From: Olsenella sp. An270
GTDB lineage: Bacteria > Actinomycetota > Coriobacteriia > Coriobacteriales > Atopobiaceae
NCBI RefSeq assembly: GCF_002159735.1
Contig: NZ_NFJF01000002.1
Coordinates: forward strand, 1 to 64,000
Reading direction: 5' to 3'
DNA length: 64,000 bases
The position numbers and the translations under genes are program-made. Positions 1 through 64,000 of this stretch are shown piece after piece. Numbering within the stretch: the first letter of the stretch is position 1; each line of letters starts with the position of its first letter. The notes below the pieces were generated by a model. That model saw nothing but the letters and a program-made list of their open reading frames with translations. It searched no databases and had not been told where the DNA came from.

Positions 1-113
1 TGCCCGAGACGCGGCCCGCCCCGGGAGGGCGACATACGAGCGCGGCCCTGGCGCCGGGGGACCGGGGCCGGGGCGGATTTGTCGCTTGACGGAGACTCTC
101 TCATATCAGAAAT

Positions 114-362
114 CCCGGCCCTTGTCCGGGTGCGATCTAAAAAACCCGGCCCTTGTCCGGGTGCGATCTAAAAAACCCGGCCCTTGTCCTCAAATTCGCC
201 CGGAATCGAAGGGTTTTGCGACGCTGAATCCCTTCCGGCGGGACAAGGGCAGGCTTTTCTAGAACGCTCCCGGACAAGGGTCGATAATCCTAGAGCACCC
301 AATGACAACAGCGGACTTTCCTAGAACGCGCCAGGACAAGGGCGGCTATTTCTGGAGTTGCC
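114..362. repeat. array of 31-bp repeats in two opposed blocks
   Basis: The stretch before the first gene holds no convincing ORF. A 31-bp unit beginning GGACAAGGG recurs in strict 31-bp phase: on the plus strand units begin at 241, 272, 303 (degenerate) and 334, and on the minus strand units begin at 127, 158 and 189. The minus-strand units are almost identical to each other; the plus-strand units share GGACAAGGGC and a TCTAGAACGC-like second half. The blocks face each other across about 51 bp that can itself fold (AAGGG/CCCTT). There are no unique spacers, so this is not a CRISPR. The last unit runs to the stop codon of the minus-strand gene ending at 363. Confidence 0.8.
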
Positions 363-1514
363 CTACGCCTCCGTTACGTCCTCAATCTGGAAGATCGGCT
401 CAGAGAGGCGCGGGTCGGCGGCGATCTGCCCCTCGGTGGGCGTGGGGTACTCGTGCCAGGGAAGCTCCTCCTCCAGGCACTGGGAGAAGTCGTCGTCGAT
501 GGCGAGCAGCGCGTCAAAGCGCTCGGAGAGCACCTGCTCGTAGCCGTCCACCAGCGTGATGCGGTAGCGCCGCGTCTGCGTGCCCCCGCCCGCGAAGGAG
601 GCCGTAGCCTCGAGCCTTGCCTGCTCGAAGGCGTCCTCTGCGCAGGTGAAGGAGCTCAGGTAGAGCGAGCGCTCCCATGCGACGAAGTCCTCCTGCGTGG
701 CGGCGTGCGCGCGGAAGCTCTCGAGGTAGGCCTCGTGCGCGGCATCGATCTGGGGCTGCAGCGCCGCATGGTCTTGTTCCGCCTGCTCGTCGAGCGCCTC
801 GATGCGCCCGAGGTGCTGCTCGTCCGTCTCGCCCTCGCGCTGCGCGTACTCGTCGTTGCTGGGGATCCACGAGCTCTGAAGGTCGAGCCACGTCTTGAGC
901 AGCGTGAGCGTCTCGTCTGCCGTCCAGTAGGCGTCCTCGTTGGAAATCGTGAGGTAGGCAACGTCGTTGTCCGCGCCGGTCAAGCAGTCGAAGGCGAGCG
1001 AATCGATGTTGCCCTCCTCGTCGGTAGAGAGCGACACGACGGGGTACTCGTGAATCGGGTCGTGAACGCTCGGCCGGTCGATCGTGACGACGGGACTGTC
1101 CGTCACGCGGTACGTCACGGCCTCGAGGCCCTCGCCGCTCGCGCTGAGGTTGAGCGAGAGCTTGAGGTAGCTGCCGTACGTGCCGTCCTGCGGCATGAGG
1201 CCGTCGGGCGTGGCCTCCACGGCAATGGCCTCGCCGGTCTCGGCAGCCTGCGCGATAGCCAGGCCAAACGCGTTCTCGGTGCCGTCACGCTGAAGGAGCG
1301 CCGGCAGCCCCAGCGCCAGCCCTGCCGTGACGGCGCATCCCGCGGCCCCGACGAGCGCGACGCGGCGGCTGACAAGGACGCGGCGTCTCGGCTCCGCCTC
1401 CCGTGCTCGCAGCTCGCGCACGCGACTCAGCACGGCGTCGTCGAGCTCGGCGCTCGGACGCACCTCACAATACAGCTCGCCCAGGCGCTTCTCTACGCGG
1501 TTCTTCTCGCTCAT
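363..1514 (-). CDS. membrane anti-sigma-factor-like protein (383 aa)
   Basis: Probable regulator of the ECF sigma factor encoded just upstream. The first 50 residues are charged and cytoplasmic, followed by one membrane segment at about residues 50-73 and a large, probably external, acidic C-terminal part rich in Glu, Gln and Ala. The ATG at 1514 overlaps the stop of the sigma gene by ATGA, the usual sigma/anti-sigma coupling; the longer open frame upstream is only an overlap with the sigma gene. I see no zinc-binding anti-sigma motif (HxxxCxxC), so the assignment rests on topology and coupling, not on a recognised domain. What the external part senses is unknown. Confidence 0.65.
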   Translation of the reverse strand: MSEKNRVEKRLGELYCEVRPSAELDDAVLSRVRELRAREAEPRRRVLVSRRVALVGAAGCAVTAGLALGLPALLQRDGTENAFGLAIAQAAETGEAIAVEATPDGLMPQDGTYGSYLKLSLNLSASGEGLEAVTYRVTDSPVVTIDRPSVHDPIHEYPVVSLSTDEEGNIDSLAFDCLTGADNDVAYLTISNEDAYWTADETLTLLKTWLDLQSSWIPSNDEYAQREGETDEQHLGRIEALDEQAEQDHAALQPQIDAAHEAYLESFRAHAATQEDFVAWERSLYLSSFTCAEDAFEQARLEATASFAGGGTQTRRYRITLVDGYEQVLSERFDALLAIDDDFSQCLEEELPWHEYPTPTEGQIAADPRLSEPIFQIEDVTEA

Positions 1515-2017
1515 GACATGCCTCCCAGGTAGACCCTCAGCTTTCGCATGGCGCGCGAGAGGCGCGTGCGCACCGCCGACTCCGAGATGCCGCATGTGGC
1601 GGCGATGGCGTCTGCAGGCAGCTGCTCCACGTAGCGCAGGTGAACGACGGCGCGATAGCGCTCGGGGAGCCGCCGGATGGCCTCCCAGAGCTGGGCGTCG
1701 GTCCAGGGTGCGTCGTCCTTCTCGGCCTGCGCGACCTCGATGCCCAGCGCATCGAACGACTGCGCGTGCCGCCTCCACCATGACCGCGCGAGGTCTCGGC
1801 AGCGGTTGAGCGTGGTACGCAGCAGCCAGGCGCGCAGGTGGTCATCATCCGCGAATTGGGTGTCGCAGCAGGCAAGCGCCACGAAGACGTCCTGGTAGAC
1901 GTCCTCGGCGTCGGCGCGCGACCCGGTCTGCGAGAGCGCCAGCCGCAGCACGCTCGCTCCGTGGTCGCGCATCGCCGCGCGCAGGAACGCGTCATCTCTC
2001 GCCACCCGTTGCGGCAC
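1511..2017 (-). CDS. ECF-type RNA polymerase sigma factor
   Basis: A 168-residue sigma-70 family protein that redirects RNA polymerase. Region 2 lies at about residues 10-80, with the core-binding stretch ADAEDVYQDVFVAL, and region 4 at about 105-165, with LPERYRAVVHLRY followed by an HTH containing ISESAVRTRLSRA. The start is taken as GTG at 2017, preceded by GAGAGGAG; the longer frame reading antisense through mtnN is a shadow. It is translationally coupled to the downstream membrane anti-sigma gene and divergent from luxS. The stimulus and the regulon cannot be read from the sequence. Confidence 0.88.
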   Translation of the reverse strand: MPQRVARDDAFLRAAMRDHGASVLRLALSQTGSRADAEDVYQDVFVALACCDTQFADDDHLRAWLLRTTLNRCRDLARSWWRRHAQSFDALGIEVAQAEKDDAPWTDAQLWEAIRRLPERYRAVVHLRYVEQLPADAIAATCGISESAVRTRLSRAMRKLRVYLGGMS

Positions 2018-2287
2018 GTCTCGCTCCTCTCGTCTCTGCCTTGAACACGGGCCTGAGGGTAGTTTGTCCCAAGTTTTCCGCGAAGGACGACCCAAAGTTT
2101 CGCACCCAAGGCCCCCTCCCTCGCGGTTTGGGTTCACGTTTTCCGCCATCACGCGATCGCAAATTCGCTCAACTGGGCTTTCTCCGACTGCCGTCCGTTC
2201 CGTAGCGCGTGCACGAATCCAAACCGTCTGGGGGTTTGGGTTCGTGGGGTACACTGGGGCGAGAAGAACCGCGTCGCAGGGAGCCCC
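2018..2287. promoter_or_regulatory. divergent control region with inverted repeat before luxS
   Basis: Intergenic region between the sigma gene and luxS. A 14-bp inverted repeat (CACGAATCCAAACC at 2212-2225 and its complement at 2233-2246, one mismatch, 7-bp loop) sits directly upstream of a -10-like TACACT at 2250-2255. A third half-site (GGTTTGGGTTCACG) lies at 2125-2138, nearer the sigma gene. The layout suggests an operator, or a leader hairpin if transcription starts further upstream. A copy of the dispersed motif GGCGAGAAGAAC lies at 2258 between the -10 and the luxS ribosome-binding site. Confidence 0.5.
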
Positions 2288-2776
2288 ATGGACAAGATCG
2301 CCAGCTTCACCGTCAACCACCTCGTGCTCGAGCCGGGGGTCTACGTGAGCCGCGTGGACGCCGACCCCGCTACGGGAGCCGTGGTCACCACGTTTGACCT
2401 GCGTCTGACTGCCCCCAACCGTGAGCCGGTCATGGACACCGCCGCTGTTCACGCCATAGAGCACCTCGGTGCCACCTACCTGCGCAACGACCCTACCTGG
2501 CGCGACCGGGTGGTCTACTTTGGCCCGATGGGCTGCCGCACCGGCTTCTACCTCATCCTCTTTGGTGAGCACACCTCCGCCGAGGTGGCGCCGCTCGTGC
2601 GCGCGACCTTCGAGTTCATCCGCGACTTCGAGGGGGAGATCCCCGGCGCGCGCCCGGAGGAGTGCGGCAACTGGCACGACGCCGACCTCACGCAGGCCCG
2701 CTGGTGGGCGCGGCGCTACCTGGAGAACACGCTCGAGCACATCGACGAGGCGCACCTCGTCTACCCGGAGAGCTAG
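2288..2776 (+). CDS. luxS: S-ribosylhomocysteine lyase (AI-2 synthase)
   Basis: Cleaves S-ribosylhomocysteine to homocysteine and DPD, the precursor of autoinducer-2, in the cytosolic activated methyl cycle. The protein has the family's usual length (162 aa). The metal-binding HAIEH places His55 and His59, with Cys126 in EECGNWHD as third ligand, and the catalytic Cys83 in GPMGCRTG is present. The substrate-producing enzyme mtnN follows 9 bp downstream, so the two consecutive steps are co-transcribed. The start is ATG at 2288. Confidence 0.97.
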   Translation: MDKIASFTVNHLVLEPGVYVSRVDADPATGAVVTTFDLRLTAPNREPVMDTAAVHAIEHLGATYLRNDPTWRDRVVYFGPMGCRTGFYLILFGEHTSAEVAPLVRATFEFIRDFEGEIPGARPEECGNWHDADLTQARWWARRYLENTLEHIDEAHLVYPES

Positions 2777-2785
2777 GGGGCACAC

Positions 2786-3487
2786 GTGAAGATCGGAATC
2801 ATCGGCGCGATGGACGTGGAGGTCGAGCTCCTGCGCGAGCGCCTCTTCGACCAGGAGGTCACCTCGGCCGTGGGCATGGACTTCTACGAGGGACGCCTGG
2901 GCGAGAGGGACGTGGTGGTCGTCAAGTGCGGCATCGGCAAGGTCAACGCCGGCGTCTGCGCGCAGGCGCTCGTCGATCGCTTCCACGTCACGCACCTGAT
3001 CAACACCGGCATCGCCGGCTCGCTCGACCCGGAGGGCCTCGACGTCGGCGACCTCGTCGTGGCCACCGACTGCGTCCAGCACGACTTCTCCGTGGCGCCG
3101 CTCGGCTACGCGCCCGGCCTGATCCCCGGCCGCGACCGCGCGGAGTTCGTCGCCGACGCCCGCATGCGCGAGGTCGCGCTCGCGACGGCCGCCGAGGTTG
3201 CGTCCGACGTCCACGCCGTCGCCGGCCGTGTGGCCTCGGGCGACCAGTTCATCTCCGCCGAGGAGGACCGCGAGCGCATCGTCTCGACGTTCGGGGCCGT
3301 GTGCTGCGAGATGGAGGGCGCCGCGATCGCCCAGGTGGCGACCTTGAACGGCGTCCCCTTCGCCGTGGTGCGCGCCATCTCGGACAAGCCCGGCGCCGAG
3401 GGCCAGACCGTCACCTACGCCCAGTTCGAGCAGGCCGCAGCCCACCACTGCGCCAAGATCGTCGCCCACATGGTCGCCGCGCTGTAA
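2786..3487 (+). CDS. mtnN: 5'-methylthioadenosine/S-adenosylhomocysteine nucleosidase
   Basis: Hydrolyses S-adenosylhomocysteine and methylthioadenosine to adenine and the thio-ribose compound, supplying the LuxS substrate. The 233-residue protein starts MKIGIIGAMDVEVELL, carries the INTGIAGS nucleoside-phosphorylase motif, the EMEGAAIAQ ribose-binding stretch and RAISDKPG with the catalytic Asp. The start is GTG at 2786 behind AGGGGG. It is the second gene of the luxS operon and ends at a strong paired-hairpin region shared with the convergent degV-like gene. Confidence 0.96.
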   Translation: MKIGIIGAMDVEVELLRERLFDQEVTSAVGMDFYEGRLGERDVVVVKCGIGKVNAGVCAQALVDRFHVTHLINTGIAGSLDPEGLDVGDLVVATDCVQHDFSVAPLGYAPGLIPGRDRAEFVADARMREVALATAAEVASDVHAVAGRVASGDQFISAEEDRERIVSTFGAVCCEMEGAAIAQVATLNGVPFAVVRAISDKPGAEGQTVTYAQFEQAAAHHCAKIVAHMVAAL

Positions 3488-3502
3488 TCAACCTGCCCGC
3501 CA

Positions 3503-3592
3503 CGGCGAGAGGGGGTAACGTCCGCCGCGAGTTCTTGCCGAGCGCTCTTCTCGGCAAGCTGTCTGAGCGCCGGATGTTGTCCCCTCTCGCCG
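3503..3592. terminator. nested inverted repeats between convergent genes
   Basis: An outer 12-bp stem (CGGCGAGAGGGG at 3503-3514 with its complement at 3581-3592) encloses a perfect 9-bp hairpin (CTTGCCGAG at 3534-3542, complement at 3550-3558, 7-nt loop). It lies between the convergent mtnN and degV-like stops and is symmetrical, so it could act as a bidirectional terminator. There is no run of U, so termination is inferred from position only. Confidence 0.5.
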
Positions 3593-3603
3593 CGGCTGCG
3601 CGG

Positions 3604-4461
3604 CTACATGCCCATGACCGCCATGCCAACGAGCGTGGGCCCCGTGTGCACGAGCAGGTCGGCCGAGATGCCGCAGCTGATGAACTCGACGGCGTTGCCC
3701 ACGCGCTCGCGCAGGCGCGCCTCGAGCTCCCCGCGCAGGCTCGGGTCGAAGGTGCACACGGCCACGCGCACCTGGTTCCAGCGCGCCGCCTGCTCGGCGA
3801 TGAGGTCGACCTGGGTCTTCAGGGCCTTCTGCCAGCCGCGCGGCTTCTTCTCGATCACGTACTTGCCCTCGCGCTCGTCGCAGGTGAGGACCGGCTTGAT
3901 GTTGAGCATGGAGCCCACGCGGTAGACGGCCTCGCTGATGCGCCCGCCCTTGCGCAGGAAGTCGAGCTTCTGAACCGAGAAGTACACGCGCACGCGCTCG
4001 CTCACCGCCGTGAGCACGCTGCCCAGGCGCTCGAGCGGCATGCCGGCCTCGACCTGGCGCACCGCCTCCATGACGACCATGCCGGCGGCCACGCCGATGC
4101 TCTTGGTGTCCACCGTGACGACGGGGAAGTCCTCCATCTGCCGCGCGACCATGCTCACGGTCTCGTAGGTGGCGGAGAGGCCCGACGAGATGGTCACCAC
4201 GACGGCGCCCGCGTAGCCGTCGCGCCTGGCCTGCTCGAAGGTCTGCTGGATCTTCATGGGGGAGGGCAGCGACGTGGTGGGAATCTCCTCGTCAAAGCGC
4301 CGCACGACGTCCTCGGTGGTGATGTCGACGCCGTTCTCGTAGCTCGAGCCGTCGGAGTAGTTGATGCGCAGCGGGATGACGCGCACGTCGTGAGCGGCGA
4401 CGAAGTCTGCCGGCGTGTCCGTCCCGGAGTCCGTGATGATGGCGATTCGCTGGTCGTTCAT
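3604..4461 (-). CDS. DegV family fatty-acid-binding protein
   Basis: A 285-residue DegV-fold protein, a family that binds fatty acids (FakB-like) for presentation to fatty acid kinase in Gram-positives. It opens with IAIITDSGTD, has the TSLPSP ligand-pocket stretch, TISSGLSATYE and the FLRKGGRIS segment typical of the family. It stands alone and is divergent from the DUF1836 gene. No FakA kinase is in the window, so fatty-acid channelling is inferred from the family only. Confidence 0.92.
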   Translation of the reverse strand: MNDQRIAIITDSGTDTPADFVAAHDVRVIPLRINYSDGSSYENGVDITTEDVVRRFDEEIPTTSLPSPMKIQQTFEQARRDGYAGAVVVTISSGLSATYETVSMVARQMEDFPVVTVDTKSIGVAAGMVVMEAVRQVEAGMPLERLGSVLTAVSERVRVYFSVQKLDFLRKGGRISEAVYRVGSMLNIKPVLTCDEREGKYVIEKKPRGWQKALKTQVDLIAEQAARWNQVRVAVCTFDPSLRGELEARLRERVGNAVEFISCGISADLLVHTGPTLVGMAVMGM

Positions 4462-4575
4462 GGGTCCCCCCAGGCGTGTCGGGCCGTACGTTCGCTATGA
4501 TGGGAGCGTAGTTCCCCGCAACACGGTATTCAATACTAGATTGACTGTTTTTCGGTAACTGCACAGGAGCGGCAC

Positions 4576-5181
4576 ATGGGCGACAAGGACAAGATCATCG
4601 CGCTCCCGCACGTGGACGCCGCCGCGCGCGAGCGGCTCGCCGAGCGCATGCGCACCCTCCACATCACCCGGATCAGCGAGATGCCCCGCATCGAGCTCTA
4701 CCTCGACCAGGTTCTCACGCTCGTGACCCAGGAGCTCGAGTTCATGCGGGTCCCCGGCGACGCCACCGTGACCGGGTCGATGGTCAACAACTACGTCAAG
4801 CAGGGCGTCATCCCGGCGCCGCACAAGAAGCGCTACACCCGCAGGCACCTCGCCTCGCTGCTCTTTGTCTGCGCGTTCAAGCGCGTCTTCTCCATCGCCC
4901 AGGTCAAGCAGCTCATGGAGCGCATCTACGCCTCGGGCGCCGACTTCGCCTGGCTCTACGACGAGGCCTGCGGCCTGCTCGAGCGCTCGCTCGCGGCCTG
5001 CTTCGACGGCGCCGACGCGCGCGAGTCCCTGCGCGAGGAAGGCGTCGGCCTGGGGGAGGCGGCCGAGAGGAGCCTCGACCCCGAGCTCGAGCGCCTGATC
5101 GAGGTGTCCGTGGCCTCGCTCGCCACGAAGGTCTTCGTCGAGCAGACGCTCCTTCTCGCCGACGGTGGCGAGCAGAGGTGA
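4576..5181 (+). CDS. DUF1836 domain protein, putative MerR-like regulator
   Basis: A 201-residue protein with the DUF1836 signature TGSMVNNYVKQGVIPAP followed by KKRYTRRHLASL, a winged-helix-like N-terminal module related to MerR DNA-binding domains. The C-terminal half is acidic and helical. The stop codon is overlapped by the nhaA GTG start (GTGA), so it is likely co-expressed with, and may regulate, the antiporter. No ligand is recognisable. Confidence 0.85.
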   Translation: MGDKDKIIALPHVDAAARERLAERMRTLHITRISEMPRIELYLDQVLTLVTQELEFMRVPGDATVTGSMVNNYVKQGVIPAPHKKRYTRRHLASLLFVCAFKRVFSIAQVKQLMERIYASGADFAWLYDEACGLLERSLAACFDGADARESLREEGVGLGEAAERSLDPELERLIEVSVASLATKVFVEQTLLLADGGEQR

Positions 5182-6548
5182 CGCGCCCCGGGTCCATCTT
5201 CGACGAGCCGGCGGTCGTGCGCCGCCTCGAGCGCCGAAGCTCGCTCTCGCGCCTCACCTCGAGCAGCACCATCGCCGCCGCGGTCATGGTGGGCGCCGCC
5301 CTTCTCGCCCTCGTGGTGGCCAACTCCCCGCTCTACGAGGGGGTCGAGTACGTGCTCGAGCTGCCGCTCTCGGTGGGCGTGGGCCGCCTCTCGGTGGCGC
5401 TCACCGTGGAGCAGTTCGTCAACGACTTCCTCATGGCGGTGTTCTTCCTGCTCGTGGGCATCGAGCTCAAGTACGAGATGACGGTCGGCCAGCTGCGGCG
5501 GCCCCGACAGGCGGCGCTGCCCATGCTCTCCGCGGTGGGCGGCGTCTGCGTGCCCGCCCTCATCTACCTTGCCGTCAACGTGCTCGGCGGGGGCGAGCCG
5601 CGCGGATGGGCGGTCCCCATCGCGACCGACATCGCCTTCGCGCTCGGCGTGGTGTCGCTGCTGGGCGACCGCGTCTCCCCCGAGGCCAGGGTCTTCTTTC
5701 AGACGCTCGCCATCGCCGACGACATCCTCGCCATCGTGGTTATCGCGCTCTTCTACGGGCAGACGCCGGACCTCGCCTGGTGCGCGGCCTCGCTCGTCTT
5801 CGTCGCCGCGCTCGCCGCGCTCAACCGCGCCCGCGTCTACTCGGTGGGGCCCTACGTGGCCGTCGGCCTCGTGCTGTGGGCCTGCATGTTCAACTCGGGC
5901 ATCCATGCCACGCTCGCCGGCGTCATCCTCGCCTTCGCGCTGCCGAGCCGCTCGGACGTGCGCCTCGCCGACCTCGGGGGCTGGCTCGCCGCACGCGCCC
6001 GCGACCTCGACGACACCTACGACGACGAGGGCCACGTCCTCGGCCAGCACGACTTCACCGACGGCGCCTGGCGCGTCGAGCGCGTCATGCACCACGTGAC
6101 GCCGCCGCTGCAGCGCATGGAGCGCTACGTCTCGGTCCTCGTGAACTTCTGCGTGCTGCCGCTGTTCGCCTTCGTCAACGCCGAGCTCCACCTCGTGGGC
6201 GCCAACATGGCGTCGGTGCTCACGAGCCCCGTCGCGCACGGCGTCTTCCTCGGCGCCGTCGTGGGCAAGCCGATCGGCATCATCGGCGTGACCGTGCTGC
6301 TCGTGCGCCTGGGCTTCGCGCGTCTGCCGCGCGGCATGGACTGGGCCCAGGTGGTCACGGTCGGCCTCATGGGCGGCGTGGGCTTCACCATGTCCATCCT
6401 GATCTGCGGCCTCGCCTTCGCCGACCCCGCCGACGCCATCGCGGCCAAGTGCGCGATCCTTCTGGGCTCGGTCGCCTCGGCCCTTCTCGGCATGCTCTTC
6501 GGGCGGCTGCTCATCCGCCGCGGGCGAGAAGGGCGACGCCGGCGGTAG
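5178..6548 (+). CDS. nhaA: Na+/H+ antiporter NhaA
   Basis: Inner-membrane sodium/proton antiporter for pH and sodium homeostasis. The 456 residues contain about 11-12 hydrophobic segments. The NhaA hallmarks are visible: FFLLVGIELKYEM, the ATDIAFALGVV stretch and QTLAIADDILAIVVIA with the paired aspartates of the ion-binding site, and GLMGGVGFTMSI near the C-terminus. The start is GTG at 5178, overlapping the DUF1836 stop. A hydrophilic insertion of about 50 residues (around 265-320) is longer than in the E. coli protein. Confidence 0.95.
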   Translation: MTRPGSIFDEPAVVRRLERRSSLSRLTSSSTIAAAVMVGAALLALVVANSPLYEGVEYVLELPLSVGVGRLSVALTVEQFVNDFLMAVFFLLVGIELKYEMTVGQLRRPRQAALPMLSAVGGVCVPALIYLAVNVLGGGEPRGWAVPIATDIAFALGVVSLLGDRVSPEARVFFQTLAIADDILAIVVIALFYGQTPDLAWCAASLVFVAALAALNRARVYSVGPYVAVGLVLWACMFNSGIHATLAGVILAFALPSRSDVRLADLGGWLAARARDLDDTYDDEGHVLGQHDFTDGAWRVERVMHHVTPPLQRMERYVSVLVNFCVLPLFAFVNAELHLVGANMASVLTSPVAHGVFLGAVVGKPIGIIGVTVLLVRLGFARLPRGMDWAQVVTVGLMGGVGFTMSILICGLAFADPADAIAAKCAILLGSVASALLGMLFGRLLIRRGREGRRRR

Positions 6549-6654
6549 GCCCGTCCGCCGCCCGGGTCTCGCACCCCGTCATGTTGTCCGCCGCTTGGGG
6601 TATCCTAGGATGAAGACGCGGCGCCGCCCGGACGGCGCCTGATTGGAGACTCAC

Positions 6655-7305
6655 ATGCGCGGACTCAAACGTCTCTGTACGGTCATCTTCGTGCTCGCGA
6701 CCGTCTTCGCCCTGGCAGCCCTCACGCTCACGTGGTACGGGCCGTGGACGGACGAGGCGACCGCCCTGCTCTACCTCGAGCCCTATGCGCTGGCCGTGCT
6801 CGCGTGCCTGATCGTGAGCGGAGTCGGGCTGCTCGTCCTTCTCGGCCGCGCGCTCTTCGCCGGGAAGCGCGTGCGCACGGTCGAGGTCGCCACGGTGGAC
6901 GGCGGCGTCATCTCGGTGACGCGCGACGCCATCGCCGCGCAGGCCTCCCACATCGTCGAGGCCGACGGGACCTGCGTCGCCGCGCGCGTCCACGTGGACG
7001 CCAAGCCGCGCGGGCACGTCCGCGTGCACGTCCGCGTGCTGCCGCGCCAGACGGTCGACGTGGTCGCCAAGGGCGCCGAGCTGCACGCCGAGCTGGTGGA
7101 CGGCCTCGCCGCCGTCTGCGGCGACACCGTCGAGAACGTGAGCCTGGAGTTCGTCGAGCCCGAGTCCGTGACGCTCGCCGAGACGGGCGAGGCCGAGGCC
7201 GTCGCCCCCGAGCGCGAGGCGACGAGTGCCCCGGCGCCCGAGGACACGACGAGCGAGATCACCGTCTCGATGGGCCCCGCGCGCGACGCGGAGAGGGAGG
7301 CGTAA
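6655..7305 (+). CDS. amaP: AmaP-like alkaline-shock membrane anchor
   Basis: A 216-residue protein with two N-terminal membrane segments (about residues 5-27 and 42-66) and a soluble Asp23-like domain (about 75-175), then an acidic tail. AmaP proteins anchor Asp23-family proteins at the membrane in Gram-positives. The ATG at 6655, with GGAG upstream, is preferred over the in-frame TTG at 6643. It is the first gene of an operon with a DUF2273 protein and an Asp23 protein, the classical genetic neighbourhood. Confidence 0.85.
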   Translation: MRGLKRLCTVIFVLATVFALAALTLTWYGPWTDEATALLYLEPYALAVLACLIVSGVGLLVLLGRALFAGKRVRTVEVATVDGGVISVTRDAIAAQASHIVEADGTCVAARVHVDAKPRGHVRVHVRVLPRQTVDVVAKGAELHAELVDGLAAVCGDTVENVSLEFVEPESVTLAETGEAEAVAPEREATSAPAPEDTTSEITVSMGPARDAEREA

Positions 7306-7308
7306 GCG

Positions 7309-7641
7309 ATGGCGGACGAGAAGACCCCGCGCCCCAAGATCGAGCTGGAGGACAGGGGCGAGCGCCCCGCGCCCGACGACGGCTCCTACACCGTCGGCGA
7401 GGCGGTCCGCGACGGCTCGGCGCGCCTCTTTGCCTGGGTGCGCCGGACGTTCCCGGGACACGAGCACGCCTTCTGGGGCGGCGTCCTCGGGTTCGTGGCG
7501 GCGATCCTGTTTCTGACGCTCGGCCTGTTCAAGGCGCTCGTGATCGTGGTCCTCGTGATTGTGGGCGTGGCCGCGGGCCAGGCGCTCGACGGCGACTCCA
7601 AGATCATGGACCTGCTCCGGAGACTGTTCTCACGTAACTAG
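7309..7641 (+). CDS. DUF2273 small membrane protein
   Basis: A 110-residue protein with a charged N-terminus, an amphipathic middle and a hydrophobic hairpin (about residues 60-90, ending VIVGVAAGQALDGD). DUF2273 proteins occur between amaP and asp23 in many Firmicutes and Actinobacteria and are thought to be part of the cell-envelope Asp23 complex. It begins 3 bp after the amaP stop. Function is inferred from the neighbourhood. Confidence 0.8.
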   Translation: MADEKTPRPKIELEDRGERPAPDDGSYTVGEAVRDGSARLFAWVRRTFPGHEHAFWGGVLGFVAAILFLTLGLFKALVIVVLVIVGVAAGQALDGDSKIMDLLRRLFSRN

Positions 7642-7691
7642 CGACTGCGATTGGCCCTCGGGCGCGAGCCCCGGCAGCGAGGAGAGAGACG

Positions 7692-8222
7692 ATGAGCAAG
7701 ACGGAAGACGCGAAGACGCTTACCACCGACGCCGAGACGACCGCCGCCGCGGCCGAGGAGCCCACGATGCTCGCCACCACCACGGAGGAGAGCACCGACA
7801 TCGAGGCCGTCGCCGACGACGAGGACGTGGACTCGGAGGACTCGCTGACCTTCTCCAACGGCGTCATCGAGAAGATCGCCGCGATCGCCATGCGCGAGGT
7901 GCCGGGCGTCGTGGGCATGAAGGGCAACTGGTTCAACCGCGTTCAGGACGCCTTCGGTGCGAGCGACTCCACCGCCGGCGTGACCGTGGAGGTCACCCCC
8001 GAGAGCGCCGTGCGCGTGAACATCTCCGTGCTGATCGAGTACGGCGCGTACGCGCCGCAGGTCTTCGAGGACGTCAAGCGCGCCGTGGTCAAGCAGGTCA
8101 CGGGCATGACGGGCCTCGAGGTCGCCGGCGTCAACCTGCGCATCGAGGACGTCCTCACCGAGGAGGAGATCGAGCAGCGCTCGCGTCGCCCCAAGAGGGA
8201 CGAGCCCGAGGACGAGGAGTAG
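7692..8222 (+). CDS. Asp23/Gls24 family envelope stress protein
   Basis: A 176-residue alkaline-shock protein. After an acidic, low-complexity N-terminus of about 50 residues comes the Asp23 fold: LTFSNGVIEKIAAIAMREV, PGVVGMKG, VNISVLIEYGAYAPQVFEDV and VAGVNLRIEDV. These proteins attach to AmaP at the membrane and support envelope homeostasis. The ribosome-binding site is GAGGAGAG before ATG 7692. It is the third gene of the amaP operon. Confidence 0.92.
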   Translation: MSKTEDAKTLTTDAETTAAAAEEPTMLATTTEESTDIEAVADDEDVDSEDSLTFSNGVIEKIAAIAMREVPGVVGMKGNWFNRVQDAFGASDSTAGVTVEVTPESAVRVNISVLIEYGAYAPQVFEDVKRAVVKQVTGMTGLEVAGVNLRIEDVLTEEEIEQRSRRPKRDEPEDEE

Positions 8223-8247
8223 CGGCCACGTCCGCGAGGAGGGCGAC

Positions 8248-8700
8248 ATGCGTGACAGCGTGAGCATCGCCGCCGTGGGCGCGGCGGCAAGCCACAACAA
8301 CCGACCGGGCCCGGACCACATGAACTGCGGCGAGTCTGTCATCGCGGCGCTCTGGGACGCCTTCGAGCCCGACTTCCCGCGTGCCGTGGTGTCCGCGGGC
8401 GCGGGCATGGGCGCCGGAATCGGCGGGTCGCGCTGCCTCTGCGGCGCCCTCAACGGCGGCGTGGTGTTTCTCGGCCTCATGATGGGCACGATGGAGCGCA
8501 CCAAGCCGCTCGCCGCCGAGCTGCACGACGCCTTCTGCGAGGAGACGGGTGTGCGCACGCCCTGCTGCTGCGTGCTCACCCGCGCGATGGAGTGGCACAG
8601 CGCCGAGCGCGAGTCCCGCTGCCAGGAGAACTGCGCCGTCGCCGCCAGGGCAGCGGCACGGATCCTCTGCCGCGAGCTCGGCGTGCGCGCGGAGGACTAG
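8248..8700 (+). CDS. C_GCAxxG_C_C family redox protein
   Basis: A 150-residue cysteine-rich protein of the C_GCAxxG_C_C family, whose members are thought to bind a metal or Fe-S centre. Cysteines are in NCGESVIAAL, GSRCLCGALNGG, TPCCCVLTR and SRCQENC, interspersed with the glycine-rich GAGMGAGIGG. The start is ATG at 8248 after GAGGAGGG, 25 bp after the asp23 gene, so it may be the last gene of that operon. The biochemical role is not known. Confidence 0.8.
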   Translation: MRDSVSIAAVGAAASHNNRPGPDHMNCGESVIAALWDAFEPDFPRAVVSAGAGMGAGIGGSRCLCGALNGGVVFLGLMMGTMERTKPLAAELHDAFCEETGVRTPCCCVLTRAMEWHSAERESRCQENCAVAARAAARILCRELGVRAED

Positions 8701-8936
8701 GACCTCTCGAACGTCTCCCTGAACTCGCGCGGCGTCAGGCTCTCGTCGCCCGAGGCCACCCTCGTCCTCCGGACGATTCCTCACGCGTAGGCTATGTGCA
8801 GTCCGTCCGATGTTGTGCGCACAATTGCACAATTTATACGGTACCATGCAACCGCATTTCTGCAGGTACGAAACATAGTGGTGTAAACATCAAGTGATGA
8901 ACTGTGCACATACCCTCTGACGGAGTGCACATAACC
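8701..8936. other. intergenic region with possible gene remnant
   Basis: Between convergent genes. On the minus strand 8697-8780 encodes 27 residues ending LTPREFRETFERS and a stop whose CTAG is shared with the plus-strand stop; this looks like the extreme C-terminus of a regulator (an AraC-like end is possible) but the rest is gone. Bases 8800-8935 are AT-richer, with several TGCACA-type words (TGTGCGCACAATTGCACA, TGTGCACAT, GTGCACATA). No gene is supported here. Confidence 0.35.
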
Positions 8937-9533
8937 TCAAGAAAGCGCGCGCCAGCAGGAGAGCGCGATGACCGCGAGCGCCGCGACGAGGCAGCACGCG
9001 TCCACGACGCCGCCCGTCTTGCAGAGGCGGGCGCTGAAGCCGTGGGGGAGGGGCCAGAACAGGCGCAGGCTACGGTAGGTGAGCGCGTCGAGTGCGAGGT
9101 GCGTGGCAAAGCCGAGCGCCAGGTACGGCGCGAGCGGCGGGCAGACCAGATAGGTCGCTGCGGCAAAGCCGGCCAGCGCGAGAAGCGAGTGCGAGAAGGA
9201 TCGGTGCGCCGAGAGACGCGCAGCGCACGCGAGGGCGACGAGACCGACCGCCCCGAGCAGGAGTGGCCCGAGCCCGCGTGCCATCGCTTCCCGCGCGAGG
9301 GAGGCCCCGCTCACAGCGTCATAGACCAGTGCGCCGACGAGCAGCGCGGCGGCGCCGGCCCGCGTGAGCCGCTCCCGCCAGGGGTGCGCGGTGTCGCGCA
9401 CGTCGAGGTCGGGCAGGACGGAGCCGGCGGCCCCGCCGGCGGCCGCGACCGCAAGGCCCGTGAGACCCGCGGCGGGACCCGCCGCCAGCATCGCCGCCGC
9501 CGCGCCCACCGCGAGATGCGTCCGTCCCGTCAT
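8937..9533 (-). CDS. YdjM-like membrane-bound metal-dependent hydrolase
   Basis: A 198-residue protein of the YdjM family (LexA-regulated, membrane-bound, metal-dependent hydrolase-like). It has MTGRTHLAVGAAAA at the N-terminus, the SVLPDLDVRDTAHP metal-ligand stretch, HRSFSHSLLAL, and several hydrophobic segments ending with FATHLALDALT. The histidine and aspartate pairs match the family's putative metal site. The ATG at 9533, with GGAG upstream, is chosen over the longer frame that would run into an inverted-repeat element. The substrate is unknown. Confidence 0.85.
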   Translation of the reverse strand: MTGRTHLAVGAAAAMLAAGPAAGLTGLAVAAAGGAAGSVLPDLDVRDTAHPWRERLTRAGAAALLVGALVYDAVSGASLAREAMARGLGPLLLGAVGLVALACAARLSAHRSFSHSLLALAGFAAATYLVCPPLAPYLALGFATHLALDALTYRSLRLFWPLPHGFSARLCKTGGVVDACCLVAALAVIALSCWRALS

Positions 9534-9663
9534 CGCGCTCCGTTTCTCTCGTCGCCCCATGGTAGCGTGCGCTGCAATGTCGTGTGAAGTCGGCGTCAGA
9601 ACGTGTTTCCAGCTGTCGGCAGAGTCGATTTGTCCCTCAGTACGGGCTCTCGTTGAGAGAGCC

Positions 9664-9816
9664 CTGCCTTCAAAACCGACTTCTGAATTGACGCTAGGCT
9701 CGAGCGCGCTTGACGCACATGTCACCTACCGTAAAACCCCAGATATATTTAATTCGAGAATTTGTTATTGCTCTCGCGCGAGTAGAAATCTATTCACAAG
9801 TCGGTTTTGAAGGCAG
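9664..9816. repeat. 153-bp inverted-repeat element, copy 1
   Basis: Bounded by a 25-bp inverted repeat: CTGCCTTCAAAACCGACTTC at the left (9664-) and its complement ending at 9816, one mismatch over 25 bp. The right arm continues inward as AGAAATCTATTCACAAGTCG. A second copy of exactly the same length and the same orientation lies at 62040-62192. It contains no ORF. It resembles a non-autonomous (MITE-like) element or a structured intergenic repeat. Confidence 0.75.
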
Positions 9817-9905
9817 ATTGTCTCCAAAATGAGCCACGCCTGCCTCCCATATGCGCGAACGGGCTTCGCAACCGCCGCCGCCCAAGCGTGCTACACTACC
9901 TAACG

Positions 9906-10000
9906 ACAACGGGGGGCTGGCGCACGCCGGCTGAGATTGGGCCCAGGATCGCGGCCCTGACCCAGGAACCTGATCCGGGTAATGCCGGCGTAGGGACGAG
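9906..10000 (+). ncRNA. TPP riboswitch (THI element)
   Basis: Contains the near-invariant thiamine pyrophosphate aptamer words: GGGGGGCTGG at the 5' side, GCCGGCTGAGATT, then AACCTGATCCGGGTAATGCC and GGCGTAGGGA. TPP binding normally lowers expression of thiamine uptake or synthesis genes. A -10-like TACACT lies at 9890-9895. Downstream, AGGCACC (10014) can pair with GGTGCCT (10035), followed by GAAGGGAGGG just before the GTG start, so control of translation initiation is plausible. It leads into a four-gene thiamine uptake operon. Confidence 0.93.
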
Positions 10001-10063
10001 CTTCGCGCGCAACGAGGCACCTACGAGAGACGGGGTGCCTTGGGTACCCGGAAGGGAGGGCGC

Positions 10064-10402
10064 GTGAACTGCTCGGTTGCGATTCAGTTCCTGCCCATGG
10101 ACGCCACCACCGACGATGCCACGTGCGACGCGGTGGATGCCGTCATCGCCTACATCGACTCGACGGGGGTCGACTACTTCGTCGGCCCGTTCGAGACGGC
10201 GATCGAGGGCGACTACGAGACCTGCATGGAGATCCTCAAGAACTGCCAGCTCGTGGGCGCCAAGGCGGGGTGCAAGCACATGATGTGCTACGCCAAGATC
10301 AACTTCCGCCCCGACGGCGACGTCATGTCCACCGACCGCAAGATCGGCAAGTATCACCCCGGCGACCCCGAGTTCGCCCAGAAGAGCGTCGAGGCGGCGT
10401 AG
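10064..10402 (+). CDS. thiamine-binding (YkoF/MTH1187-like) protein
   Basis: A 112-residue protein of the MTH1187/YkoF thiamine-binding family (DUF77-like). The segment SVAIQFLPMD, the SPHE-like VDYFVGPFETAIEGDYE and the Cys-containing CKHMMCYAKINFRP fit the ferredoxin-like fold that binds thiamine or its pyrimidine. The start is GTG at 10064 behind GGGAGG; the in-frame TTG at 10040 would overlap the riboswitch expression platform. It is the first gene after the TPP riboswitch and lies 1 bp before the permease. Confidence 0.82.
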   Translation: MNCSVAIQFLPMDATTDDATCDAVDAVIAYIDSTGVDYFVGPFETAIEGDYETCMEILKNCQLVGAKAGCKHMMCYAKINFRPDGDVMSTDRKIGKYHPGDPEFAQKSVEAA

Positions 10403-10403
10403 C

Positions 10404-11183
10404 GTGTCCGCACCGAGCAAGGCCCGTCGTATAGGGGTGCCGCTCGCGGCCCTCGCCGCGCTGCTCGTGGTCTGGGAGCTTCTTGTGGACCTGGGCGTGG
10501 TGCCCAACTTCCTGCTGCCCACGCCGGTGCAGGTGGTGGCCGCCCTCGTCGAGGACGCGCCGCTCATCACCGGGCACTGCGTGGTCACGCTGGGGGAGGC
10601 AGCTGCGGGATTGGCCCTGGGCGTGGCGCTCGGTTTTGTCTTTGCGGTGCTGATGGATCGCTTCGAGACGTTCTACCTGGCCTTCGAGCCACTCATGACC
10701 GTCTCGCAGACCATCCCCACCGTGGCCATCGCGCCGCTTCTGGTGCTGTGGCTCGGCTACGGTGCCCTGCCCAAGATCGTGCTCGTGGTCCTCTCCACGT
10801 TCTTCCCGATCACGGTCTCGCTCGTCTCGGGCTTTCGCTCGGTGGACCCCGACGCCATCGACCTCATGCGCACGATGAACGCGTCGCGCTGGCAGATCTT
10901 CTGGTACGCCAAGCTGCCTGCCGCGGCCGACCAGTTCTTCTCCGGCCTGCGCATCTCCGCCACCTATGCCATCGTCGGCGCCGTCATCGCCGAGTGGCTC
11001 GGCGGCAACGTGGGCCTGGGCGTCTACATGACGCGCGTGCGCAAGTCCTTCGCCTACGATCGGCTCTTTGCGTCGATCATCGTCATCACAGCCCTGTCGC
11101 TGGGCCTCATGAAGCTCGTGGAGCTCGCCCAGCGCGTCTGCATGCCCTGGAAGAGGGCAGAAGGGAACTACCATGACCGATAA
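10404..11183 (+). CDS. thiX: thiamine-precursor ABC transporter permease (ThiX-like)
   Basis: A 259-residue BPD-type ABC permease of the SsuC/TauC class with about six membrane segments. The EAA loop reads DAIDLMRTMNASRWQIFWYAK. Placement under a TPP riboswitch with an NMT1-type binding protein argues for transport of a thiamine pyrimidine precursor rather than sulfonates. The GTG start at 10404 follows the previous stop by 1 bp, and its 3' end overlaps the binding-protein start. Confidence 0.88.
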   Translation: MSAPSKARRIGVPLAALAALLVVWELLVDLGVVPNFLLPTPVQVVAALVEDAPLITGHCVVTLGEAAAGLALGVALGFVFAVLMDRFETFYLAFEPLMTVSQTIPTVAIAPLLVLWLGYGALPKIVLVVLSTFFPITVSLVSGFRSVDPDAIDLMRTMNASRWQIFWYAKLPAAADQFFSGLRISATYAIVGAVIAEWLGGNVGLGVYMTRVRKSFAYDRLFASIIVITALSLGLMKLVELAQRVCMPWKRAEGNYHDR

Positions 11184-12213
11184 GAACCTCAGCCGCCGCC
11201 AGTTTGTCGCCGTCGCCGGCGGCGCCGTCGCCACGACCGCGCTCGCCGCGTGCGGGGGCGCCGGAACTTCCGAGCAGCCCGCCGCGGAGGGCGATTCCGA
11301 CGTCGCCGAGACCACCAAGGTCTCGTTCGTCCTGGACTACACGCCCAACACCAACCACACCGGCCTCTACGTGGCCCTCGACCAGGGTTACTTCGCCGAT
11401 GAGGGCCTCGAGGTGGAGATCGTCCAGCCGCCCGAGGACGGTGCGGACGCGCTCATCGGCGCCGGTGGCGCCAACCTTGGCATCTCCTATCAGGACTACA
11501 TCGCCAACAACCTGGCCTCCGACCAGCCCATGCCCTACTCCGCCGTCGCCGCCGTCATCCAGCACAACACCTCCGGCATCATGAGCCGTGCCGAGGACGG
11601 CATCACGCACCCGGCCGCGATGGAGGGTCACACCTACGCCACCTGGAACATGCCCGTCGAGCAGGCCACGGTCAAGCAGTGCGTGGAGGCTGACGGCGGC
11701 AACTGGGACAACGTCGAGCTCGTTCCGTACGAGACCGACGACGACGTGGCAGGCCTGCGCGCCAACATGTACGACACCGTGTGGGTCTACGAGGCCTGGG
11801 CCGTCCAGAATGCGATCGTCCAGGACGTGGACGTCAACTACTTCAGCTTCATCTCGGTCGACCCGGTCTTTGACTACTATACCCCGGTCATCGCTGCCAA
11901 TGACGACTTCGCGAAGGAGAACCCCGAGGTCGTGAAGGCCTTCCTGCGCGCTGTCAAGAAGGGCTACGAGTACGCCGTCGAGAACCCCGACGCCGCCGCG
12001 GACATCCTCTGCGCCCAGGTGCCCGAGCTCGACTCGGCGCTCGTCCACCAGAGCCAGACCTACCTTGCTGACCAGTACGTGGCCGAGGCCGAGGGCTGGG
12101 GCGTCATCGACCCCGACCGCTGGGCCGCCTTCTACGGCTGGCTGAACGACAACCAGCTGCTGGCCAACCAGATCGACGTCAACGCCGGCTACGACCTCTC
12201 CTACCTGGAGTAG
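11173..12213 (+). CDS. thiY: NMT1/THI5-like substrate-binding lipoprotein (ThiY-like)
   Basis: A 346-residue extracytoplasmic solute-binding protein. The N-terminus has a twin-arginine-like signal (SRRQF) and a lipobox LAAC with Cys27. The mature part opens VSFVLDYTPNTNHTGLYVAL, the conserved NMT1/THI5 start, and contains the family's TYATWNMPVEQ region. It captures a pyrimidine thiamine precursor (formylaminopyrimidine-type in characterised ThiY) and hands it to ThiX. It overlaps the permease gene by 11 bp. Confidence 0.9.
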   Translation: MTDKNLSRRQFVAVAGGAVATTALAACGGAGTSEQPAAEGDSDVAETTKVSFVLDYTPNTNHTGLYVALDQGYFADEGLEVEIVQPPEDGADALIGAGGANLGISYQDYIANNLASDQPMPYSAVAAVIQHNTSGIMSRAEDGITHPAAMEGHTYATWNMPVEQATVKQCVEADGGNWDNVELVPYETDDDVAGLRANMYDTVWVYEAWAVQNAIVQDVDVNYFSFISVDPVFDYYTPVIAANDDFAKENPEVVKAFLRAVKKGYEYAVENPDAAADILCAQVPELDSALVHQSQTYLADQYVAEAEGWGVIDPDRWAAFYGWLNDNQLLANQIDVNAGYDLSYLE

Positions 12214-12216
12214 CGC

Positions 12217-12993
12217 ATGACGGCCGACGAGAGGAAGTCGCAGGCTCCTGCGCTCGAGGCACGTGACCTCACGCTCTCCTGGGACGGCGAGCGCATCGTC
12301 GTCCAGGGGGTCACCGTGGACGTTGCCCCGGGCGAGGTCTGCTGTCTCGTCGGTCGATCCGGCTGCGGCAAGACCACGATCCTGCACGCCCTCGCCGGCC
12401 TCACGACCCCCATGTCCGGTCACGTCCTCCTGCACGGGGAGGACGTGACCGGGCGGCCGGGCCGCGTGAGCTACATGCTCCAGAAGGATCTGCTGCTGCC
12501 GAGCCGTCGCATCATCGACAACGTGTGCCTGCCACTCGTGCTCTCGGGCATGCGCCGTGACGAGGCGCGCGCCAAGGCGGCACCTCTCTTCGAGCGCTTT
12601 GGCCTCGCGGGCTGTGAGCTCAAGTGGCCGAGCGAGCTCTCCGGCGGCATGCGGCAGCGCGCTGCGTTCCTGCGCACCTACCTCATGGGCGCCGACGTGA
12701 CGCTGCTCGACGAGCCGTTTTCGGCGCTCGACGCCCTAACGCGCACGGACGTGCGTCGCTGGTTCGTGGACGTTGCCGCCGAGCTGGGGCTCTCCGCGCT
12801 CGTGATCACGCATGACGTGGACGAGGCCGTCTCTATGGCGAGCCGCATCTACGTGCTCGCGGGCGCGCCGGCGGCAGGGGAGCCCAGCCATGTGGCGGGC
12901 ATCGTGACGGTTGACCGCGTGGCCAGCGAGAGCTTCGAGCTCACCGACGAGTACCTCGCAGCCAAGCGAGAGGTCATGGCTCTCCTCGGCTAG
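12217..12993 (+). CDS. thiZ: thiamine-precursor ABC transporter ATPase (ThiZ-like)
   Basis: A 258-residue ABC ATPase powering the ThiXYZ importer. Walker A GRSGCGKTT, the Q-loop in SYMLQKDLLLPSR, signature LSGGMRQR, Walker B VTLLDEPFSALDA and the switch His in VITHDVDEA are all present. It begins 3 bp after thiY and is the last gene under the TPP riboswitch. Confidence 0.92.
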   Translation: MTADERKSQAPALEARDLTLSWDGERIVVQGVTVDVAPGEVCCLVGRSGCGKTTILHALAGLTTPMSGHVLLHGEDVTGRPGRVSYMLQKDLLLPSRRIIDNVCLPLVLSGMRRDEARAKAAPLFERFGLAGCELKWPSELSGGMRQRAAFLRTYLMGADVTLLDEPFSALDALTRTDVRRWFVDVAAELGLSALVITHDVDEAVSMASRIYVLAGAPAAGEPSHVAGIVTVDRVASESFELTDEYLAAKREVMALLG

Positions 12994-13364
12994 GTCTGCC
13001 CTCTGCATAAAAATGCCGCTCGTGCTACAAATCGGCGATTTGAAAATCAAAAGTCTCGCTCGTGTAGCGTTAATTTAGCCGAAAAAGTGAATTCGATTAA
13101 AAGAGATATATTCTTTCCTGCGGTTTCGTGATTCCCGGCGGCATAGGGAGCGATTTTTCCGAAAAACTACGCTACACGAACGAGCCTTTTGATCTCTCGA
13201 AGGCCCCTAATGCTGCACGAGCGACGGTTTTATGCGTCTGCGACCAACGCCCAGACATACGAACGGCAAGAAACAGCCCCGCCGGTTTTCCATGCGAAAG
13301 ATTCTCGAAGAGTACTTCCGCGTGAAAACCGGCGGGGCGACAGACTTTCAGGCGAGCCAGACGC
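12994..13364. repeat. 207-bp imperfect palindrome and terminator-like hairpin
   Basis: A gene-free region between convergent genes. Nested inverted repeats run from CGCTCGTGC (13017-13025) with GCACGAGCG (13215-13223) on the outside to about 40-bp arms on the inside (13046-13086 against 13154-13193, both carrying CGTGTAGCGT). The GCTCGTG(T/C) word recurs at each arm. Further right, GCCCCGCCGGTTTTC (about 13276) pairs perfectly with GAAAACCGGCGGGGC (about 13324), a strong hairpin at the 3' ends of thiZ and the M18 peptidase. No protein is encoded. Confidence 0.6.
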
Positions 13365-14771
13365 CTACGTGAGCTTGAGGAACTCGCGGTAGCCGCGGTA
13401 GGCCTCGTAGATGTCAGCCTTGCTCGTGGCCTCCCACGGGGCGTGCATTGAGAGCACGGGCACGCCGCAGTCGATCACGTTCATGCCGTAGGTGGCCAGG
13501 ATGTAGGCGATCGTGCCGCCACCACCTGCGTCGACCTTGCCCAGCTCGGCGGTCTGCCAGGCGACGCCCCCCTCGTCCATCACGCGACGGATGGTGGCCA
13601 CGTACTCAGCGTCGGCGTCGTTGGAGCCAGACTTGCCGCGGCTGCCCGTGTACTTGTTGAACGTGAGGCCGTGGCCCAGGTACGCCGAGTTCTTCGGCTC
13701 GAAGACGCTCGCGAACGTGGGGTCGAAGCCGGCCGAGACGTCGCTCGACAGCATGTTGGACGCCGCGAGGCAACGACGCAGTGCGAGCGGGCCCGACTGG
13801 CCGGCGAGCTCGAGCACCTCGGCCATCGTGTCCTCGAAGAAGTGGCTGGTCATGCCGGTGGCACCCACGGAGCCAATCTCCTCCTTGTCCACGAGCAGGC
13901 ACACGGCCGTGCGCGCGGGCGTCTCGGCGTCGAGCTGCGCCACGAGGCTCGTGTAGGCGCAGGAGCGGTCGTCCTGGCCGTAGCCCAGGATCATCGAGCG
14001 GTCCAGGCCCAGGTCACGCGCCGCGCCGGCGGGGACGACCTCGAGCTCGGCGGAGAGCAGGTCCTCCTCCTCGATGCCCAGCTGCCCGCTCAGAACGGCA
14101 AGCACGCCGGCCTTGACCGGGGACTTCTTGGCATCCTCGCTCTCCTCCGAGCCCTCCTCGATCACGATCGGGCGGTTGCCCACCAGCACGTCGAGCATCT
14201 CGCCGTCGATGACCTCGCTGGCCTTCTTGCCCAGCTGCTCGCTCGAGAGGTGGATCAGCAGGTCGGAGATGCAGAAGACGGGGTCATCCTCGTCCTCGCC
14301 GATCACTACGTTCACGACGCTGCCGTCCTTCTTGGCCACGACGCCGTGGATGGCCAGCGGGATGGTGACCCACTGGTACTTCTTGACGCCGCCGTAGTAG
14401 TGCGTGTCCAGCGTGACGATCTCGTTCTTCTCCTCTACGGGGTCCTGCTTGACGTCCAGGCGCGGCGAGTCGATGTGGGCGCCCAGGATGTTGACGCCGC
14501 GCTCGAGCGGCTCGGTGCCCATGTGCAGCAGCATGAGGCTCTTGCCGCGGTTGACGGCGTAGACCTTGTCGCCGGGCTTGAGGGGCTCGCCGGCCTCGAC
14601 GCGGCTCGCCAGGCTCACGTAGCCGGCCTCCTCGGCCATGGCCACCGACGCGGCGCAGCACTCGCGCTCGGTCTTGTTGTCGGAGATGAAGGCCTTGTAG
14701 CCCTCGCAGAGGTAGTGCAGCTCGTCGAGCTGCTCGGAGGTGTAGCCCTTCCAGGCGTTGGGACGCTCCAT
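13365..14771 (-). CDS. M18 family aminopeptidase
   Basis: A 468-residue zinc aminopeptidase of the M18 (aminopeptidase I) family, a cytosolic exopeptidase. Metal and catalytic motifs are visible: GAHIDSPRLD, the LVDKEEIGSVGATG glutamates, SNMLSSDVSAG, and a C-terminal VLSMHAPWE histidine. Length and order match bacterial M18 enzymes. It is a single gene. Substrate preference (often acidic N-terminal residues) is not readable from the sequence. Confidence 0.93.
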   Translation of the reverse strand: MERPNAWKGYTSEQLDELHYLCEGYKAFISDNKTERECCAASVAMAEEAGYVSLASRVEAGEPLKPGDKVYAVNRGKSLMLLHMGTEPLERGVNILGAHIDSPRLDVKQDPVEEKNEIVTLDTHYYGGVKKYQWVTIPLAIHGVVAKKDGSVVNVVIGEDEDDPVFCISDLLIHLSSEQLGKKASEVIDGEMLDVLVGNRPIVIEEGSEESEDAKKSPVKAGVLAVLSGQLGIEEEDLLSAELEVVPAGAARDLGLDRSMILGYGQDDRSCAYTSLVAQLDAETPARTAVCLLVDKEEIGSVGATGMTSHFFEDTMAEVLELAGQSGPLALRRCLAASNMLSSDVSAGFDPTFASVFEPKNSAYLGHGLTFNKYTGSRGKSGSNDADAEYVATIRRVMDEGGVAWQTAELGKVDAGGGGTIAYILATYGMNVIDCGVPVLSMHAPWEATSKADIYEAYRGYREFLKLT

Positions 14772-14843
14772 GTGACTCCCTTCTCGATCGATGTGCCGCA
14801 GAAGATTCTACCCACTTGCGCGGCGGGCGAGAAGGACGCGGGA

Positions 14844-15623
14844 CTAGTTTGCTGGCGTATCCGGAGCGGCGGGCTCGGCCGGCGTGGCGTCGTCCTCCGC
14901 CGGCTGGTCCGCTCCGTCCGAGCCCTCGGTATCCGCCGAGTCCGAGGTGGCGTCGTCCGCTGAGATCGCGTCGTCGCCCACCGGCTCGGACTGCCCGGGC
15001 TCCTCGGGGTCGGCCGTGGCGTCACCCTGCGTCACGTCTCCGTCATCGGTCGTGACCTCGGGTTCCTCCGGTTGTGTCGTCTCGCCCTGGGGCTCCGTCT
15101 GCTGCGGCTGGCCCTGCGTGACCTGTTCCTCGGCGACCGGCGCTGCGACCTGCGGCTTGGACCCGATGCCGGAGCCCTGTGTTGCCAGGTTCACCACGAG
15201 CGCGTAGGCGAGCACGGCCACGACCCCCGCGGCCGCCGCGATCAGCGCCACGCGCCTGCGGACCCGGGCCCGCGTCCGCTCGCGGGCGGCGTCGCGCACC
15301 TCGGTCGGGGCGATCGGCGTGCCGGACGCCGCGACCTCCTCCACGCGGGCACGTCCCGACACCGAGCCGACGGCGCGCGTCTCGTCGGCCGCGTCGGACC
15401 CGAGCGCGCGGATTCTCTCGGCAGAGGAGGTGAGGATGTTGCGGTAGAGCTGCGTGGCCACCGCCGAGGCCACGGCGCCCACGACGGCGCCGATGATCGA
15501 CCCGGCGATGCCGATCTGCGTCGAGAGGGCGAACGACGTCGCCGCCGCGAGCGCCGTCGCGAGCAGCTGGGAAATCGAGAAGTCCCCGAGCAGGCTGCCC
15601 GAGCGGTCGTTCTTCTCGGCCAT
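14844..15623 (-). CDS. membrane protein with acidic low-complexity tail
   Basis: A 259-residue protein of unknown function. The N-terminal 50 residues include a glycine/alanine-rich membrane segment (GIAGSIIGAVVGAVASAVAT); a basic linker (RTRARVRRR) precedes a second membrane helix (about residues 130-150). The last 100 residues are rich in Glu, Asp, Pro, Thr and Gln and are probably disordered. The ATG at 15623 is behind GGAAGGAG. It is divergent from fba. No domain is recognised. Confidence 0.75.
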   Translation of the reverse strand: MAEKNDRSGSLLGDFSISQLLATALAAATSFALSTQIGIAGSIIGAVVGAVASAVATQLYRNILTSSAERIRALGSDAADETRAVGSVSGRARVEEVAASGTPIAPTEVRDAARERTRARVRRRVALIAAAAGVVAVLAYALVVNLATQGSGIGSKPQVAAPVAEEQVTQGQPQQTEPQGETTQPEEPEVTTDDGDVTQGDATADPEEPGQSEPVGDDAISADDATSDSADTEGSDGADQPAEDDATPAEPAAPDTPAN

Positions 15624-15767
15624 GAGGCTCCTTCCGTGAACGATTTCACATCCCAAACGTACCCAATGGGGTCCCTGACGTGCGGCGCGGCGAGAAACGA
15701 CACGAAGACCTTACAAGCCGGCGGGAAAAAGCGCGTCCCGCGGGCAACACGCCGGCATACGTGGGGG

Positions 15768-15773
15768 TAGAAT
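15768..15773 (+). promoter_or_regulatory. -10-like TAGAAT upstream of fba
   Basis: A TAGAAT hexamer about 50 bp before the fba start, within GGGGGTAGAATGGACGG. The same GTAGAATGG context occurs upstream of gatC (23936). The -35 is not obvious. Confidence 0.35.
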
Positions 15774-15819
15774 GGACGGAGTTCTGTCCTTCGTTTTTCA
15801 ACAACGTATGGAGGTCAAC

Positions 15820-16692
15820 ATGCTCGTCAACGCTACTGCCATGCTGCAGGCCGCCGCCAAGGGCCACTATGCCGTCGGCGCGTTCAACACCAACAACCTC
15901 GAGTGGGCGTCCTCGATCCTCGACGCCGCCGAGGAGCTGCAGTCCCCGGTCATCATCCAGTGCACCTCCGGCGCCGCCAAGTGGCAGATCAGCTACAAGG
16001 TCGTCGCTGACATCGTGAAGCAGCTCGTCGAGGACAAGAACATCACCGTGCCCGTGGCCCTGCACCTCGACCACGGCACCTACGAGGACGTCTTCAAGTG
16101 CATCGAGGCCGGCTTCACCTCCGTCATGTACGACGGCTCCCACGAGGAGACCTTCGACCTCAACCTCAAGCGCACCGAGGAGGTCGTCAAGGCCGCCCAC
16201 GCCAAGGGCATCTCCGTCGAGGCCGAGGTTGGCGGCATCGGTGGCGTCGAGGACGGCGTCGCCTCCAACGGCGAGCTCGCCGACCCCCAGCAGTGCAAGG
16301 CCATCGCCGACCTGGGCGTCGACTTCCTCGCCTGCGGCATCGGCAACATCCACGGCATCTACCCCGACAACTGGGCCGGCCTCTCCTTCGAGCGCCTCGG
16401 TGAGATCAAGGCCCTGACCGGCGACCTGCCGCTCGTCCTCCACGGCGGCACCGGCATCCCCGTCGAGCAGATCCAGAAGGCCATCTCCCTCGGCATCTCC
16501 AAGATCAACGTCAACACCGACCTCCAGGTCGTCTTCGCCGAGGCCACGCGCGCCTACATCGAGGCCGGCAAGGACCAGCAGGGCAAGGGCTACGACCCGC
16601 GCAAGCTCCTCAAGCCCGGCCGCGACGCCATCGTCGAGCGCACCAAGGAGCTCATCGTCGAGTTTGGCTCCGAGGGCAAGGGCTGGGCGTAA
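15820..16692 (+). CDS. fba: class II fructose-bisphosphate aldolase
   Basis: Zinc-dependent glycolytic aldolase interconverting fructose-1,6-bisphosphate with dihydroxyacetone phosphate and glyceraldehyde-3-phosphate. The 290-residue protein has AVGAFNTNN, the metal site ALHLDHG, SVEAEVGGIGG, ACGIGNIHG and LHGGTGIP, all in the expected order. The ATG at 15820 follows GGAGG. Codon use is strongly biased (almost all C/G-ending codons), fitting a highly expressed gene. A hairpin terminator follows. Confidence 0.96.
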   Translation: MLVNATAMLQAAAKGHYAVGAFNTNNLEWASSILDAAEELQSPVIIQCTSGAAKWQISYKVVADIVKQLVEDKNITVPVALHLDHGTYEDVFKCIEAGFTSVMYDGSHEETFDLNLKRTEEVVKAAHAKGISVEAEVGGIGGVEDGVASNGELADPQQCKAIADLGVDFLACGIGNIHGIYPDNWAGLSFERLGEIKALTGDLPLVLHGGTGIPVEQIQKAISLGISKINVNTDLQVVFAEATRAYIEAGKDQQGKGYDPRKLLKPGRDAIVERTKELIVEFGSEGKGWA

Positions 16693-16786
16693 GCGAGAAG
16701 AACGCGCCCGCCGCATAGGCAACGCAAGCGCCCGGTCCCGCATCGCACGGGGCCGGGCGCCATTTTATCTGTTGGTTCTTCTCGCC
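16693..16786 (+). terminator. fba terminator flanked by inverted uptake-like motifs
   Basis: A GC-rich stem GCGCCCGGTCCCG (16728-16740) pairs with CGGGGCCGGGCGC to 16760 and is followed by CATTTTATCT, a rho-independent terminator. It is bracketed by a perfect 11-bp inverted pair of the dispersed motif: GCGAGAAGAAC at 16693-16703 and GTTCTTCTCGC at 16775-16785, so the whole region can form an extended stem. Confidence 0.75.
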
Positions 16787-16795
16787 TGACAAAGG

Positions 16796-16859
16796 TGACA
16801 AAGGTGCCGGGGTTGTTTGTCAGGAAAAAACCTGACAAACAACCCCGGCACCTTTGTCA
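16796..16859. repeat. perfect 29-bp inverted repeat
   Basis: Arms at 16796-16824 and 16831-16859 are perfectly complementary over 29 bp with only AAAAAA between them. Each arm contains AAGGTGCCGGGGTTGTTTGT. It sits between the fba terminator and the stop of the minus-strand rrf2-like gene. It could terminate the suf operon transcript, but its length and precision are beyond what a terminator needs. Confidence 0.7.
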
Positions 16860-16861
16860 GG

Positions 16862-17302
16862 CTACATGGGCTTGGCGGTGCAGGGATCGGAGCCGTCGGG
16901 ACGGATGAGGTCCGCGAGGGTCTTGGAGTCCAGGTAGCCCGCCGTCACGCGGCCGAGGTCGCGCCAGACGCCCACGGTGGGGCAGGTGCCCACCTGCGGG
17001 CAGATCTCCTCGTTGGTGCAGTCGAGGCAGCTCACGGGCGCGAGCGACCCCTCCGCGGCGCGCAGGAGCTCGCCGAGCGTGTAGTCCTCCGGCTTGCGCG
17101 TGAGCTTGTAGCCGCCGCCCTTGCCGCGTTGGCTCTCCACGTAGCCGGCCTTGTGCATGAGGGAGATGACCTGCTCCAGGTACTTGCGCGAGATGTGCTG
17201 ACGGCGCGCCACGTCGCCGAGCGACACCCAGCCGTCGTGCGCCGCGAGGTCCGCCATCGCGCGCAGCGCGTACATCCCCTTCGTCGAGAACATGCCGGCC
17301 AT
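16862..17302 (-). CDS. Rrf2 family Fe-S-sensing regulator (IscR/SufR-like)
   Basis: A 146-residue Rrf2 winged-helix repressor. The HTH is at about residues 25-65 (VSLGDVARRQHISRKYLEQV) followed by the wing GKGGGYKL. Four cysteines, Cys92, 95, 101 and 107 (CLDCTNEEICPQVGTC), are available for an Fe-S cluster. It is the distal gene of the suf operon, starting 2 bp after sufU, so it probably gives feedback control of cluster assembly. Operator sites are likely near the promoter at about 22290. Confidence 0.88.
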   Translation of the reverse strand: MAGMFSTKGMYALRAMADLAAHDGWVSLGDVARRQHISRKYLEQVISLMHKAGYVESQRGKGGGYKLTRKPEDYTLGELLRAAEGSLAPVSCLDCTNEEICPQVGTCPTVGVWRDLGRVTAGYLDSKTLADLIRPDGSDPCTAKPM

Positions 17303-17304
17303 GG

Positions 17305-17739
17305 CTACCCCCGCGCCTCGAGCATCTCGTCGAGCGTGCGCCAGGCGAGCTCGGCGCACTTCACGCGCGCCGGCATGTGCGCGATGTCGCGCAGAAGCAC
17401 GCCGTCCTCCAGCGCCTCGAGCGCGGTCTCGTCGGTCTCCTCGCCGCGCACCATGCGCATGAACAGGGCGCAGAGCTCGCGCGCCTCCTCGGGCGTCTTG
17501 TCGATCATGAGGTCGCTCATGATGTCGGCGCTCGCCTGCGAGATGGCGCAGCCGTGTCCGGTGAACGCCGCCTCCTCGATGGTGCCGTCGTCGGCGAAGC
17601 GCACCGAGAACGTGAGCTCGTCGCCGCAGGAGGGGTTCACGCCCTCGTGGCTGCAGTCGGCGTCCTCCATCTGGTACTTGTAGTCGGGGTGCGAGACGTG
17701 GTCCATGAAGGCCGCGTTGTAGAGGTCAGTCACTGCCAT
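17305..17739 (-). CDS. sufU: Fe-S assembly sulfur carrier SufU
   Basis: A 144-residue IscU-like zinc protein that accepts sulfur from SufS in SUF systems of Gram-positives. The three conserved cysteines are in NPSCGDELTF, GHGCAISQASADIM and VKCAELAWRTL. The spacing between the first and second cysteine sites is of the SufU rather than IscU type. It overlaps the end of sufS by 14 bp and precedes the Rrf2 regulator. Confidence 0.94.
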   Translation of the reverse strand: MAVTDLYNAAFMDHVSHPDYKYQMEDADCSHEGVNPSCGDELTFSVRFADDGTIEEAAFTGHGCAISQASADIMSDLMIDKTPEEARELCALFMRMVRGEETDETALEALEDGVLLRDIAHMPARVKCAELAWRTLDEMLEARG

Positions 17740-18961
17740 GGAAGATCCCCCAGACCTGGCTCAGGCCGTCGACGAGGCGGTCCACGTCGGCGGCGTCGTT
17801 GTAGAACGCGAGGCTCGCGCGGCAGCACGCGAGGTTCTCCACGCCGAGCCACGCGAGCAGCGGCTGCGCGCAGTGGTGGCCTGCGCGGATGCACACGCCG
17901 GAGGCGTCGAGGATGCTCGCCACGTCGTGCGGGTGGACGCCGCGCACGTTGAAGCTGATGACGCCGTGGTGACGGGCGGGGTCGGCGCTGCCGATAAGAT
18001 CGACGAAGTCCAGATCCGCCAGGCGCTCGAACGCATAGGCCACGAGTGCCGCCTCGCGCTCGGCCACGGCGTCCATGCCCACGGTCTCGGTGAGGTAGGC
18101 GAGCGCGGCGCCGGTGGCGTAGATGCCGGCGGCGTCCTGCGTGCCGGCCTCGAACTTCTCGGGCACGGGCGCCCACGTGGCGTCCTGCTCGCGCACGGAG
18201 TCGATCATCTCGCCGCCGGTGAGCATCGGCGGCATCTGGTCGAGAAGGTCGTGGCGCCCCCAGAGCACGCCCACGCCCATCGGGCCGAGCGCCTTGTGGC
18301 CGGAGAACGCGAGGAAGTCCGCACCCAGCTCGTCCACGTTGACGCGCAGATGGGGCACGGACTGCGCGGCGTCCACGACCATGATGGCGCCCACGGCGTG
18401 CGCGGCGTCCGCCAGCTTGCGAACGGGCAGCTCGCAGCCCATGACGTTGGAGACGTGCGCGCAGGAGACGATCTTGGTGCGCGGCCCGATCTTCTCGGCG
18501 ATCTCTGCGTCCGTGAGCGTGCCGTCGGACTCGGGGTAGAGGTAGACGAGACGCGCGCCGGCGGCGCGGCAGGCCTCCTGCCAGGGAATCAGGTTGGAGT
18601 GGTGCTCCATGATCGTGATGGCCACCTCGTCGCCGGGGCCCAGGACGCAGGGCGAGAAGGACTTGGCCACGAGGTTCAGGCTCTCGCTCGTGTTGCGCGT
18701 GAAGACCACGTCGCGCGCATCGGGCGCGCCGATGAGGGCGGCGACCTGCGCGCGGACGTCAGCGATGGCCGCGGTGGCCGCCACGGAGAGGCTGTAGAGG
18801 CCGCGCAGCGGGTTGGCGTTCATGGTCTCGTAGAAGCGGCGCTGGGCGTCGAGCGCGCAGGCGGGGCGCTGCGCGGTGGCCGCGCTGTCGAGAAACGCGA
18901 TCTCGGGGTGGGCGGCCAGCAGCGGGAAGTCCGCGCGATACGGGTTCTGACGGATGTCCAT
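17726..18961 (-). CDS. sufS: cysteine desulfurase SufS
   Basis: PLP-dependent group II cysteine desulfurase, 411 residues, which supplies persulfide sulfur to SufU. It has AFLDSAATAQRP near the start, the THE-like TIMEHHSNLIPWQ, the PLP lysine in FSGHKALGPMG and the catalytic cysteine loop RAGHHCAQPLL. It starts at ATG 18961, 3 bp after sufD, within the sufCBDSU operon. Confidence 0.96.
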   Translation of the reverse strand: MDIRQNPYRADFPLLAAHPEIAFLDSAATAQRPACALDAQRRFYETMNANPLRGLYSLSVAATAAIADVRAQVAALIGAPDARDVVFTRNTSESLNLVAKSFSPCVLGPGDEVAITIMEHHSNLIPWQEACRAAGARLVYLYPESDGTLTDAEIAEKIGPRTKIVSCAHVSNVMGCELPVRKLADAAHAVGAIMVVDAAQSVPHLRVNVDELGADFLAFSGHKALGPMGVGVLWGRHDLLDQMPPMLTGGEMIDSVREQDATWAPVPEKFEAGTQDAAGIYATGAALAYLTETVGMDAVAEREAALVAYAFERLADLDFVDLIGSADPARHHGVISFNVRGVHPHDVASILDASGVCIRAGHHCAQPLLAWLGVENLACCRASLAFYNDAADVDRLVDGLSQVWGIFHGSD

Positions 18962-18964
18962 CGC

Positions 18965-20026
18965 CTACGCCTCCTCGTCGAGCAGGGTGCCGGCGCCCGC
19001 CTCCACGACGGCGCGGGCCTCGTCGCAAGGGGCGTGCATGAGGGCGTCCTCATAGAGGGCGCGCACGAAGAGTCGCTCGGCGTCTGCGCGGGAGAGGCCG
19101 CGGTCGGCGAGGTAGGCCAGCTGCTCGGGGCTCACGGAGCCGATTGTGGCGCCATGGTTGCCGGCCACGTCGTCCTCGTCGCAGAGGATCGTGGGCAGCG
19201 TCTTGTTGACCACGTCATCGCCCAGCACGAGCACGGTCTCTGCCTCGTTGCCCTGCGCGCCCTTGGCGCCGTGGATAAGGTCGATCGTGGTGCGCAGGCC
19301 CTTGCGCGCGGCGTCCTCGAGCACGCCGTTGTAGGAGAGCTCGGAGCGCGTGTTGCGGCCGTGCTGGCGCACGATCTCGTTGATGTCCAGGACCTCCGTG
19401 CCGCCGGCGTGGTAGCGGCAGCCCAGATCCACACGGGCGTGGTCGCCGGCGAGGTCGCAGGCAAAGCCCAGCGCGACGGTGCCGCCGCCGAGCAGGTACT
19501 GGTGCACGTCTACGCGGGCGTCATGCGCCGCGGAGATTCCCACGCTCTCGAGGTGCTGCTGGCCCGCGCCCACGCCCACGTACTCGTGCAGGTGCACGCG
19601 CGCGCCGGCCTCGGCGATCACGCGCACGAGGGACGCGGACGTGCCGGCCTCGCCGTCCTTCTCGCCTGCGCCCGCGGCCACGACGACGGTGACCTCGGCG
19701 CCGGCGCGGACCATCACGCCGGTGTCGGTGACGTCGCCCGAGCCCACGGCAACCACGATCGGCTCCTCGCGCTTCTCGCCGCGCGGGACCTCCACGTAGC
19801 GCGCGTCCTTCGCCTGGGACTCCACCCAGTCGGTGACCTCGCGACCCATCCCGCACTCCACGCCCTCGAAGAGGCGCGGCAGCGAGAAGTACACGTCGCC
19901 CTTGCGGCCGCGCGCGGGCACCGTGAGCGTGATGTCGTTCGTGCGCAGGCGGTTCCACGTCTGTGCGGGGGCAACGTTGACGCGCTCGAGGGTGAGCTCG
20001 GGCGCCAGGTCCTTCTCGGCCATCAT
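18965..20026 (-). CDS. sufD: Fe-S assembly scaffold subunit SufD
   Basis: A 353-residue SufB/SufD family protein, the partner of SufB in the SufBC2D scaffold. The right-handed beta-helix region and the conserved C-terminal stretch (GNHGATIGSVSPEQLAYL, LSRADAERLFVRAL) are present. The first ATG, at 20026, overlaps the sufB stop as ATGA; a second ATG follows immediately. The N-terminal domain is short and diverged, as is usual for SufD. Confidence 0.93.
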   Translation of the reverse strand: MMAEKDLAPELTLERVNVAPAQTWNRLRTNDITLTVPARGRKGDVYFSLPRLFEGVECGMGREVTDWVESQAKDARYVEVPRGEKREEPIVVAVGSGDVTDTGVMVRAGAEVTVVVAAGAGEKDGEAGTSASLVRVIAEAGARVHLHEYVGVGAGQQHLESVGISAAHDARVDVHQYLLGGGTVALGFACDLAGDHARVDLGCRYHAGGTEVLDINEIVRQHGRNTRSELSYNGVLEDAARKGLRTTIDLIHGAKGAQGNEAETVLVLGDDVVNKTLPTILCDEDDVAGNHGATIGSVSPEQLAYLADRGLSRADAERLFVRALYEDALMHAPCDEARAVVEAGAGTLLDEEA

Positions 20027-21444
20027 CCGATCGCCCCTTCCATCTCGAGCTTGATGAGGTTGTTCATCTCCACGGCGTACTCCATCGGGAGCTCCTTGGA
20101 GACGGGGTTGGCAAAGCCATTGACCACGAGCGTGCGCGCCTCGGCCTCGGAGCAGCCGCGGCTCATGAGGTAGAGCACCGTGTCGTCCGAGATGCGGCCG
20201 ATCGTGGCCTCGTGACCTACCTGCGCGGTGGCGTTGCGCACGTCCATCGCGGGGATCGTGTCGGAGCGGGAGATGTCGTCGAGCATGAGGCTCTGGCAGC
20301 TCACGCTGCAGCGTGCGCGGTCCGCGTGCCGGCCGATCACCACGGAGCTGCGGAACGTGTTCACGCCGCCGTCCTTGGAGATGGACTTCGTGCTCACGGA
20401 CGCCGTGGTGTCCGCGCCGTTCATGATCACCTTGCAGCCGGTGTCCAGGTCCTGAGTGGCGCCGGCGAACGTGATGCCGGTGAACTCGCAGGTGCCGCGG
20501 TCGCCCGCCATGATCGTGGTGGGGTAGAGGTAGCTCACGTGGCTGCCAAAGCTGCCGGAGACCCACTCCATCTTGGCGTCGGCACCGATGGTGGCGCGCT
20601 TGGTGTTGAGGTTATACATGTTCTTGGACCAGTTCTCGATCGTGGAGTAGCGCAGGCGCGCGCCGTCCTTCACGAAGAGCTCCACAGCACCGGCGTGGAG
20701 GTTGGCCTCGTAGTACTTGGGTGCGGAGCAGCCCTCGATGAAGTGCAGGTCGGCGCCCGGCTCCACGATGATGAGCGTGTGCTCAAACTGGCCCGCGCCG
20801 GCGGCGTTGAGGCGGAAGTAGCTCTGCAGCGGGTAGGGCAGCGTCACGCCGGCGGGCACGTAGACGAAGGAGCCGCCGCTCCATACGGCGTAGTGCAGCG
20901 CCGCGAACTTGTGGTCGGTGGGCGGAATCAGCGTGCCAAAGTACTCGTGCACCACCGGCTCCCACTGGGGGTCGTGGAGGGCGTCCTCGATCGTGGTGTA
21001 GATGACGCCCTGCTCGGCCACCTCCTCGCGCATGTTGTGGTAGACGATCTCCGAGTCGTACTGGGCGCCCACGCCGGCGAGGCTCTCGCGCTCGGCCTCG
21101 GGGATGCCCAGGCGCTCGAAGGTGTCCTTGATGTCTGCGGGCACGTCGTCCCAGCTCTTGGCCTGCTTGGTCTTGGGCGAGACGTACGTGGAGATGTGGT
21201 CCAGGTCCAGGCCTTCGATGCTCGGGCCCCAGTTGGGCGCCATCTCGCGCGCGTGGTAGAGGTCGAGTGCGCGCAGGCGCATCTCGAGCATCCACTCCGG
21301 CTCGTCCTTCTTGGCGGAGATCGCGCGGACGATCTCGGGCGTCAGGCCGTCGTCGTAGCGCTCGTAGCCCTCCTCCGACTTGGTGAAGTCGTAGAGGGAG
21401 CGATCGACGTCGGCGACCTGCGTGCGCTTGCGCTCGTCGCTCAC
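20023..21444 (-). CDS. sufB: Fe-S assembly scaffold protein SufB
   Basis: A 473-residue core scaffold for Fe-S assembly. It has the N-terminal SufB signature (LDLYHAREMAPNWGPSI), YVSPKTKQAKSWDDVP, FVYVPAGVTLPYPLQSYFRL, GCSAPKYYEANLHAG and the C-terminal QVGHEATIGRISDD. It is coupled to sufC by a 4-bp overlap (21441-21444) and to sufD by ATGA. Confidence 0.97.
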   Translation of the reverse strand: MSDERKRTQVADVDRSLYDFTKSEEGYERYDDGLTPEIVRAISAKKDEPEWMLEMRLRALDLYHAREMAPNWGPSIEGLDLDHISTYVSPKTKQAKSWDDVPADIKDTFERLGIPEAERESLAGVGAQYDSEIVYHNMREEVAEQGVIYTTIEDALHDPQWEPVVHEYFGTLIPPTDHKFAALHYAVWSGGSFVYVPAGVTLPYPLQSYFRLNAAGAGQFEHTLIIVEPGADLHFIEGCSAPKYYEANLHAGAVELFVKDGARLRYSTIENWSKNMYNLNTKRATIGADAKMEWVSGSFGSHVSYLYPTTIMAGDRGTCEFTGITFAGATQDLDTGCKVIMNGADTTASVSTKSISKDGGVNTFRSSVVIGRHADRARCSVSCQSLMLDDISRSDTIPAMDVRNATAQVGHEATIGRISDDTVLYLMSRGCSEAEARTLVVNGFANPVSKELPMEYAVEMNNLIKLEMEGAIG

Positions 21445-22226
21445 TCGGCATCACCGACCATGGGACAGCCGCCGCAGTCCTCGCACTTCTCGAAGCGCTC
21501 GAAGCCGTTCCTGTCGATGTCGGCGATGAGCTCCGCCGGGCCCTCGGCCACCATGCGGCCGTGGACCATGACGTGGGTGCGGTCGACCTCGAGGCGCTCG
21601 AGGATGCGCGTGTTGTGCGTGATCACGATCAGCGCGCCGCCCACCTGCTCGCGATAGGCCTGGATGCCACGGGAGACGATGCCCAGGGCGTCCACGTCCA
21701 GGCCCGAGTCGGTCTCGTCGAGGATGGCCAGCTTGGGCTGGAGCAGAAGGAGCTGCAGCATCTCGATCTTCTTCTTCTCGCCGCCGGAGAAGCCCACGTT
21801 GAGCTCGCGCATGAGGAAGCCCTGGTCGAGCTCCAGCTGGTCGGCGATGGCGCCCACGCGCTCGCGGAACTTGCGCGCGGTGGTCTTGAGTTCCGGGCGC
21901 ATCTGGCAGATCGAGCGCAGGAAGCTGTAGAGCGGCACGCCGGGCACCTCGACGGGCGCCTGGTAGGAGAGGAAGATGCCGGCGAGCGAGCGCTTGTCGG
22001 CCGAGAGCTCGGTGACGTCGGCGCCGTCGAACTCGATGCTGCCGGAGGTCACGCGGTAGGCGGGGTCGCCCATGATGACGTGGCCGAGCGTGGACTTGCC
22101 GGCGCCGTTGGGGCCCATGAGGACGTGGCACTCGCCGGCGCCCACGGCCAGGTCGACGCCGTGCAGGATGGGCTTGTCCTCGGTTCCCGCCGAGAGGTTG
22201 CTCACGGTGAGCAGCTGGGTGGCCAT
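21441..22226 (-). CDS. sufC: Fe-S assembly ATPase SufC with C-terminal Cys cluster
   Basis: A 261-residue ABC-type ATPase of the SufBC2D complex. Walker A GPNGAGKST, the signature FSGGEKKKIEMLQ and Walker B LAILDETDSGLDVDAL are intact. Unusually the protein ends with a C-x2-C-x2-C motif (Cys248, Cys251, Cys254) after the normal SufC end; E. coli SufC stops near residue 248. The tail could bind zinc or an Fe-S cluster. It is the first gene of the operon, behind GAGGAGAAAGG. Confidence 0.95.
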   Translation of the reverse strand: MATQLLTVSNLSAGTEDKPILHGVDLAVGAGECHVLMGPNGAGKSTLGHVIMGDPAYRVTSGSIEFDGADVTELSADKRSLAGIFLSYQAPVEVPGVPLYSFLRSICQMRPELKTTARKFRERVGAIADQLELDQGFLMRELNVGFSGGEKKKIEMLQLLLLQPKLAILDETDSGLDVDALGIVSRGIQAYREQVGGALIVITHNTRILERLEVDRTHVMVHGRMVAEGPAELIADIDRNGFERFEKCEDCGGCPMVGDAE

Positions 22227-22283
22227 GGTGGTCTGCCTTTCTCCTCGCGGGCCCGCGGGCGCCGCGTCTTTTTTGCCTAATTC

Positions 22284-22311
22284 ATAGTAATGAGTGGGGA
22301 ATTAAAGGCAA
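22284..22311 (-). promoter_or_regulatory. suf operon promoter
   Basis: On the minus strand, TTGCCT (22311-22306) and TACTAT (22289-22284) are spaced by 16 bp, a good sigma-A promoter about 60 bp before sufC. The AT-rich spacer (TTAATTCCCCACTCAT) and the following ATGAATTAGG are the likeliest place for the Rrf2 operator. Confidence 0.6.
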
Positions 22312-22480
22312 GGCCTCAGCCGAGAAAAACGTGGCTTCGCAACAATTCCTACTAGCTTGGGGGCATTTCAGGCGGGCCGGAGTGCACGCCCCTTTGCGGA
22401 CGCGTTACGGCTGCGGGGCGTCTCACGGCCGAGAAGTACCATGTGCGCGGGCGCTCGACGCAAGGGAGGTGGTTCTCGGG

Positions 22481-23452
22481 ATGGACGCGTGGAAGCGGCT
22501 CGGCGGCTTCATCGGGAGCCACATGGCGTTCGTCTCGCCTGTATGCGTGGCGCTTGGCGTGCTGTTTCCGCAGGTCGACGTCATCCTCCACCCGTTCGTG
22601 ACGCCCTTCTTCGCGTTCATGACGTTCCAGAGCGCGCTCTCCAACACCTTTGGCAACCTCGCGCGGACGGCGCGCCACCCGGCGCCGATGCTCGTCTCTC
22701 TGGTGCTGGCCACGGTCGCCATGCCCGTCGTGGCGTGCGCGCTCGCAACGGCGCTCTTTGGCTCCGACCCCAACCTCGTGTGCGGCATCGTGCTCGAGTA
22801 CTGCGTGCCCGTGGCGGTGGTCGCCGCCATGTGGACCAACATGCTCGGCGGCGACCCGGCGCTCTCGCTCGCCACGATCCTCGTCTCCACGGTTGCCGCG
22901 CCCGTCACGATCCCGCTCACCCTGCATGTCCTTCTCGGCCAGACGGTCGAGGTCGACGCGGCGCGGATGATGGGGGAGATGGCGGTCTCGATCGCGCTGC
23001 CGGCGCTTGTGGGCACGGCGGCGAACGACCTCTCGCGCGGGTGGGCGGCGCGCGAGCTCTCTCCGGTCATCGCCCCGGCTGCCAAGATCGCGCTCGTGCT
23101 GGTGATCCTGAGCAACTCCACCGGCGTGGCGCCCTACGTGCGCCACCTCACGCCGACGCTCGTCGCGGTGGCGGTCTTCATCGCCGCGTTCGCGTCGTGC
23201 GGCTACGCGCTCGGGCTTCTCGCCGCGCGGGCGCTGCGCTGCCCGGACGACCAGACGGCCTCGATGACCTTCCTCGTGGGGATGCGCAACATCTCGGCCG
23301 GCGCCGTGATCGCGGGGGAGTACTTCCCCGGCGAAGTGATGTTCCCCGTGGTCATAGGGACGCTCTTCCAGCAGGTGCTCGCCTCGCTCTTTGGCAGCCT
23401 GCTGCGGCGGCTGCGGCGCGCCGGGCGCGCGGGGGACGGGCACGGGGCCTAG
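22481..23452 (+). CDS. BASS family (bile acid:sodium symporter-like) transporter
   Basis: A 323-residue membrane protein with about nine to ten hydrophobic segments and the BASS/SBF pattern: FFAFMTFQSALSNTFGNL, EYCVPVAVVAAMWTNML, IALPALVGTAAND and SMTFLVGMRNISAGAVIAG. Members carry bile acids, pantoate, pyruvate or other organic anions with sodium; the substrate here is unknown. The ATG at 22481 is about 10 bp from GGGAGG; earlier in-frame starts have no ribosome-binding site. It converges with the 32-codon gene, the two stops sharing CTAG. Confidence 0.82.
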   Translation: MDAWKRLGGFIGSHMAFVSPVCVALGVLFPQVDVILHPFVTPFFAFMTFQSALSNTFGNLARTARHPAPMLVSLVLATVAMPVVACALATALFGSDPNLVCGIVLEYCVPVAVVAAMWTNMLGGDPALSLATILVSTVAAPVTIPLTLHVLLGQTVEVDAARMMGEMAVSIALPALVGTAANDLSRGWAARELSPVIAPAAKIALVLVILSNSTGVAPYVRHLTPTLVAVAVFIAAFASCGYALGLLAARALRCPDDQTASMTFLVGMRNISAGAVIAGEYFPGEVMFPVVIGTLFQQVLASLFGSLLRRLRRAGRAGDGHGA

Positions 23453-23547
23453 TGGTGGCGGTACATCCGCGGGCGCGGCTTGCCGTCGTCGAGGATGACC
23501 GCGAGCCCGGCGATGACGACCAGCGCGATGAAGATGAGCTTCTTCAT
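23449..23547 (-). CDS. 32-residue hydrophobic membrane peptide
   Basis: A short gene preceded by an optimal ribosome-binding site (GGGAGGT, 5 bp before ATG 23547). The product begins MKKLIFIALVVIAGLAVILD: a basic start and one helix of about 17 hydrophobic residues, then a basic, His-ending tail (DGKPRPRMYRHH). It could be a small regulatory membrane protein or a type I toxin-like peptide; no antisense RNA is evident. It converges with the BASS gene (shared CTAG). Confidence 0.6.
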   Translation of the reverse strand: MKKLIFIALVVIAGLAVILDDGKPRPRMYRHH

Positions 23548-23967
23548 GGTGACCTCCCTCGTGGTTGCTGGGTCAATCCTCGCAGGGGCGCGCCCGCAGA
23601 GCCATCGACGCGGCTTACTGCCGGCTTTCACTTTCGTAAGGTTGAGGCGCGGCGGGTGCGGGATTCGTTGCCTCACCCCCTCCTCATCGCTCATCGAGTG
23701 TACGAGTTAGCCGATTTTCTCGTGAATATATGAGCATATGGACATGTATTATCTGCTGAAACATACGTACCGATGACGATTTTTGCTCGTGGTTGGCGGG
23801 TAACTCGTACACTCGGCGAAAGCGTGGGGCAAGGCGGCGGGTGAGAAGGGCCACGGGGCGAGAAGGGCCGCGACGCCCTGTTTCGGAGGGGATACGGCCG
23901 ACCCGCCGCGCGGGTGCTCCGTCCGCGCCCTGTCGTAGAATGGTGCGCAGTCAAGATAGGAGGACCC
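23548..23967. other. gene-free region with inverted repeat before gatC
   Basis: Contains a perfect 15-bp inverted repeat (CGAGTGTACGAGTTA at 23695-23709, complement at 23801-23815) around an AT-rich core that includes GAGCATATGGACATGTATTA. Two adjacent copies of the dispersed motif lie at 23846 (GGTGAGAAGGGCC, variant) and 23857 (GGCGAGAAGGGCC). A -10-like TAGAAT at 23936-23941 and GGAGG at about 23959 serve gatC. No coding sequence is supported. Confidence 0.5.
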
Positions 23968-24284
23968 ATGCCCCTTACCAGAGAAGACGTCGCGGGCATC
24001 GCGGACTACGCGCGCATCGCGCTCACGCCCGAGGAGCTCGACGAGATGACCGCGTACATGAACAGCGCGATCGACCTGCTGGAGCCCATCCGCCAGTACG
24101 ACCTCGAGGGCGTCGAGCCAACGTTCCACCCCATCGGCGACCTCTCCAACGTGATGGCCGACGACGTGCCGGACACCGAGGTGCGCCACCTGAGCGTGGA
24201 CGTGGCGCTCAGGAACGCCGGCGCATCCCGCGACCGCAGCTTCCGCGTGCCGTCCATCCTCGGCGACCAGGGGGGTGACCGCTG

Positions 24285-24285
<1 letters not shown>
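23968..24285 (+). CDS. gatC: aspartyl/glutamyl-tRNA amidotransferase subunit C
   Basis: The 105-residue small subunit that stabilises GatA in the tRNA-dependent amidotransferase. It has the GatC pattern: LTREDVAGIADYARIALTPE and, further on, VEPTFHPIGDLSNVMADDVP. The start is ATG at 23968 after GGAGG. Its stop overlaps the gatA start (TGATG). The complex converts Glu-tRNAGln and/or Asp-tRNAAsn to the amide forms. Confidence 0.95.
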
Positions 24286-25789
<1,504 letters not shown>

Positions 25790-25793
<4 letters not shown>

Positions 25794-27298
25794 AGAAGCT
25801 CGCCGAGGTCCTGAGAGACTGGGAGGCCGTGATCGGCCTCGAGGTTCACACCGAGCTCACCACGCTCGAGACCAAGATGTTCTGCAACTGCCGCCTCTCC
25901 CACGACGACGAGCCCAACACCAACGTCTGCCCCGTCTGCCTGGGCATGCCGGGTGCGCTGCCCGTGCCCAACGAGAAGGCCATCGAGTCGATCGTCATGG
26001 CGGGTCTGGCCACCAACTGTGAGATCATGCGCCACTCCATGTTCTACCGGAAGCACTACTTCTACCCGGACATGGCCAAGAACTTCCAGACCACGCAGGG
26101 TCCCGTGGCGTTTTGCATGCACGGCCACCTGGACCTGGAGGTCTCCGGCGCCGGCGCCAAGGAGCGCCCGGATGACACGGTCGAGAAGGACGCCGACGGC
26201 GGCTACGTTGCGCCCATCCGCATCCTGCGCATCCACATGGAGGAGGACGCCGCCAAGATGGTGCACGTGGGCGGCGAGGAGGGCCGCATCACTGCGGCCA
26301 CCGAGTCCCTCATCGACTACAACCGCTGCGGCACGCCGCTGATCGAGCTCGTCACCGAGCCCGACCTGCGCACGCCCGAGGAGGCCCGCCTCTTCATGGA
26401 GAAGCTGCGCCAGACGTTCCTCACGCTCGGCATCTCCGACTGCTCGCTCGAGAGCGGCTCGATGCGCTGCGACGGCAACATCTCGCTGCGCCGCCGCGGC
26501 ACCACGGAGTTTGGCACCAAGACCGAGATGAAGAACATCAACTCGTTCAAGAGCCTGCACGACGCGCTCGAGTACGAGATCTGCCGCCAGGCCGAGGTAC
26601 TCGAGGAGGGCGGTATCGTCTACCAGGAGACGCGCCACTGGGAGCCCTCGCGGCGCCGCACCGTGGTCATGCGCGTCAAGGAGACCGCGGACGACTACCG
26701 CCTCTTCCCGGACCCGGACCTCGCGCCCTTCGACCTCACGGACGAGTTCATCGACCGCTGCCGCGCGCGCATCCCGGAGCTGCCGGACGCCAAGCGCGAC
26801 CGCTACATGTCCGACTTTGGCCTCAAGCGCGCCGACGCCGCCCAGCTCGCGGGCGACCCGGCGGTCGCGGCCTTCTTCGAGGAGACGCTTTCTGTGGCGG
26901 GCGAGAAGGACGTGGAGACCGTGGCCAAAGTCATGGTGAACCTCGTCCCCAGCTACGACGCCCTCACGCCGGCGCAGGTCGCGAGCCTCTCGGCGCTTCT
27001 CGCCGAGGACGCGATCACGTTCGCCCAGGCGCGCGAGGTGCTCGACGCGGTCAATGGCACCAGCGAGGACCCGGCCGCCTACGTGGACGCCCACGGCATG
27101 CGCCAGTCCACCGACGAGGGCGCGCTCGGCGCCATCGTGGACGAGGTGCTCGCGCGCTGCACCGACCAGGTCCAGCAGTACCGCGACGGCAACAAGAAGG
27201 TGCTCGGGTTCCTCGTTGGGCAGTGCATGAAGGCGGCCAAGGGCTCCGGCAACCCCAAGGCCTTCAACAAGATGCTGGCGGAGCGGCTCGAGTCGTAG
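25790..27298 (+). CDS. gatB: aspartyl/glutamyl-tRNA amidotransferase subunit B
   Basis: A 502-residue kinase-like subunit that phosphorylates and amidates the tRNA-bound acid. It has EAVIGLEVHTELTT, the CNCRLSHDDEPNTNVCPVCLG zinc cysteines, FYPDMAKNFQTTQ, and a C-terminal YqeY-like helical tail ending GNPKAFNKMLAERL. ATGA-type overlap with gatA. Confidence 0.97.
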
Positions 27299-27305
27299 GG
27301 GCCCG

Positions 27306-27397
27306 GGACAGGCGGGGCGACCCCGCCCCTTCGTACGCGGGACTGCGCTGCGCGGAAGGTCCCGCTTAACAAAGGGGCGGGGTCGCCCCGCCTGTCC
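27306..27397. repeat. perfect 26-bp inverted repeat after gatB
   Basis: Arms at 27306-27331 and 27372-27397 are perfectly complementary (each contains ACAGGCGGGGCGACCCCGCC or its complement); the 40-bp loop contains a second stem (GCGGGAC/GTCCCGC). There is no U-tract. It lies between gatB and a downstream gene in the same direction, so it may insulate the two or be a dispersed element. Confidence 0.65.
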
Positions 27398-27487
27398 GCC
27401 CGTACTTCTCGAGAGACGCTCCCACAGTTGGGGTTGGGCTGCTAGACTTCCGGGGCGAGGGAGTTGACGTGCACGGGAGGTGCTGCG

Positions 27488-28441
27488 GTGGGTGAGAAGG
27501 ACGGGCAGGTCGCGGAGGGCGTGGAGCCGGTCGCGGAGGAGATGACGCCCGACGAGGCGCGTCGGGCGGAGAAGCTCTCGCGGCAGCGCATGGCCTACAG
27601 CTTCCCGCAGTTCTTTGCCCTGCTCAATGCGGGACTCATCCTTACGGCGGTCGCGCTCGTGCTCTTCAAGACGCCCAACCACCTAGCCTTCGGCGGCACC
27701 ACGGGCTTTGCGATCCTGCTCAACACGGCACTGCCAGTGCTTCCCGTCTCTGCGTACATGTGGATCCTGAACGCCGTGCTCGTCCTTCTCGGCCTGGTAT
27801 TCCTGGAGCGCAAGGCGGTGCTGTGGAGCGCGTTCGCGTCCTTCGCGCTTTCGGGCTATACGTCGCTCTTTGAGTGGCTGATGCCGGTCACGACCTCCAT
27901 CACCGGCGACCTCTGGCTTGATGTCTGCTTTGCGGTGCTGCTGCCGGCCGTGGGCTCGGCGCTGGTCTTTGACATCGGCGCGTCCACCGGCGGCACGGAC
28001 ATCCTGGCCATGATTCTGCGCAAGCGCACGGACCTGGAGATCGGCAAGGCGCTCTTTGCCGTGGACGTGGCCGTGGTCGTGGCGGCGATCGGACTCTACG
28101 GGCCGCGCGTGGGCCTCTACTGCGTGCTCGCGCTCATCGGCAAGACCTTCGTGGTGGATGGCTTCATCGAGTCGATCCGCCAGCGCAAAGTCTGCCAGGT
28201 CATCTGCGACCATCCGCGCGACGTGGAGGAGTTCATCGTCAAGAAGCTGGGCCGCACCGCCACGGTGACCTTTGGCTGGGGCGCGTACTCCGGCAAGCGC
28301 CAGACGATTCTCACCAGCGTGCTCTCGCGCCGTGAGGCCATGCGGCTGCGGCTCTTTGTGCGCGCGCAGGACCCGAGCGCCTTCATCACGATCGTGAGCA
28401 GCTCCGAGATCATCGGTCGCGGCTTCCGCGGCGTGAACTAG
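27488..28441 (+). CDS. YitT family membrane protein
   Basis: A 317-residue YitT/DUF2179 protein: about five to six membrane segments (residues 40-190; FGGTTGFAILLNTALPVLP and DIGASTGGTDILAMIL are the family signatures) and a C-terminal ACT-like DUF2179 domain (about 215-310). Function is unknown in the family. The start is taken as GTG at 27488, 7 bp after GGGAGG. A -10-like TAGACT lies at 27443. The stop shares CTAG with the convergent gene. Confidence 0.85.
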   Translation: MGEKDGQVAEGVEPVAEEMTPDEARRAEKLSRQRMAYSFPQFFALLNAGLILTAVALVLFKTPNHLAFGGTTGFAILLNTALPVLPVSAYMWILNAVLVLLGLVFLERKAVLWSAFASFALSGYTSLFEWLMPVTTSITGDLWLDVCFAVLLPAVGSALVFDIGASTGGTDILAMILRKRTDLEIGKALFAVDVAVVVAAIGLYGPRVGLYCVLALIGKTFVVDGFIESIRQRKVCQVICDHPRDVEEFIVKKLGRTATVTFGWGAYSGKRQTILTSVLSRREAMRLRLFVRAQDPSAFITIVSSSEIIGRGFRGVN

Positions 28442-29019
28442 CTGGCGCGGCGTCGGGCGAGAAGCGCCTGCGCGAGCGCGTACCCGCCGGAAAAGCCGCC
28501 GATGGCGAGGCCGAGTCCCGGGGTGAGCGTGAGCTCGAGCCCCGCGACCCCGCGCCCCACGGCCCACGGATTGCCCTGCGCGACCGAGCGGACCACCAGG
28601 TAGAGCTGCCAGTTCATGACCGAGCAGAGGATGAGGACCGCGATGACGTCGGCCGCCACGAGCGCGCCCGCCACCGCGAGCTGCCAGGTGCGGCCCGTGT
28701 CCCGGAGGCCGAGCGCCGCGAGGGTGATGGCGGTCACGCACACGGCCACGTGCCCGATGCTGAGCGCCCACAGCAGGGCGGCGAGGCTCCCGCCGGAGGC
28801 GCTCTGCAGGAAGGCGACGACCTGCGCGACGCGCTCCCCGACGAGCGGCATGCTTTGCAGCGGCTCCGAGACGGTGAGCAGCGTGTCCGCCAGCCTGCCC
28901 ACCGAGAGCGGCATGGTCGCGAGCGGGAGCTCCACGCCCACGACGGCCACGGTCCCAAAGAGCGCCAGCGCTCCGGCGACGATGCCCAGCACGCCCGACA
29001 GGGTCCTCGCGTTGCGCAT
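28438..29019 (-). CDS. four- to five-helix membrane protein, unknown
   Basis: A hydrophobic protein of 193 residues with segments at about 8-28, 75-100, 105-125 and 155-185, rich in Ala, Leu, Val and Gly. No family is recognised. Three ATGs are close together (29028, 29025, 29019); the last is preferred because GGGAG lies at a normal distance from it. It converges with the YitT gene and has a copy of the dispersed motif (CGTTCTTCTCGCC, 29036-29048) just upstream of its start. Confidence 0.65.
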   Translation of the reverse strand: MRNARTLSGVLGIVAGALALFGTVAVVGVELPLATMPLSVGRLADTLLTVSEPLQSMPLVGERVAQVVAFLQSASGGSLAALLWALSIGHVAVCVTAITLAALGLRDTGRTWQLAVAGALVAADVIAVLILCSVMNWQLYLVVRSVAQGNPWAVGRGVAGLELTLTPGLGLAIGGFSGGYALAQALLARRRAS

Positions 29020-29182
29020 CCCCATCATCTCCCGTCGTTCTTCTCGCCCAAAGGGGTGTCCCGACTCCCTTCCAACCTAGGTCCAAGGGGCGGGCGCGGT
29101 GGCGAGAATGACGGTGAACTTACATCTCGCACACATTCGTGGGGCTCTGCGGTGTCCTCGTAATGTGGCCACAAAAGGGTAT

Positions 29183-29196
29183 ACTGTAGCTACAGT
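29183..29196. promoter_or_regulatory. perfect 14-bp palindrome at the TA promoter
   Basis: ACTGTAGCTACAGT overlaps the end of a TATACT -10 (29180-29185) and precedes the antitoxin ribosome-binding site. This is the expected position for autorepression by the antitoxin or TA complex. Confidence 0.6.
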
Positions 29197-29209
29197 GAGG
29201 GAGGGTGAC

Positions 29210-29497
29210 ATGACGGAGCTTTCTGCGGTGGGCGTCCGTGAGGCGAAGAACCGATTCAGCGAGCTGACCGCGCAGGTCAACGAGCTGGGGTCAACGCTCG
29301 TGGTGCTCAAGAACAACAGGCCGTGGGTCACCATCCACCCGGCCGATCCCGAGGCGGCCAGCCGCCGCGCGCGTCTCGAGCGCTTTCATGCGCTCACTGC
29401 CTCCATCGAGCGGGATGTCTCGCGTGAGCCGGATTGGGAGGCGGACAAGAGCGACCGCGAGCTGCTCGACGAGGAGAGGGTGAGGCGCTTTGGCTAG
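29210..29497 (+). CDS. Phd/YefM-like antitoxin
   Basis: A 95-residue antitoxin of the Phd/YefM fold: SAVGVREAKNRFSELTAQVNELGSTLVVLKNNRPWVTIHP is the DNA-binding N-terminal module (residues about 3-45), followed by an acidic helical toxin-binding tail. The start is ATG at 29210 after GGGAGGG. It overlaps the PIN toxin gene by 8 bp. It probably neutralises the toxin and represses through the adjacent palindrome. Confidence 0.85.
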   Translation: MTELSAVGVREAKNRFSELTAQVNELGSTLVVLKNNRPWVTIHPADPEAASRRARLERFHALTASIERDVSREPDWEADKSDRELLDEERVRRFG

Positions 29498-29909
29498 GGT
29501 CGTGCTCGACACCAACATCATCCTCGACTACCTCAGCGCGACGCGCGAGAGGCACCACGATGCCGTCGACCTGCTTGAGGCGCTGCTCTCCTCGGAGGAC
29601 AGGACGCCCGTGATCCTTGCGGCCGGCATCAAGGACGCCTATTACATCCTGTGTCGCCACTATCACGACGAGGCGCTCGTGCGGGCGCGACTGGACGACT
29701 TCCGGGCGCTGATGGAGGTGGCGGAGCTTACGGGTCCCGTCCTGGACGCGGCCTTCGCGTCGGACGAGCCGGATCTCGAGGACGGCATCGTCCGTGCGAC
29801 GGCGGAGCTTCTGGGCGCCGAGGCGATCGTCACGCGCGACGCGTCGGCCTATCGTGGGTCGCACGTCCCCGGCATGGATGCCCGCACGTACTGCGCCGCG
29901 CTCGAGTAG
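29490..29909 (+). CDS. PIN-domain toxin (VapC-like RNase)
   Basis: A 139-residue PIN-domain ribonuclease toxin. It starts VVLDTNIILDYL with the first active-site Asp7; further acidic residues are in DEPDLEDGIVRATA and the family's TRDASAY end motif is present. The start is TTG at 29490, inside the end of the antitoxin gene. The RNA target is unknown. Confidence 0.85.
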   Translation: MARVVLDTNIILDYLSATRERHHDAVDLLEALLSSEDRTPVILAAGIKDAYYILCRHYHDEALVRARLDDFRALMEVAELTGPVLDAAFASDEPDLEDGIVRATAELLGAEAIVTRDASAYRGSHVPGMDARTYCAALE

Positions 29910-29938
29910 CGCCCCGAAAGCGCTCCGGAAGCGCCTGC

Positions 29939-30592
29939 CTACGCGTCCTTCTCGCCCGAGCGCGCCTCGTCGAGGTAGTTGTACAGAGTGTACTTGGAGA
30001 TCCCGAAGTACTTGCAGACCTTGGGGCCGCTCTTGGTGATGAGGAACGCGCCGGTGTCGTTGAGGTAGCGGATCGCGCGGACCTTCTCCTCCTTGGTCAT
30101 GAGCGCCACGGGCGTGCCCACGAGCTGGACGCTCTGCTCGATGAGGTCGTCCAGCAGGTCCGCCACGCTGCGCACGATCGGCTCCGGCTCGCGCGGGGCG
30201 TCCGGCTCGGTGCCCACGAGCCCGCCGATCACGTCGGCGGCGGCGCGCAGGACCGTGATGTCGTAGTTGACGGCGAAGATGCCCACGGTGCGGCCGGCGT
30301 CGTCGCGGATGAAGACCGTCGAGGACTTGAGGATCTTGCCGTCGGCGGTCTTGGTGAGGTAGGCGAGGCGGTCCTCCAGGCGCTCGGTGCCGGCATGCAG
30401 CGCCTCCAGCACCACGTGGCTCGGCCCGTCGCCGAGCTTGCGGCCGGTGACGTGGCCGTTCTCAATCGCGACGATCGAGTGGCTGGGGTCGGTCGTCTCG
30501 AGGTCGTGGACGACGACCTCGCACCCGCTGCCAAACTGCAGCGCGAGCGCGTGGGCGAGTCGCTTGTAGAAGTCGAGCTGTGTCTCGGTCAT
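29939..30592 (-). CDS. YheO-type PAS/HTH transcriptional regulator
   Basis: A 217-residue regulator with an N-terminal YheO-like PAS domain (about residues 10-120; VVVHDLETTDPSHSIVAIENG and GIFAVNYDITVL) and a C-terminal HTH (KVCKYFGISKYTLYNYLDEA). The ATG at 30592 is behind GAGGAG. It is divergent from the purine permease operon. A palindrome, CCAAAC-TTTTT-GTTTGG at 30649-30665 between the two, recurs at the ygeX promoter, so this is the best candidate regulator of both purine loci. The ligand is unknown. Confidence 0.82.
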   Translation of the reverse strand: MTETQLDFYKRLAHALALQFGSGCEVVVHDLETTDPSHSIVAIENGHVTGRKLGDGPSHVVLEALHAGTERLEDRLAYLTKTADGKILKSSTVFIRDDAGRTVGIFAVNYDITVLRAAADVIGGLVGTEPDAPREPEPIVRSVADLLDDLIEQSVQLVGTPVALMTKEEKVRAIRYLNDTGAFLITKSGPKVCKYFGISKYTLYNYLDEARSGEKDA

Positions 30593-30887
30593 GTCGTTCT
30601 CCTCGCATTGTGTGAACGAGAGAGATGGTACCCGAAAAGGGAAGCCAGCCAAACTTTTTGTTTGGTCCCGCCCGCGCCCGAGAGGGCCGGTGAGGCCGAG
30701 AAGAACGTCCTGACGTCGCGTTATATCAACGCGAGGACAACGAAAACTTTTTGGAGGCTGCCGAGAGCCCGACCGCTCACGCCCCGCAACCTACCGTCTA
30801 ACAGATTTTCATCGAAGCAGACAATTTGTTAGCACGCCCCGCGCAATACTATCGAAACATAGTCGGAGCATCGTGGAGAGGACGATT
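30593..30887. promoter_or_regulatory. divergent control region with purine-locus palindrome
   Basis: Holds CCAAAC-TTTTT-GTTTGG (30649-30665), a second AAACTTTTTGG at 30744-30754, and CTAACA (about 30798) with TGTTAG (about 30828) as a spaced inverted pair. AAACTTTTTGTTTGG matches AAACATTTTGTTTGG upstream of ygeX (62380-62394) in 14 of 15 positions. A variant of the dispersed motif (GGCCGAGAAGAACG) is at about 30692. Confidence 0.6.
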
Positions 30888-32222
30888 ATGGCGAAGACGC
30901 AAGCGGTGGAGGAGAAGGGGTCCTCCGCGATCCTGTTCCAGCGCGAGGGGATGCCGCCCATCGGCGAGATGCTGCCCTGCGCCCTCCAGCATGTGCTGGC
31001 GTCCTTCGCCGGCATCATCACGCCCGCGATCCTCATCGCGGCCACGTTCAACTTCACTGCCCAGGAGAAGACCGACATCATCCAGGTCGCGCTGATCCTC
31101 TCCGCCATCGACACGGCGCTGCAGGCCTTCGCGCCGTTCCGTCGCATCGGCGGCAACCTGCCGATCGTCATGGGCGTCTCGTTTGCGTTCCTGCCCGCGC
31201 TCCAGGCCATGGGCGCCACGTTCTCCTTTGGCGCCCTGCTCGGCGGCGAGATCGTGGGCGGCATCGCGGCCATCCTCTTTGGCATCTTCTACGGCAAGCT
31301 CAAGGCCTTCTTCCCGCCGGTCGTCACCGGCACGGTGATCTTCACGATCGGCGTCTCGCTCTACCCGACGGCCATCAAGTACATGGCCGGCGGCGAGGGC
31401 ACGCCGCTGTGGGGCACCCCGCAGGCCTGGTGCGTGGCCCTGGTCACGTTTGCCGTGGTCTTTGGCCTCAACAACTTCGCCAAGGGCACCCTCAAGCTCG
31501 GCAGCGTCTTCTTTGGCATGATCGCCGGCATCATCGTGTCCGCGCCCTTCGGCATGCTCGACTTCTCCGCCGTGGGCTCCGCCGGCATCTTCGCGTTCCC
31601 CAAGATCATGCCGTACGCGATCGAGTTCCACCCCGAGGTCTGCATCACGCTCGCCGTGGTCTACCCGATGGTGGCCATCCAGGTCATCGGCGACGTCTCC
31701 GCGGCCTGCCTCGGCGCCATGGACCGCATGCCCGACGAGCGCGAGCTCTCCGGCGCCATCGTCTCCCAGGGCTGCACCTCGCTCGTCTCCGCCTTCATCG
31801 GCGGCCTGCCCACCTCCGCGCTTGGCCAGAACGTGGGCATCATCTGCTCCAACAAGGTCGTCAACAAGTGGGTCTTCGTGACCGTGGCGGCGGTCTTTGC
31901 CGCGGCTGGCCTGCTGCCTCAGCTCTCCGCGCTGCTCACGGCCATCCCGCAGCCGGTCATCGGCGGTGCCACGGTGGGTGTCTTTGGCACCATCACCATG
32001 AACGGCGTCCGCATGTTCACCAAGGACGGCCTCACCCCGCGCGTCACCACGATCGTGGGCACCTCGGTGGTCTTTGGCCTGGGCATCTGGATGGCGTCGG
32101 GCTGCCTCGCGGGCGAGGGCATGCCCAGCTGGGTGACCACTGTTATCGGTTCCAACGCCATCACCCCGGCCGCGCTCATGGCCATCATCCTCAACCTGAT
32201 CCTCCCCAAGCCGGAGGCCTAG
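30888..32222 (+). CDS. NCS2 family purine (xanthine/urate) permease
   Basis: A 444-residue nucleobase:cation symporter-2 with about 12-14 membrane segments. It carries the NCS2 signatures: LPCALQHVLASFAGIITPAI near the N-terminus, GNLPIVMGVSFAFLP, FGGLPTSA-like FIGGLPTSALGQNVGII and AIPQPVIGGATVG. The context (ssnA, ygfK, Mo hydroxylase) points to xanthine or urate uptake; NCS2 sequence alone cannot separate purines from uracil. The ATG at 30888 is behind GAGAGGA. It is the first gene of the operon. Confidence 0.88.
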   Translation: MAKTQAVEEKGSSAILFQREGMPPIGEMLPCALQHVLASFAGIITPAILIAATFNFTAQEKTDIIQVALILSAIDTALQAFAPFRRIGGNLPIVMGVSFAFLPALQAMGATFSFGALLGGEIVGGIAAILFGIFYGKLKAFFPPVVTGTVIFTIGVSLYPTAIKYMAGGEGTPLWGTPQAWCVALVTFAVVFGLNNFAKGTLKLGSVFFGMIAGIIVSAPFGMLDFSAVGSAGIFAFPKIMPYAIEFHPEVCITLAVVYPMVAIQVIGDVSAACLGAMDRMPDERELSGAIVSQGCTSLVSAFIGGLPTSALGQNVGIICSNKVVNKWVFVTVAAVFAAAGLLPQLSALLTAIPQPVIGGATVGVFGTITMNGVRMFTKDGLTPRVTTIVGTSVVFGLGIWMASGCLAGEGMPSWVTTVIGSNAITPAALMAIILNLILPKPEA

Positions 32223-32232
32223 CAAAAAGAGG

Positions 32233-32256
32233 GGCGAGAAGACCGGTCTTCTCGCC
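32233..32256. repeat. perfect 24-bp palindrome made of two uptake-like motifs
   Basis: GGCGAGAAGACC is followed immediately by its own reverse complement, so two copies of the dispersed octamer (32233-32240 and 32249-32256) form a perfect palindrome in the gap between the permease and ssnA. As RNA it would make a hairpin of about 10 bp; there is no U-tract. Confidence 0.85.
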
Positions 32257-32274
32257 GGACAGATAGGAGACGTC

Positions 32275-33618
32275 ATGTTGCTCGTCACCAACGGTCGCGT
32301 CATCACGCGCGACGCTGACAACGCTTACCTCGAGAACGGCGCCGTTGCCATCGATGGCGAGAAGATCGCCGAGGTCGGTGAAGCCGCCGCCCTGGCCGAG
32401 AAGTACCCGGAGGCCGAGGTCGTGGACGCCCACGGCGGCGTCATCATGCCGGGCCTGGTGAACTGCCACACCCACATCTACTCCGGCCTGGCCCGCGGCC
32501 TTGCCATCAAGGGCTGCAACCCCACCAACTTCCTCGAGAACCTCGAGCAGCAGTGGTGGAAGATCGACGACAACCTCACGCTCGACGGCACCCGCGCGAG
32601 CGCCTATGCCACCGTGCTGGACAGCCTGCGCGACGGCGTGACCACGATCTTCGACCACCACGCGAGCTTCTGCGAGATCCCGGGCTCCCTCTTTGCGATC
32701 AAGGACGTCTGCGAGGAGACGGGCATCCGCGCGTGCCTGTGCTACGAGACCTCCGACCGCCGCGGCGACGAGAAGCGCGACCAGGCGATCGCCGAGAACG
32801 CCGAGTTCGCACAGTGGGCCGCCAAGCAGGACTCCGGCATGATCGCCGCGATGTTTGGCGGGCACGCCACCTTCACGCTCTCCGACGAGACGATGGACAA
32901 GATGGCCGAGGCCAACAATGGCCTCACCGGCTTCCACATCCACGTCTGCGAGGGCATGAACGACGTCTGGGACAGCCGGCGGAACCGCGGCGGCATCTCG
33001 CCGATCGAGCGCCTGCTACAGCACGACCTCCTGGGCCCGCGCACGATGCTCGGCCACTGCATCCACGTCACGCCCGCCGAGATGGACATCATCAAGGAGA
33101 CCGGCACCCACATCGTCAACAACCCCGAGTCCAACATGGGCAACGCCGTGGGCTGCGCGCCGGTGCTCGAGTTCTTCCGCCGCGGCATCCCGGTGCACAT
33201 GGGTACCGACGCCTACACGCACGACATGCTCGAGAGCCTCAAGGTCTTCCTCATCATCCAGCGCCACAACGCCGCCATGCCCAACGTGGGCTGGGTCGAG
33301 GCCATGACGATGCTCTTCCAGAACAACCCCGCCATGGCGAGCGCCTACTTCGGGCGCGAGGTCGGCGTCCTGGCGCCCGGTGCCGCGGCCGACGTGATCG
33401 TGATGGACTACCCGGTCTTCACGCCCTTCTCGGACGAGAACATCGACGGCCACATGCTCTTCGGCATGATGGGCAAGAACTGCCGCACCACGATCGTCAA
33501 CGGCAAGGTGCTCTACAAGGACCGCGAGTTCGTGGCCATCGACGAGGAGCGCATCAACGCCTGGACCCTCGAGCAGTCCAAGAAGCTCTGGGGCACGCTG
33601 AACGAGCGCACGTACTAG
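32275..33618 (+). CDS. ssnA: putative aminohydrolase SsnA
   Basis: A 447-residue amidohydrolase-superfamily protein. The metal site begins with GLVNCHTHIYSGLARG (HxH), followed by FHIHVCEG and the Asp in MGTDAYTHDM. SsnA is a guanine-deaminase-like enzyme regularly linked with YgfK and selenium-dependent Mo hydroxylases, and is implicated in anaerobic purine/urate breakdown in gut bacteria; its exact reaction is not firmly established. It lies 52 bp after the permease and 57 bp before ygfK. Confidence 0.93.
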   Translation: MLLVTNGRVITRDADNAYLENGAVAIDGEKIAEVGEAAALAEKYPEAEVVDAHGGVIMPGLVNCHTHIYSGLARGLAIKGCNPTNFLENLEQQWWKIDDNLTLDGTRASAYATVLDSLRDGVTTIFDHHASFCEIPGSLFAIKDVCEETGIRACLCYETSDRRGDEKRDQAIAENAEFAQWAAKQDSGMIAAMFGGHATFTLSDETMDKMAEANNGLTGFHIHVCEGMNDVWDSRRNRGGISPIERLLQHDLLGPRTMLGHCIHVTPAEMDIIKETGTHIVNNPESNMGNAVGCAPVLEFFRRGIPVHMGTDAYTHDMLESLKVFLIIQRHNAAMPNVGWVEAMTMLFQNNPAMASAYFGREVGVLAPGAAADVIVMDYPVFTPFSDENIDGHMLFGMMGKNCRTTIVNGKVLYKDREFVAIDEERINAWTLEQSKKLWGTLNERTY

Positions 33619-33675
33619 ACCGAACTGAGGTCGGCGAGCGGGAGAGGGTCCGCGCGCCGCAGGAGAGGAGCAACA

Positions 33676-36672
33676 ATGAGCGACGTCATGAGGCCGATCC
33701 CGTTCGCGCAGGTCATGGACTGGGTCCTGACCGAGCACGAGACACAAGGCGCCATCTTCGGCGTGCGCAAGGCCTACGTCCACGAGGGCGGTGCCGAGGC
33801 GATCTTTGCCGAGAGGATTGAGACCCCCTTTGGCCCGGCCGCCGGCCCCAACACCCAGCTCGCGCAGAACATCATCGCCTCCTACGTGGCGGGCTCGCGC
33901 TTCTTTGAGCTCAAGACCGTCCAGGTCATGGACGGCGAGGAGCTCTCCGCCTGCGTGAGCAAGCCCTGCATCGTGGCCGAGGATGAGTGCTACAACTGCG
34001 AGTGGTCCACCGAGCTCACCGTGCCCGACGCCTTCGCCGAGTATGTCAAGGCCTGGTGGGCCTGCAAGCTCATCGCCCGCGAGTACGGCCTGGGAGACCC
34101 GGACGGCTTTGTCTTCAACATGTCCGTGGGCTACAGCCTCGAGGGCATCAAGTCCGAGAAGGTCGACCGCTACATCGAGGGCATGAAGGACGCCTCCGGC
34201 ACCGAGGTCTGGGCCGAGTGCCGCGACTGGGCCCTCGCCAACCTCGACCGCTTCCAGAACGTGGACGCAGACTTCGTCAACTCGGTCTCCCCGCAGGTCT
34301 CCAACTCCGTCACCGAGTCCACGCTCCACGGCTGCCCGCCCGACGAGATCGAGCGCATCGCCACCTATCTCATCACCGAAAAGGGCGTGAACACCTACAT
34401 CAAGTGCAACCCGACGCTTTTGGGCTACGACTTCGCGCGCGAGCGCCTGAACGAGCTCGGCTTTGACTACATCGTCTTCGACGACACGCACTTCCGCGAG
34501 GACCTGCAGTGGATCGACGCCGTGCCCATGTTCGAGCGCCTGATCGAGCTCTGCGACGAGAAGGGCCTCGCCTTTGGCGTCAAGCTCACCAACACGTTCC
34601 CGGTTGACGTGACCCGCGGCGAGCTGCCGAGCGAGGAGATGTACATGTCCGGTCGCTCGCTCTTCCCGCTCACGATCGAGCTCGCGCGCCGCATCGCCCG
34701 CCAGTTTGACGGCCGCCTGCGCATCTCCTACTCGGGAGGTGCCGACGCGCGCAACATCCGCGAGCTCTACGCGGCCGGCATCTGGCCGATCACCATGGCC
34801 ACCAACGTTCTCAAGCCCGGCGGCTACGAGCGCTTCTCCCAGATCGCCGGTCTTCTCGCCGGCGCCGAGCGCCTGGACTACGTGGACGTTGATGCCGTGA
34901 CCGCGCTGGCCTCCCGCACCGCCTCCGGCAAGGACTACCAGAAGCCCATCAAGCCGGCCAAGCCTCACAAGGTCGACGCCGAGCTCCCGCTCATGAGCTG
35001 CTTCACCGCGCCGTGCCGCACCGGCTGCCCCATCCAGCAGGACATCCCTGCCTACCTCTCCCGCGTGGACGAGGGCAAGCTCGCCGAGGCGCTCCAGATC
35101 GTCATCGAGCGCAACGCCCTGCCGCACATCACCGGCAACCTCTGCCCGCACCCCTGCGGCGCCAAGTGCGAGCGCAGCTTCTACGAGCCCGAGGGCGCGC
35201 GCATCCGCGAGTCCAAGCTTGCGGCTGCCCGCGGCGGGTTCGACGAGGTCGTGAAGAAGCTCCGCGCCGCTGGTCCTTCTCGCCTCGCCTCTGCTGCCGA
35301 TAAGAACGTGGCGGTCGTGGGCGGCGGCCCGGCGGGTCTCGCCACCGCGTTCTTCCTCACGCGCGCCGGTGCCAAGGTCACCATCATCGAGCGCACCGAC
35401 AAGCTCGGCGGCGTGGCGCGCCACGTCATCCCCGAGTTCCGCATCTCCGACGACGACATCGACAAGGACGTGGCGCTCTGCCTCGCCTTTGGCGCGCAGG
35501 TCCAGATGGGCCGCGAGGTCACGAGCGTGGCCGAGCTCTTCGACGAGGGCTTCACGGACGTCGTGGTCGCCACGGGCGCGTGGGCGCCGGGCAAGGTGGG
35601 CCTCAAGGCCGGTGAGGAGATCGACGTCCTGGAGTTCCTCGAGGCCGCCAAGTCCGGCGAGCCCATGGACCTGGGCACCGACGTCGTGATCGTGGGCGCC
35701 GGCAACACCGCCATGGACGCCGCGCGCGTGGCCAAGCGCGCCGAGGGCGTCAAGAACGTGCGCATCGTCTACCGCCGCACCAAGAAGGAGATGCCGGCGG
35801 ACGAGGAGGAGCTGCAGCTTGCCCTGGAGGAGGGTGTGGAGCTCTGCGAGCTTCTCGCCCCGATTGGCGTGGCAGGCGGCCAGCTGGCCTGTGAGGTCAT
35901 GCGCCTCGGCGAGCCGGACGAGTCTGGCCGTCGCCGTCCCGAGCCCACGGGCGACACCATGGACGTTCCGGCCACGGCCGTGATCTGCGCCGTTGGCGAG
36001 CAGATCGAGCGTGGGCTCTACGAGGGCGCGGGGGTCGAGGTTGACCGCCGCGGCCGCCCGGCTGGCACCGCTACCGGCGTGGACCACGTCTGGGCCGCCG
36101 GCGACTGCCGTCGCGGTCCGGCCACCTTTGTGGAGGCCATCGCCGACGCGCAGGCCGTGGCCCGCGACCTGGCCGGCGTCGACTTCAACGCCTACGCCGC
36201 CCAGAACGTCCGCGCCGACAAGCTCGACGCCATCATGGCGCGCAAGGGCGACATTTGCCTCGACGTCGCCGGCTGCACGACGAGCCGCTGCCTGGGTTGC
36301 GCCACCGTCTGCGAGGTCTGTTGCGACGTCTGCCCCAACCGCGCGAACGTTGCCATCAAGGTGCCGGGCCTCGCGCAGCAGCAGGTCGTCCACGTGGACG
36401 GCATGTGCAACGAGTGCGGCAACTGCGCCGTCTTCTGCCCGTGGAGCGGCCGTCCATACAAGGACAAGCTCACGCTCTTCTGGAGCGCGGAGGACATGGA
36501 CGCGAGCGAGAACCGCGGCTTCCTGCCGCTGCCCGACGGACGCGTCCGCGTGCGCCTGGCGTCCGGCGAGGGCACCTACGACGTGAGCGACGCCGCCTGC
36601 GGCCTGCCCGAGGACGTGCGCCTCACCATTGCCGCGGTCCGCGACGACTACGCCTACCTGCTGGCCAAGTAG
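33676..36672 (+). CDS. ygfK: YgfK, putative selenate-reductase-type Fe-S flavoprotein
   Basis: A 998-residue multidomain oxidoreductase. The N-terminal half is dihydropyrimidine-dehydrogenase/DHOD-like (to about residue 430), then cysteine motifs CFTAPCRTGCP and CPHPCGAKCE of the GltD type, an FAD motif VVGGGPAGLATAFFL (about 545), an NAD(P) motif VIVGAGNTAMDAARV (about 670), and C-terminal [4Fe-4S] clusters (CLGCATVCEVCCDVCP at about 870; CNECGNCAVFCP at about 912). The name comes from E. coli; current evidence links it to purine/urate catabolism. It probably links NAD(P)H to an acceptor via the ferredoxin that follows. Confidence 0.93.
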   Translation: MSDVMRPIPFAQVMDWVLTEHETQGAIFGVRKAYVHEGGAEAIFAERIETPFGPAAGPNTQLAQNIIASYVAGSRFFELKTVQVMDGEELSACVSKPCIVAEDECYNCEWSTELTVPDAFAEYVKAWWACKLIAREYGLGDPDGFVFNMSVGYSLEGIKSEKVDRYIEGMKDASGTEVWAECRDWALANLDRFQNVDADFVNSVSPQVSNSVTESTLHGCPPDEIERIATYLITEKGVNTYIKCNPTLLGYDFARERLNELGFDYIVFDDTHFREDLQWIDAVPMFERLIELCDEKGLAFGVKLTNTFPVDVTRGELPSEEMYMSGRSLFPLTIELARRIARQFDGRLRISYSGGADARNIRELYAAGIWPITMATNVLKPGGYERFSQIAGLLAGAERLDYVDVDAVTALASRTASGKDYQKPIKPAKPHKVDAELPLMSCFTAPCRTGCPIQQDIPAYLSRVDEGKLAEALQIVIERNALPHITGNLCPHPCGAKCERSFYEPEGARIRESKLAAARGGFDEVVKKLRAAGPSRLASAADKNVAVVGGGPAGLATAFFLTRAGAKVTIIERTDKLGGVARHVIPEFRISDDDIDKDVALCLAFGAQVQMGREVTSVAELFDEGFTDVVVATGAWAPGKVGLKAGEEIDVLEFLEAAKSGEPMDLGTDVVIVGAGNTAMDAARVAKRAEGVKNVRIVYRRTKKEMPADEEELQLALEEGVELCELLAPIGVAGGQLACEVMRLGEPDESGRRRPEPTGDTMDVPATAVICAVGEQIERGLYEGAGVEVDRRGRPAGTATGVDHVWAAGDCRRGPATFVEAIADAQAVARDLAGVDFNAYAAQNVRADKLDAIMARKGDICLDVAGCTTSRCLGCATVCEVCCDVCPNRANVAIKVPGLAQQQVVHVDGMCNECGNCAVFCPWSGRPYKDKLTLFWSAEDMDASENRGFLPLPDGRVRVRLASGEGTYDVSDAACGLPEDVRLTIAAVRDDYAYLLAK

Positions 36673-36681
36673 CTTTCGTGC

Positions 36682-36716
36682 GACCCGCGGGCCGAGGTCC
36701 TTCTCGCCCGCGGGTC
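36682..36716. repeat. hairpin with uptake-like motif in the loop
   Basis: GACCCGCGGGC (36682-36692) pairs perfectly with GCCCGCGGGTC (36706-36716). The loop contains GGTCCTTCTCGCC, a copy of the dispersed motif. It lies between ygfK and the ferredoxin gene and could attenuate or stabilise the transcript. Confidence 0.7.
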
Positions 36717-36739
36717 TCGTACGCAAGGAGGGGAGAGAC

Positions 36740-36952
36740 ATGGACGACGAGCTCAAGCGCATCTGGGTCGCCGACGAGGGCTGCATAGGCTGCCGCCTCT
36801 GCGAGCGCGCGTGCCCCACCGGTGCCATGCGCGTGGAGGACAAGCAGGCGGCAATCGACTACGCGCTCTGCATCGCGTGCGGCATGTGCGCCACCAAGTG
36901 CCGCAAGGGCGTCATCCACGACACGCTGGGCATCTACGCCCCGGCCCAGTAG
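36740..36952 (+). CDS. 2x[4Fe-4S] ferredoxin
   Basis: A 70-residue bacterial ferredoxin with two CxxCxxCxxxC motifs: Cys15/18/21/25 (CIGCRLCERACP) and Cys44/47/50/54 (CIACGMCATKCRKG). The usual Pro after the last cysteine of the second cluster is Arg, which may shift its potential. It sits 11 bp before the molybdenum hydroxylase and after ygfK, so it is the likely electron carrier between them. The start is ATG at 36740 behind AAGGAGGGG. Confidence 0.93.
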   Translation: MDDELKRIWVADEGCIGCRLCERACPTGAMRVEDKQAAIDYALCIACGMCATKCRKGVIHDTLGIYAPAQ

Positions 36953-36963
36953 GGGAGGAGACC

Positions 36964-39738
36964 ATGGCAGCTGGAACCGCCGTCAAGGCACCCGCCGAGT
37001 ACCGCTTCACCGTCAACGGCGAGGAGCAGGTCGTCACATGTGACAAGCCGCTCCTTCGCTACCTGCGCGACGAGCTTCATCTCACCTCCGTCAAGGACGG
37101 CTGCTCCGAGGGCGCGTGCGGCACCTGCACCGTGCTCGTGGACGATCGCGCCACCAAGGCGTGCGTCCTCACCACGCGCCTTGCCAACGGCCGCGACATC
37201 GTGACCGTGGAGGGTCTGCCCCACGAGGAGCAGGAGGCCTTCGTCTACGCGTTCGGCGCGGTGGGTGCCGTGCAGTGCGGCTTCTGCATCCCCGGCATGG
37301 TCATGGCGGGCGCGGCCCTCATCCACAAGGTGCCCGACCCCACCGAGGACCAGGTCAAAGTGGCCATCCGCGGCAACGTCTGCCGCTGCACCGGCTACAA
37401 GAAGATCATCGAGGGCATCCTGCTCGCCGCCGCCATCCTGCGGGGCGAGAAGAGCATCGACCCCGAGCTCGAGCGCGGCGACGACTACGGCGTGGGCAAG
37501 CGCGCCTTCCGCGTTGACGTGCGCCGCAAGGTCCTGGGCTTTGGCAAGTACCCCGACGACATCGACGAGCGCGACTTCCCCGACCTCACCTACGCCAGCG
37601 CCGTGCGCTCCAAGTACCCGCGCGCCCGCGTGGTCAAGATCGACGCCGAGAAGGCCCGCGCCATGCCGGGCGTCCTCGCCGTGCTCACGGCCGCCGACGT
37701 GCCCGTGAACGCGGTCGGTCACCTGCTCTACGACTGGGACGTCATGACGGCCGAGGGCGACGTCACCCACTGCGTGGGCGACGCGATTGCCCTGGTGGTG
37801 GCTGAGGACGCCGCCACGCTTGAGAAGGCCAAGAAGGCCGTCAAGGTGGAGTACGAGGTTCTCGAGCCCGTCCGCTCCATCGAGGAGGCCCGCGCCGAGG
37901 GCGCGCCTGTGCTCCACAAGCCCTACCTCGCGTTTGGCAACTGGGTCACGCCCGAGAACAACATCTGCCAGCAGCGCCACGTGGTCCGCGGCGACGCTGC
38001 CGCGGCGCTCGCGGGCGCTGCGCACAAGGTGACGCGCACCTTCAAGACGCCGTTCACCGAGCACGCGTTCCTCGAGCCGGAGTGCGCCGTGGCCTTCCCG
38101 TACAAGGACGGCGTGAAGGTCTGCTCGTCCGACCAGGGCGCCTACGACTCCCGCAAGGAGATCGCCCACATGCTCGGCTGGGACGCCACGCCGGAGCGCG
38201 TGGTCGTGGAGACCATGCTCGTGGGCGGCGGCTTTGGCGGCAAGGAGGACGTCTCCGTGCAGCACCTGGCCGCACTCGCCGCGCTCGCCGTGAACCGTCC
38301 GGTCAAGGTGCGCCTCACGCGCCAGGAGTCCATCAACTTCCATCCCAAGCGCCACTACATGGAGGGCACCTTCACGCTCGGCTGCGACGAGGACGGCACC
38401 TTCGTGGGCCTGGACTGCGAGATCAACTTCGACACCGGCGCCTACGCGAGCCTGTGCGGCCCGGTCCTGGAGCGCGCCTGCACGCACTCCGTGGGTCCGT
38501 ACTGCTACCAGAACACCGACATCCGCGGTTTTGGCTGGTACACCAACAACCCGCCCGCCGGCGCGTTCCGCGGCTTCGGCGTGTGCCAGAGCGAGTTTGC
38601 GCTCGAGAGCCTGATCGACCTTCTCGCCGACGAGGTGGGCATCTCCCCGTGGGAGATCCGCTACCGCAACGCCATCGAGCCGGGCAAGGTCCTGCCCAAC
38701 GGCCAGATCGCCGACCGCTCCACCGCCCTCAAGGAGACCCTGCTCGCGGTGCGCGACGTCTACGAGGCGCATCCCGGCCACGCCGGCCTCGCCTGCGCGA
38801 TGAAGAACGCGGGCGTGGGCGTGGGCCTGCCCGACGCCGGCCGCTGCAAGATCCGCGTGGAGGACGGTCGTGCCGTGGTCTACTCCGCCACTTCCGACAT
38901 CGGTCAGGGCTGCAACACCGTCTTCCTGCAGGACGTTGCCGAGGCCACCGGACTTCCGCTCGCAAACATCGTGAACGGCGAGTGCTCCACCGAGAACGCG
39001 CCCGACTCCGGCACCACCTCGGGCTCGCGCCAGACCCTCATCACCGGTGAGGCCGTGCGTGGCGCGGCGTTCCTGCTACGCGACGCCATGCTCGCGGTGG
39101 AGGAGGGGACCGAGACCGGCACGGAGCCCGTGGTGGCCCACGGCGACGGCTTTGTGGTGGAGTACGCCGACGGCACACCCTACGTGGGCCCGGGCGCCGG
39201 CTACCACGCGCAGGACCCGGTGGCCGCGCTGGCCGCCCTCGAGGGCCGCGAGTTCTCCTACGAGTACCTCGAGAAGACCGACAAGCTCGGCGCGGACGTG
39301 CCCAACCCCAAGAGCCACGTGGCCTACGGCTACGCCACGCATGTGGTGATCCTGGACGACGACGGCCGCGTGACCGAGGTCCACGCTGCGCACGACTCCG
39401 GCAAGGTGGTGAACCCCATCGCCATCCAGGGCCAGATTGAGGGCGGCGTGCTCATGGGCATGGGCTACGCGCTCACCGAGCGCTTTGACCTGGAGGACTG
39501 CGTCCCGCAGGTGAAGTTTGGCATGCTGGGCCTCTTCCGCGCGCCGGACATCCCCTACATCAACGCCATCTACGTCGAGAAGGACGAGCTGCTCGACGTG
39601 GGCTACGGCGCCAAGGGCATCGGCGAGATCGCCACGATCCCCACCGCGCCCGCGGTCCAGAACGCCTACCGTGCCCTCACCGGCGAGCTCCAGACCGAGC
39701 TCCCGCTGCGTCACTCGTACTACGCACGCGAGAAGTAG
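36964..39738 (+). CDS. selenium-dependent-type xanthine dehydrogenase ([2Fe-2S]-Mo fusion)
   Basis: A 924-residue molybdenum hydroxylase. The N-terminal [2Fe-2S] domains have Cys47/52/55/67 (GCSEGACGTC) and the second cluster (QCGFC, CRCTGY at about 106-143); from about residue 175 it is the molybdopterin-binding subunit, with VGGGFGGKED, AFRGFGVCQ and the active-site Glu in KGIGEIATIP. There is no FAD domain and no selenocysteine; in this class selenium is a labile ligand. It probably oxidises hypoxanthine/xanthine or reduces urate. A strong terminator follows. Confidence 0.92.
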   Translation: MAAGTAVKAPAEYRFTVNGEEQVVTCDKPLLRYLRDELHLTSVKDGCSEGACGTCTVLVDDRATKACVLTTRLANGRDIVTVEGLPHEEQEAFVYAFGAVGAVQCGFCIPGMVMAGAALIHKVPDPTEDQVKVAIRGNVCRCTGYKKIIEGILLAAAILRGEKSIDPELERGDDYGVGKRAFRVDVRRKVLGFGKYPDDIDERDFPDLTYASAVRSKYPRARVVKIDAEKARAMPGVLAVLTAADVPVNAVGHLLYDWDVMTAEGDVTHCVGDAIALVVAEDAATLEKAKKAVKVEYEVLEPVRSIEEARAEGAPVLHKPYLAFGNWVTPENNICQQRHVVRGDAAAALAGAAHKVTRTFKTPFTEHAFLEPECAVAFPYKDGVKVCSSDQGAYDSRKEIAHMLGWDATPERVVVETMLVGGGFGGKEDVSVQHLAALAALAVNRPVKVRLTRQESINFHPKRHYMEGTFTLGCDEDGTFVGLDCEINFDTGAYASLCGPVLERACTHSVGPYCYQNTDIRGFGWYTNNPPAGAFRGFGVCQSEFALESLIDLLADEVGISPWEIRYRNAIEPGKVLPNGQIADRSTALKETLLAVRDVYEAHPGHAGLACAMKNAGVGVGLPDAGRCKIRVEDGRAVVYSATSDIGQGCNTVFLQDVAEATGLPLANIVNGECSTENAPDSGTTSGSRQTLITGEAVRGAAFLLRDAMLAVEEGTETGTEPVVAHGDGFVVEYADGTPYVGPGAGYHAQDPVAALAALEGREFSYEYLEKTDKLGADVPNPKSHVAYGYATHVVILDDDGRVTEVHAAHDSGKVVNPIAIQGQIEGGVLMGMGYALTERFDLEDCVPQVKFGMLGLFRAPDIPYINAIYVEKDELLDVGYGAKGIGEIATIPTAPAVQNAYRALTGELQTELPLRHSYYAREK

Positions 39739-39764
39739 CTCCGCTTCCTCGCACATCCCTTGCA

Positions 39765-39808
39765 GAGGGCCCGCCGGTTTGCCATGCCCGGCGGGCCCTC
39801 GTTCTTCT
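39765..39808 (+). terminator. rho-independent terminator of the purine operon
   Basis: GAGGGCCCGCCGG (39765-39777) pairs perfectly with CCGGCGGGCCCTC (39788-39800), followed by GTTCTTCTCGG, a variant of the dispersed motif that also supplies the U-rich tail. Confidence 0.85.
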
Positions 39809-40336
39809 CGGCTCCTCGCTTGCCCGGCCGCCCGCCCGCCTGAGCATCCATCGCGTCAAAACGGACAAAAGGCCGAGAAAACCGCCCGATTCTGTCCGTT
39901 CTAACGCGATGGATGCCAGGCGCCCCGTTTTTCTCGCTGTTGGGCGTGCTCGCGCCCGTCGCTCGTTCCATCCCGTGCCTCGAGTCTGCTCTCGCGGAGT
40001 CTGCTCCTTGCGGCTCCGTTCGCCGGACGTGCGGCGTCGGCATGTGCGGCATTTTTCTCGTTCATTACCGCCTCGAGCGGTGCTTGGGCAAGATTCGTGA
40101 GACTCCCGCCGATCTCCTCGACAAACTCGAGCATCGAGAGCGCGCCTTGTGGCAGAGAGCCCAGGGTGACTTTTGTTTCCGATTATTCTTCTTGGATGAA
40201 AGAGGATTCAGGTCGGAGGCCGCTTCATTTCCAAGCTTACCGTACATCACAATTCGCGAAACGATTGTCCGTATAAAGCAATACAGCACTGAATGTGATA
40301 ATATCACATTCAGTGCTGTATTGAGGAGGGATACAG
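39809..40336. other. gene-free junction with two long inverted repeats
   Basis: No credible ORF. An inverted repeat (CATCCATCGCG... at 39845-39867 against 39893-39915, 21 of 23 matching) flanks a motif variant. At 40279-40323 a 45-nt palindrome with a single central base (arms 40279-40300 and 40302-40323, both perfect; core TGTGATAATATCACA) ends exactly at the GAGGAGGG ribosome-binding site of the RloA-like gene. This region marks the left edge of the accessory island. Confidence 0.7.
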
Positions 40337-41683
40337 ATGCTGCTGAACTTCACTCTGAGCAATTGGATGTCCTATCGTGATGAAGCTTCCCTCAGTATGA
40401 TTTCCTCGCTTGAGCGGCAGCATGGGGAGACTCGCTCGGAGCTTCCGGGCTTTCGGAGCAAGAAGATCCTCCCAGTTGCTGCCGTGTACGGCGGCAACTC
40501 TTCCGGAAAGACTGCCCTCTTCAAGGGGCTCGCTGCGCTTCGCGAGATGGTCCTTACTGATCCTGGGGTGGACGGTCTGCTTCCCATTCGGCCTTTCATG
40601 CTTGACTCTCAGTCTTCGATGAGTCCGACGATGTTCGACATCACTTTCCTTGCCGGGAGGACGACGTATCGGCTTGTGGTTGAAGCTACGCGCTTCTCCG
40701 TCTCCTATGAATGCCTTGAGATAGTCAAAGAAGGCCAATCGATAGACGTTTATGAGCGCGACGCATCTCGCGATGAGCGTTTCCAGCTCAACAGAGAGCT
40801 TTTCAGCGACCCCGATCACGTACTGTACGCCGCAAAGAGCACTCGAAGTAATCAGGTTTTTCTCGGGGCGGGATTCTCCCAAAACATTGATGAGTTAAGA
40901 GAGCCTTTTGGGTGGTTTGCCGAGACTCTCGAGCTGGTGGGTGTTGAGTCGCAGGCCTGGTCGTTTGCCACGGCAGCGACCGACCGCGAGGACTTCCTCC
41001 GATATGCGGGTGAGGCGCTCTCGCGAATGGACACGGGGATATGTGGCTTGGTTGGAGAACGGGTTGAAGTTGATGCCCTCCCACCCGACGCTCGTCTGCT
41101 CAAGAGGGCATCGGAGCTCAAGGAGGATGAGACTATCACCGTCGTTGTCGACAGGGCTCCCGGCGACTACGGGTTCGAGATGCTCTCGGTTCGCGGCGGC
41201 GATTCCCGGCCGGATGTCCAGAGGCTTAGAACACTTCATCGTGGCCCCGACGGCGAGGAGCACTCTTTTGGACTAAGCGCGGAGTCCTCCGGAACCCAGA
41301 GGCTCATGGGCCTACTCCCCATGCTGTTCGACCTCTCTGGCGAGAGTGGTTCACACGGCTCAAAGGTTTTTGTGGTGGACGAGCTTGACCGCTGCTTTCA
41401 CACCATGCTCACCTCCCGTCTCATAGAGGACTTTCTCGCGACGTGCGGGCCCGACAAGCGAAAGCAGCTCCTCTTTACGACACACGACCTTCTTCTCATG
41501 GACCAGTCGCTCATGCGCAGGGACGAGATGTACATCGCCCAGCGAGGGTCAGATGGGCGGTCCCAGATTGTTGCCCTGAGCGACTTCGAGGGGATTCGCT
41601 TTGACAAGGACCTGATCAAGAGCTACCTCGAGGGGCGCTTCGGCGGTATCCCGATGCTGGGTGAGGTGTCCGACCATGGGTAA
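40337..41683 (+). CDS. RloA-like AAA ATPase, putative phage defence
   Basis: A 448-residue SMC/ABC-type AAA ATPase (AAA_15/AAA_21 class). It opens with LLNFTLSNWMSYRDEASLS, Walker A at about residues 52-59 (GNSSGKTA), signature-like ESSGTQRLMGL, Walker B VFVVDELDR (about 350) and FTTHDLLLMDQ. Such ATPases pair with RloB or other TOPRIM-like nucleases in abortive-infection systems. The start is ATG at 40337, directly after a 45-nt palindrome. GC is lower than in the flanking chromosome. It overlaps rloB by 8 bp. Confidence 0.87.
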   Translation: MLLNFTLSNWMSYRDEASLSMISSLERQHGETRSELPGFRSKKILPVAAVYGGNSSGKTALFKGLAALREMVLTDPGVDGLLPIRPFMLDSQSSMSPTMFDITFLAGRTTYRLVVEATRFSVSYECLEIVKEGQSIDVYERDASRDERFQLNRELFSDPDHVLYAAKSTRSNQVFLGAGFSQNIDELREPFGWFAETLELVGVESQAWSFATAATDREDFLRYAGEALSRMDTGICGLVGERVEVDALPPDARLLKRASELKEDETITVVVDRAPGDYGFEMLSVRGGDSRPDVQRLRTLHRGPDGEEHSFGLSAESSGTQRLMGLLPMLFDLSGESGSHGSKVFVVDELDRCFHTMLTSRLIEDFLATCGPDKRKQLLFTTHDLLLMDQSLMRRDEMYIAQRGSDGRSQIVALSDFEGIRFDKDLIKSYLEGRFGGIPMLGEVSDHG

Positions 41684-42272
41684 GAGGAAGAACAATACGC
41701 TGGTAAGGCAGACGGGGCGGCGTGCCTATCGCCCCGTCTGCTGGGTCTCAGCCGAGGGTGCCACCGAGCGAGACTACTTCCGTATGGCGGTTTTCAAGGA
41801 TGCCCGTGCCTCCGTGAAGTATCCGAAAAACGTCCATCCTTCAAGGAGAAATCCCGCAGCGGTTCTCAAGAGACTCCAGAAGGAAATCGGGTCCGAGGAG
41901 CTTAGGGATGGAGATGAGGCGTGGGTTGTCGTGGACGTAGATGACTACGAGGGCGAGCTCGGTGATCTTCTCGAGTGGTGTGACAGTCATCCGGGTTTCC
42001 ACCTCGCAGTGAGCAATCCAAAGTTCGAGCTGTTCCTCGTCATGCATTTTGAGAAAGCCAACGGATGCACGACAGCGGCAAAGGTCGACGCTGCCCTTAA
42101 ACGTCACATGCCCGGGTACGATAAGCGCCTGACTCCGACGCAGTTCTCGCTCGAAGACGTGAGGGGTGCGATAGCAAACGCGAGAGAGAAGCGCGTTGCC
42201 CGTGCGGATGAGTTACCCGGGCCCGGGATGACGGATGCGTTCAAGTTGGCGGAGAGTTTGCTAGGAGTATAG
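41676..42272 (+). CDS. RloB-like TOPRIM nuclease
   Basis: A 198-residue RloB family protein. The TOPRIM acidic residues are visible: Glu27 in SAEGATERDYF and Asp87/Asp89 in VVVDVDDYEG, plus the RloB-typical SNPKFELFLVMHF. RloB is the probable effector of an RloA-RloB (AbiL-like) system that acts on nucleic acid when the ATPase senses infection. The ATG at 41676 lies inside the end of rloA, indicating tight coupling. Confidence 0.87.
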   Translation: MGKRKNNTLVRQTGRRAYRPVCWVSAEGATERDYFRMAVFKDARASVKYPKNVHPSRRNPAAVLKRLQKEIGSEELRDGDEAWVVVDVDDYEGELGDLLEWCDSHPGFHLAVSNPKFELFLVMHFEKANGCTTAAKVDAALKRHMPGYDKRLTPTQFSLEDVRGAIANAREKRVARADELPGPGMTDAFKLAESLLGV

Positions 42273-42273
42273 G

Positions 42274-43221
42274 TTGATTGCGAGAAGCCTTCTTGATGGG
42301 TTTACGGAGAAGCTTGAATTTGAGACCGTGTGGCAGCTCAAGCTTTACGACGGTGAGGTGTATCACTACTCCTCACTGGGGAACGTCAATCCCATCCTCT
42401 TGGGCGAAGAAGGCCTATGCCTCTGGGCGAGCAGGATTGACTGTTTGAACGACGCTTCCGAGGGGACGCTGCCCGTAATTCGGTTCGCCCAGGCCTGCGA
42501 CGAGCTTAAGGCCGCTGGGAGAATTGACGAGAGTTTCTACGAATTGATCAGAGATGTTCGTCCCAACCGCACCGGGCTTATCCTCTATACGGCAAGCGGA
42601 AAGACTCGTCCGGTGAGAGATGAGTTCAAGACGTACGTCACCTCTTTTTCTGAGGACCCTGACGCGCTGGCAATGTGGAACTACTATTCCAAGGGCAACC
42701 GATATGAGGGGATGAATATAGGAGTCTCTTCTCGCGACTTGCTGAATTCTCTCAGCTCACGCCAAAACCAAGACGGAACCATGATGGCGCTCATGGTGAA
42801 GGTGATATATGACGAAAGAGAGCAGCTTGAGCTAATCGAGAGGGCACTCCTCGATTTGTATGAGAACTACGAACAGGGCTATGGGGGACACGTTAGATAT
42901 CACATCGGAACGTTACTCAGTAATCTGAAGCCTGTCTTTAAGTACGCCTGCTTTTCCCACGAGAAGGAGGTGCGCTTGTTCGTCAACGTGTACAACAAGC
43001 TTGAATCTGGGGTGCGTGTTGAGTACAGAACCTGTGCCGGATACGTGGTTCCCTATGTCTCCCTCAACTTTGACAGGGCTGTTGTTTCTCGGATAACGCT
43101 TGGACCGAGTCTTGGAAGCGATGATCAGAAGGCTGTGCAGAAAAAGGTCGTTGAGGAGATGCTGAAGAGCTGTGGCTATCGAGCCGCGGTTGAGCAGTCG
43201 AACATTCCCGTGAGATACTGA
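42274..43221 (+). CDS. DUF2971 family protein, third gene of the RloAB operon
   Basis: A 315-residue protein with the DUF2971 pattern: VYHYSSLGNVNPILLGEEGLCLWASRIDCLNDASEG near residues 28-65 and YVTSFSEDPDALAMWNYYSKG at about 114-134, then VRLFVN. Biochemical function is not known to me. The start is TTG at 42274, one base after the rloB stop, so it is translated with RloAB. It may be an accessory or regulatory part of the defence system, or a separate cargo gene. Confidence 0.75.
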   Translation: MIARSLLDGFTEKLEFETVWQLKLYDGEVYHYSSLGNVNPILLGEEGLCLWASRIDCLNDASEGTLPVIRFAQACDELKAAGRIDESFYELIRDVRPNRTGLILYTASGKTRPVRDEFKTYVTSFSEDPDALAMWNYYSKGNRYEGMNIGVSSRDLLNSLSSRQNQDGTMMALMVKVIYDEREQLELIERALLDLYENYEQGYGGHVRYHIGTLLSNLKPVFKYACFSHEKEVRLFVNVYNKLESGVRVEYRTCAGYVVPYVSLNFDRAVVSRITLGPSLGSDDQKAVQKKVVEEMLKSCGYRAAVEQSNIPVRY

Positions 43222-43447
43222 GTTACACACGAACGATGTTTTCACAGAGTATATCGAGTGGCCTTGACCTCAGAAAATATTTAAAGTTTCTTAGGAGCTC
43301 GAGGGTGCAGCATCGGCATTCAGGCGAGAAGAGCGACGGTTTGATGCTGCGTAGCCGACCCGTGCACCGCGCCAATTCCCCACGTGCCAGATGAACCATG
43401 CCGACAAACGCTGTTGGTAAGGACGGCTAGCTGCATTCACGCAGAAA

Positions 43448-43492
43448 CTATAGGAATACGTTGGTGTCGAGCGCAACTTTACGCCGGCTCAT
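43448..43492 (-). pseudogene. remnant of a PIN-domain toxin gene
   Basis: Overlapping the end of the 99-codon gene by 14 bp (ATG at 43492, its stop at 43479), a frame reads MSRRKVALDTNVFL and then stops. VALDTNVFL is the characteristic beginning of PIN-domain toxins, including the first catalytic Asp. None of the three frames to the left resembles the remainder of a PIN domain, so the body of the gene has been deleted. Confidence 0.65.
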
Positions 43493-43778
43493 GGTAGGGC
43501 TCCATCCTCTTGAGCTCGAGCGTAGCTCTGTCGAGGATGAGCGTCTTATAGGTGCGCAGTGACTTTGGGCTTGTAGTGAGTCCTGCAAGGGCCGTTGCCG
43601 GAAGATCGCTTCCGAGGACGTAACCAACAACGACGCGCCAGCTGGTTTCGTCCTCGCTCAACTCGATGCCCTCGAGAGCTGCGTACCTGGCCTCCGGGAT
43701 GAGCTCCACGAGAATCTCAACCGCTCTCTTTGCTGCTGCCTGCGCCGACGAGACGTCCATGACGAGTCCTCCAACCAT
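43479..43778 (-). CDS. probable antitoxin partner of a lost PIN toxin (99 aa)
   Basis: An alpha/beta protein with an N-terminal helix (AQAAAKRAVEILVELIP), the strand pair YAALEGIELSEDETSWRVVVGY and a C-terminal RTYKTLILDRATLELKRME. This pattern is known from small proteins encoded immediately upstream of PIN-domain genes. A shorter start (MDVSSAQ, 43760) has an even better ribosome-binding site (GGAGG). Its toxin is reduced to 14 codons, so the gene is likely a relic or a solitary antitoxin. Confidence 0.65.
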   Translation of the reverse strand: MVGGLVMDVSSAQAAAKRAVEILVELIPEARYAALEGIELSEDETSWRVVVGYVLGSDLPATALAGLTTSPKSLRTYKTLILDRATLELKRMEPYHEPA

Positions 43779-44380
43779 GTCGTTCCTTTCTCTTCAAGTG
43801 TAGCGCGCTCGCGTTCAAGCTCTTGAGGTAGTTCCTCATGAAGCCTCCGTGCCTCCATTGAGGGGTAAGACCCTAGCACGGAGGCGGTAGGCCTTGTCTT
43901 GCAGTTGTCTTCCACGTAGCTGCGTTCCCAGCTCAAGACAGTTGAGAAGGACATATGGTTCGAATCTCTATCGACAGACGGTCGGGTTTCGTGTGTCACC
44001 GGTAGACAAGTTGCCTTGGGTGCAAATCGTTGCGTCGCGCGTCCGCACAATGGGTGTCGGGGACAGCGAACGGCATAGTCGCCGTCAAAATGGCTTGCTG
44101 GAAGAAGCGCTTGTGGACAGCGAGGGCCAGGAGTTCGCGACGCTCGCGACTTTACCGCCAAATCTTTACCGCCAGTGGCGGTAAAACCCTATCGGAGCGT
44201 GGAGGACAAGATTATTCTGCTGAGAATTATTCTGCGGAGAATAATCTTGCAGCCGAGAAGAACGCGGCGCTTCAAGCGCTGCCCATCAATCAACGCTCCC
44301 GTCACGCTACGGAAACACAGGTAGGGCAAAGTTACCCTTTGTGTAGCTGAAACTGCCCGCGCCCCGTCGAGAGGCCCTCC
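43779..44380. other. gene-free region with palindromic sites
   Basis: No supported gene. TTTACCGCC occurs at about 44151 and at 44165-44173, the latter forming a perfect hairpin with GGCGGTAAA (44177-44185, 3-nt loop). CAAGATTATTCT (44207-44218) is mirrored by AGAATAATCTTG (44238-44249), with a further ATTATTCTGC inside. A GGTTCGAATC at 43957 looks like a tRNA T-arm but nothing around it folds as a tRNA. The region looks like an operator cluster whose gene has been lost. Confidence 0.5.
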
Positions 44381-45835
44381 ATGTTCGACTTCTTCATGTC
44401 CGCCATCACCGCCCTGAACGACAACGTGCTGTGGGGCGTCCCCATGGTCGTGCTGATGCTCGGGACCGGCGTGTTTTTGCTCTTCGTCACCCGCGGCGTC
44501 GTGTTCACGCGCTTCAACGTGGTCATGCGCTACACCACCAAGACGCTCTTCCAGCGCCCCGACCCGTCGGAGGCGGGGGAGGGCACCATCTCGCCCTTCC
44601 AGGCGGTGTGCACCGCGCTCGCGGCGACGCTCGGCACCGGCAACATCGTGGGCGTGGCGCTTGCCGTGGCCACGGGCGGTCCGGGCTCGATCTTCTGGCT
44701 GTGGCTCTCCGCGCTGGCTGGCATGGTCATCAAGTTCTGCGAGGTCACGCTCTCGGTGGCCTACCGCACCCGCAACGAGCGCGGCGAGATCGTGGGCGGC
44801 CCCATGTACTACATCTCCCGCGGCCTAGGGCTTGGCTGGCTCGCGATGCTGTTCGCCGCCTTCGGCTTCCTCGCGTCCTTTGGCATCGGTGCGAGCGTGC
44901 AGGCCAACTCGCTTGCCGGCAGCGTGAACGCCACCTTCGGGGTGCCGCTGCCCGTCATCGGCGCTGTGGTGGCGCTGCTTGCGGGACTGGTCCTCATCGG
45001 CGGCATCACCCGCATCGCGCAAATTACCGAGAAACTCGTGCCCTTCGCGGCCATCTTCTACCTGCTCGGCGCCGCGGCGGTGCTCGTGGTCAACGCCGGC
45101 GAGATCCCCGCCGCGATCGCCCAGATCTTCCGCGACGCCTTCACCGGCACGGCCGCCACGGGCGGCTTTTTGGGCGCCACGGTCATGTATGCGTGCCGCG
45201 TGGGCATGTCGCGCGGCGTGTTCACCCACGAGGCGGGCATGGGCTCGGCGCCCATCGCGCATGCCTCGGCCGACACCGACCACCCCGCCCGCCAGGGCCT
45301 GTGGGGCACCTTCGAGGTGTTCTTCGACACCATCGTCATGTGCACGATCACGGGCCTCGTGATCATCACCTCGGGGCTGTGGCATGCCGACCCCATGATG
45401 TCCGAGGGCGCCATGAGCTCGGCGGCCTTTGGGCAGAGCATCCCCGGCGGCCAGTACATCGTGACCGTGGGCCTCATGCTCTTCGCGTTTGCCACGCTCA
45501 TCGCGTGGTACTACTACGGCGAGAAGTGCGTCGAGTACCTCTTCCGCAAGAGCCGCGCCCAGCGCGTGGCCGTGCGCGTCTACCAGGTCGCCTACGTCGC
45601 CATGGTGTTCGCGGGCTGCGTGACCAACCTCGACGTGGTGTGGGAGTTCGCCGACTGCTTCAACGGCCTCATGGCGATCCCGAACCTCATCGCGCTGATC
45701 GCGCTCTCGCCCGTGATCCGCCGGCTTGCGGCGGACTTCTTCCGCGATCCCGACCGCCGACGCCCGCGCGACACGGACTACAGCGGGATGCTGGTGTTTA
45801 GGGATGGTGAAAGCGAGCAGACGCGCGACGAATAG
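44381..45835 (+). CDS. alanine/glycine:cation symporter (AGCS family)
   Basis: A 484-residue sodium- or proton-coupled amino-acid symporter with about ten to eleven membrane segments. Hallmarks: GEGTISPFQAVCTALAATLGTGNIVGVA, GGPGSIFWLW, GGPMYYISRGLG, RGVFTHEAGMGSAPIAHA and the C-terminal LIAWYYYGEKC. The high GC and codon use match the core genome rather than the surrounding island. It is a single gene; the substrate is inferred from the family. Confidence 0.94.
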   Translation: MFDFFMSAITALNDNVLWGVPMVVLMLGTGVFLLFVTRGVVFTRFNVVMRYTTKTLFQRPDPSEAGEGTISPFQAVCTALAATLGTGNIVGVALAVATGGPGSIFWLWLSALAGMVIKFCEVTLSVAYRTRNERGEIVGGPMYYISRGLGLGWLAMLFAAFGFLASFGIGASVQANSLAGSVNATFGVPLPVIGAVVALLAGLVLIGGITRIAQITEKLVPFAAIFYLLGAAAVLVVNAGEIPAAIAQIFRDAFTGTAATGGFLGATVMYACRVGMSRGVFTHEAGMGSAPIAHASADTDHPARQGLWGTFEVFFDTIVMCTITGLVIITSGLWHADPMMSEGAMSSAAFGQSIPGGQYIVTVGLMLFAFATLIAWYYYGEKCVEYLFRKSRAQRVAVRVYQVAYVAMVFAGCVTNLDVVWEFADCFNGLMAIPNLIALIALSPVIRRLAADFFRDPDRRRPRDTDYSGMLVFRDGESEQTRDE

Positions 45836-46135
45836 CTCGCCGGTCAGTGGTTGCCGGATGTACCTTTGGATGTACGAAATACAAGAGGGCGGCCGTCGGG
45901 AGCCTTTCCCGGTGACCGTCTTTCACATTCGCTATGCATATGATGCCATGCGCGGGCAGGCGGTAACCGCAGCCGCCCTGGACGCACGCCGGCCGACGCA
46001 GCAGCGGTGACGTCTATGGGAAAAGAGCTCCCGCAACCCGTACGCCTCTCACCAATCGACGGCGCGCCGCACGTCGCATGCGATGCGGCGGGTAGACTTG
46101 CGTCAAGCCACCCTGATCCGAAGGAAGCGATTGCC
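45836..46135. other. intergenic region before lipoprotein gene
   Basis: About 300 bp without a convincing gene. A 50-codon frame from 45857 lacks a ribosome-binding site. A -10-like TAGACT at 46093-46098 lies about 40 bp before the lipoprotein start and is its likely promoter. Confidence 0.4.
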
Positions 46136-46738
46136 ATGACCAAGCGTCACATCGTAGCGCCCATCCTCGCCGGCGTCCTCGCATGTGTGCTCACGGCGTG
46201 CTCGGTCGCGCCCAAGGCTCCCGAGAGCGAGCCGACGCAGACCGCCGTGACCGCTACTGCCGTAGGGAACACCGAGGCGCCAGAGCCAGAGGAACCGCCC
46301 CAGCCGACCTACATGCGCGTGCCCAACGTCACCGCCGACACCGTGCAGGAGGCCGTGACAGCTCTCGAGGACGAGGGCTTCAGCGTCGTCACTGTGAGTG
46401 ACTGGAGCAGTTATTACACGGACGGTCACGTCGCCGCGCAGCGCCCGTCGGGCTACGCCCCGGAGGGCGCCTGCGTCACGCTCACGGTCTCGCTCGGCGC
46501 CAATCCCTACACGGTCGACAACGGCCCCCAGACGCGCAACATCCCCGGCGTGCGCGGCTATCCCGTCGAAGAGGCGCTCGAGGACCTCGAGGAGCACGAC
46601 TTCGAAGTGACCAGCATCGACGGCCCCGAGGACGGCGTCGCGACCTACTACGAGGTCACCGGCACAGGACCGTTCTCGGCGATACTGCACACGTGTCCCG
46701 CATCCGGTGGCACCTACGACGTGTCTGCGTCAAGCTAG
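46136..46738 (+). CDS. PASTA-domain lipoprotein
   Basis: A 200-residue secreted lipoprotein: signal peptide with lipobox LTAC (Cys22), a Pro/Glu-rich linker (about 30-58), then one clear PASTA domain (MRVPNVTADTVQEAVTALED..., about 59-125) and a second, weaker repeat beginning NIPGVRGYPVEEALEDLEE (about 138). PASTA domains bind muropeptides or beta-lactam-like ligands. The ATG at 46136 is behind AAGGA. Confidence 0.82.
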   Translation: MTKRHIVAPILAGVLACVLTACSVAPKAPESEPTQTAVTATAVGNTEAPEPEEPPQPTYMRVPNVTADTVQEAVTALEDEGFSVVTVSDWSSYYTDGHVAAQRPSGYAPEGACVTLTVSLGANPYTVDNGPQTRNIPGVRGYPVEEALEDLEEHDFEVTSIDGPEDGVATYYEVTGTGPFSAILHTCPASGGTYDVSASS

Positions 46739-46812
46739 ATGCAAAGCGAGTAGCACAAAAAAGCGCCCGGCCTCTTATGAGGTCAGCTGATATTCTATTC
46801 GGCTTCATTCAC

Positions 46813-47277
46813 CTATGTGAGGAACTCGCCTGTGTCGAGGTCGACGAAGTCTGCGAGACAGATCTTCGCGTGGAAGTCATCGCCATATTCGCCGGCTCTC
46901 GTCTGCTCGTCGAACTTGAACGAGACGTTATAGAGTCGTCCGGCCTTGGTGCGTCTCACGAGGTTATGTCCCAGCAGAAACTCAATCGCACGGTGGTGCG
47001 CTTTGGCATCGTCGCCGTTCAGATAGAAACAGCAGACACCCGTGCCACTGCGCGACAGCGCCATGTGAGCAGCCGTGCTGCGCTTCGCCTCGATGACCGC
47101 ACCCGTGATGACAGCCTCGCGAACCAGTTTTTCAGCGTGCTCGAGATCGGCGGTCATATACATCCACTTGCCGCAGCGCTTCAGATTGAGCTCGTTCACA
47201 CGCTCGGTGTCGATGTAATAGACCCAATTCTGATTCTCGTCGCGGATGACGCCATCGGCTATGACTTCGATGTTCAT
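46813..47277 (-). CDS. conserved hypothetical protein (154 aa)
   Basis: A soluble alpha/beta protein without signal peptide. It opens with VIRDENQNWVYYIDTERVNEL and has CGKWMYM, VITGAVIEAKRST, GVCCFYLNGDDAKAHHRAIEFLLG and a C-terminal ADFVDLDTGEFLT. GKWM and a later lysine/arginine stretch faintly recall DUF1917 (phosphothreonine-lyase-like) proteins but the match is too weak to name. It stands alone, converging with the PASTA lipoprotein. Confidence 0.65.
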   Translation of the reverse strand: MNIEVIADGVIRDENQNWVYYIDTERVNELNLKRCGKWMYMTADLEHAEKLVREAVITGAVIEAKRSTAAHMALSRSGTGVCCFYLNGDDAKAHHRAIEFLLGHNLVRRTKAGRLYNVSFKFDEQTRAGEYGDDFHAKICLADFVDLDTGEFLT

Positions 47278-47427
47278 GCCACGTTCCTCATCTAGTCGTC
47301 TCCCAGCGTCGCTTCGATTCGCCTCGTGTCTGATTATATGAGTTCGCGCCCCACGTCGTTCATAGCCCGCTACTGCACGCGTTCTGCGACAATGGGGCTA
47401 CAATCCCCCTCGCGCGGGAGGTTCCCC

Positions 47428-48828
47428 ATGACGTATGCCACCGCCCCGATTTTGCGCCGCAAGCTCGCCCCGCTCGTTCTTCTCGCCATAGTGACCGTTC
47501 TTGCCCTCGGGAGTTGCGGCAACCTGGGGGAGTTCGACGAGGAGGATGTTGCCAGGCAGGCGGAGCGGTATTACGCCGAGAAGTACGGTGACGACGCCCT
47601 CGTGGTCGACGTCTGGGAGGACCGGTCGTACGTCCTGTTTGGCTACCAGTCGTCCGGCCAGGCGTTCTGCACCATGAGCGACGGTCAGACGGTGCTCGTG
47701 GACTTTGAGGACGGCGTCGTTGGCGACAACCGGCAGCAGGACGAGATCACGGCGGCCTACGAGCAGCGCTTCCGCGAGGAGCTCGAGGGTTGCTGCGAGC
47801 GCCTGGGGGACGCGGGCTGCGACGTTGCATCCGTGACTGTGAACGGCGTCCCGCTTGAGGAGGACGGCTTCTTTGAGGGGTGCATCTCGACGTACTACTG
47901 GCCGGAGGATCAAGCTGGCGAGAAGAACGGCGAGGTCGAGACGACCGTGGAGCAGAGCGCCTCGTTCTTCTACGCGCGCTACACGGGCGACGACAGCTTT
48001 TTCGAGCAGGAGGCCTTGCGCGTCAGCCTGGGTGTGCCGTACGTTGAGATTGAGCTCTCCGGTGCGGACGCGGACTACGCGGACGGCTTCCCGACAGACG
48101 TTCCCGAGACGCCCGCGTGGGTGGCGCCCATCGAGGGGGCGTGCCGCGCGCTGCTTCCTCTGACGGACGGGGACGCGGAGACGCGGGTGGTCGTCTACCA
48201 GGCCGGGTGTCGCGATGGGGTGCCCGAAGACACCGACGCCGCCGTTCTCAGCGACGCGGAGAACGGCAAGCTCGGCGAGCTCAGTCCCTTTGACGATAGT
48301 GATACGGGTGCCGATGACATTGGCAGCTGGCTCATCGTGGAGTGGTTCCCCGTGGGCAAGGGCGTTTACGTCACCTCCGACGAGTGCGGCGTGCGTCTGC
48401 GCACGGGTGATGTGGAGCTGGAGACCGTGGAGAGTCCCGTCTCGCTGGAGGAACTCCAGGAGAGTGGGAGCCTCGAGCGCTTTGACGAGCGCGAGTTCGC
48501 ACCGGGGGCCTTTGAGGCCTATAGCCTAGCGGTGGCCCCAGACCTCTTTGCGCGTCTGCCGGAAAGCGTGCGGGACAAAGGTTGGTTTAACATCAGGTTG
48601 GCGTATGACAACCAGGACCCGCAGACGGGCCTTGCGGAGCTGGGCGTCACGCCGGGCGGCCTTGCGCCCACGCTCTATCGGGTCGAGAAGAACCCCGCCG
48701 CCGAGGACGTCGACAGCGCTCCTCCCTACGAGGTGATTGCGATGCGGACGGAGACGCTGGCAAACGGCTACCAGTACAGCGAGCCAGAGCTGTTTGCTGA
48801 TGTGCCCCTGCTCCTTGTGCGGATGTAG
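47428..48828 (+). CDS. lipoprotein of unknown function (466 aa)
   Basis: The N-terminus has two arginines, a hydrophobic core and the lipobox LGSC (Cys30), so it is anchored outside the membrane. The mature part is acidic, with no recognised domain; residues about 35-110 (EEDVARQAERYYAEKYGDD...) resemble a small alpha/beta pre-domain. The ATG at 47428 follows GGGAGG. Two full copies of the dispersed motif occur inside it (about 47475 and 47917). It may be a surface component of the core genome. Confidence 0.72.
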   Translation: MTYATAPILRRKLAPLVLLAIVTVLALGSCGNLGEFDEEDVARQAERYYAEKYGDDALVVDVWEDRSYVLFGYQSSGQAFCTMSDGQTVLVDFEDGVVGDNRQQDEITAAYEQRFREELEGCCERLGDAGCDVASVTVNGVPLEEDGFFEGCISTYYWPEDQAGEKNGEVETTVEQSASFFYARYTGDDSFFEQEALRVSLGVPYVEIELSGADADYADGFPTDVPETPAWVAPIEGACRALLPLTDGDAETRVVVYQAGCRDGVPEDTDAAVLSDAENGKLGELSPFDDSDTGADDIGSWLIVEWFPVGKGVYVTSDECGVRLRTGDVELETVESPVSLEELQESGSLERFDEREFAPGAFEAYSLAVAPDLFARLPESVRDKGWFNIRLAYDNQDPQTGLAELGVTPGGLAPTLYRVEKNPAAEDVDSAPPYEVIAMRTETLANGYQYSEPELFADVPLLLVRM

Positions 48829-48967
48829 GGGGTGTATCTGGGCGAGGCGCTCTCCGCTGGCAACCATACTGGCCGGACTCACGGATGACTAAACATATGG
48901 GATTCGGACGCAATATCCTTGGGTATACAATGTACGACAAAGTAGGAGGTTGTAGTAAGGAGTATCC

Positions 48968-49288
48968 ATGGCCACCGCAGCTGCGACCGAGTCCATCTCT
49001 GCAAAGCTTCGCAAGGACGAGAAGGACCGCTTCTCCATGATCTGTGATGAGATTGGCACCTCTCCGAGCAACGCAATCCGTATGTTCGTGTCTGCGTTCA
49101 ACCGTCGCGGGGGCTTCCCGTTTGATCCGTCCAATCCCTACGGGTTTAGCCAAGAGACTCTTGCTGCGATGGATGATGCTGTGACGGGCAGGAACCTCTC
49201 AGGCTCCTATCACACCGTCAAGGAGGCAGTTGCTTTGCTCGATGAGGAAGGGGTTTGTGTTCGCAGCGAAGTGAATGGGAAATCATAA
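48968..49288 (+). CDS. RelB/DinJ-family antitoxin without a toxin gene
   Basis: A 106-residue ribbon-helix-helix antitoxin: SISAKLRKDEKDRFSMICDEIGTSPSNAIRMFVSAFNRRGGFPFD is the RelB/DinJ pattern. The start is ATG at 48968 behind AAGGAG, with a TATACAAT -10 region at about 48927. No RelE/YafQ-type toxin follows; the next gene, 63 bp on, encodes a HEPN protein. It is either a solitary antitoxin or part of an unusual pair. Confidence 0.85.
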   Translation: MATAAATESISAKLRKDEKDRFSMICDEIGTSPSNAIRMFVSAFNRRGGFPFDPSNPYGFSQETLAAMDDAVTGRNLSGSYHTVKEAVALLDEEGVCVRSEVNGKS

Positions 49289-49351
49289 CGGGACGCTGAG
49301 GATGTAACTGCTGTTCGCCGAGGAGTGAAGACGATTTAGGCGGAGTGACTC

Positions 49352-50770
49352 ATGGAATCCGAAACATACACCGGAGAGTTGAGTTATCGGGACATTGTGT
49401 TCCGGTTTGTATACAAGCAAGGCGAGCTGAGGCTCTATCCGGATGAGAGAGACAAAGAAGTAATTCAGCACGAATGGCTGATGAAGGCAGTGCGTCCTGG
49501 AGTTTATGTTAATGGTGATCCACTGCTCATGGAGGAATCATTTCTTGAAGGTCGATGTCATGAGCTTCAGGGAGGCATCGTATTCTTAACTCAGATTGGG
49601 TCTTACATCAATAGTGTCGATTGCACTCTCATTGTCACGGTTATATCTATAATAAAAAGGGCCACGAGGTGCGCAACGGCAAGTCGCCTGTCATTATTCG
49701 GTACTTGTATCGACTACGTCTTTCCTGTCAATCGTGCATGGAAGAGTGATTTTAACTGGGATGAAGCGCAGAATAACGGGGTCGTTTCTATAACTACGTC
49801 TGACTTCGATTCAACAACATCTAAACGGTTCAAGGTTGAAGTTGGCGGAAAAGAAGTCTGCGTCTACTTTTCTGTTGGCTGGACGATAAGCCACAATATC
49901 GAGAATCCACCCATAACGCTCTCCTCGAGTCTCTCGTTCGAGTTCGAAGAGACGTCTGACTATTCGTTTCTTCTCGAGTTGTGGTACCAAGCGAAGCGTT
50001 TCCTCGGCTTTATGACTAACCAAAGTGACGTCGGGCTCTTGAGCGGTCGACTCGGCCATCGTGTGGAAAACGGAAAGTATCGAAGTTTTGCCGAGATGAA
50101 GCTTACGGAACAGATGCCTGATTTTGATGTGACCCACCTATCCAAAGGACGTTATTTGACGTTGGATAAACTTGAGGGAAATGAAGAGAAACTATTCCAA
50201 GATGTTAGTTCAAATTCTATCTACCTCAGGCACCTTCCTCGCGCTAATAAAGATAAGCATGTAATAGATGCTTCTAGGTTTGTTTTAGTTACTGCAGCAT
50301 TTGAATGGGAGTTTCAGCGTCTCTATCCGGACGGAGTGCCAAAGAAGGACGTTCGTCTGGAGGGCGAGAAACAAGCGTTAGAAATAATAGATAGAGAAAT
50401 CGAGTCAAGTACGGGAGAAACCAAGCAAGCGCTGAAGAGGGCAAAACTCAGCATCGGTTTCACCAATCTTCAGTCGAAGGTGATTCATGCGGCCAAGCAG
50501 TTTAGCCCGGTGATAGAAGTGTTTGGAAAAAGGCTCTACGATCTGAACGGAGAAGAATTCAAATACTCCAAAATTGGCGAACGCCTTGCCGGGCAGAGGA
50601 ACAATTTTGCTCACGGGAATATCGACAAGGATTTTGAGGGAGTTGCAATTCTCGACCTGGTTTATCTTGGTTATCTGGTTCTTGCTATGCAGCTGAGATA
50701 TCTTGGCATTTCCGACAAAGGAATTCAGAAGGCAATCAATGACCAGTTTGGTCTTCATGTTGCAGTTTAG
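49352..50770 (+). CDS. ApeA-like HEPN-domain protein, putative phage defence
   Basis: A 472-residue protein with a beta-rich N-terminal half (about 1-210) and a helical C-terminal HEPN domain carrying the R-x4-H ribonuclease motif, RNNFAHGN (about residue 418). This architecture fits the ApeA class of HEPN anti-phage proteins. The composition is markedly AT-richer than the surrounding core genes, with rare-looking codons, arguing for transfer. The ATG at 49352 is behind GGAG. The RNase activity and the ApeA assignment are inferences from motif and layout. Confidence 0.68.
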   Translation: MESETYTGELSYRDIVFRFVYKQGELRLYPDERDKEVIQHEWLMKAVRPGVYVNGDPLLMEESFLEGRCHELQGGIVFLTQIGSYINSVDCTLIVTVISIIKRATRCATASRLSLFGTCIDYVFPVNRAWKSDFNWDEAQNNGVVSITTSDFDSTTSKRFKVEVGGKEVCVYFSVGWTISHNIENPPITLSSSLSFEFEETSDYSFLLELWYQAKRFLGFMTNQSDVGLLSGRLGHRVENGKYRSFAEMKLTEQMPDFDVTHLSKGRYLTLDKLEGNEEKLFQDVSSNSIYLRHLPRANKDKHVIDASRFVLVTAAFEWEFQRLYPDGVPKKDVRLEGEKQALEIIDREIESSTGETKQALKRAKLSIGFTNLQSKVIHAAKQFSPVIEVFGKRLYDLNGEEFKYSKIGERLAGQRNNFAHGNIDKDFEGVAILDLVYLGYLVLAMQLRYLGISDKGIQKAINDQFGLHVAV

Positions 50771-51000
50771 TGCGTAACAAGAGCCAGACTCTCTACTGTG
50801 CTGGACAAATGAGAGATATAAAATAACAATAAAGACAGCTAGATCGTAAGCTGGACAAGGAACAGCGCTTCAGTAGAACCATTGACGTTGGCAAGTGTGA
50901 ACAGCTGAGTAACCGCTTCCGGAATTGGGGAAGTCGAGGGAGCAAATCCATTTTCTGTAGCTTAATACTCGTTCCAGTAGATGCTGAAATGTGAATTCAC
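50771..51000. other. AT-rich spacer between convergent genes
   Basis: About 230 bp of low-GC sequence between the HEPN gene and the end of the DUF262/DUF1524 gene. I see no gene, tRNA or strong hairpin in it. Confidence 0.4.
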
Positions 51001-53145
51001 TCATCGGGGTGAATCAATACTCGTCGAACGATGAGGCATCCAGCATTGATTGCAAAGGTCGAGAAGCGCAGGGATTTGCCCGGCGTCCGTTATGTCCACC
51101 CTCGTGGGCATGCCGGGGCCGAAGGTCTTGTCGGCGCACATCCCCTCTGGGTCAGCCAGCTCGTCGACGGGGCGCGCGAGCCCGATGCCCAGCCAGCCGC
51201 CGTTGGTCGACCGTCCCTCGATCACCATGTGGAGGTTCCCGCCCGACCTGAAGCCGACGTAGTACTTCTTCACGTACATCTCCCAGTCGGGGTGTGCCTC
51301 CAGTACCGCCTCGCGCACCTCCTCGAAGAGGCGCTCGCACACGCCGCCCTTGGCGAGCAGCGGATGGTCGGCGGCGAGTGTCCACTCGCTGCCCTTCGGC
51401 TTCTTGAGGCTCGGGCGGTACCTCTCGACGACCTCGGGCGCGACGGAGGGGTACGGCCATATCTTCACCGCGTCGGCCGACAGGAGCCTCGCGCGCTCCT
51501 CGATCGCCTTCCTGTCCCATGCATCGCGGGAGGCCACGAACTTGTTCAGGAACAGGCTGCTCGACCTGAACCCGTGGTCGGGAAGGTTGAGCTTGGTCTC
51601 GAACGGGGAGTTCGAGTACTCCTGGTTGTATCCCGTGAGCGTGAGGTTGCCGAGCGTGTCGCAGAGCTCGGCGTGGTCCTGGTCCCAGTCCGGCCCCAGC
51701 ATCGCCTTCCACTCCGCGGAGCCGTCGATGCTCTGGGGCATGATGTGCTCGATCTGGAGCGCAGCCGGCAGGGGCTCCTTGGGGTTGTGGAAGCGCTCGA
51801 TCTGCTCGAGGCAGTACCTCCCCTTGGAGAACCTGCTGTAGAGGTTCCGCGTCCTCAGCGCCTCGACGAAGTCCCCATCGGTCGGGAAGTACGCCGTCAT
51901 CCTGGCGTCGTGGGCGAGCAGCATGGCGAGGACGTATTCCCTCGGGCTCTCGACCTGCTCGAGGTCGCGGTACATGCCGGCGAAGTAGTTGTTGAGGCCG
52001 GTCGTGTACCTGTCGACGACGGCGCGGCGGAACAGGAACGACTCGAGGTAGCCGCAGAGGTCGAGGAAGTCCTTCTTGACCAGGCGATGCGCGTCGTACA
52101 GGGCGTAGAGCGAGAGCATGAGGGGGCGGACGGGCTTGACCCCGAGGGCATCGAGCCGCTCGAAAGCGCCGGCCAGGTCCGGGTCCTCCTCGGTATGGAG
52201 GAACATCTTCGCGTAGCGCTCGGCGTAGGACCTGAGGTCGATAAGGAGCCCCTCCGGGTCCGCCTCAAGCCCCTCGTCCTGGCAGTACCACTTGAACTCG
52301 TCGTATGCCTCGTCCTCCTTGGGGCGGCGGTTCGGGATCTTGAGCCAGAGCCAGTACCACACGAACGCGTTGAACTCGTTCTCATTCTCCCGCCCGAAGA
52401 GCCCCTCGATGGGGCGCCAGTAGCTCTCGTAGAGCAGGGTCTGCCTGTCCGCAGGGAGGCGCATGAGGATGTAGTTGCGGATGAGGTCGATCGGGGACAG
52501 GGGCCTGCCCTTCGAGTTCATGGACTCGAAGATGAGCTGTGCGTTGTCCCGCTCCGCGCTGAGCTCGGTGTCGATGATGAGCAGGCTGCTCACGCCGGAC
52601 CAGAAGGCGGCCGCGTTGAAGCTCTTCGCCCGCACCTTATTGCAGAAGAACTGGTAGCACTCTACGATCCTGCGCGCTGGGTTGGCCGGCAGCGGGGACT
52701 TGCTGACAATCGAGAAGAGCGTGGCCCTGTCGTCCTGCGAGAGCACGAGTCTGTAGCGGGAGTCCCCCATGTAGTCGTCGTCGTTGTACAGGTAGCGCTT
52801 CCGCAGCGCCGACACCTTGACGTCCGTGAGGAACGCACCGCGGCCCTCGTCCTCCTCGAGCCACCCGAAGAAGGCGGCGAGCATGAGGGAGAGCGTGGTC
52901 ATGCGCTGCTGGCCGTCGATGAGGAGCTTCCGCTTGAGCGAGGTCGCGGTCGAGTCCTCCTGGGGGGTGTAGAGGAACGAGCCTATGAAGTGCTCCGCCC
53001 CGTTTCTGCCGGCACGCATGACGTCGCCCCAAAGCTCTCGTGCCTCGCGCTCCTCCCACGAGTAGACGCGCTGGTAGACGGGGATGATGAACTGAGTGAG
53101 GTTCGATCCGAGGAGATCGAGGAAGCGGGCCTCCACTGCCTTCAT
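51001..53145 (-). CDS. DUF262/DUF1524 (GmrSD-like) restriction protein
   Basis: A 714-residue protein. The N-terminal DUF262 domain has the ParB-like IIPVYQRVYSW and the nucleotide-site motif LLIDGQQRMTTL (about residue 77); the DUF1524 HNH-type nuclease motif is LQIEHIMPQS (about 465); the C-terminus (about 610-700) resembles a DUF5655/DUF4268-type module. This is the GmrSD type IV restriction architecture, which cuts modified DNA. The ATG at 53145 follows AAAGG. It is the third gene of an operon with a type IIG enzyme. Confidence 0.86.
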   Translation of the reverse strand: MKAVEARFLDLLGSNLTQFIIPVYQRVYSWEEREARELWGDVMRAGRNGAEHFIGSFLYTPQEDSTATSLKRKLLIDGQQRMTTLSLMLAAFFGWLEEDEGRGAFLTDVKVSALRKRYLYNDDDYMGDSRYRLVLSQDDRATLFSIVSKSPLPANPARRIVECYQFFCNKVRAKSFNAAAFWSGVSSLLIIDTELSAERDNAQLIFESMNSKGRPLSPIDLIRNYILMRLPADRQTLLYESYWRPIEGLFGRENENEFNAFVWYWLWLKIPNRRPKEDEAYDEFKWYCQDEGLEADPEGLLIDLRSYAERYAKMFLHTEEDPDLAGAFERLDALGVKPVRPLMLSLYALYDAHRLVKKDFLDLCGYLESFLFRRAVVDRYTTGLNNYFAGMYRDLEQVESPREYVLAMLLAHDARMTAYFPTDGDFVEALRTRNLYSRFSKGRYCLEQIERFHNPKEPLPAALQIEHIMPQSIDGSAEWKAMLGPDWDQDHAELCDTLGNLTLTGYNQEYSNSPFETKLNLPDHGFRSSSLFLNKFVASRDAWDRKAIEERARLLSADAVKIWPYPSVAPEVVERYRPSLKKPKGSEWTLAADHPLLAKGGVCERLFEEVREAVLEAHPDWEMYVKKYYVGFRSGGNLHMVIEGRSTNGGWLGIGLARPVDELADPEGMCADKTFGPGMPTRVDITDAGQIPALLDLCNQCWMPHRSTSIDSPR

Positions 53146-53147
53146 TT

Positions 53148-53489
53148 TCAGCGACCTTTCTTGGGGTCGAGCTCGCGCAGCCGCCTGAGGCAGCGGGACA
53201 CGAGCCCGTTCGGGATGAACTCGTTCTCGAGGATGCCGTTGCTGAAGTGGTCGGCGCGGTACGCCGCCGTGAGCAGAGCGACAGCGAGCTCGGCTGGGGC
53301 GTCCGTGAGGTTGGCCCCGCTCATGCTCCCCGCAGACCACTCGAGGCCGAATCGCTCAAGGGTGTCCGTGTAGTGGTGGTCAGCGACCCTCTCGAGGTCG
53401 CCTAGGAACTCGGAGATGACGCGACCGGGCTCCTCCGTGCTCTCCCAGTCGTCGAACGCGTCGATGTAACGCGTGATGCTTTCGTACAT
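53148..53489 (-). CDS. DUF6508-like small protein
   Basis: A 113-residue helical protein beginning MYESITRYIDAFDDWES, with LERVADHHYTDTLERFGL and a conserved central stretch of small residues (AELAVALLTAAYRADHF). It fits the DUF6508 family, whose members occur near restriction genes. It occupies the exact gap between the two nuclease genes (no gap to the upstream gene, 2 bp to the downstream one), suggesting a required stoichiometric partner or regulator. Function unknown. Confidence 0.7.
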   Translation of the reverse strand: MYESITRYIDAFDDWESTEEPGRVISEFLGDLERVADHHYTDTLERFGLEWSAGSMSGANLTDAPAELAVALLTAAYRADHFSNGILENEFIPNGLVSRCLRRLRELDPKKGR

Positions 53490-56288
53490 CTATCTACCGA
53501 CCCTCTCCGCGTAGAGCTTGAACAGGTGGGCGACGATCTTCTCCTCGTCGCCGCTGAAGTCAACGCCGTAGGCCGCCTCGACTGCTGCGTCGAGCAGCTT
53601 GTGTGCCGAGAAGAGCCTGCCGTAAAGGAACTCGTCACCGGGCTTGTAGAGCTGCGCCAAGCTCGCCCCCTTATAGTTCGACCGCACCTCAAGGACCGCG
53701 GAGCCCGCGGCTATGATCGCGTCTCTTCGTTCGTCGGTGAGATCGGGAAGTGGGAAGTTGTTCCAGACGATGGTGTTGGAGAAGCGACAGTCGCTCTTGA
53801 GCTCGCCGCCTACGGCTTTCTGCCACGCCATGAACGATAGGGAGGAGATCACGGCGAAGAGGAGGCCATCGGGGTCATCGGCGAAGAAACACGCGTCGGT
53901 CGCTATCTCTCCCTGCTCGCAACGCTGCGCCGTAAAGTATTTCCTGCCGCCTGAGAAGTGCCGCGGGATGCAGAGAAACGGGCCAGAGGCCTCGCGAACC
54001 TCGCCGTAAAGCCAGGGGGTATCCGCCATCTTCCGCGTGGCAGCCTTGCGCGACGCAAGCCGGAACTCACGTACCCCCTCGACTCGTTCGCGGAGCACGG
54101 GCGACGAGGCGATGTCCTGCGCGGGGGCGTCCTTGAGCCAGAGGCACCAGCGCTCCTTACCGTTGATTAGCTCCTGCGCACCGAGCGACCGACGGACGTA
54201 CTTTGCCGCGATGGGGTCGGCGAGGACGGGGCACAGCTCTTCCCTGGTCTTAATCTGGAAGAATCCGCCGTCGGCGGGCTTGCCCCCAATCATCATCGGC
54301 GACAGGTCTCGACACAAAGGCCTCATGCGCTTCTCGACGAAAACGTCGGGGGCTCCGATGAGGTAGCCGTTGATGTTCTCAGGGTGCTCGACTACTGTCT
54401 CAGCATCCTTAGGATGGGTGAACAGGGTTCGCTTGGCCGAATTCCTGGAGAGGCCGACAATTACCACGTGCACGTGTGCCTCGTCCTCAGCCTGGGAGTC
54501 CCAGACGAACGTCCGGTGTGCGAACAAGATGAACCAGCCCATCCGAATTAGCGGTTTGAAGAGGGCGGGAACGGGTTGTCCCTGCGTGATTGAGTTGGTC
54601 GAGACGAAGGCGAAAGAAGCCCCGGGCTTGATCAGGAACTCCGCCGCTTTCTTGTACCAGCAGGTTGCGTAGTCGAGGTACCCGTCGTAGTCCATCCCCC
54701 ATACGAGCTTGACGTCCTCGGTCTGTTCGGCGGTCTTTGTATACTGCCCGATGAACGGCGGGTTGCCCATGATGTAGTCGCACTCTTCGGCGGGGACCAC
54801 ATCGTTCCAGTCAATGCGCAGGGCGTTGCCCTTTCGAACAGTGTCGTACTCCTTGAGCGGAAGCTCGTTGTAGACGCGCTGGACGACCTTTGCCGTGTTG
54901 ATGTCGGCTTGCTTCTCCGCTATCCAAAGGGCGGTTCTCGCCACGCAGCACGCGAAGTCGTTGATCTCGATGCCGTGAAAGTTGGCGAGCGTCACCTTGA
55001 CGGGGCTCTCCGCCACGTCCTCGAAGGCGAGCGACGTCTGGCCGTCCTTCTGGAGCTCCATGAGCACACGGTTCTCCAGGCGGCGGAGGCACACGTAGGT
55101 CTCGGTAAGGAAGTTGCCCGAGCCGCATGCTGGGTCGAGGAAGGTGAGCGATCCAAGCTTGTCGTGATAAGCACGCAGGGCGCGCGTACGAGCGGAAGGG
55201 TTCTGCTTGGCGAGAATGTCATCGAGCTCCGCCTTCAGGTCGTCTAGGAAGAGCGGGTCGATGACCCTGTGGATGTTCTCGGGGCTCGTGTAGTGCATGC
55301 CGCCCGCACGACGGGCGTCATGGGAGAGCGCCCCCTCGAAGATGGAGCCGAAGACCGTGGGGTCGACGCCCGACCAGTCGAACTCCTGGCAGCCGGAGAC
55401 CAGGATCTCGGTGCGGACGGTCTCGTCAAGCTGCGGAATCGCAATCTTCTCGCGGAACAGGCCACCGTCTATGTACGGGAAGCGGGCCATGAGCTCGTCG
55501 GGGTACTCGTCGGTGCGCGCCTCGTCGTCGGTGTCGAGCCAGGCGAAGAGGTCGAGGAGGGCACGCCTCAGGTGGGCGGCGTCGCTCGCCGCGACGTAGC
55601 GCTGGAAGAGTCCCGGCTCGATGAGGCCGGCGTCCTCGCAGAACATGAGGAACATGAGGCGGGTGCAGAGCACGGAGAGCGCGTGGTGGCTCTCTTCGCT
55701 GTCGGGATCGTGGTAGAGCGGGGCGATCCTGTTGTGGATCTGCCCCATGATGCGGCCCGCCTCCACGGAGACCGCCCGCGCCACGCTGGCCGGCGCCTCG
55801 CCGGCGCCCTTGAGGAACTGCAGGGCTGCGATGTTCTTGGGGAGGTCCGCGAGCTCAATCTCGAGCTGGGGGTCGTGGGTGCAGAGCGGGTCGGAGTTTC
55901 GGTCGTAGACGCGAATGGTGGAGAAGTTGCAGGTGATGACGTAGCGCGGCTGACGGCTGAGCGGCAGCCCCACGGCGTAGCCGCGCCCCTGCTCGGCGGG
56001 CGTCACCATGCGGCCCTGGCGCGGCTCCGGCTTGTCGAGGTCGACGCCGAGTGACTTCTGCTCCACGAGGGCCGACGCCGAGGGGATGAGCACGTCGATG
56101 AAGCCCGCGTGCTTGGAGCCTGAGTCAGTGACCACGGGCTCCTCGAACTTGAGCCGCTCGAGCGCGTCCTCGAGCCCGAGCACGCTTTGGAAGAGGTCAA
56201 TCCAGTAGAGCTGCGTCTCTTGATTCTCGTCGCCGCGCCCGGCCCATCGCTTTGCGAACGCCTCGGCGTCGCGTTTGGTCCCCGCCAT
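53490..56288 (-). CDS. MmeI-like type IIG restriction-modification enzyme
   Basis: A 932-residue single-chain restriction/adenine-methyltransferase. Nuclease site: Asp65 in AGFIDVLIPS and Glu76-x-Lys78 in VEQKS (D-X10-ExK, the MmeI pattern). Methyltransferase motif I is FLDPACGSGNFL (about 384) and motif IV NPPF (about 508), with a helical connector between nuclease and MTase and a C-terminal target-recognition region. Length and order match the MmeI/YeeA family. The recognition site cannot be deduced. It is the first gene of the operon. Confidence 0.9.
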   Translation of the reverse strand: MAGTKRDAEAFAKRWAGRGDENQETQLYWIDLFQSVLGLEDALERLKFEEPVVTDSGSKHAGFIDVLIPSASALVEQKSLGVDLDKPEPRQGRMVTPAEQGRGYAVGLPLSRQPRYVITCNFSTIRVYDRNSDPLCTHDPQLEIELADLPKNIAALQFLKGAGEAPASVARAVSVEAGRIMGQIHNRIAPLYHDPDSEESHHALSVLCTRLMFLMFCEDAGLIEPGLFQRYVAASDAAHLRRALLDLFAWLDTDDEARTDEYPDELMARFPYIDGGLFREKIAIPQLDETVRTEILVSGCQEFDWSGVDPTVFGSIFEGALSHDARRAGGMHYTSPENIHRVIDPLFLDDLKAELDDILAKQNPSARTRALRAYHDKLGSLTFLDPACGSGNFLTETYVCLRRLENRVLMELQKDGQTSLAFEDVAESPVKVTLANFHGIEINDFACCVARTALWIAEKQADINTAKVVQRVYNELPLKEYDTVRKGNALRIDWNDVVPAEECDYIMGNPPFIGQYTKTAEQTEDVKLVWGMDYDGYLDYATCWYKKAAEFLIKPGASFAFVSTNSITQGQPVPALFKPLIRMGWFILFAHRTFVWDSQAEDEAHVHVVIVGLSRNSAKRTLFTHPKDAETVVEHPENINGYLIGAPDVFVEKRMRPLCRDLSPMMIGGKPADGGFFQIKTREELCPVLADPIAAKYVRRSLGAQELINGKERWCLWLKDAPAQDIASSPVLRERVEGVREFRLASRKAATRKMADTPWLYGEVREASGPFLCIPRHFSGGRKYFTAQRCEQGEIATDACFFADDPDGLLFAVISSLSFMAWQKAVGGELKSDCRFSNTIVWNNFPLPDLTDERRDAIIAAGSAVLEVRSNYKGASLAQLYKPGDEFLYGRLFSAHKLLDAAVEAAYGVDFSGDEEKIVAHLFKLYAERVGR

Positions 56289-56723
56289 GCTATCTACCTA
56301 CAATCTCAAATGGTACTTCGACTCTTCCCGCAACCATTATACGGTGCTAGGGCTACAGTTACGGAGCTTCAAATTTCGATGTAACTTAAGAGGTCGAGGC
56401 TCACGGTCTCTCCTCTCCTGCTACGAGTGGCATGCGGCGGTAAACAGCGAGTTCGTCGCAAATCCTGGTTTTTGTGCCAGAGTCTTTTGATTGAAGGACC
56501 TCTTTAATGTGCTTGAGAAATCTATAAAGACGATTATATCGATAACAGGTGAACGCCTCGCTTCTCTAAATTTGGTCTTCGAGTGGGAATATATTGCTCT
56601 GATGTCAAACTAGCAACACAATTAAAATTGCTATTCTTACGAGTAGTCCTCAGCTTTTTTGGCTTTTCACGATTAGCATGCGCGAGAATCACAGTTATTT
56701 CGTTGCTTCAGAGGGGGGGAGAC
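56289..56723. other. AT-rich divergent intergenic region
   Basis: Between the MmeI-like gene and the HEPN gene. Low GC. A GTG frame at 56583 is in frame with the HEPN gene, but a much better start (GGGGGGA then ATG 56724) makes this stretch untranslated. Promoters for both genes must lie here; several TATAAT-like words exist but I cannot choose one. Confidence 0.4.
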
Positions 56724-57464
56724 ATGACGGTTGGCTATCATCTGAATGTCGAGATACTTGCAAAAAGAATTGTCGAATTTGAAATTGAAAAACTAAGCGA
56801 GAGTAACGTAAAACCGTTGTCTCAAGACAAATCTGAGAATGTAATTATGACTCTCGATGATGAATCATTTGAAGATAATTTCGCCCATGGATTCACGGCG
56901 CTAGCTCTGATGTGCGTTTATATGGAGGCAACACTTAATAGCATTATTCGTGAGAACGATGTGGCGAAGTATCCGTATTGTCCAAGTGTTAGCGAAGATG
57001 TACGAGAGGCTCGCCTAGCACCTTTTCTTAGAAAAAGCATCAGCGACAAAATCAAGAAGGTGCTGAAGATTCGATTTCCTGTGGGGACAAAGGAAAATGT
57101 ACTCTGGAGCTCATTTCAGCACGTTCTAGATGTGCGCGACGCTTTGATTCATTACAAGAAGAATTACGTTCAAGATGCGCTTGTTCCCGATCCACGAATG
57201 TGGCTGATTGGAGAGAGCTCGCAGGTGGTTCCTGCACCAAGCACCCGAATTAATCAGCACAGTATTGGATTGCTTTTTACAAAATCCAAGATGGCAGAAC
57301 TCTGGCAAACTACGCAAGAGTTAGTCAACTATATCGTCGATCAATCAGGCTGCATGTACACTCCCGACGTGGGGCCCGTACAGAGTAATGGAAAAGATGG
57401 GTTCGCTTCGTACGTTGTTAATCGTAAGCTGTATGAGAAGACGTATGCGAAATCAGAAGAATGA
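56724..57464 (+). CDS. HEPN-like protein (246 aa)
   Basis: A helical protein with FAHGFTALALMCVYMEATLNSII (helix 2 region, about 55-80) and the HEPN-type R-x4-H motif VRDALIHYKKN (about residue 140). Low GC content, unlike the neighbours, points to transfer. The start is ATG at 56724 after GGGGGGA. It ends exactly where a broken ADP-ribosylglycohydrolase frame begins. It may be a ribonuclease toxin or defence effector; there is no obvious antitoxin partner. Confidence 0.68.
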   Translation: MTVGYHLNVEILAKRIVEFEIEKLSESNVKPLSQDKSENVIMTLDDESFEDNFAHGFTALALMCVYMEATLNSIIRENDVAKYPYCPSVSEDVREARLAPFLRKSISDKIKKVLKIRFPVGTKENVLWSSFQHVLDVRDALIHYKKNYVQDALVPDPRMWLIGESSQVVPAPSTRINQHSIGLLFTKSKMAELWQTTQELVNYIVDQSGCMYTPDVGPVQSNGKDGFASYVVNRKLYEKTYAKSEE

Positions 57465-57968
57465 ATCGCATCTAACGCCACACGCGAGGCGCTCGAGTGC
57501 GGTCACGGCCTTACGGAGGAGTGGGACAACGGCAACGGCTCGCTCATGCGCACGGTCCCGCTCGCGTTCACCGACGCCACCGACGACGAGGCGCGCGCCG
57601 TCTCCGCGATCACGCATGCGCATCCTACGTCCACGGAGGCGTGTGTCGCCATGGTGCACATCGCGCGGGACCTCATCGCGGGCGCGAGCCCGGCGGACGT
57701 GGCGGGCGACGTCGCCGCGCGGCCCGTGGACGAGATTCGCTCCGGCAGCTTCGTGCGCCACACCTTCGACGCCGCGCTCTGGTGCCTGGCCAACACGTCG
57801 AGCTACGCCGAGTGCGCACTCGCCGCGGTGAACCTCGAGGACGACACGGACACCACGGCCGCCGTCGCCGGCGCGCTCGCCGGCATCGTCTACGGCATCG
57901 AGGGGATTCCGGCCAAGTGGCTCGACAAGCTGCGGGGCAAGGACGTCATCGAGAGCTGCCTGTTCTGA
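57465..57968 (+). pseudogene. 5'-truncated ADP-ribosylglycohydrolase (DraG-like)
   Basis: Directly after the HEPN stop codon the frame reads SNATREALECGHG, WDNGNGSLMRTVPLAF, ITHAHPTSTEACVAM and later NLEDDTDTTAAVAGALAG, which is the C-terminal half (167 codons) of an ADP-ribosyl-glycohydrolase, including the metal-binding DDTDT. The N-terminal half is absent and no ribosome-binding site precedes it. GC returns to core levels at this boundary, so it marks the right edge of an insertion or deletion. Confidence 0.8.
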
Positions 57969-58101
57969 GGGCGAGCGATAATAACTCCGTTTTGCGGACG
58001 CCTGAAACTACGACCGCCTCGCATGTCGCGCTCAAGATTGCTCGCGAGTCCTTCTTGGTTGAGACTAGCGTTTCAATGCGCATCCGTAGCTCGTTGCGTA
58101 C

Positions 58102-58127
58102 TATACTGTGTAATCATATGATTACAC
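58102..58127. promoter_or_regulatory. mqsR promoter with perfect 20-bp palindrome
   Basis: A -10-like TATACT (58102-58107) is followed immediately by GTGTAATCATATGATTACAC (58108-58127), which is its own reverse complement. It lies 19 bp before the mqsR-like start and is the obvious operator for the HTH antitoxin of this operon. Confidence 0.7.
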
Positions 58128-58146
58128 TTAGTTCGAGAGGAGGGCG

Positions 58147-58488
58147 ATGGACCAAAGGGCGTTGTTTCTGCGGCAGGTCAAGCTGTTCGTCGAAAAGCAC
58201 GGGTTCATCCTCGTCCCTCGCGAGCAGAACATCTCATTCATGGCCGAGCATGGTATGACGGTAGATGACCTGAGGCGAGTGATTCTCTCGCTAGAGCCGA
58301 GAGACATGTTCGATGGGCCGGAGCCAGACAGGGATCCTCAGCGTGCCGAGAAGTGGACCGTGGCGGAATTCTCGCCGGAGTATGAGGAAGAAACGCTGTA
58401 TCTGAAGTTGTCTGTTCGAACGGACGTGGAGCGATGTAAGTGCTTGTCGGTAAAGCTGTATGTGGACCGACGGGAGACGAGGGAATGA
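58147..58488 (+). CDS. MqsR-like toxin
   Basis: A 113-residue protein with the RelE-fold layout of MqsR toxins: FLRQVKLFVEKHGFILV, MTVDDLRRVILSLEPRDMF, and the C-terminal strands WTVAEFSPEYEEETLYLKLSV...CLSVKLYVDRR. MqsR cleaves mRNA; the specificity here is unknown. The stop overlaps the start of the MqsA-like gene (ATGA). A GAGGAGGG ribosome-binding site precedes ATG 58147. Confidence 0.75.
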   Translation: MDQRALFLRQVKLFVEKHGFILVPREQNISFMAEHGMTVDDLRRVILSLEPRDMFDGPEPDRDPQRAEKWTVAEFSPEYEEETLYLKLSVRTDVERCKCLSVKLYVDRRETRE

Positions 58489-59525
58489 ACGTAGAGAAGA
58501 CGCTGAACACGTATTGCCCCGAATGCGACCGGGAGGTCGACGCGCGGCTTGAGCACAGGGCCGAGACGTTGCCCGTCAAGGGCGAGCCGACCTCCTTTGA
58601 TGCCGAGGTGGCCGTCTGTCCGTGCTGCGGCGAAGTGATTGGCGACTCCCGCGTCGAGGAGGGCAATCTGCGCCGCGCATACTCCGCCTATTGTGTAGCT
58701 CATGGCCTCATGGCCCCCGACGAGGTCAAGGAGCTTAGGAACAGCTATGGCCTGTCCCTGCGTGAGTTCAGCAAGTTCCTCGGCTTTGGCGAGCAGACGA
58801 TCGCCCGCTATGAGTCGGGTGCCATTCCCGATGACTCGCACAACACCATGCTCAAGCTTGCCTCGACGGCAGAGGGGGCGGCCTCCCTGCTGTCGGTTAG
58901 GGAGAGCCAGCTTAGCGGGAGGACGACGTCAGCAGTCCGCCGGTTCATCGAGAGCAGGACCCCGCTCTCTGGGCTGGCCGCAGCTTTCGCCGCGTGTCAG
59001 TGGCCGTCTCAGGAGATGGTGACGCCGAGCGGTCGCAACGGCTTCCGTTCCTTCAGCATGGAGCGCGTTGCCGCCGTGGTGTGCGAGCTCGCCGCTCGCT
59101 GCAAGGATCTCTACAAGACAAAGCTCCAGAAGGCGATGTTCTTTACCGACTTCCTCTGCTATGCAAGGACGTCTCGATCTATGACCGGACTTGCCTACGC
59201 GCATGCGAACTATGGTCCCGTAATGGACGACAGGGACAGGATCGTCGCCGAGCTTCAGGATGCGGGCTTCGTTGAGCTCGCAGAGAAGGGCTGGGGCGAG
59301 GTCGTGGTTCCCGCGCGCCGCCCGGAAGGCGTTCTCAGCGAGGACGAGATCCGGCTCGTCGACGAGGTCGCCGACTTCGTCAATACGTTTGAGACGTCGT
59401 CGGAGATCTCGTCCTTCTCGCACGAGCTCGATGCCTGGAGCGACACCGATAGTGGCCAGTTCATCGAATACGATTCGAATGCTGGTCAGGTTGAGGCCGC
59501 AGTTGCTCGAAGAATGGCAGGCTGA
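58485..59525 (+). CDS. MqsA-like antitoxin with Panacea (SocA-like) domain
   Basis: A 346-residue antitoxin. N-terminal zinc ribbon (Cys11, Cys14, Cys45, Cys48: CPECDRE and CPCCGE), an XRE-type HTH at about 85-120 (YGLSLREFSKFLGFGEQTIARYESG), then a C-terminal Panacea/DUF4065 domain (about 190-310: LYKTKLQKAMFFTDFLCYAR, YGPVMDDRDRI). E. coli MqsA has 131 residues, so the Panacea domain is an extension. The Panacea domain could take over toxin neutralisation or mediate proteolytic control. Confidence 0.85.
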   Translation: MNVEKTLNTYCPECDREVDARLEHRAETLPVKGEPTSFDAEVAVCPCCGEVIGDSRVEEGNLRRAYSAYCVAHGLMAPDEVKELRNSYGLSLREFSKFLGFGEQTIARYESGAIPDDSHNTMLKLASTAEGAASLLSVRESQLSGRTTSAVRRFIESRTPLSGLAAAFAACQWPSQEMVTPSGRNGFRSFSMERVAAVVCELAARCKDLYKTKLQKAMFFTDFLCYARTSRSMTGLAYAHANYGPVMDDRDRIVAELQDAGFVELAEKGWGEVVVPARRPEGVLSEDEIRLVDEVADFVNTFETSSEISSFSHELDAWSDTDSGQFIEYDSNAGQVEAAVARRMAG

Positions 59526-59527
59526 AC

Positions 59528-60244
59528 ATGGGTAAGGGACAAGAGCAATCGAGTCAGCATCTAGCCCAGATCGCCGAGCCGACCGATGACGAGAAGGCTG
59601 CGGCTAAGGCCGCCCGGACGTTCGGGCGCTCCTTTGCGCATGACAGCACGGCGCTCGGGGTGGTCGCCTTCGCCCTGGTCTTCCTCATCGTCCTTGTCGT
59701 TGCCGTCGTGACGCTCGTCGGCGGCGTCGCGCGCGGCGAGTTCGGGGAGCAGGACATTACTTGGCTCGCCGTGATTGGCGGCTCCGTGTTCGTCGCATTT
59801 GCTGCGCTTGCGGTCGTGTCGGTTCTTGTCGCGCGGCATCATTACCTGCACCCGGGCAAGAGCGACGTGTTCGCGGTCGGCGGGTGCCTGTTCCACACCT
59901 CGTTCATGCGGGACAAGGAGAAGCACGAGAACGACCGCGGGATCGTCCGCATTAACGTTGTCGACATCGCGGAGTGCACCGGGTTCTACAACAGGAAGGA
60001 CAGGACGGTCTGGATCCTCCCGAGCCCCGACGCGCACATCTATGACGTGTGGCGACGTGGCAGGCGGTGGGAGGACGAGCGTGAGCTGTGCCTCGCCCTC
60101 CTGGAGAAGGGGGTTCCGAACGGCGCGGACACGGACCCGTTCTTTGGCGTGGACGAGAAGTACCGGGGGTTCCTCGAGCGAATCGGCGTTCGGATAGAGG
60201 AGACGACCAAGCCCGTCGACTTCCTGGCAGGAACGTGGTCGTAG
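59528..60244 (+). CDS. two-helix membrane protein linked to the MqsRA operon
   Basis: A 238-residue protein with two membrane helices (about residues 43-68 and 78-102) and a cytoplasmic C-terminal domain (about 110-238) containing HNDRG-like KHENDRGIVRINVVDIAEC, WILPSPDAHIYDVW and DPFFGVDEKYRGFLERIGV. No known family. It starts 2 bp after the antitoxin gene, so it is almost certainly co-transcribed. It could be a membrane effector or sensor of the module. Confidence 0.7.
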   Translation: MGKGQEQSSQHLAQIAEPTDDEKAAAKAARTFGRSFAHDSTALGVVAFALVFLIVLVVAVVTLVGGVARGEFGEQDITWLAVIGGSVFVAFAALAVVSVLVARHHYLHPGKSDVFAVGGCLFHTSFMRDKEKHENDRGIVRINVVDIAECTGFYNRKDRTVWILPSPDAHIYDVWRRGRRWEDERELCLALLEKGVPNGADTDPFFGVDEKYRGFLERIGVRIEETTKPVDFLAGTWS

Positions 60245-60509
60245 GCGAGCGACGGCTTTAGTGATTGGTAGTCGTGTGGCGCACCGAGATTCGCTTGTGA
60301 GCATTTCTCGGTACTGGTTGGCATTTCTCGGTATGAAAAACGGTATTCTCGGCCAAATAACGGTATCGAATACAAAAGAACGGTATAGAAATACAGGTTT
60401 ACGGTATGTCACTCCTCCCGGCAGAACAACGCGACGAGTCCCGCTCACGCCCCTGCTAGACTAGCCCCGACCACGCGTTCTTCTCGCCCACAGGGAGGCT
60501 CTTCTCGCC
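60245..60509. repeat. phased CGGTA repeats and HAD-gene promoter
   Basis: Six copies of CGGTA start at 60309, 60329, 60341, 60361, 60381 and 60402: spacings 20, 12, 20, 20 and 21 bp, mostly two helical turns. The first two are embedded in a repeated GCATTTCTCGGTA. A -10-like TAGACT is at 60457-60462. Two direct copies of the dispersed motif core lie at 60481 and 60502, the second between the GGGAGG ribosome-binding site and the next ATG. Confidence 0.6.
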
Positions 60510-61316
60510 ATGACGCCGGACATCAGGCTCGTGGCCGTCGACATCGACGGCACGTTCATGCGCTCCAACTACACCTACGACGTCCCGCGCTTCGAGCACC
60601 TCCTGGCGCGCATGCGCGAGGCGGGCTGCAACTTTGTGGTGGCGAGCGGCAACCAGTACTGGCAGCTGCGCGACCACTTTCCCGGGCACGAGGACGAGCT
60701 GTGCTTCGTCGCCGAGAACGGCGCCTACGTCATGGACCGCGGCGAGCTCGCCTACGTGTGCACGATGCCGGAGGAGACGGTCTCCGCGGTCGTTGACCTG
60801 TGCCGCGACTACGCCGACGAGGTCCGGAACGTGCTCTGCGGCATGGAGGGCGCCTACTGCGAGCGCGGCGCGGTGACCGACGAGTTCTTCACCGAGATGC
60901 GCCGCTACTGCCACCGCCTGAGCTGGGTGGACGACTTCAAGGCCACGGGCGACCAGATCCTCAAGTTCGCGGCCGACGTGCCCAACGAGCGGACGGACTT
61001 CTTCTACGACCTGTTCCGCCGCGAGCTCGACGGCTTGGTTGAGCCCACGACGAGCGGGCACGGCTCGATCGACCTCATCACGCCCGGCTGCCACAAGGCC
61101 TCGGGCCTGGCGCGCTTGGCCGAGCGCTGGGGAATCTCCCCGGAGCAGTGCGTGGCCTTCGGCGACGGCGGCAACGACATCGAGATGCTGCGCTTCTGCG
61201 GCATCGGCTACGCGATGGACAACGCCCCCGACGACGTGAAGGCGGCGGCCGACCGCGTGTGCCCCCCTAACGACGAGGACGGCGTGCTCGTGGCCCTGGA
61301 CGAGCTGTTCGCATAG
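60510..61316 (+). CDS. Cof-type HAD-IIB family phosphatase
   Basis: A 268-residue HAD-superfamily hydrolase with the nucleophile motif VAVDIDGTFM (Asp11, Asp13), a C2-type cap, the Lys of motif III, and the metal-binding FGDGGNDIEML (about 225). Cof enzymes dephosphorylate sugar phosphates, FMN or pyridoxal phosphate; the substrate is unknown. The ATG at 60510 is 13 bp from GGGAGG, a long spacing caused by the dispersed motif inserted between them. Confidence 0.92.
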   Translation: MTPDIRLVAVDIDGTFMRSNYTYDVPRFEHLLARMREAGCNFVVASGNQYWQLRDHFPGHEDELCFVAENGAYVMDRGELAYVCTMPEETVSAVVDLCRDYADEVRNVLCGMEGAYCERGAVTDEFFTEMRRYCHRLSWVDDFKATGDQILKFAADVPNERTDFFYDLFRRELDGLVEPTTSGHGSIDLITPGCHKASGLARLAERWGISPEQCVAFGDGGNDIEMLRFCGIGYAMDNAPDDVKAAADRVCPPNDEDGVLVALDELFA

Positions 61317-61320
61317 GGGA

Positions 61321-61854
61321 CTATCGCTCCGCTGCCGCTCCCAGTGCGCGGTTGATGCGCTCCGCAACGCCCACGCTTGCCACGACCTTCGCCACGTCCG
61401 GCACCACGAACGGCACGACGGCCACGGCCAGCGCCGCCGGCGCGTCGAGCGCGTAGACGTTCATGAGCTGAATCGTTCCCAGAACGTAGCTCACCGCCAG
61501 CAGCGCGATGCCGGCCGCCGCGCCGCGCGCCCTTCCTGGCAACGCGCTCGTGTGCATGATGGCGCCCGCCACGGGCATGCCTGCGGCGAAGCCCAGGAGG
61601 TAGCCGCCCGTGGGTCCCAGCAGCACGCCGAGCCCGCCCTGGAAGCCCGAGAACACCGGCACGCCCACCGCGCCCAGCAGCAGGTAGACCACCACGGTGA
61701 ACACCGCGTCATGCGTGCGCATGACCTGCGGCAGGAGCGCCAGCACGAAGGTCTGCATCGTGAACGGCACCGGACCCAGCGGCACGGTGATCCACGCGCT
61801 CACGGCGAGCAACGCTATGCAGACGCCGCAGCGTGCGACTTGGCGATTGGACAC
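61321..61854 (-). CDS. bioY: biotin transporter BioY
   Basis: A 177-residue S-component of a biotin ECF transporter, with six hydrophobic segments. Family signatures: ITVPLGPVPFTMQTFVLAL, VYLLLGAVGVPVFSGFQGG and LLGPTGGYLLGFAAG. The start is taken as GTG at 61854 with GAGGGAG upstream; the 22 extra codons further upstream have no ribosome-binding site. EcfA/T components are not in the window. Confidence 0.94.
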   Translation of the reverse strand: MSNRQVARCGVCIALLAVSAWITVPLGPVPFTMQTFVLALLPQVMRTHDAVFTVVVYLLLGAVGVPVFSGFQGGLGVLLGPTGGYLLGFAAGMPVAGAIMHTSALPGRARGAAAGIALLAVSYVLGTIQLMNVYALDAPAALAVAVVPFVVPDVAKVVASVGVAERINRALGAAAER

Positions 61855-62440
61855 GGCAACTCCCTCGTAGTCGGACGTTCTTCTTGGCTGCATTTTCGCC
61901 GAAACAGAGAGACTGCACAAAATGAGGCCGTTTCGAGGGCATTATTGTGCATTTCCTCTGTCTCGGTGATGAGCGGAACGATGGGGCTGCCGAGCTGGTG
62001 CACTTGGCAGGCGGTTTCGCTGGGCGACTCGAGGGAAAGCTGCCTTCAAAGCCGACTTGTGAATAGATTTCTGGAAGCCCGACGGGGTGGTGCCTAGGAC
62101 GGGAGGGCAAACGCCCAGTTGTTTTTAATTCAATAAACAATGTTAGGTCACCACGCGGGAGAAATCTGTTCATAAGTCGGTTCTCAAGTCACTTTCTCCC
62201 GTTTTGGCGTGCCGGGCGCCGCCGGCCGAGGGGCCGCGGGCAAGAAGAACGAACGACGCGTGTGGTGGTCGTGGAGTGGTTCTTCTGGCCATGCCGTTCG
62301 CAGCCGCAAACGTACCGCCCGCGGCATCGCGAAAATTCCTCTTGAAACACTCTTGAAAAGTGGGAATATATGGGCTAACAAACATTTTGTTTGGATACCA
62401 GACAAAAAGTTGGTAAGCCCGAAGGAGCAAGGAGGAAGCG
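61855..62440. other. gene-free region: hairpin, 153-bp element, ygeX promoter
   Basis: Three structures and no gene. An imperfect 22-bp inverted repeat (61899-61920 against 61945-61966, 18 of 22 matching) lies upstream of bioY. The second 153-bp element is at 62040-62192. The ygeX control region has CAAAC-ATTTT-GTTTG at 62379-62393, a near copy of the palindrome in front of the YheO-type regulator gene, and AAGGAGCAAGGAGG before the TTG start. Confidence 0.65.
62040..62192. repeat. 153-bp inverted-repeat element, copy 2
   Basis: The left arm begins CTGCCTTCAAAGCCGACTTG and continues TGAATAGATTTCT (62040-62072); the right arm (62160-62192) carries AGAAATCTGTTCATAAGTCG. The arms are about 80% complementary. 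The length and orientation equal those of the copy at 9664-9816, and the interiors share CCCAG...TTTAATTC at matching positions, so the two are homologous. Confidence 0.75.
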
Positions 62441-63655
62441 TTGAGCGAGAAGATCAAGTGGGTCGCCAACAAGATGCCTAAGAGCGACGACCGCCACCTC
62501 GGCATCATGTCCCTCGAGAACGTGGAGGCGGCGCGCAGCTTCCACCAGAGCTTCCCGCAGTACGATGTCACCCCGCTCGCCAAGCTCGACGCGCTGGCGG
62601 GCGAGCTCGGCCTCAAGAACCTGGCCGTGAAGGACGAGTCCTACCGCTTTGGCCTCAACGCCTTCAAGGTGCTCGGCGGCTCCTTCGCCATGGCCAACTA
62701 CATCGCGGGCAAGATCGGCCGCCCGGTCTCCGAGATGACTTACGACTACCTCACGAGCGACGAGCTTGCGCGCGACTTCGGCCAGGCCACGTTCTTCACC
62801 GCCACCGACGGCAACCACGGCCGCGGCGTTGCCTGGGCCGCCAACAAGCTGGGCCAGAAGGCCGTCGTGCACATGCCCAAGGGCAGCGTGAAGAGCCGCT
62901 TTGACAACATCGCCGCCGAGGGCGCCGAGGTCACCATCGAGGACGTCAACTACGACGAGTGCGTCCGCATGGCGGCCGCCGAGGCCGAGGCCTGCGAGAA
63001 CGGCGTCATCGTGCAGGACACCGCCTGGGACGGCTACGAGGAGATTCCGTCCTGGATCATGGAGGGCTACGGCACCATGGCCTCCGAGGCGGCCGAGCAG
63101 TACGCGGCGGCCGGCGTGGAGCGCCCGACGCACGTCTTTGTGCAGGCCGGCGTCGGCAGCCTGGCCGGTGGCGTGGTGGGCTACTTCACCAACCTCTTCC
63201 CCGACAACCCGCCCACCTTTGTGGTGATGGAGGCCGACACCGCGGCCTGCCTCTACAAGGGTGCGCTCGCCGGCGACGGCGACCCGCGCATCGTGGACGG
63301 CGACATGCCCACGATCATGGCGGGCCTCGCCTGCGGCGAGCCCAACACGCTGGGCTGGGACATCCTGCGCAACCACGTGTCCGTGTTCGTGAGCTGCCCC
63401 AACTGGGTGGCTGCCAAGGGCATGCGCGTGCTCGGCGCCCCCAGGAAGGGCGACCCGCGCGTCATCTCCGGCGAGTCCGGCGCCGTGGGCGCGGGCCTCG
63501 TCACGACCCTCATGGAGTCCGACGAGTACGCCGAGCTCCGCGAGGCCATCGGCCTGGATGAGACGAGCTCCGTGCTGCTCTTCTCGACCGAGGGCGACAC
63601 GGACCCGGTGAACTACCGCAAGGTCGTGTGGGACGGCGCGTACCCCGCTGAGTAG
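62441..63655 (+). CDS. ygeX: 2,3-diaminopropionate ammonia-lyase YgeX
   Basis: A 404-residue PLP enzyme that converts 2,3-diaminopropionate to pyruvate and ammonia, the last step of the anaerobic urate route in gut bacteria. The PLP lysine is Lys76 in FGLNAFKVLGG; TATDGNHGRGVAW holds the phosphate-site Asp near 120; GVGSLAGGVVGYF is the glycine-rich loop. The TTG start at 62441 has GGAGG 6 bp upstream. Its partner genes ssnA/ygfK/Mo hydroxylase lie 23-30 kb to the left, and ygeY follows. Confidence 0.94.
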   Translation: MSEKIKWVANKMPKSDDRHLGIMSLENVEAARSFHQSFPQYDVTPLAKLDALAGELGLKNLAVKDESYRFGLNAFKVLGGSFAMANYIAGKIGRPVSEMTYDYLTSDELARDFGQATFFTATDGNHGRGVAWAANKLGQKAVVHMPKGSVKSRFDNIAAEGAEVTIEDVNYDECVRMAAAEAEACENGVIVQDTAWDGYEEIPSWIMEGYGTMASEAAEQYAAAGVERPTHVFVQAGVGSLAGGVVGYFTNLFPDNPPTFVVMEADTAACLYKGALAGDGDPRIVDGDMPTIMAGLACGEPNTLGWDILRNHVSVFVSCPNWVAAKGMRVLGAPRKGDPRVISGESGAVGAGLVTTLMESDEYAELREAIGLDETSSVLLFSTEGDTDPVNYRKVVWDGAYPAE

Positions 63656-63662
63656 GGGAGAG

Positions 63663-63684
63663 CGAGAAGAACGGGTTCTTCTCG
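63663..63684. repeat. hairpin from an inverted pair of uptake-like motifs
   Basis: CGAGAAGAAC and GTTCTTCTCG form a perfect 10-bp stem with a GG loop in the gap between ygeX and ygeY. It is the same arrangement as at 32233-32256 but made from the GAAGAAC variant. Confidence 0.8.
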
Positions 63685-63727
63685 GCAGATGACTGGTAAC
63701 GAGGGCGTCAGAAAGGACGTAAGCAAA

Positions 63728-64000
63728 ATGGCCAAGGAACTGGATTTCGAGCAGATCAAGAGCGCGGCGGAGGCGTACGGCAAGGACATGACCGCCTTCC
63801 TGCGCGCCATGATCTCCCACCCGAGCGAGTCCTGCGAGGAGGGTGAGGTCGTGGCCTGCATCAAGGCCGAGATGGAGAAGCTCGGCTTTGACAAGGTCGA
63901 GGTCGACGGCCTGGGCAACGTCATCGGCTGGATGGGCGAGGGCGACAAGATCATCGCCATCGACTCCCACATCGACACCGTGGGCATCGGCAACCGCGAC
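63728..64000 (+). CDS. ygeY: YgeY family M20 peptidase/hydrolase (partial)
   Basis: The first 91 codons of an M20 metallohydrolase, cut by the window end. It has LRAMISHPSESCEEGEVVACI, VDGLGNVIGWMG and the metal ligands in IIAIDSHIDTVGIGN (His, Asp). YgeY is a selenium-cluster-associated hydrolase of the urate/diaminopropionate pathway, usually directly after ygeX. The start is ATG at 63728 behind AAAGGA. Confidence 0.92.
   Translation, partial: MAKELDFEQIKSAAEAYGKDMTAFLRAMISHPSESCEEGEVVACIKAEMEKLGFDKVEVDGLGNVIGWMGEGDKIIAIDSHIDTVGIGNRD

Follow-up and report, generated by a model that had tools for sequence, protein, structure and literature searches.

Opposed copies of a dispersed, uptake-sequence-like word pair between genes in Thermophilibacter-type Atopobiaceae but are seldom found at terminator-like gene ends

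Dispersed uptake sequences are known from Neisseria and the Pasteurellaceae, and the accessible parts of three papers on these systems (PMC2397512, PMC3630211, PMC1852404) were used for comparison. The neisserial DUS, GCCGTCTGAA, exists in several dialects and also in a paired-terminator form, and its density is given in the accessible text of PMC2397512 as about one copy per 1.15 kb. According to the accessible sections of PMC1852404, the uptake word is present in approximately 55% of the terminators of Neisseria and the USS (AAGTGCGGT) in 16 to 29% of the predicted terminators of Pasteurellaceae, and close pairs of copies in the same orientation are rare in both groups. From our own sums of rows of Table 4 in the same source, 231 opposed pairs within 10 nt are found among the 1,874 copies of N. 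meningitidis. A preliminary description of the DNA analyzed here had proposed that a dispersed motif forms hairpins at gene ends in a parallel manner, with inverted motif pairs used as terminators. The analysis presented below indicates that the pairs themselves are real and that the Neisseria-style reading of them is mostly wrong.

The window, a 64-kb stretch of DNA, comprises the beginning of a 400,769-bp contig (C7) of a 2.01-Mb genome in 14 contigs. Its ssnA-like protein is 92–99% identical to the proteins of loci L041–L055, recorded under Thermophilibacter, 'Olsenella' and uncultured Atopobiaceae, and hits in G055, a genome of the genus, have coordinates identical to those in the genome of the named T. 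gallinarum locus (G138); the host group is accordingly treated here as Thermophilibacter-type Atopobiaceae. The main sample of the window's genome covers 864 kb (the window, C7 64001–384000 and C1 1–480000), and the gene-context survey of pairs covered 43% of the genome. Together with T. gallinarum (G138), T. provencensis (G136), T. mediterraneus (G137) and two further genomes (G092 and G052), the window's genome forms a set of six genome samples. Genes were called with our own caller, for which stops are exact, starts are approximate and some calls are wrong, such as the weak call at 39720–39971 that overlaps the motif copy at 39801. Copies were counted with the core word CGAGAAGRAC, using the reversed word as a control. 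The six samples contain 631 intergenic core copies, of which 609 remain after a gap filter.

The family of words around CGAGAAG is among the strongly enriched words of the 864-kb sample, where the motif has the strand-symmetric consensus G[G/C]CGAGAAG[A/G]AC; 95% of the 422 GGCGAGAAG copies have a C three positions later. In the whole 2.01-Mb genome, the core word occurs 979 times, 492 and 487 times on the two strands, compared with 29 copies of the reversed control. This corresponds to about one copy per 2 kb, with 451 copies in the 864-kb sample and 31 in the window. The word is enriched in all 31 congeners searched (255 to 1,517 copies), and even the lowest of these, G092, has about five times the count of its own control. 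In a sample of 121 genomes of the family, the 11-mer GCGAGAAGAAC greatly exceeds the control in 15 of the 16 that belong to the genus, the sixteenth being G092 with 27 copies; in the other genera, its counts are clearly higher than the control in a few and close to it in most. In G092 and G052, the CGAGAAG core is retained with looser ends. Among the open-licence literature matches listed, as judged from titles and abstract openings, there is no report of this motif. The motif is similar to the neisserial DUS in its presence on both strands, intergenic enrichment, genus-typical distribution, comparable density and the occurrence of some opposed pairs. The initial view of it as dispersed and uptake-sequence-like is borne out by abundance, strand symmetry and intergenic enrichment. 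A short, abundant word concentrated in one genus might instead be a Chi-like or FtsK-orienting (KOPS-like) site. The near-identical counts on the two strands make this hardly credible, and in 22 segments, on contigs that are unordered, the orientation of the motif follows neither the strand of the genes nor the GC skew.

The distribution of the word relative to genes points to a signal in DNA. Of the 451 copies in the 864-kb sample, 283 lie within called genes, at a density of 0.36 per kb; densities in convergent, co-directional and divergent gaps are 2.1, 2.27 and 0.99 per kb, respectively. Synonymous codon shuffling within called genes leaves 10.0 antisense copies where 131 are observed, and 97.6 sense copies where 152 are observed. 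The antisense excess over synonymous shuffles, which is present in all six samples, implies that selection or drive acts at the DNA level, although part of the in-gene excess is not specific to the motif, because reversed control words likewise exceed the shuffles, approximately 1.3 to 2.6 fold in the six samples. In low-GC, possibly foreign DNA of this genome, there are 1.75 copies per 8 kb compared with 4.27 elsewhere, a figure based on only four counting windows. Positions 40000–56000 of the window have a GC content of 0.60 (0.68 in the sample) and carry 3 and 2 motif copies per 8 kb, the mean being about 4.

Sense copies cluster ahead of gene starts and antisense copies past stops. Taken with the antisense copies found in terminator tails, this polarity could suggest a word that acts in RNA, resembling a Shine-Dalgarno sequence ahead of starts and supplying a U-rich tail past stops. 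We consider such a role very improbable: the orientation bias near 5′ ends equals that of shuffled words (0.69 and 0.70), tails attract control words equally, and the antisense excess inside genes is strong. The 5′ polarity was accordingly rejected as a translation signal, being matched by shuffled words. Near gene 3′ ends, the antisense share is 0.70 compared with 0.54 for shuffled words, mainly in the window's genome. This bias past stops would be compatible with a binding site of a chromosome-organizing or regulatory protein, or of a recombination enzyme, spread by selection on binding, as would strand symmetry, action at the DNA level and enrichment between genes. The dense in-gene copies in both orientations would be unusual for a regulator, and we regard the binding-site explanation as rather unlikely.

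All five sites at which the preliminary description had placed motif hairpins in the window were recovered at their positions and with their sequences. At 32233–32256, there is a perfect 24-bp palindrome, GGCGAGAAGACCGGTCTTCTCGCC, consisting of two opposed off-consensus copies (CC for the consensus AC). It starts 10 bp past the stop codon of a Xan_ur_permease gene (xanthine/uracil permease family, 30888–32222, plus strand) and ends 18 bp ahead of the start codon of an amidohydrolase gene (Pfam Amidohydro_1, 32275–33618, plus strand), which we take to be ssnA-like, so that the proposed location of pairs at gene ends holds loosely here. Genes for a flavin/Fe-S oxidoreductase (33676–36672) and a molybdenum hydroxylase (36964–39738), both on the plus strand, come next, and the whole same-strand series at 30888–39738 is apparently a purine-degradation operon. 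The predicted hairpin folds at −18.4 kcal/mol (z −2.65). In a consensus scan, a T-tail was found on the minus strand only, the neighboring genes being on the plus strand; as the scan gave 6 sites compared with 3.6 in shuffles, it is weak evidence either way for this site.

From the 80 loci obtained in the search with the ssnA-like protein, 19 near relatives were chosen for comparison. In 11 of these, the 20-bp inner palindrome is present with the same spacing to the start codon (−39 or −40). Four others (L053, L054, L055 and L095) have one or two motif copies nearby, and the remaining four (L047, L050, L052 and L088) have no motif copy within 60 nt and contain GGGGACTGTCCCC palindromes instead. 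The palindrome is absent from 21 more distant loci, one of which (L060) has a single copy. Both CGAGAAG cores are invariant across 12 aligned palindromes. In the stem, 9 of 11 pairs are invariant; among 9 distinct sequences, pairing is lost in 4 at the innermost, central position and in 2 at one outer position. Two covariation cells changed on both sides, a number reached by 37 of 500 shuffles. Invariant cores together with an often unpaired central position fit the conservation of two motif copies no less well than that of a stem.

Palindromic repeats of another type, GGGACAG/CTGTCCC with variable ends, occupy the places of the window's motif hairpins in relatives (L042, L043, L046, L047, L050–L053, L088, L089 and L095), either close to the ssnA-like gene or in the gap that corresponds to 36673–36739 of the window. 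In Collinsella-type genomes (L059, L062–L064, L066 and L067), a conserved leader, CCGAGGTGTTAAACCCCGCCTTAGA, is located just before the ssnA-like gene, with variants in L071 and L074. An Rfam comparison of six sources, among them L059 and L071, gave no match at the gathering score.

Two of the other sites also consist of opposed copies. At 63663–63684, in the gap that separates the gene for a PLP-dependent enzyme from the plus-strand gene that follows, two opposed consensus copies form CGAGAAGAACGGGTTCTTCTCG, with a weak predicted fold (−12.6 kcal/mol, z −1.74). An exact copy at 16693–16703 (plus strand), directly past the stop codon of a class II fructose-bisphosphate aldolase gene, and an opposed exact copy at 16775–16785 (minus strand) bracket a motif-free, terminator-like hairpin (−30.6 kcal/mol) that is followed by ATTTTAT; for the bracket as a whole, the predicted folding energy is −55.8 kcal/mol (z −6.2). 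Adjoining this pair, at 16797–16858, is a perfect inverted repeat with 28-bp arms around AAAAAA; its word CACCTTTGTCAGG is one of the 12-mers that are most strongly enriched in the sample of T. provencensis.

The two remaining sites are strong plus-strand hairpins with an antisense motif copy, which had been described as lying in the loop or tail. At 36682–36716, the copy (36697–36706) extends across the loop and also the 3′ arm, and at 39765–39808 the copy (39801–39810) forms the tail just past the stem. The enclosing segments 36673–36740 and 39760–39815 fold at −38 kcal/mol (z −3.25) and −32.1 kcal/mol (z −3.49), respectively. Of 20 relatives with at least 89% identity over the query, 6 retain the 36682 hairpin, and most of the other 14 carry different palindromic repeats at the equivalent position.

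Relative to the density of single copies, close inward pairs are modestly in excess between genes. In the six samples pooled, 22 intergenic inward pairs with a gap of 0–21 nt were found compared with 7.2 under random intergenic placement, or with approximately 10.4 after the pairing rate of permuted control words is added (Poisson p of about 0.001, our own sum). Among 139 permuted control words, there are 45 such pairs in 8,552 copies, compared with 22 in 609 for the motif, a ratio that overstates the excess because the permuted words are rarer. Perfect palindromes with a gap of 6, counted in genes and gaps, number 9 compared with 1.69, and G052 has 6 inward pairs compared with 0.4 expected, several of them with GGG...CCC extended arms. 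At 22–60 nt, inward pairs are below expectation (7 compared with 10.5).

Pairing at short range is also frequent in one of the same-strand arrangements. For gaps of 0–21 nt, there are 5 outward pairs (7.4 expected), 7 >> pairs (6.2 expected) and 30 << pairs (8.2 expected), 22 of the last being from the window's genome. Therefore, close pairing is not peculiar to opposed copies. Over all genome sequence, genes and gaps together, inward pairs of the core word do not notably exceed same-strand pairs, and the whole genome of the window contains 7 strict inward pairs with a gap of 0–21 nt. The excess of inward pairs between genes is real but small. Unlike in N. meningitidis, only 3 opposed pairs within 10 nt (2 inward and 1 outward) are found among the 451 copies of the 864-kb sample, and, unlike in Neisseria, close pairs in the same orientation are not rare.

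A gene end was scored as terminator-like, by a home-made definition applied to all six samples, if a hairpin with a T-rich tail was present at most 300 nt past the stop, and 243 of 1,579 gene ends qualify. Hairpins formed by an opposed pair, with both orientations of the word inside, are present at 2 of these 243 ends; at one further end, in the window's genome (C1 178069), one copy is in the hairpin and an opposed copy in the tail. The core word is in the hairpin at 6 ends and in the tail only at 13 more, or 19 of 243 for hairpin and tail combined. Past stops, the core word is inside hairpins in 90 of 467 cases compared with 17 of 80 for reversed controls, and antisense copies are in hairpin tails in 28 of 278 cases compared with 6 of 44, the controls being few in both comparisons. 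A single antisense copy was also considered as a terminator tail and rejected, as reversed control words behave alike. On inspection, few of the listed inward pairs are followed by T-rich sequence; pairs that do look like terminators include T. gallinarum 184693, with an ATTTTAT tail, and one pair in G052.

Like the USS of Pasteurellaceae, the dispersed word is thus found in a minority of terminators. The values differ strongly from the share of about 55% in the accessible data for Neisseria, to which the 6 of 243 hairpins correspond, and from the 16–29% for Pasteurellaceae, to which correspond 6 of 243, or 19 of 243 with tails; our definition of a terminator differs from that of TransTermHP, which makes both comparisons approximate, though the difference is large. 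Co-option of inverted motif pairs as intrinsic terminators, as in Neisseria and Pasteurellaceae, would account for the inward pairs between genes, the gap-6 palindromes, the pairs of G052 and single T-tailed cases such as that of T. gallinarum. It is nevertheless very unlikely as a general explanation, since so few terminator-like ends have an opposed-pair hairpin, the core word is in hairpins and tails no more often than controls, the 32233 palindrome stands amid same-strand genes with its T-tail on the other strand, and strict inward pairs number just seven in the entire genome. General use as paired terminators, as suggested in the preliminary description, is not supported by these counts.

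A different type of pairing is more prominent. Outward pairs of the core word 61–200 bp apart number 64 compared with 24.5 expected (six samples, intergenic), whereas in the same range the other orientations are all below expectation (inward, 14 compared with 24.5; >>, 11 compared with 21.8; <<, 12 compared with 27.1). Long inverted repeats lie within many of the outward pairs, and what is enclosed falls into several unrelated kinds. Among copies located where intergenic inverted repeats end, outward ones outnumber inward ones by 40 to 9 (the window's genome) and 20 to 7 (T. gallinarum); the corresponding figures for the remaining four samples are 4 and 5, 6 and 5, 2 and 1, and 0 and 6. The outward bias in the window's genome is weaker where gaps lack inverted repeats (56 compared with 34) than where they contain them (114 compared with 30).

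These counts would be explained if the word were the terminal inverted repeat of small mobile palindromic (MITE-like) elements, and in two of the six genomes there is indeed a likeness to MITE/REP elements, outward pairs enclosing palindromic intergenic elements of 60–200 bp. Unlike in MITE/REP families, the word is also found outside such elements, and the sequences that its pairs enclose are not of one kind but of several. Most copies are solitary, more than half lie in called genes, and the outward bias is absent from four samples; we therefore consider a MITE-like origin of the word unlikely. For insertion polymorphism (empty sites) of bracketed elements, the 153 motif-bearing gaps provided just 2 orthologous gap pairs, which is too few. 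Other intergenic repeat words, often arms of long palindromes, are present on C7 and C1 of the window's genome (G000), namely AACTCGTACACTC, GGTTATGCG, GAACCCAAACC and AAGGGCGGCGATT (for example at L003, L008 and L022).

We interpret the motif as a strand-symmetric, dispersed tag acting at the DNA level, most likely in the role of an uptake-type sequence, a reading to which we assign a probability of roughly one half. Tagged DNA would be preferentially taken up or recombined, and the word would spread by drive wherever the sequence tolerates it, becoming densest between genes. Inverted pairs would then be mainly a consequence of the high density of intergenic copies and of the many palindromic elements around them, and both the small excess of fused inward palindromes and the larger outward excess around palindromic elements may be by-products or occasional co-options. 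The antisense bias past stops and the outward bracketing are not predicted by a plain uptake tag.

Candidate uptake genes are widespread in the family. ComEC is present in 119 of 121 family genomes, and an HHH_3 domain match was found in all 31 congeners, in the window's genome about 700 bp from the ComEC match and on the same strand; neither HHH_3 nor ComEC is specific to motif-rich genomes. ComEC and a secretion ATPase (T2SSE) are also found in motif-poor genera and so do not track the motif. Unlike in Neisseria, the N_methyl (PF07963) pilin signature, a short profile that divergent pilins may escape, was detected in none of 16 members of the genus and in 22 of the 121 genomes of the family sample, and a ComP-like receptor is therefore not in evidence. 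Among the secretion ATPases listed, those of the genus have much weaker scores than the PilB-like ones found in some other genera (about 1e-52 compared with 1e-120), and we take those of the genus to be Tad/CpaF-like. In an actinobacterium, Micrococcus luteus, DNA uptake through Flp pili is described in the accessible parts of PMC4322843 and PMC6370729. The literature searched yielded no uptake experiment on the species considered here.

More tentatively, and with some doubt, we hypothesize that the word is a true DUS in Coriobacteriia that is recognized by an apparatus lacking a canonical type IV pilus and whose copies bracket palindromic intergenic cassettes, which would be exchanged whole between strains as tagged units. 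That apparatus could perhaps be a Tad/Flp-type pilus with ComEA and ComEC.

The result is thus a correction: a dispersed tag can form pairs between genes without being taken over as terminators, and tagging and terminator use, which are joined in Neisseria, come apart here. If the role as an uptake tag is true, self-DNA recognition would extend to high-GC Gram-positive gut bacteria that have no obvious type IV pilin, and the question of the receptor would become testable in these bacteria.
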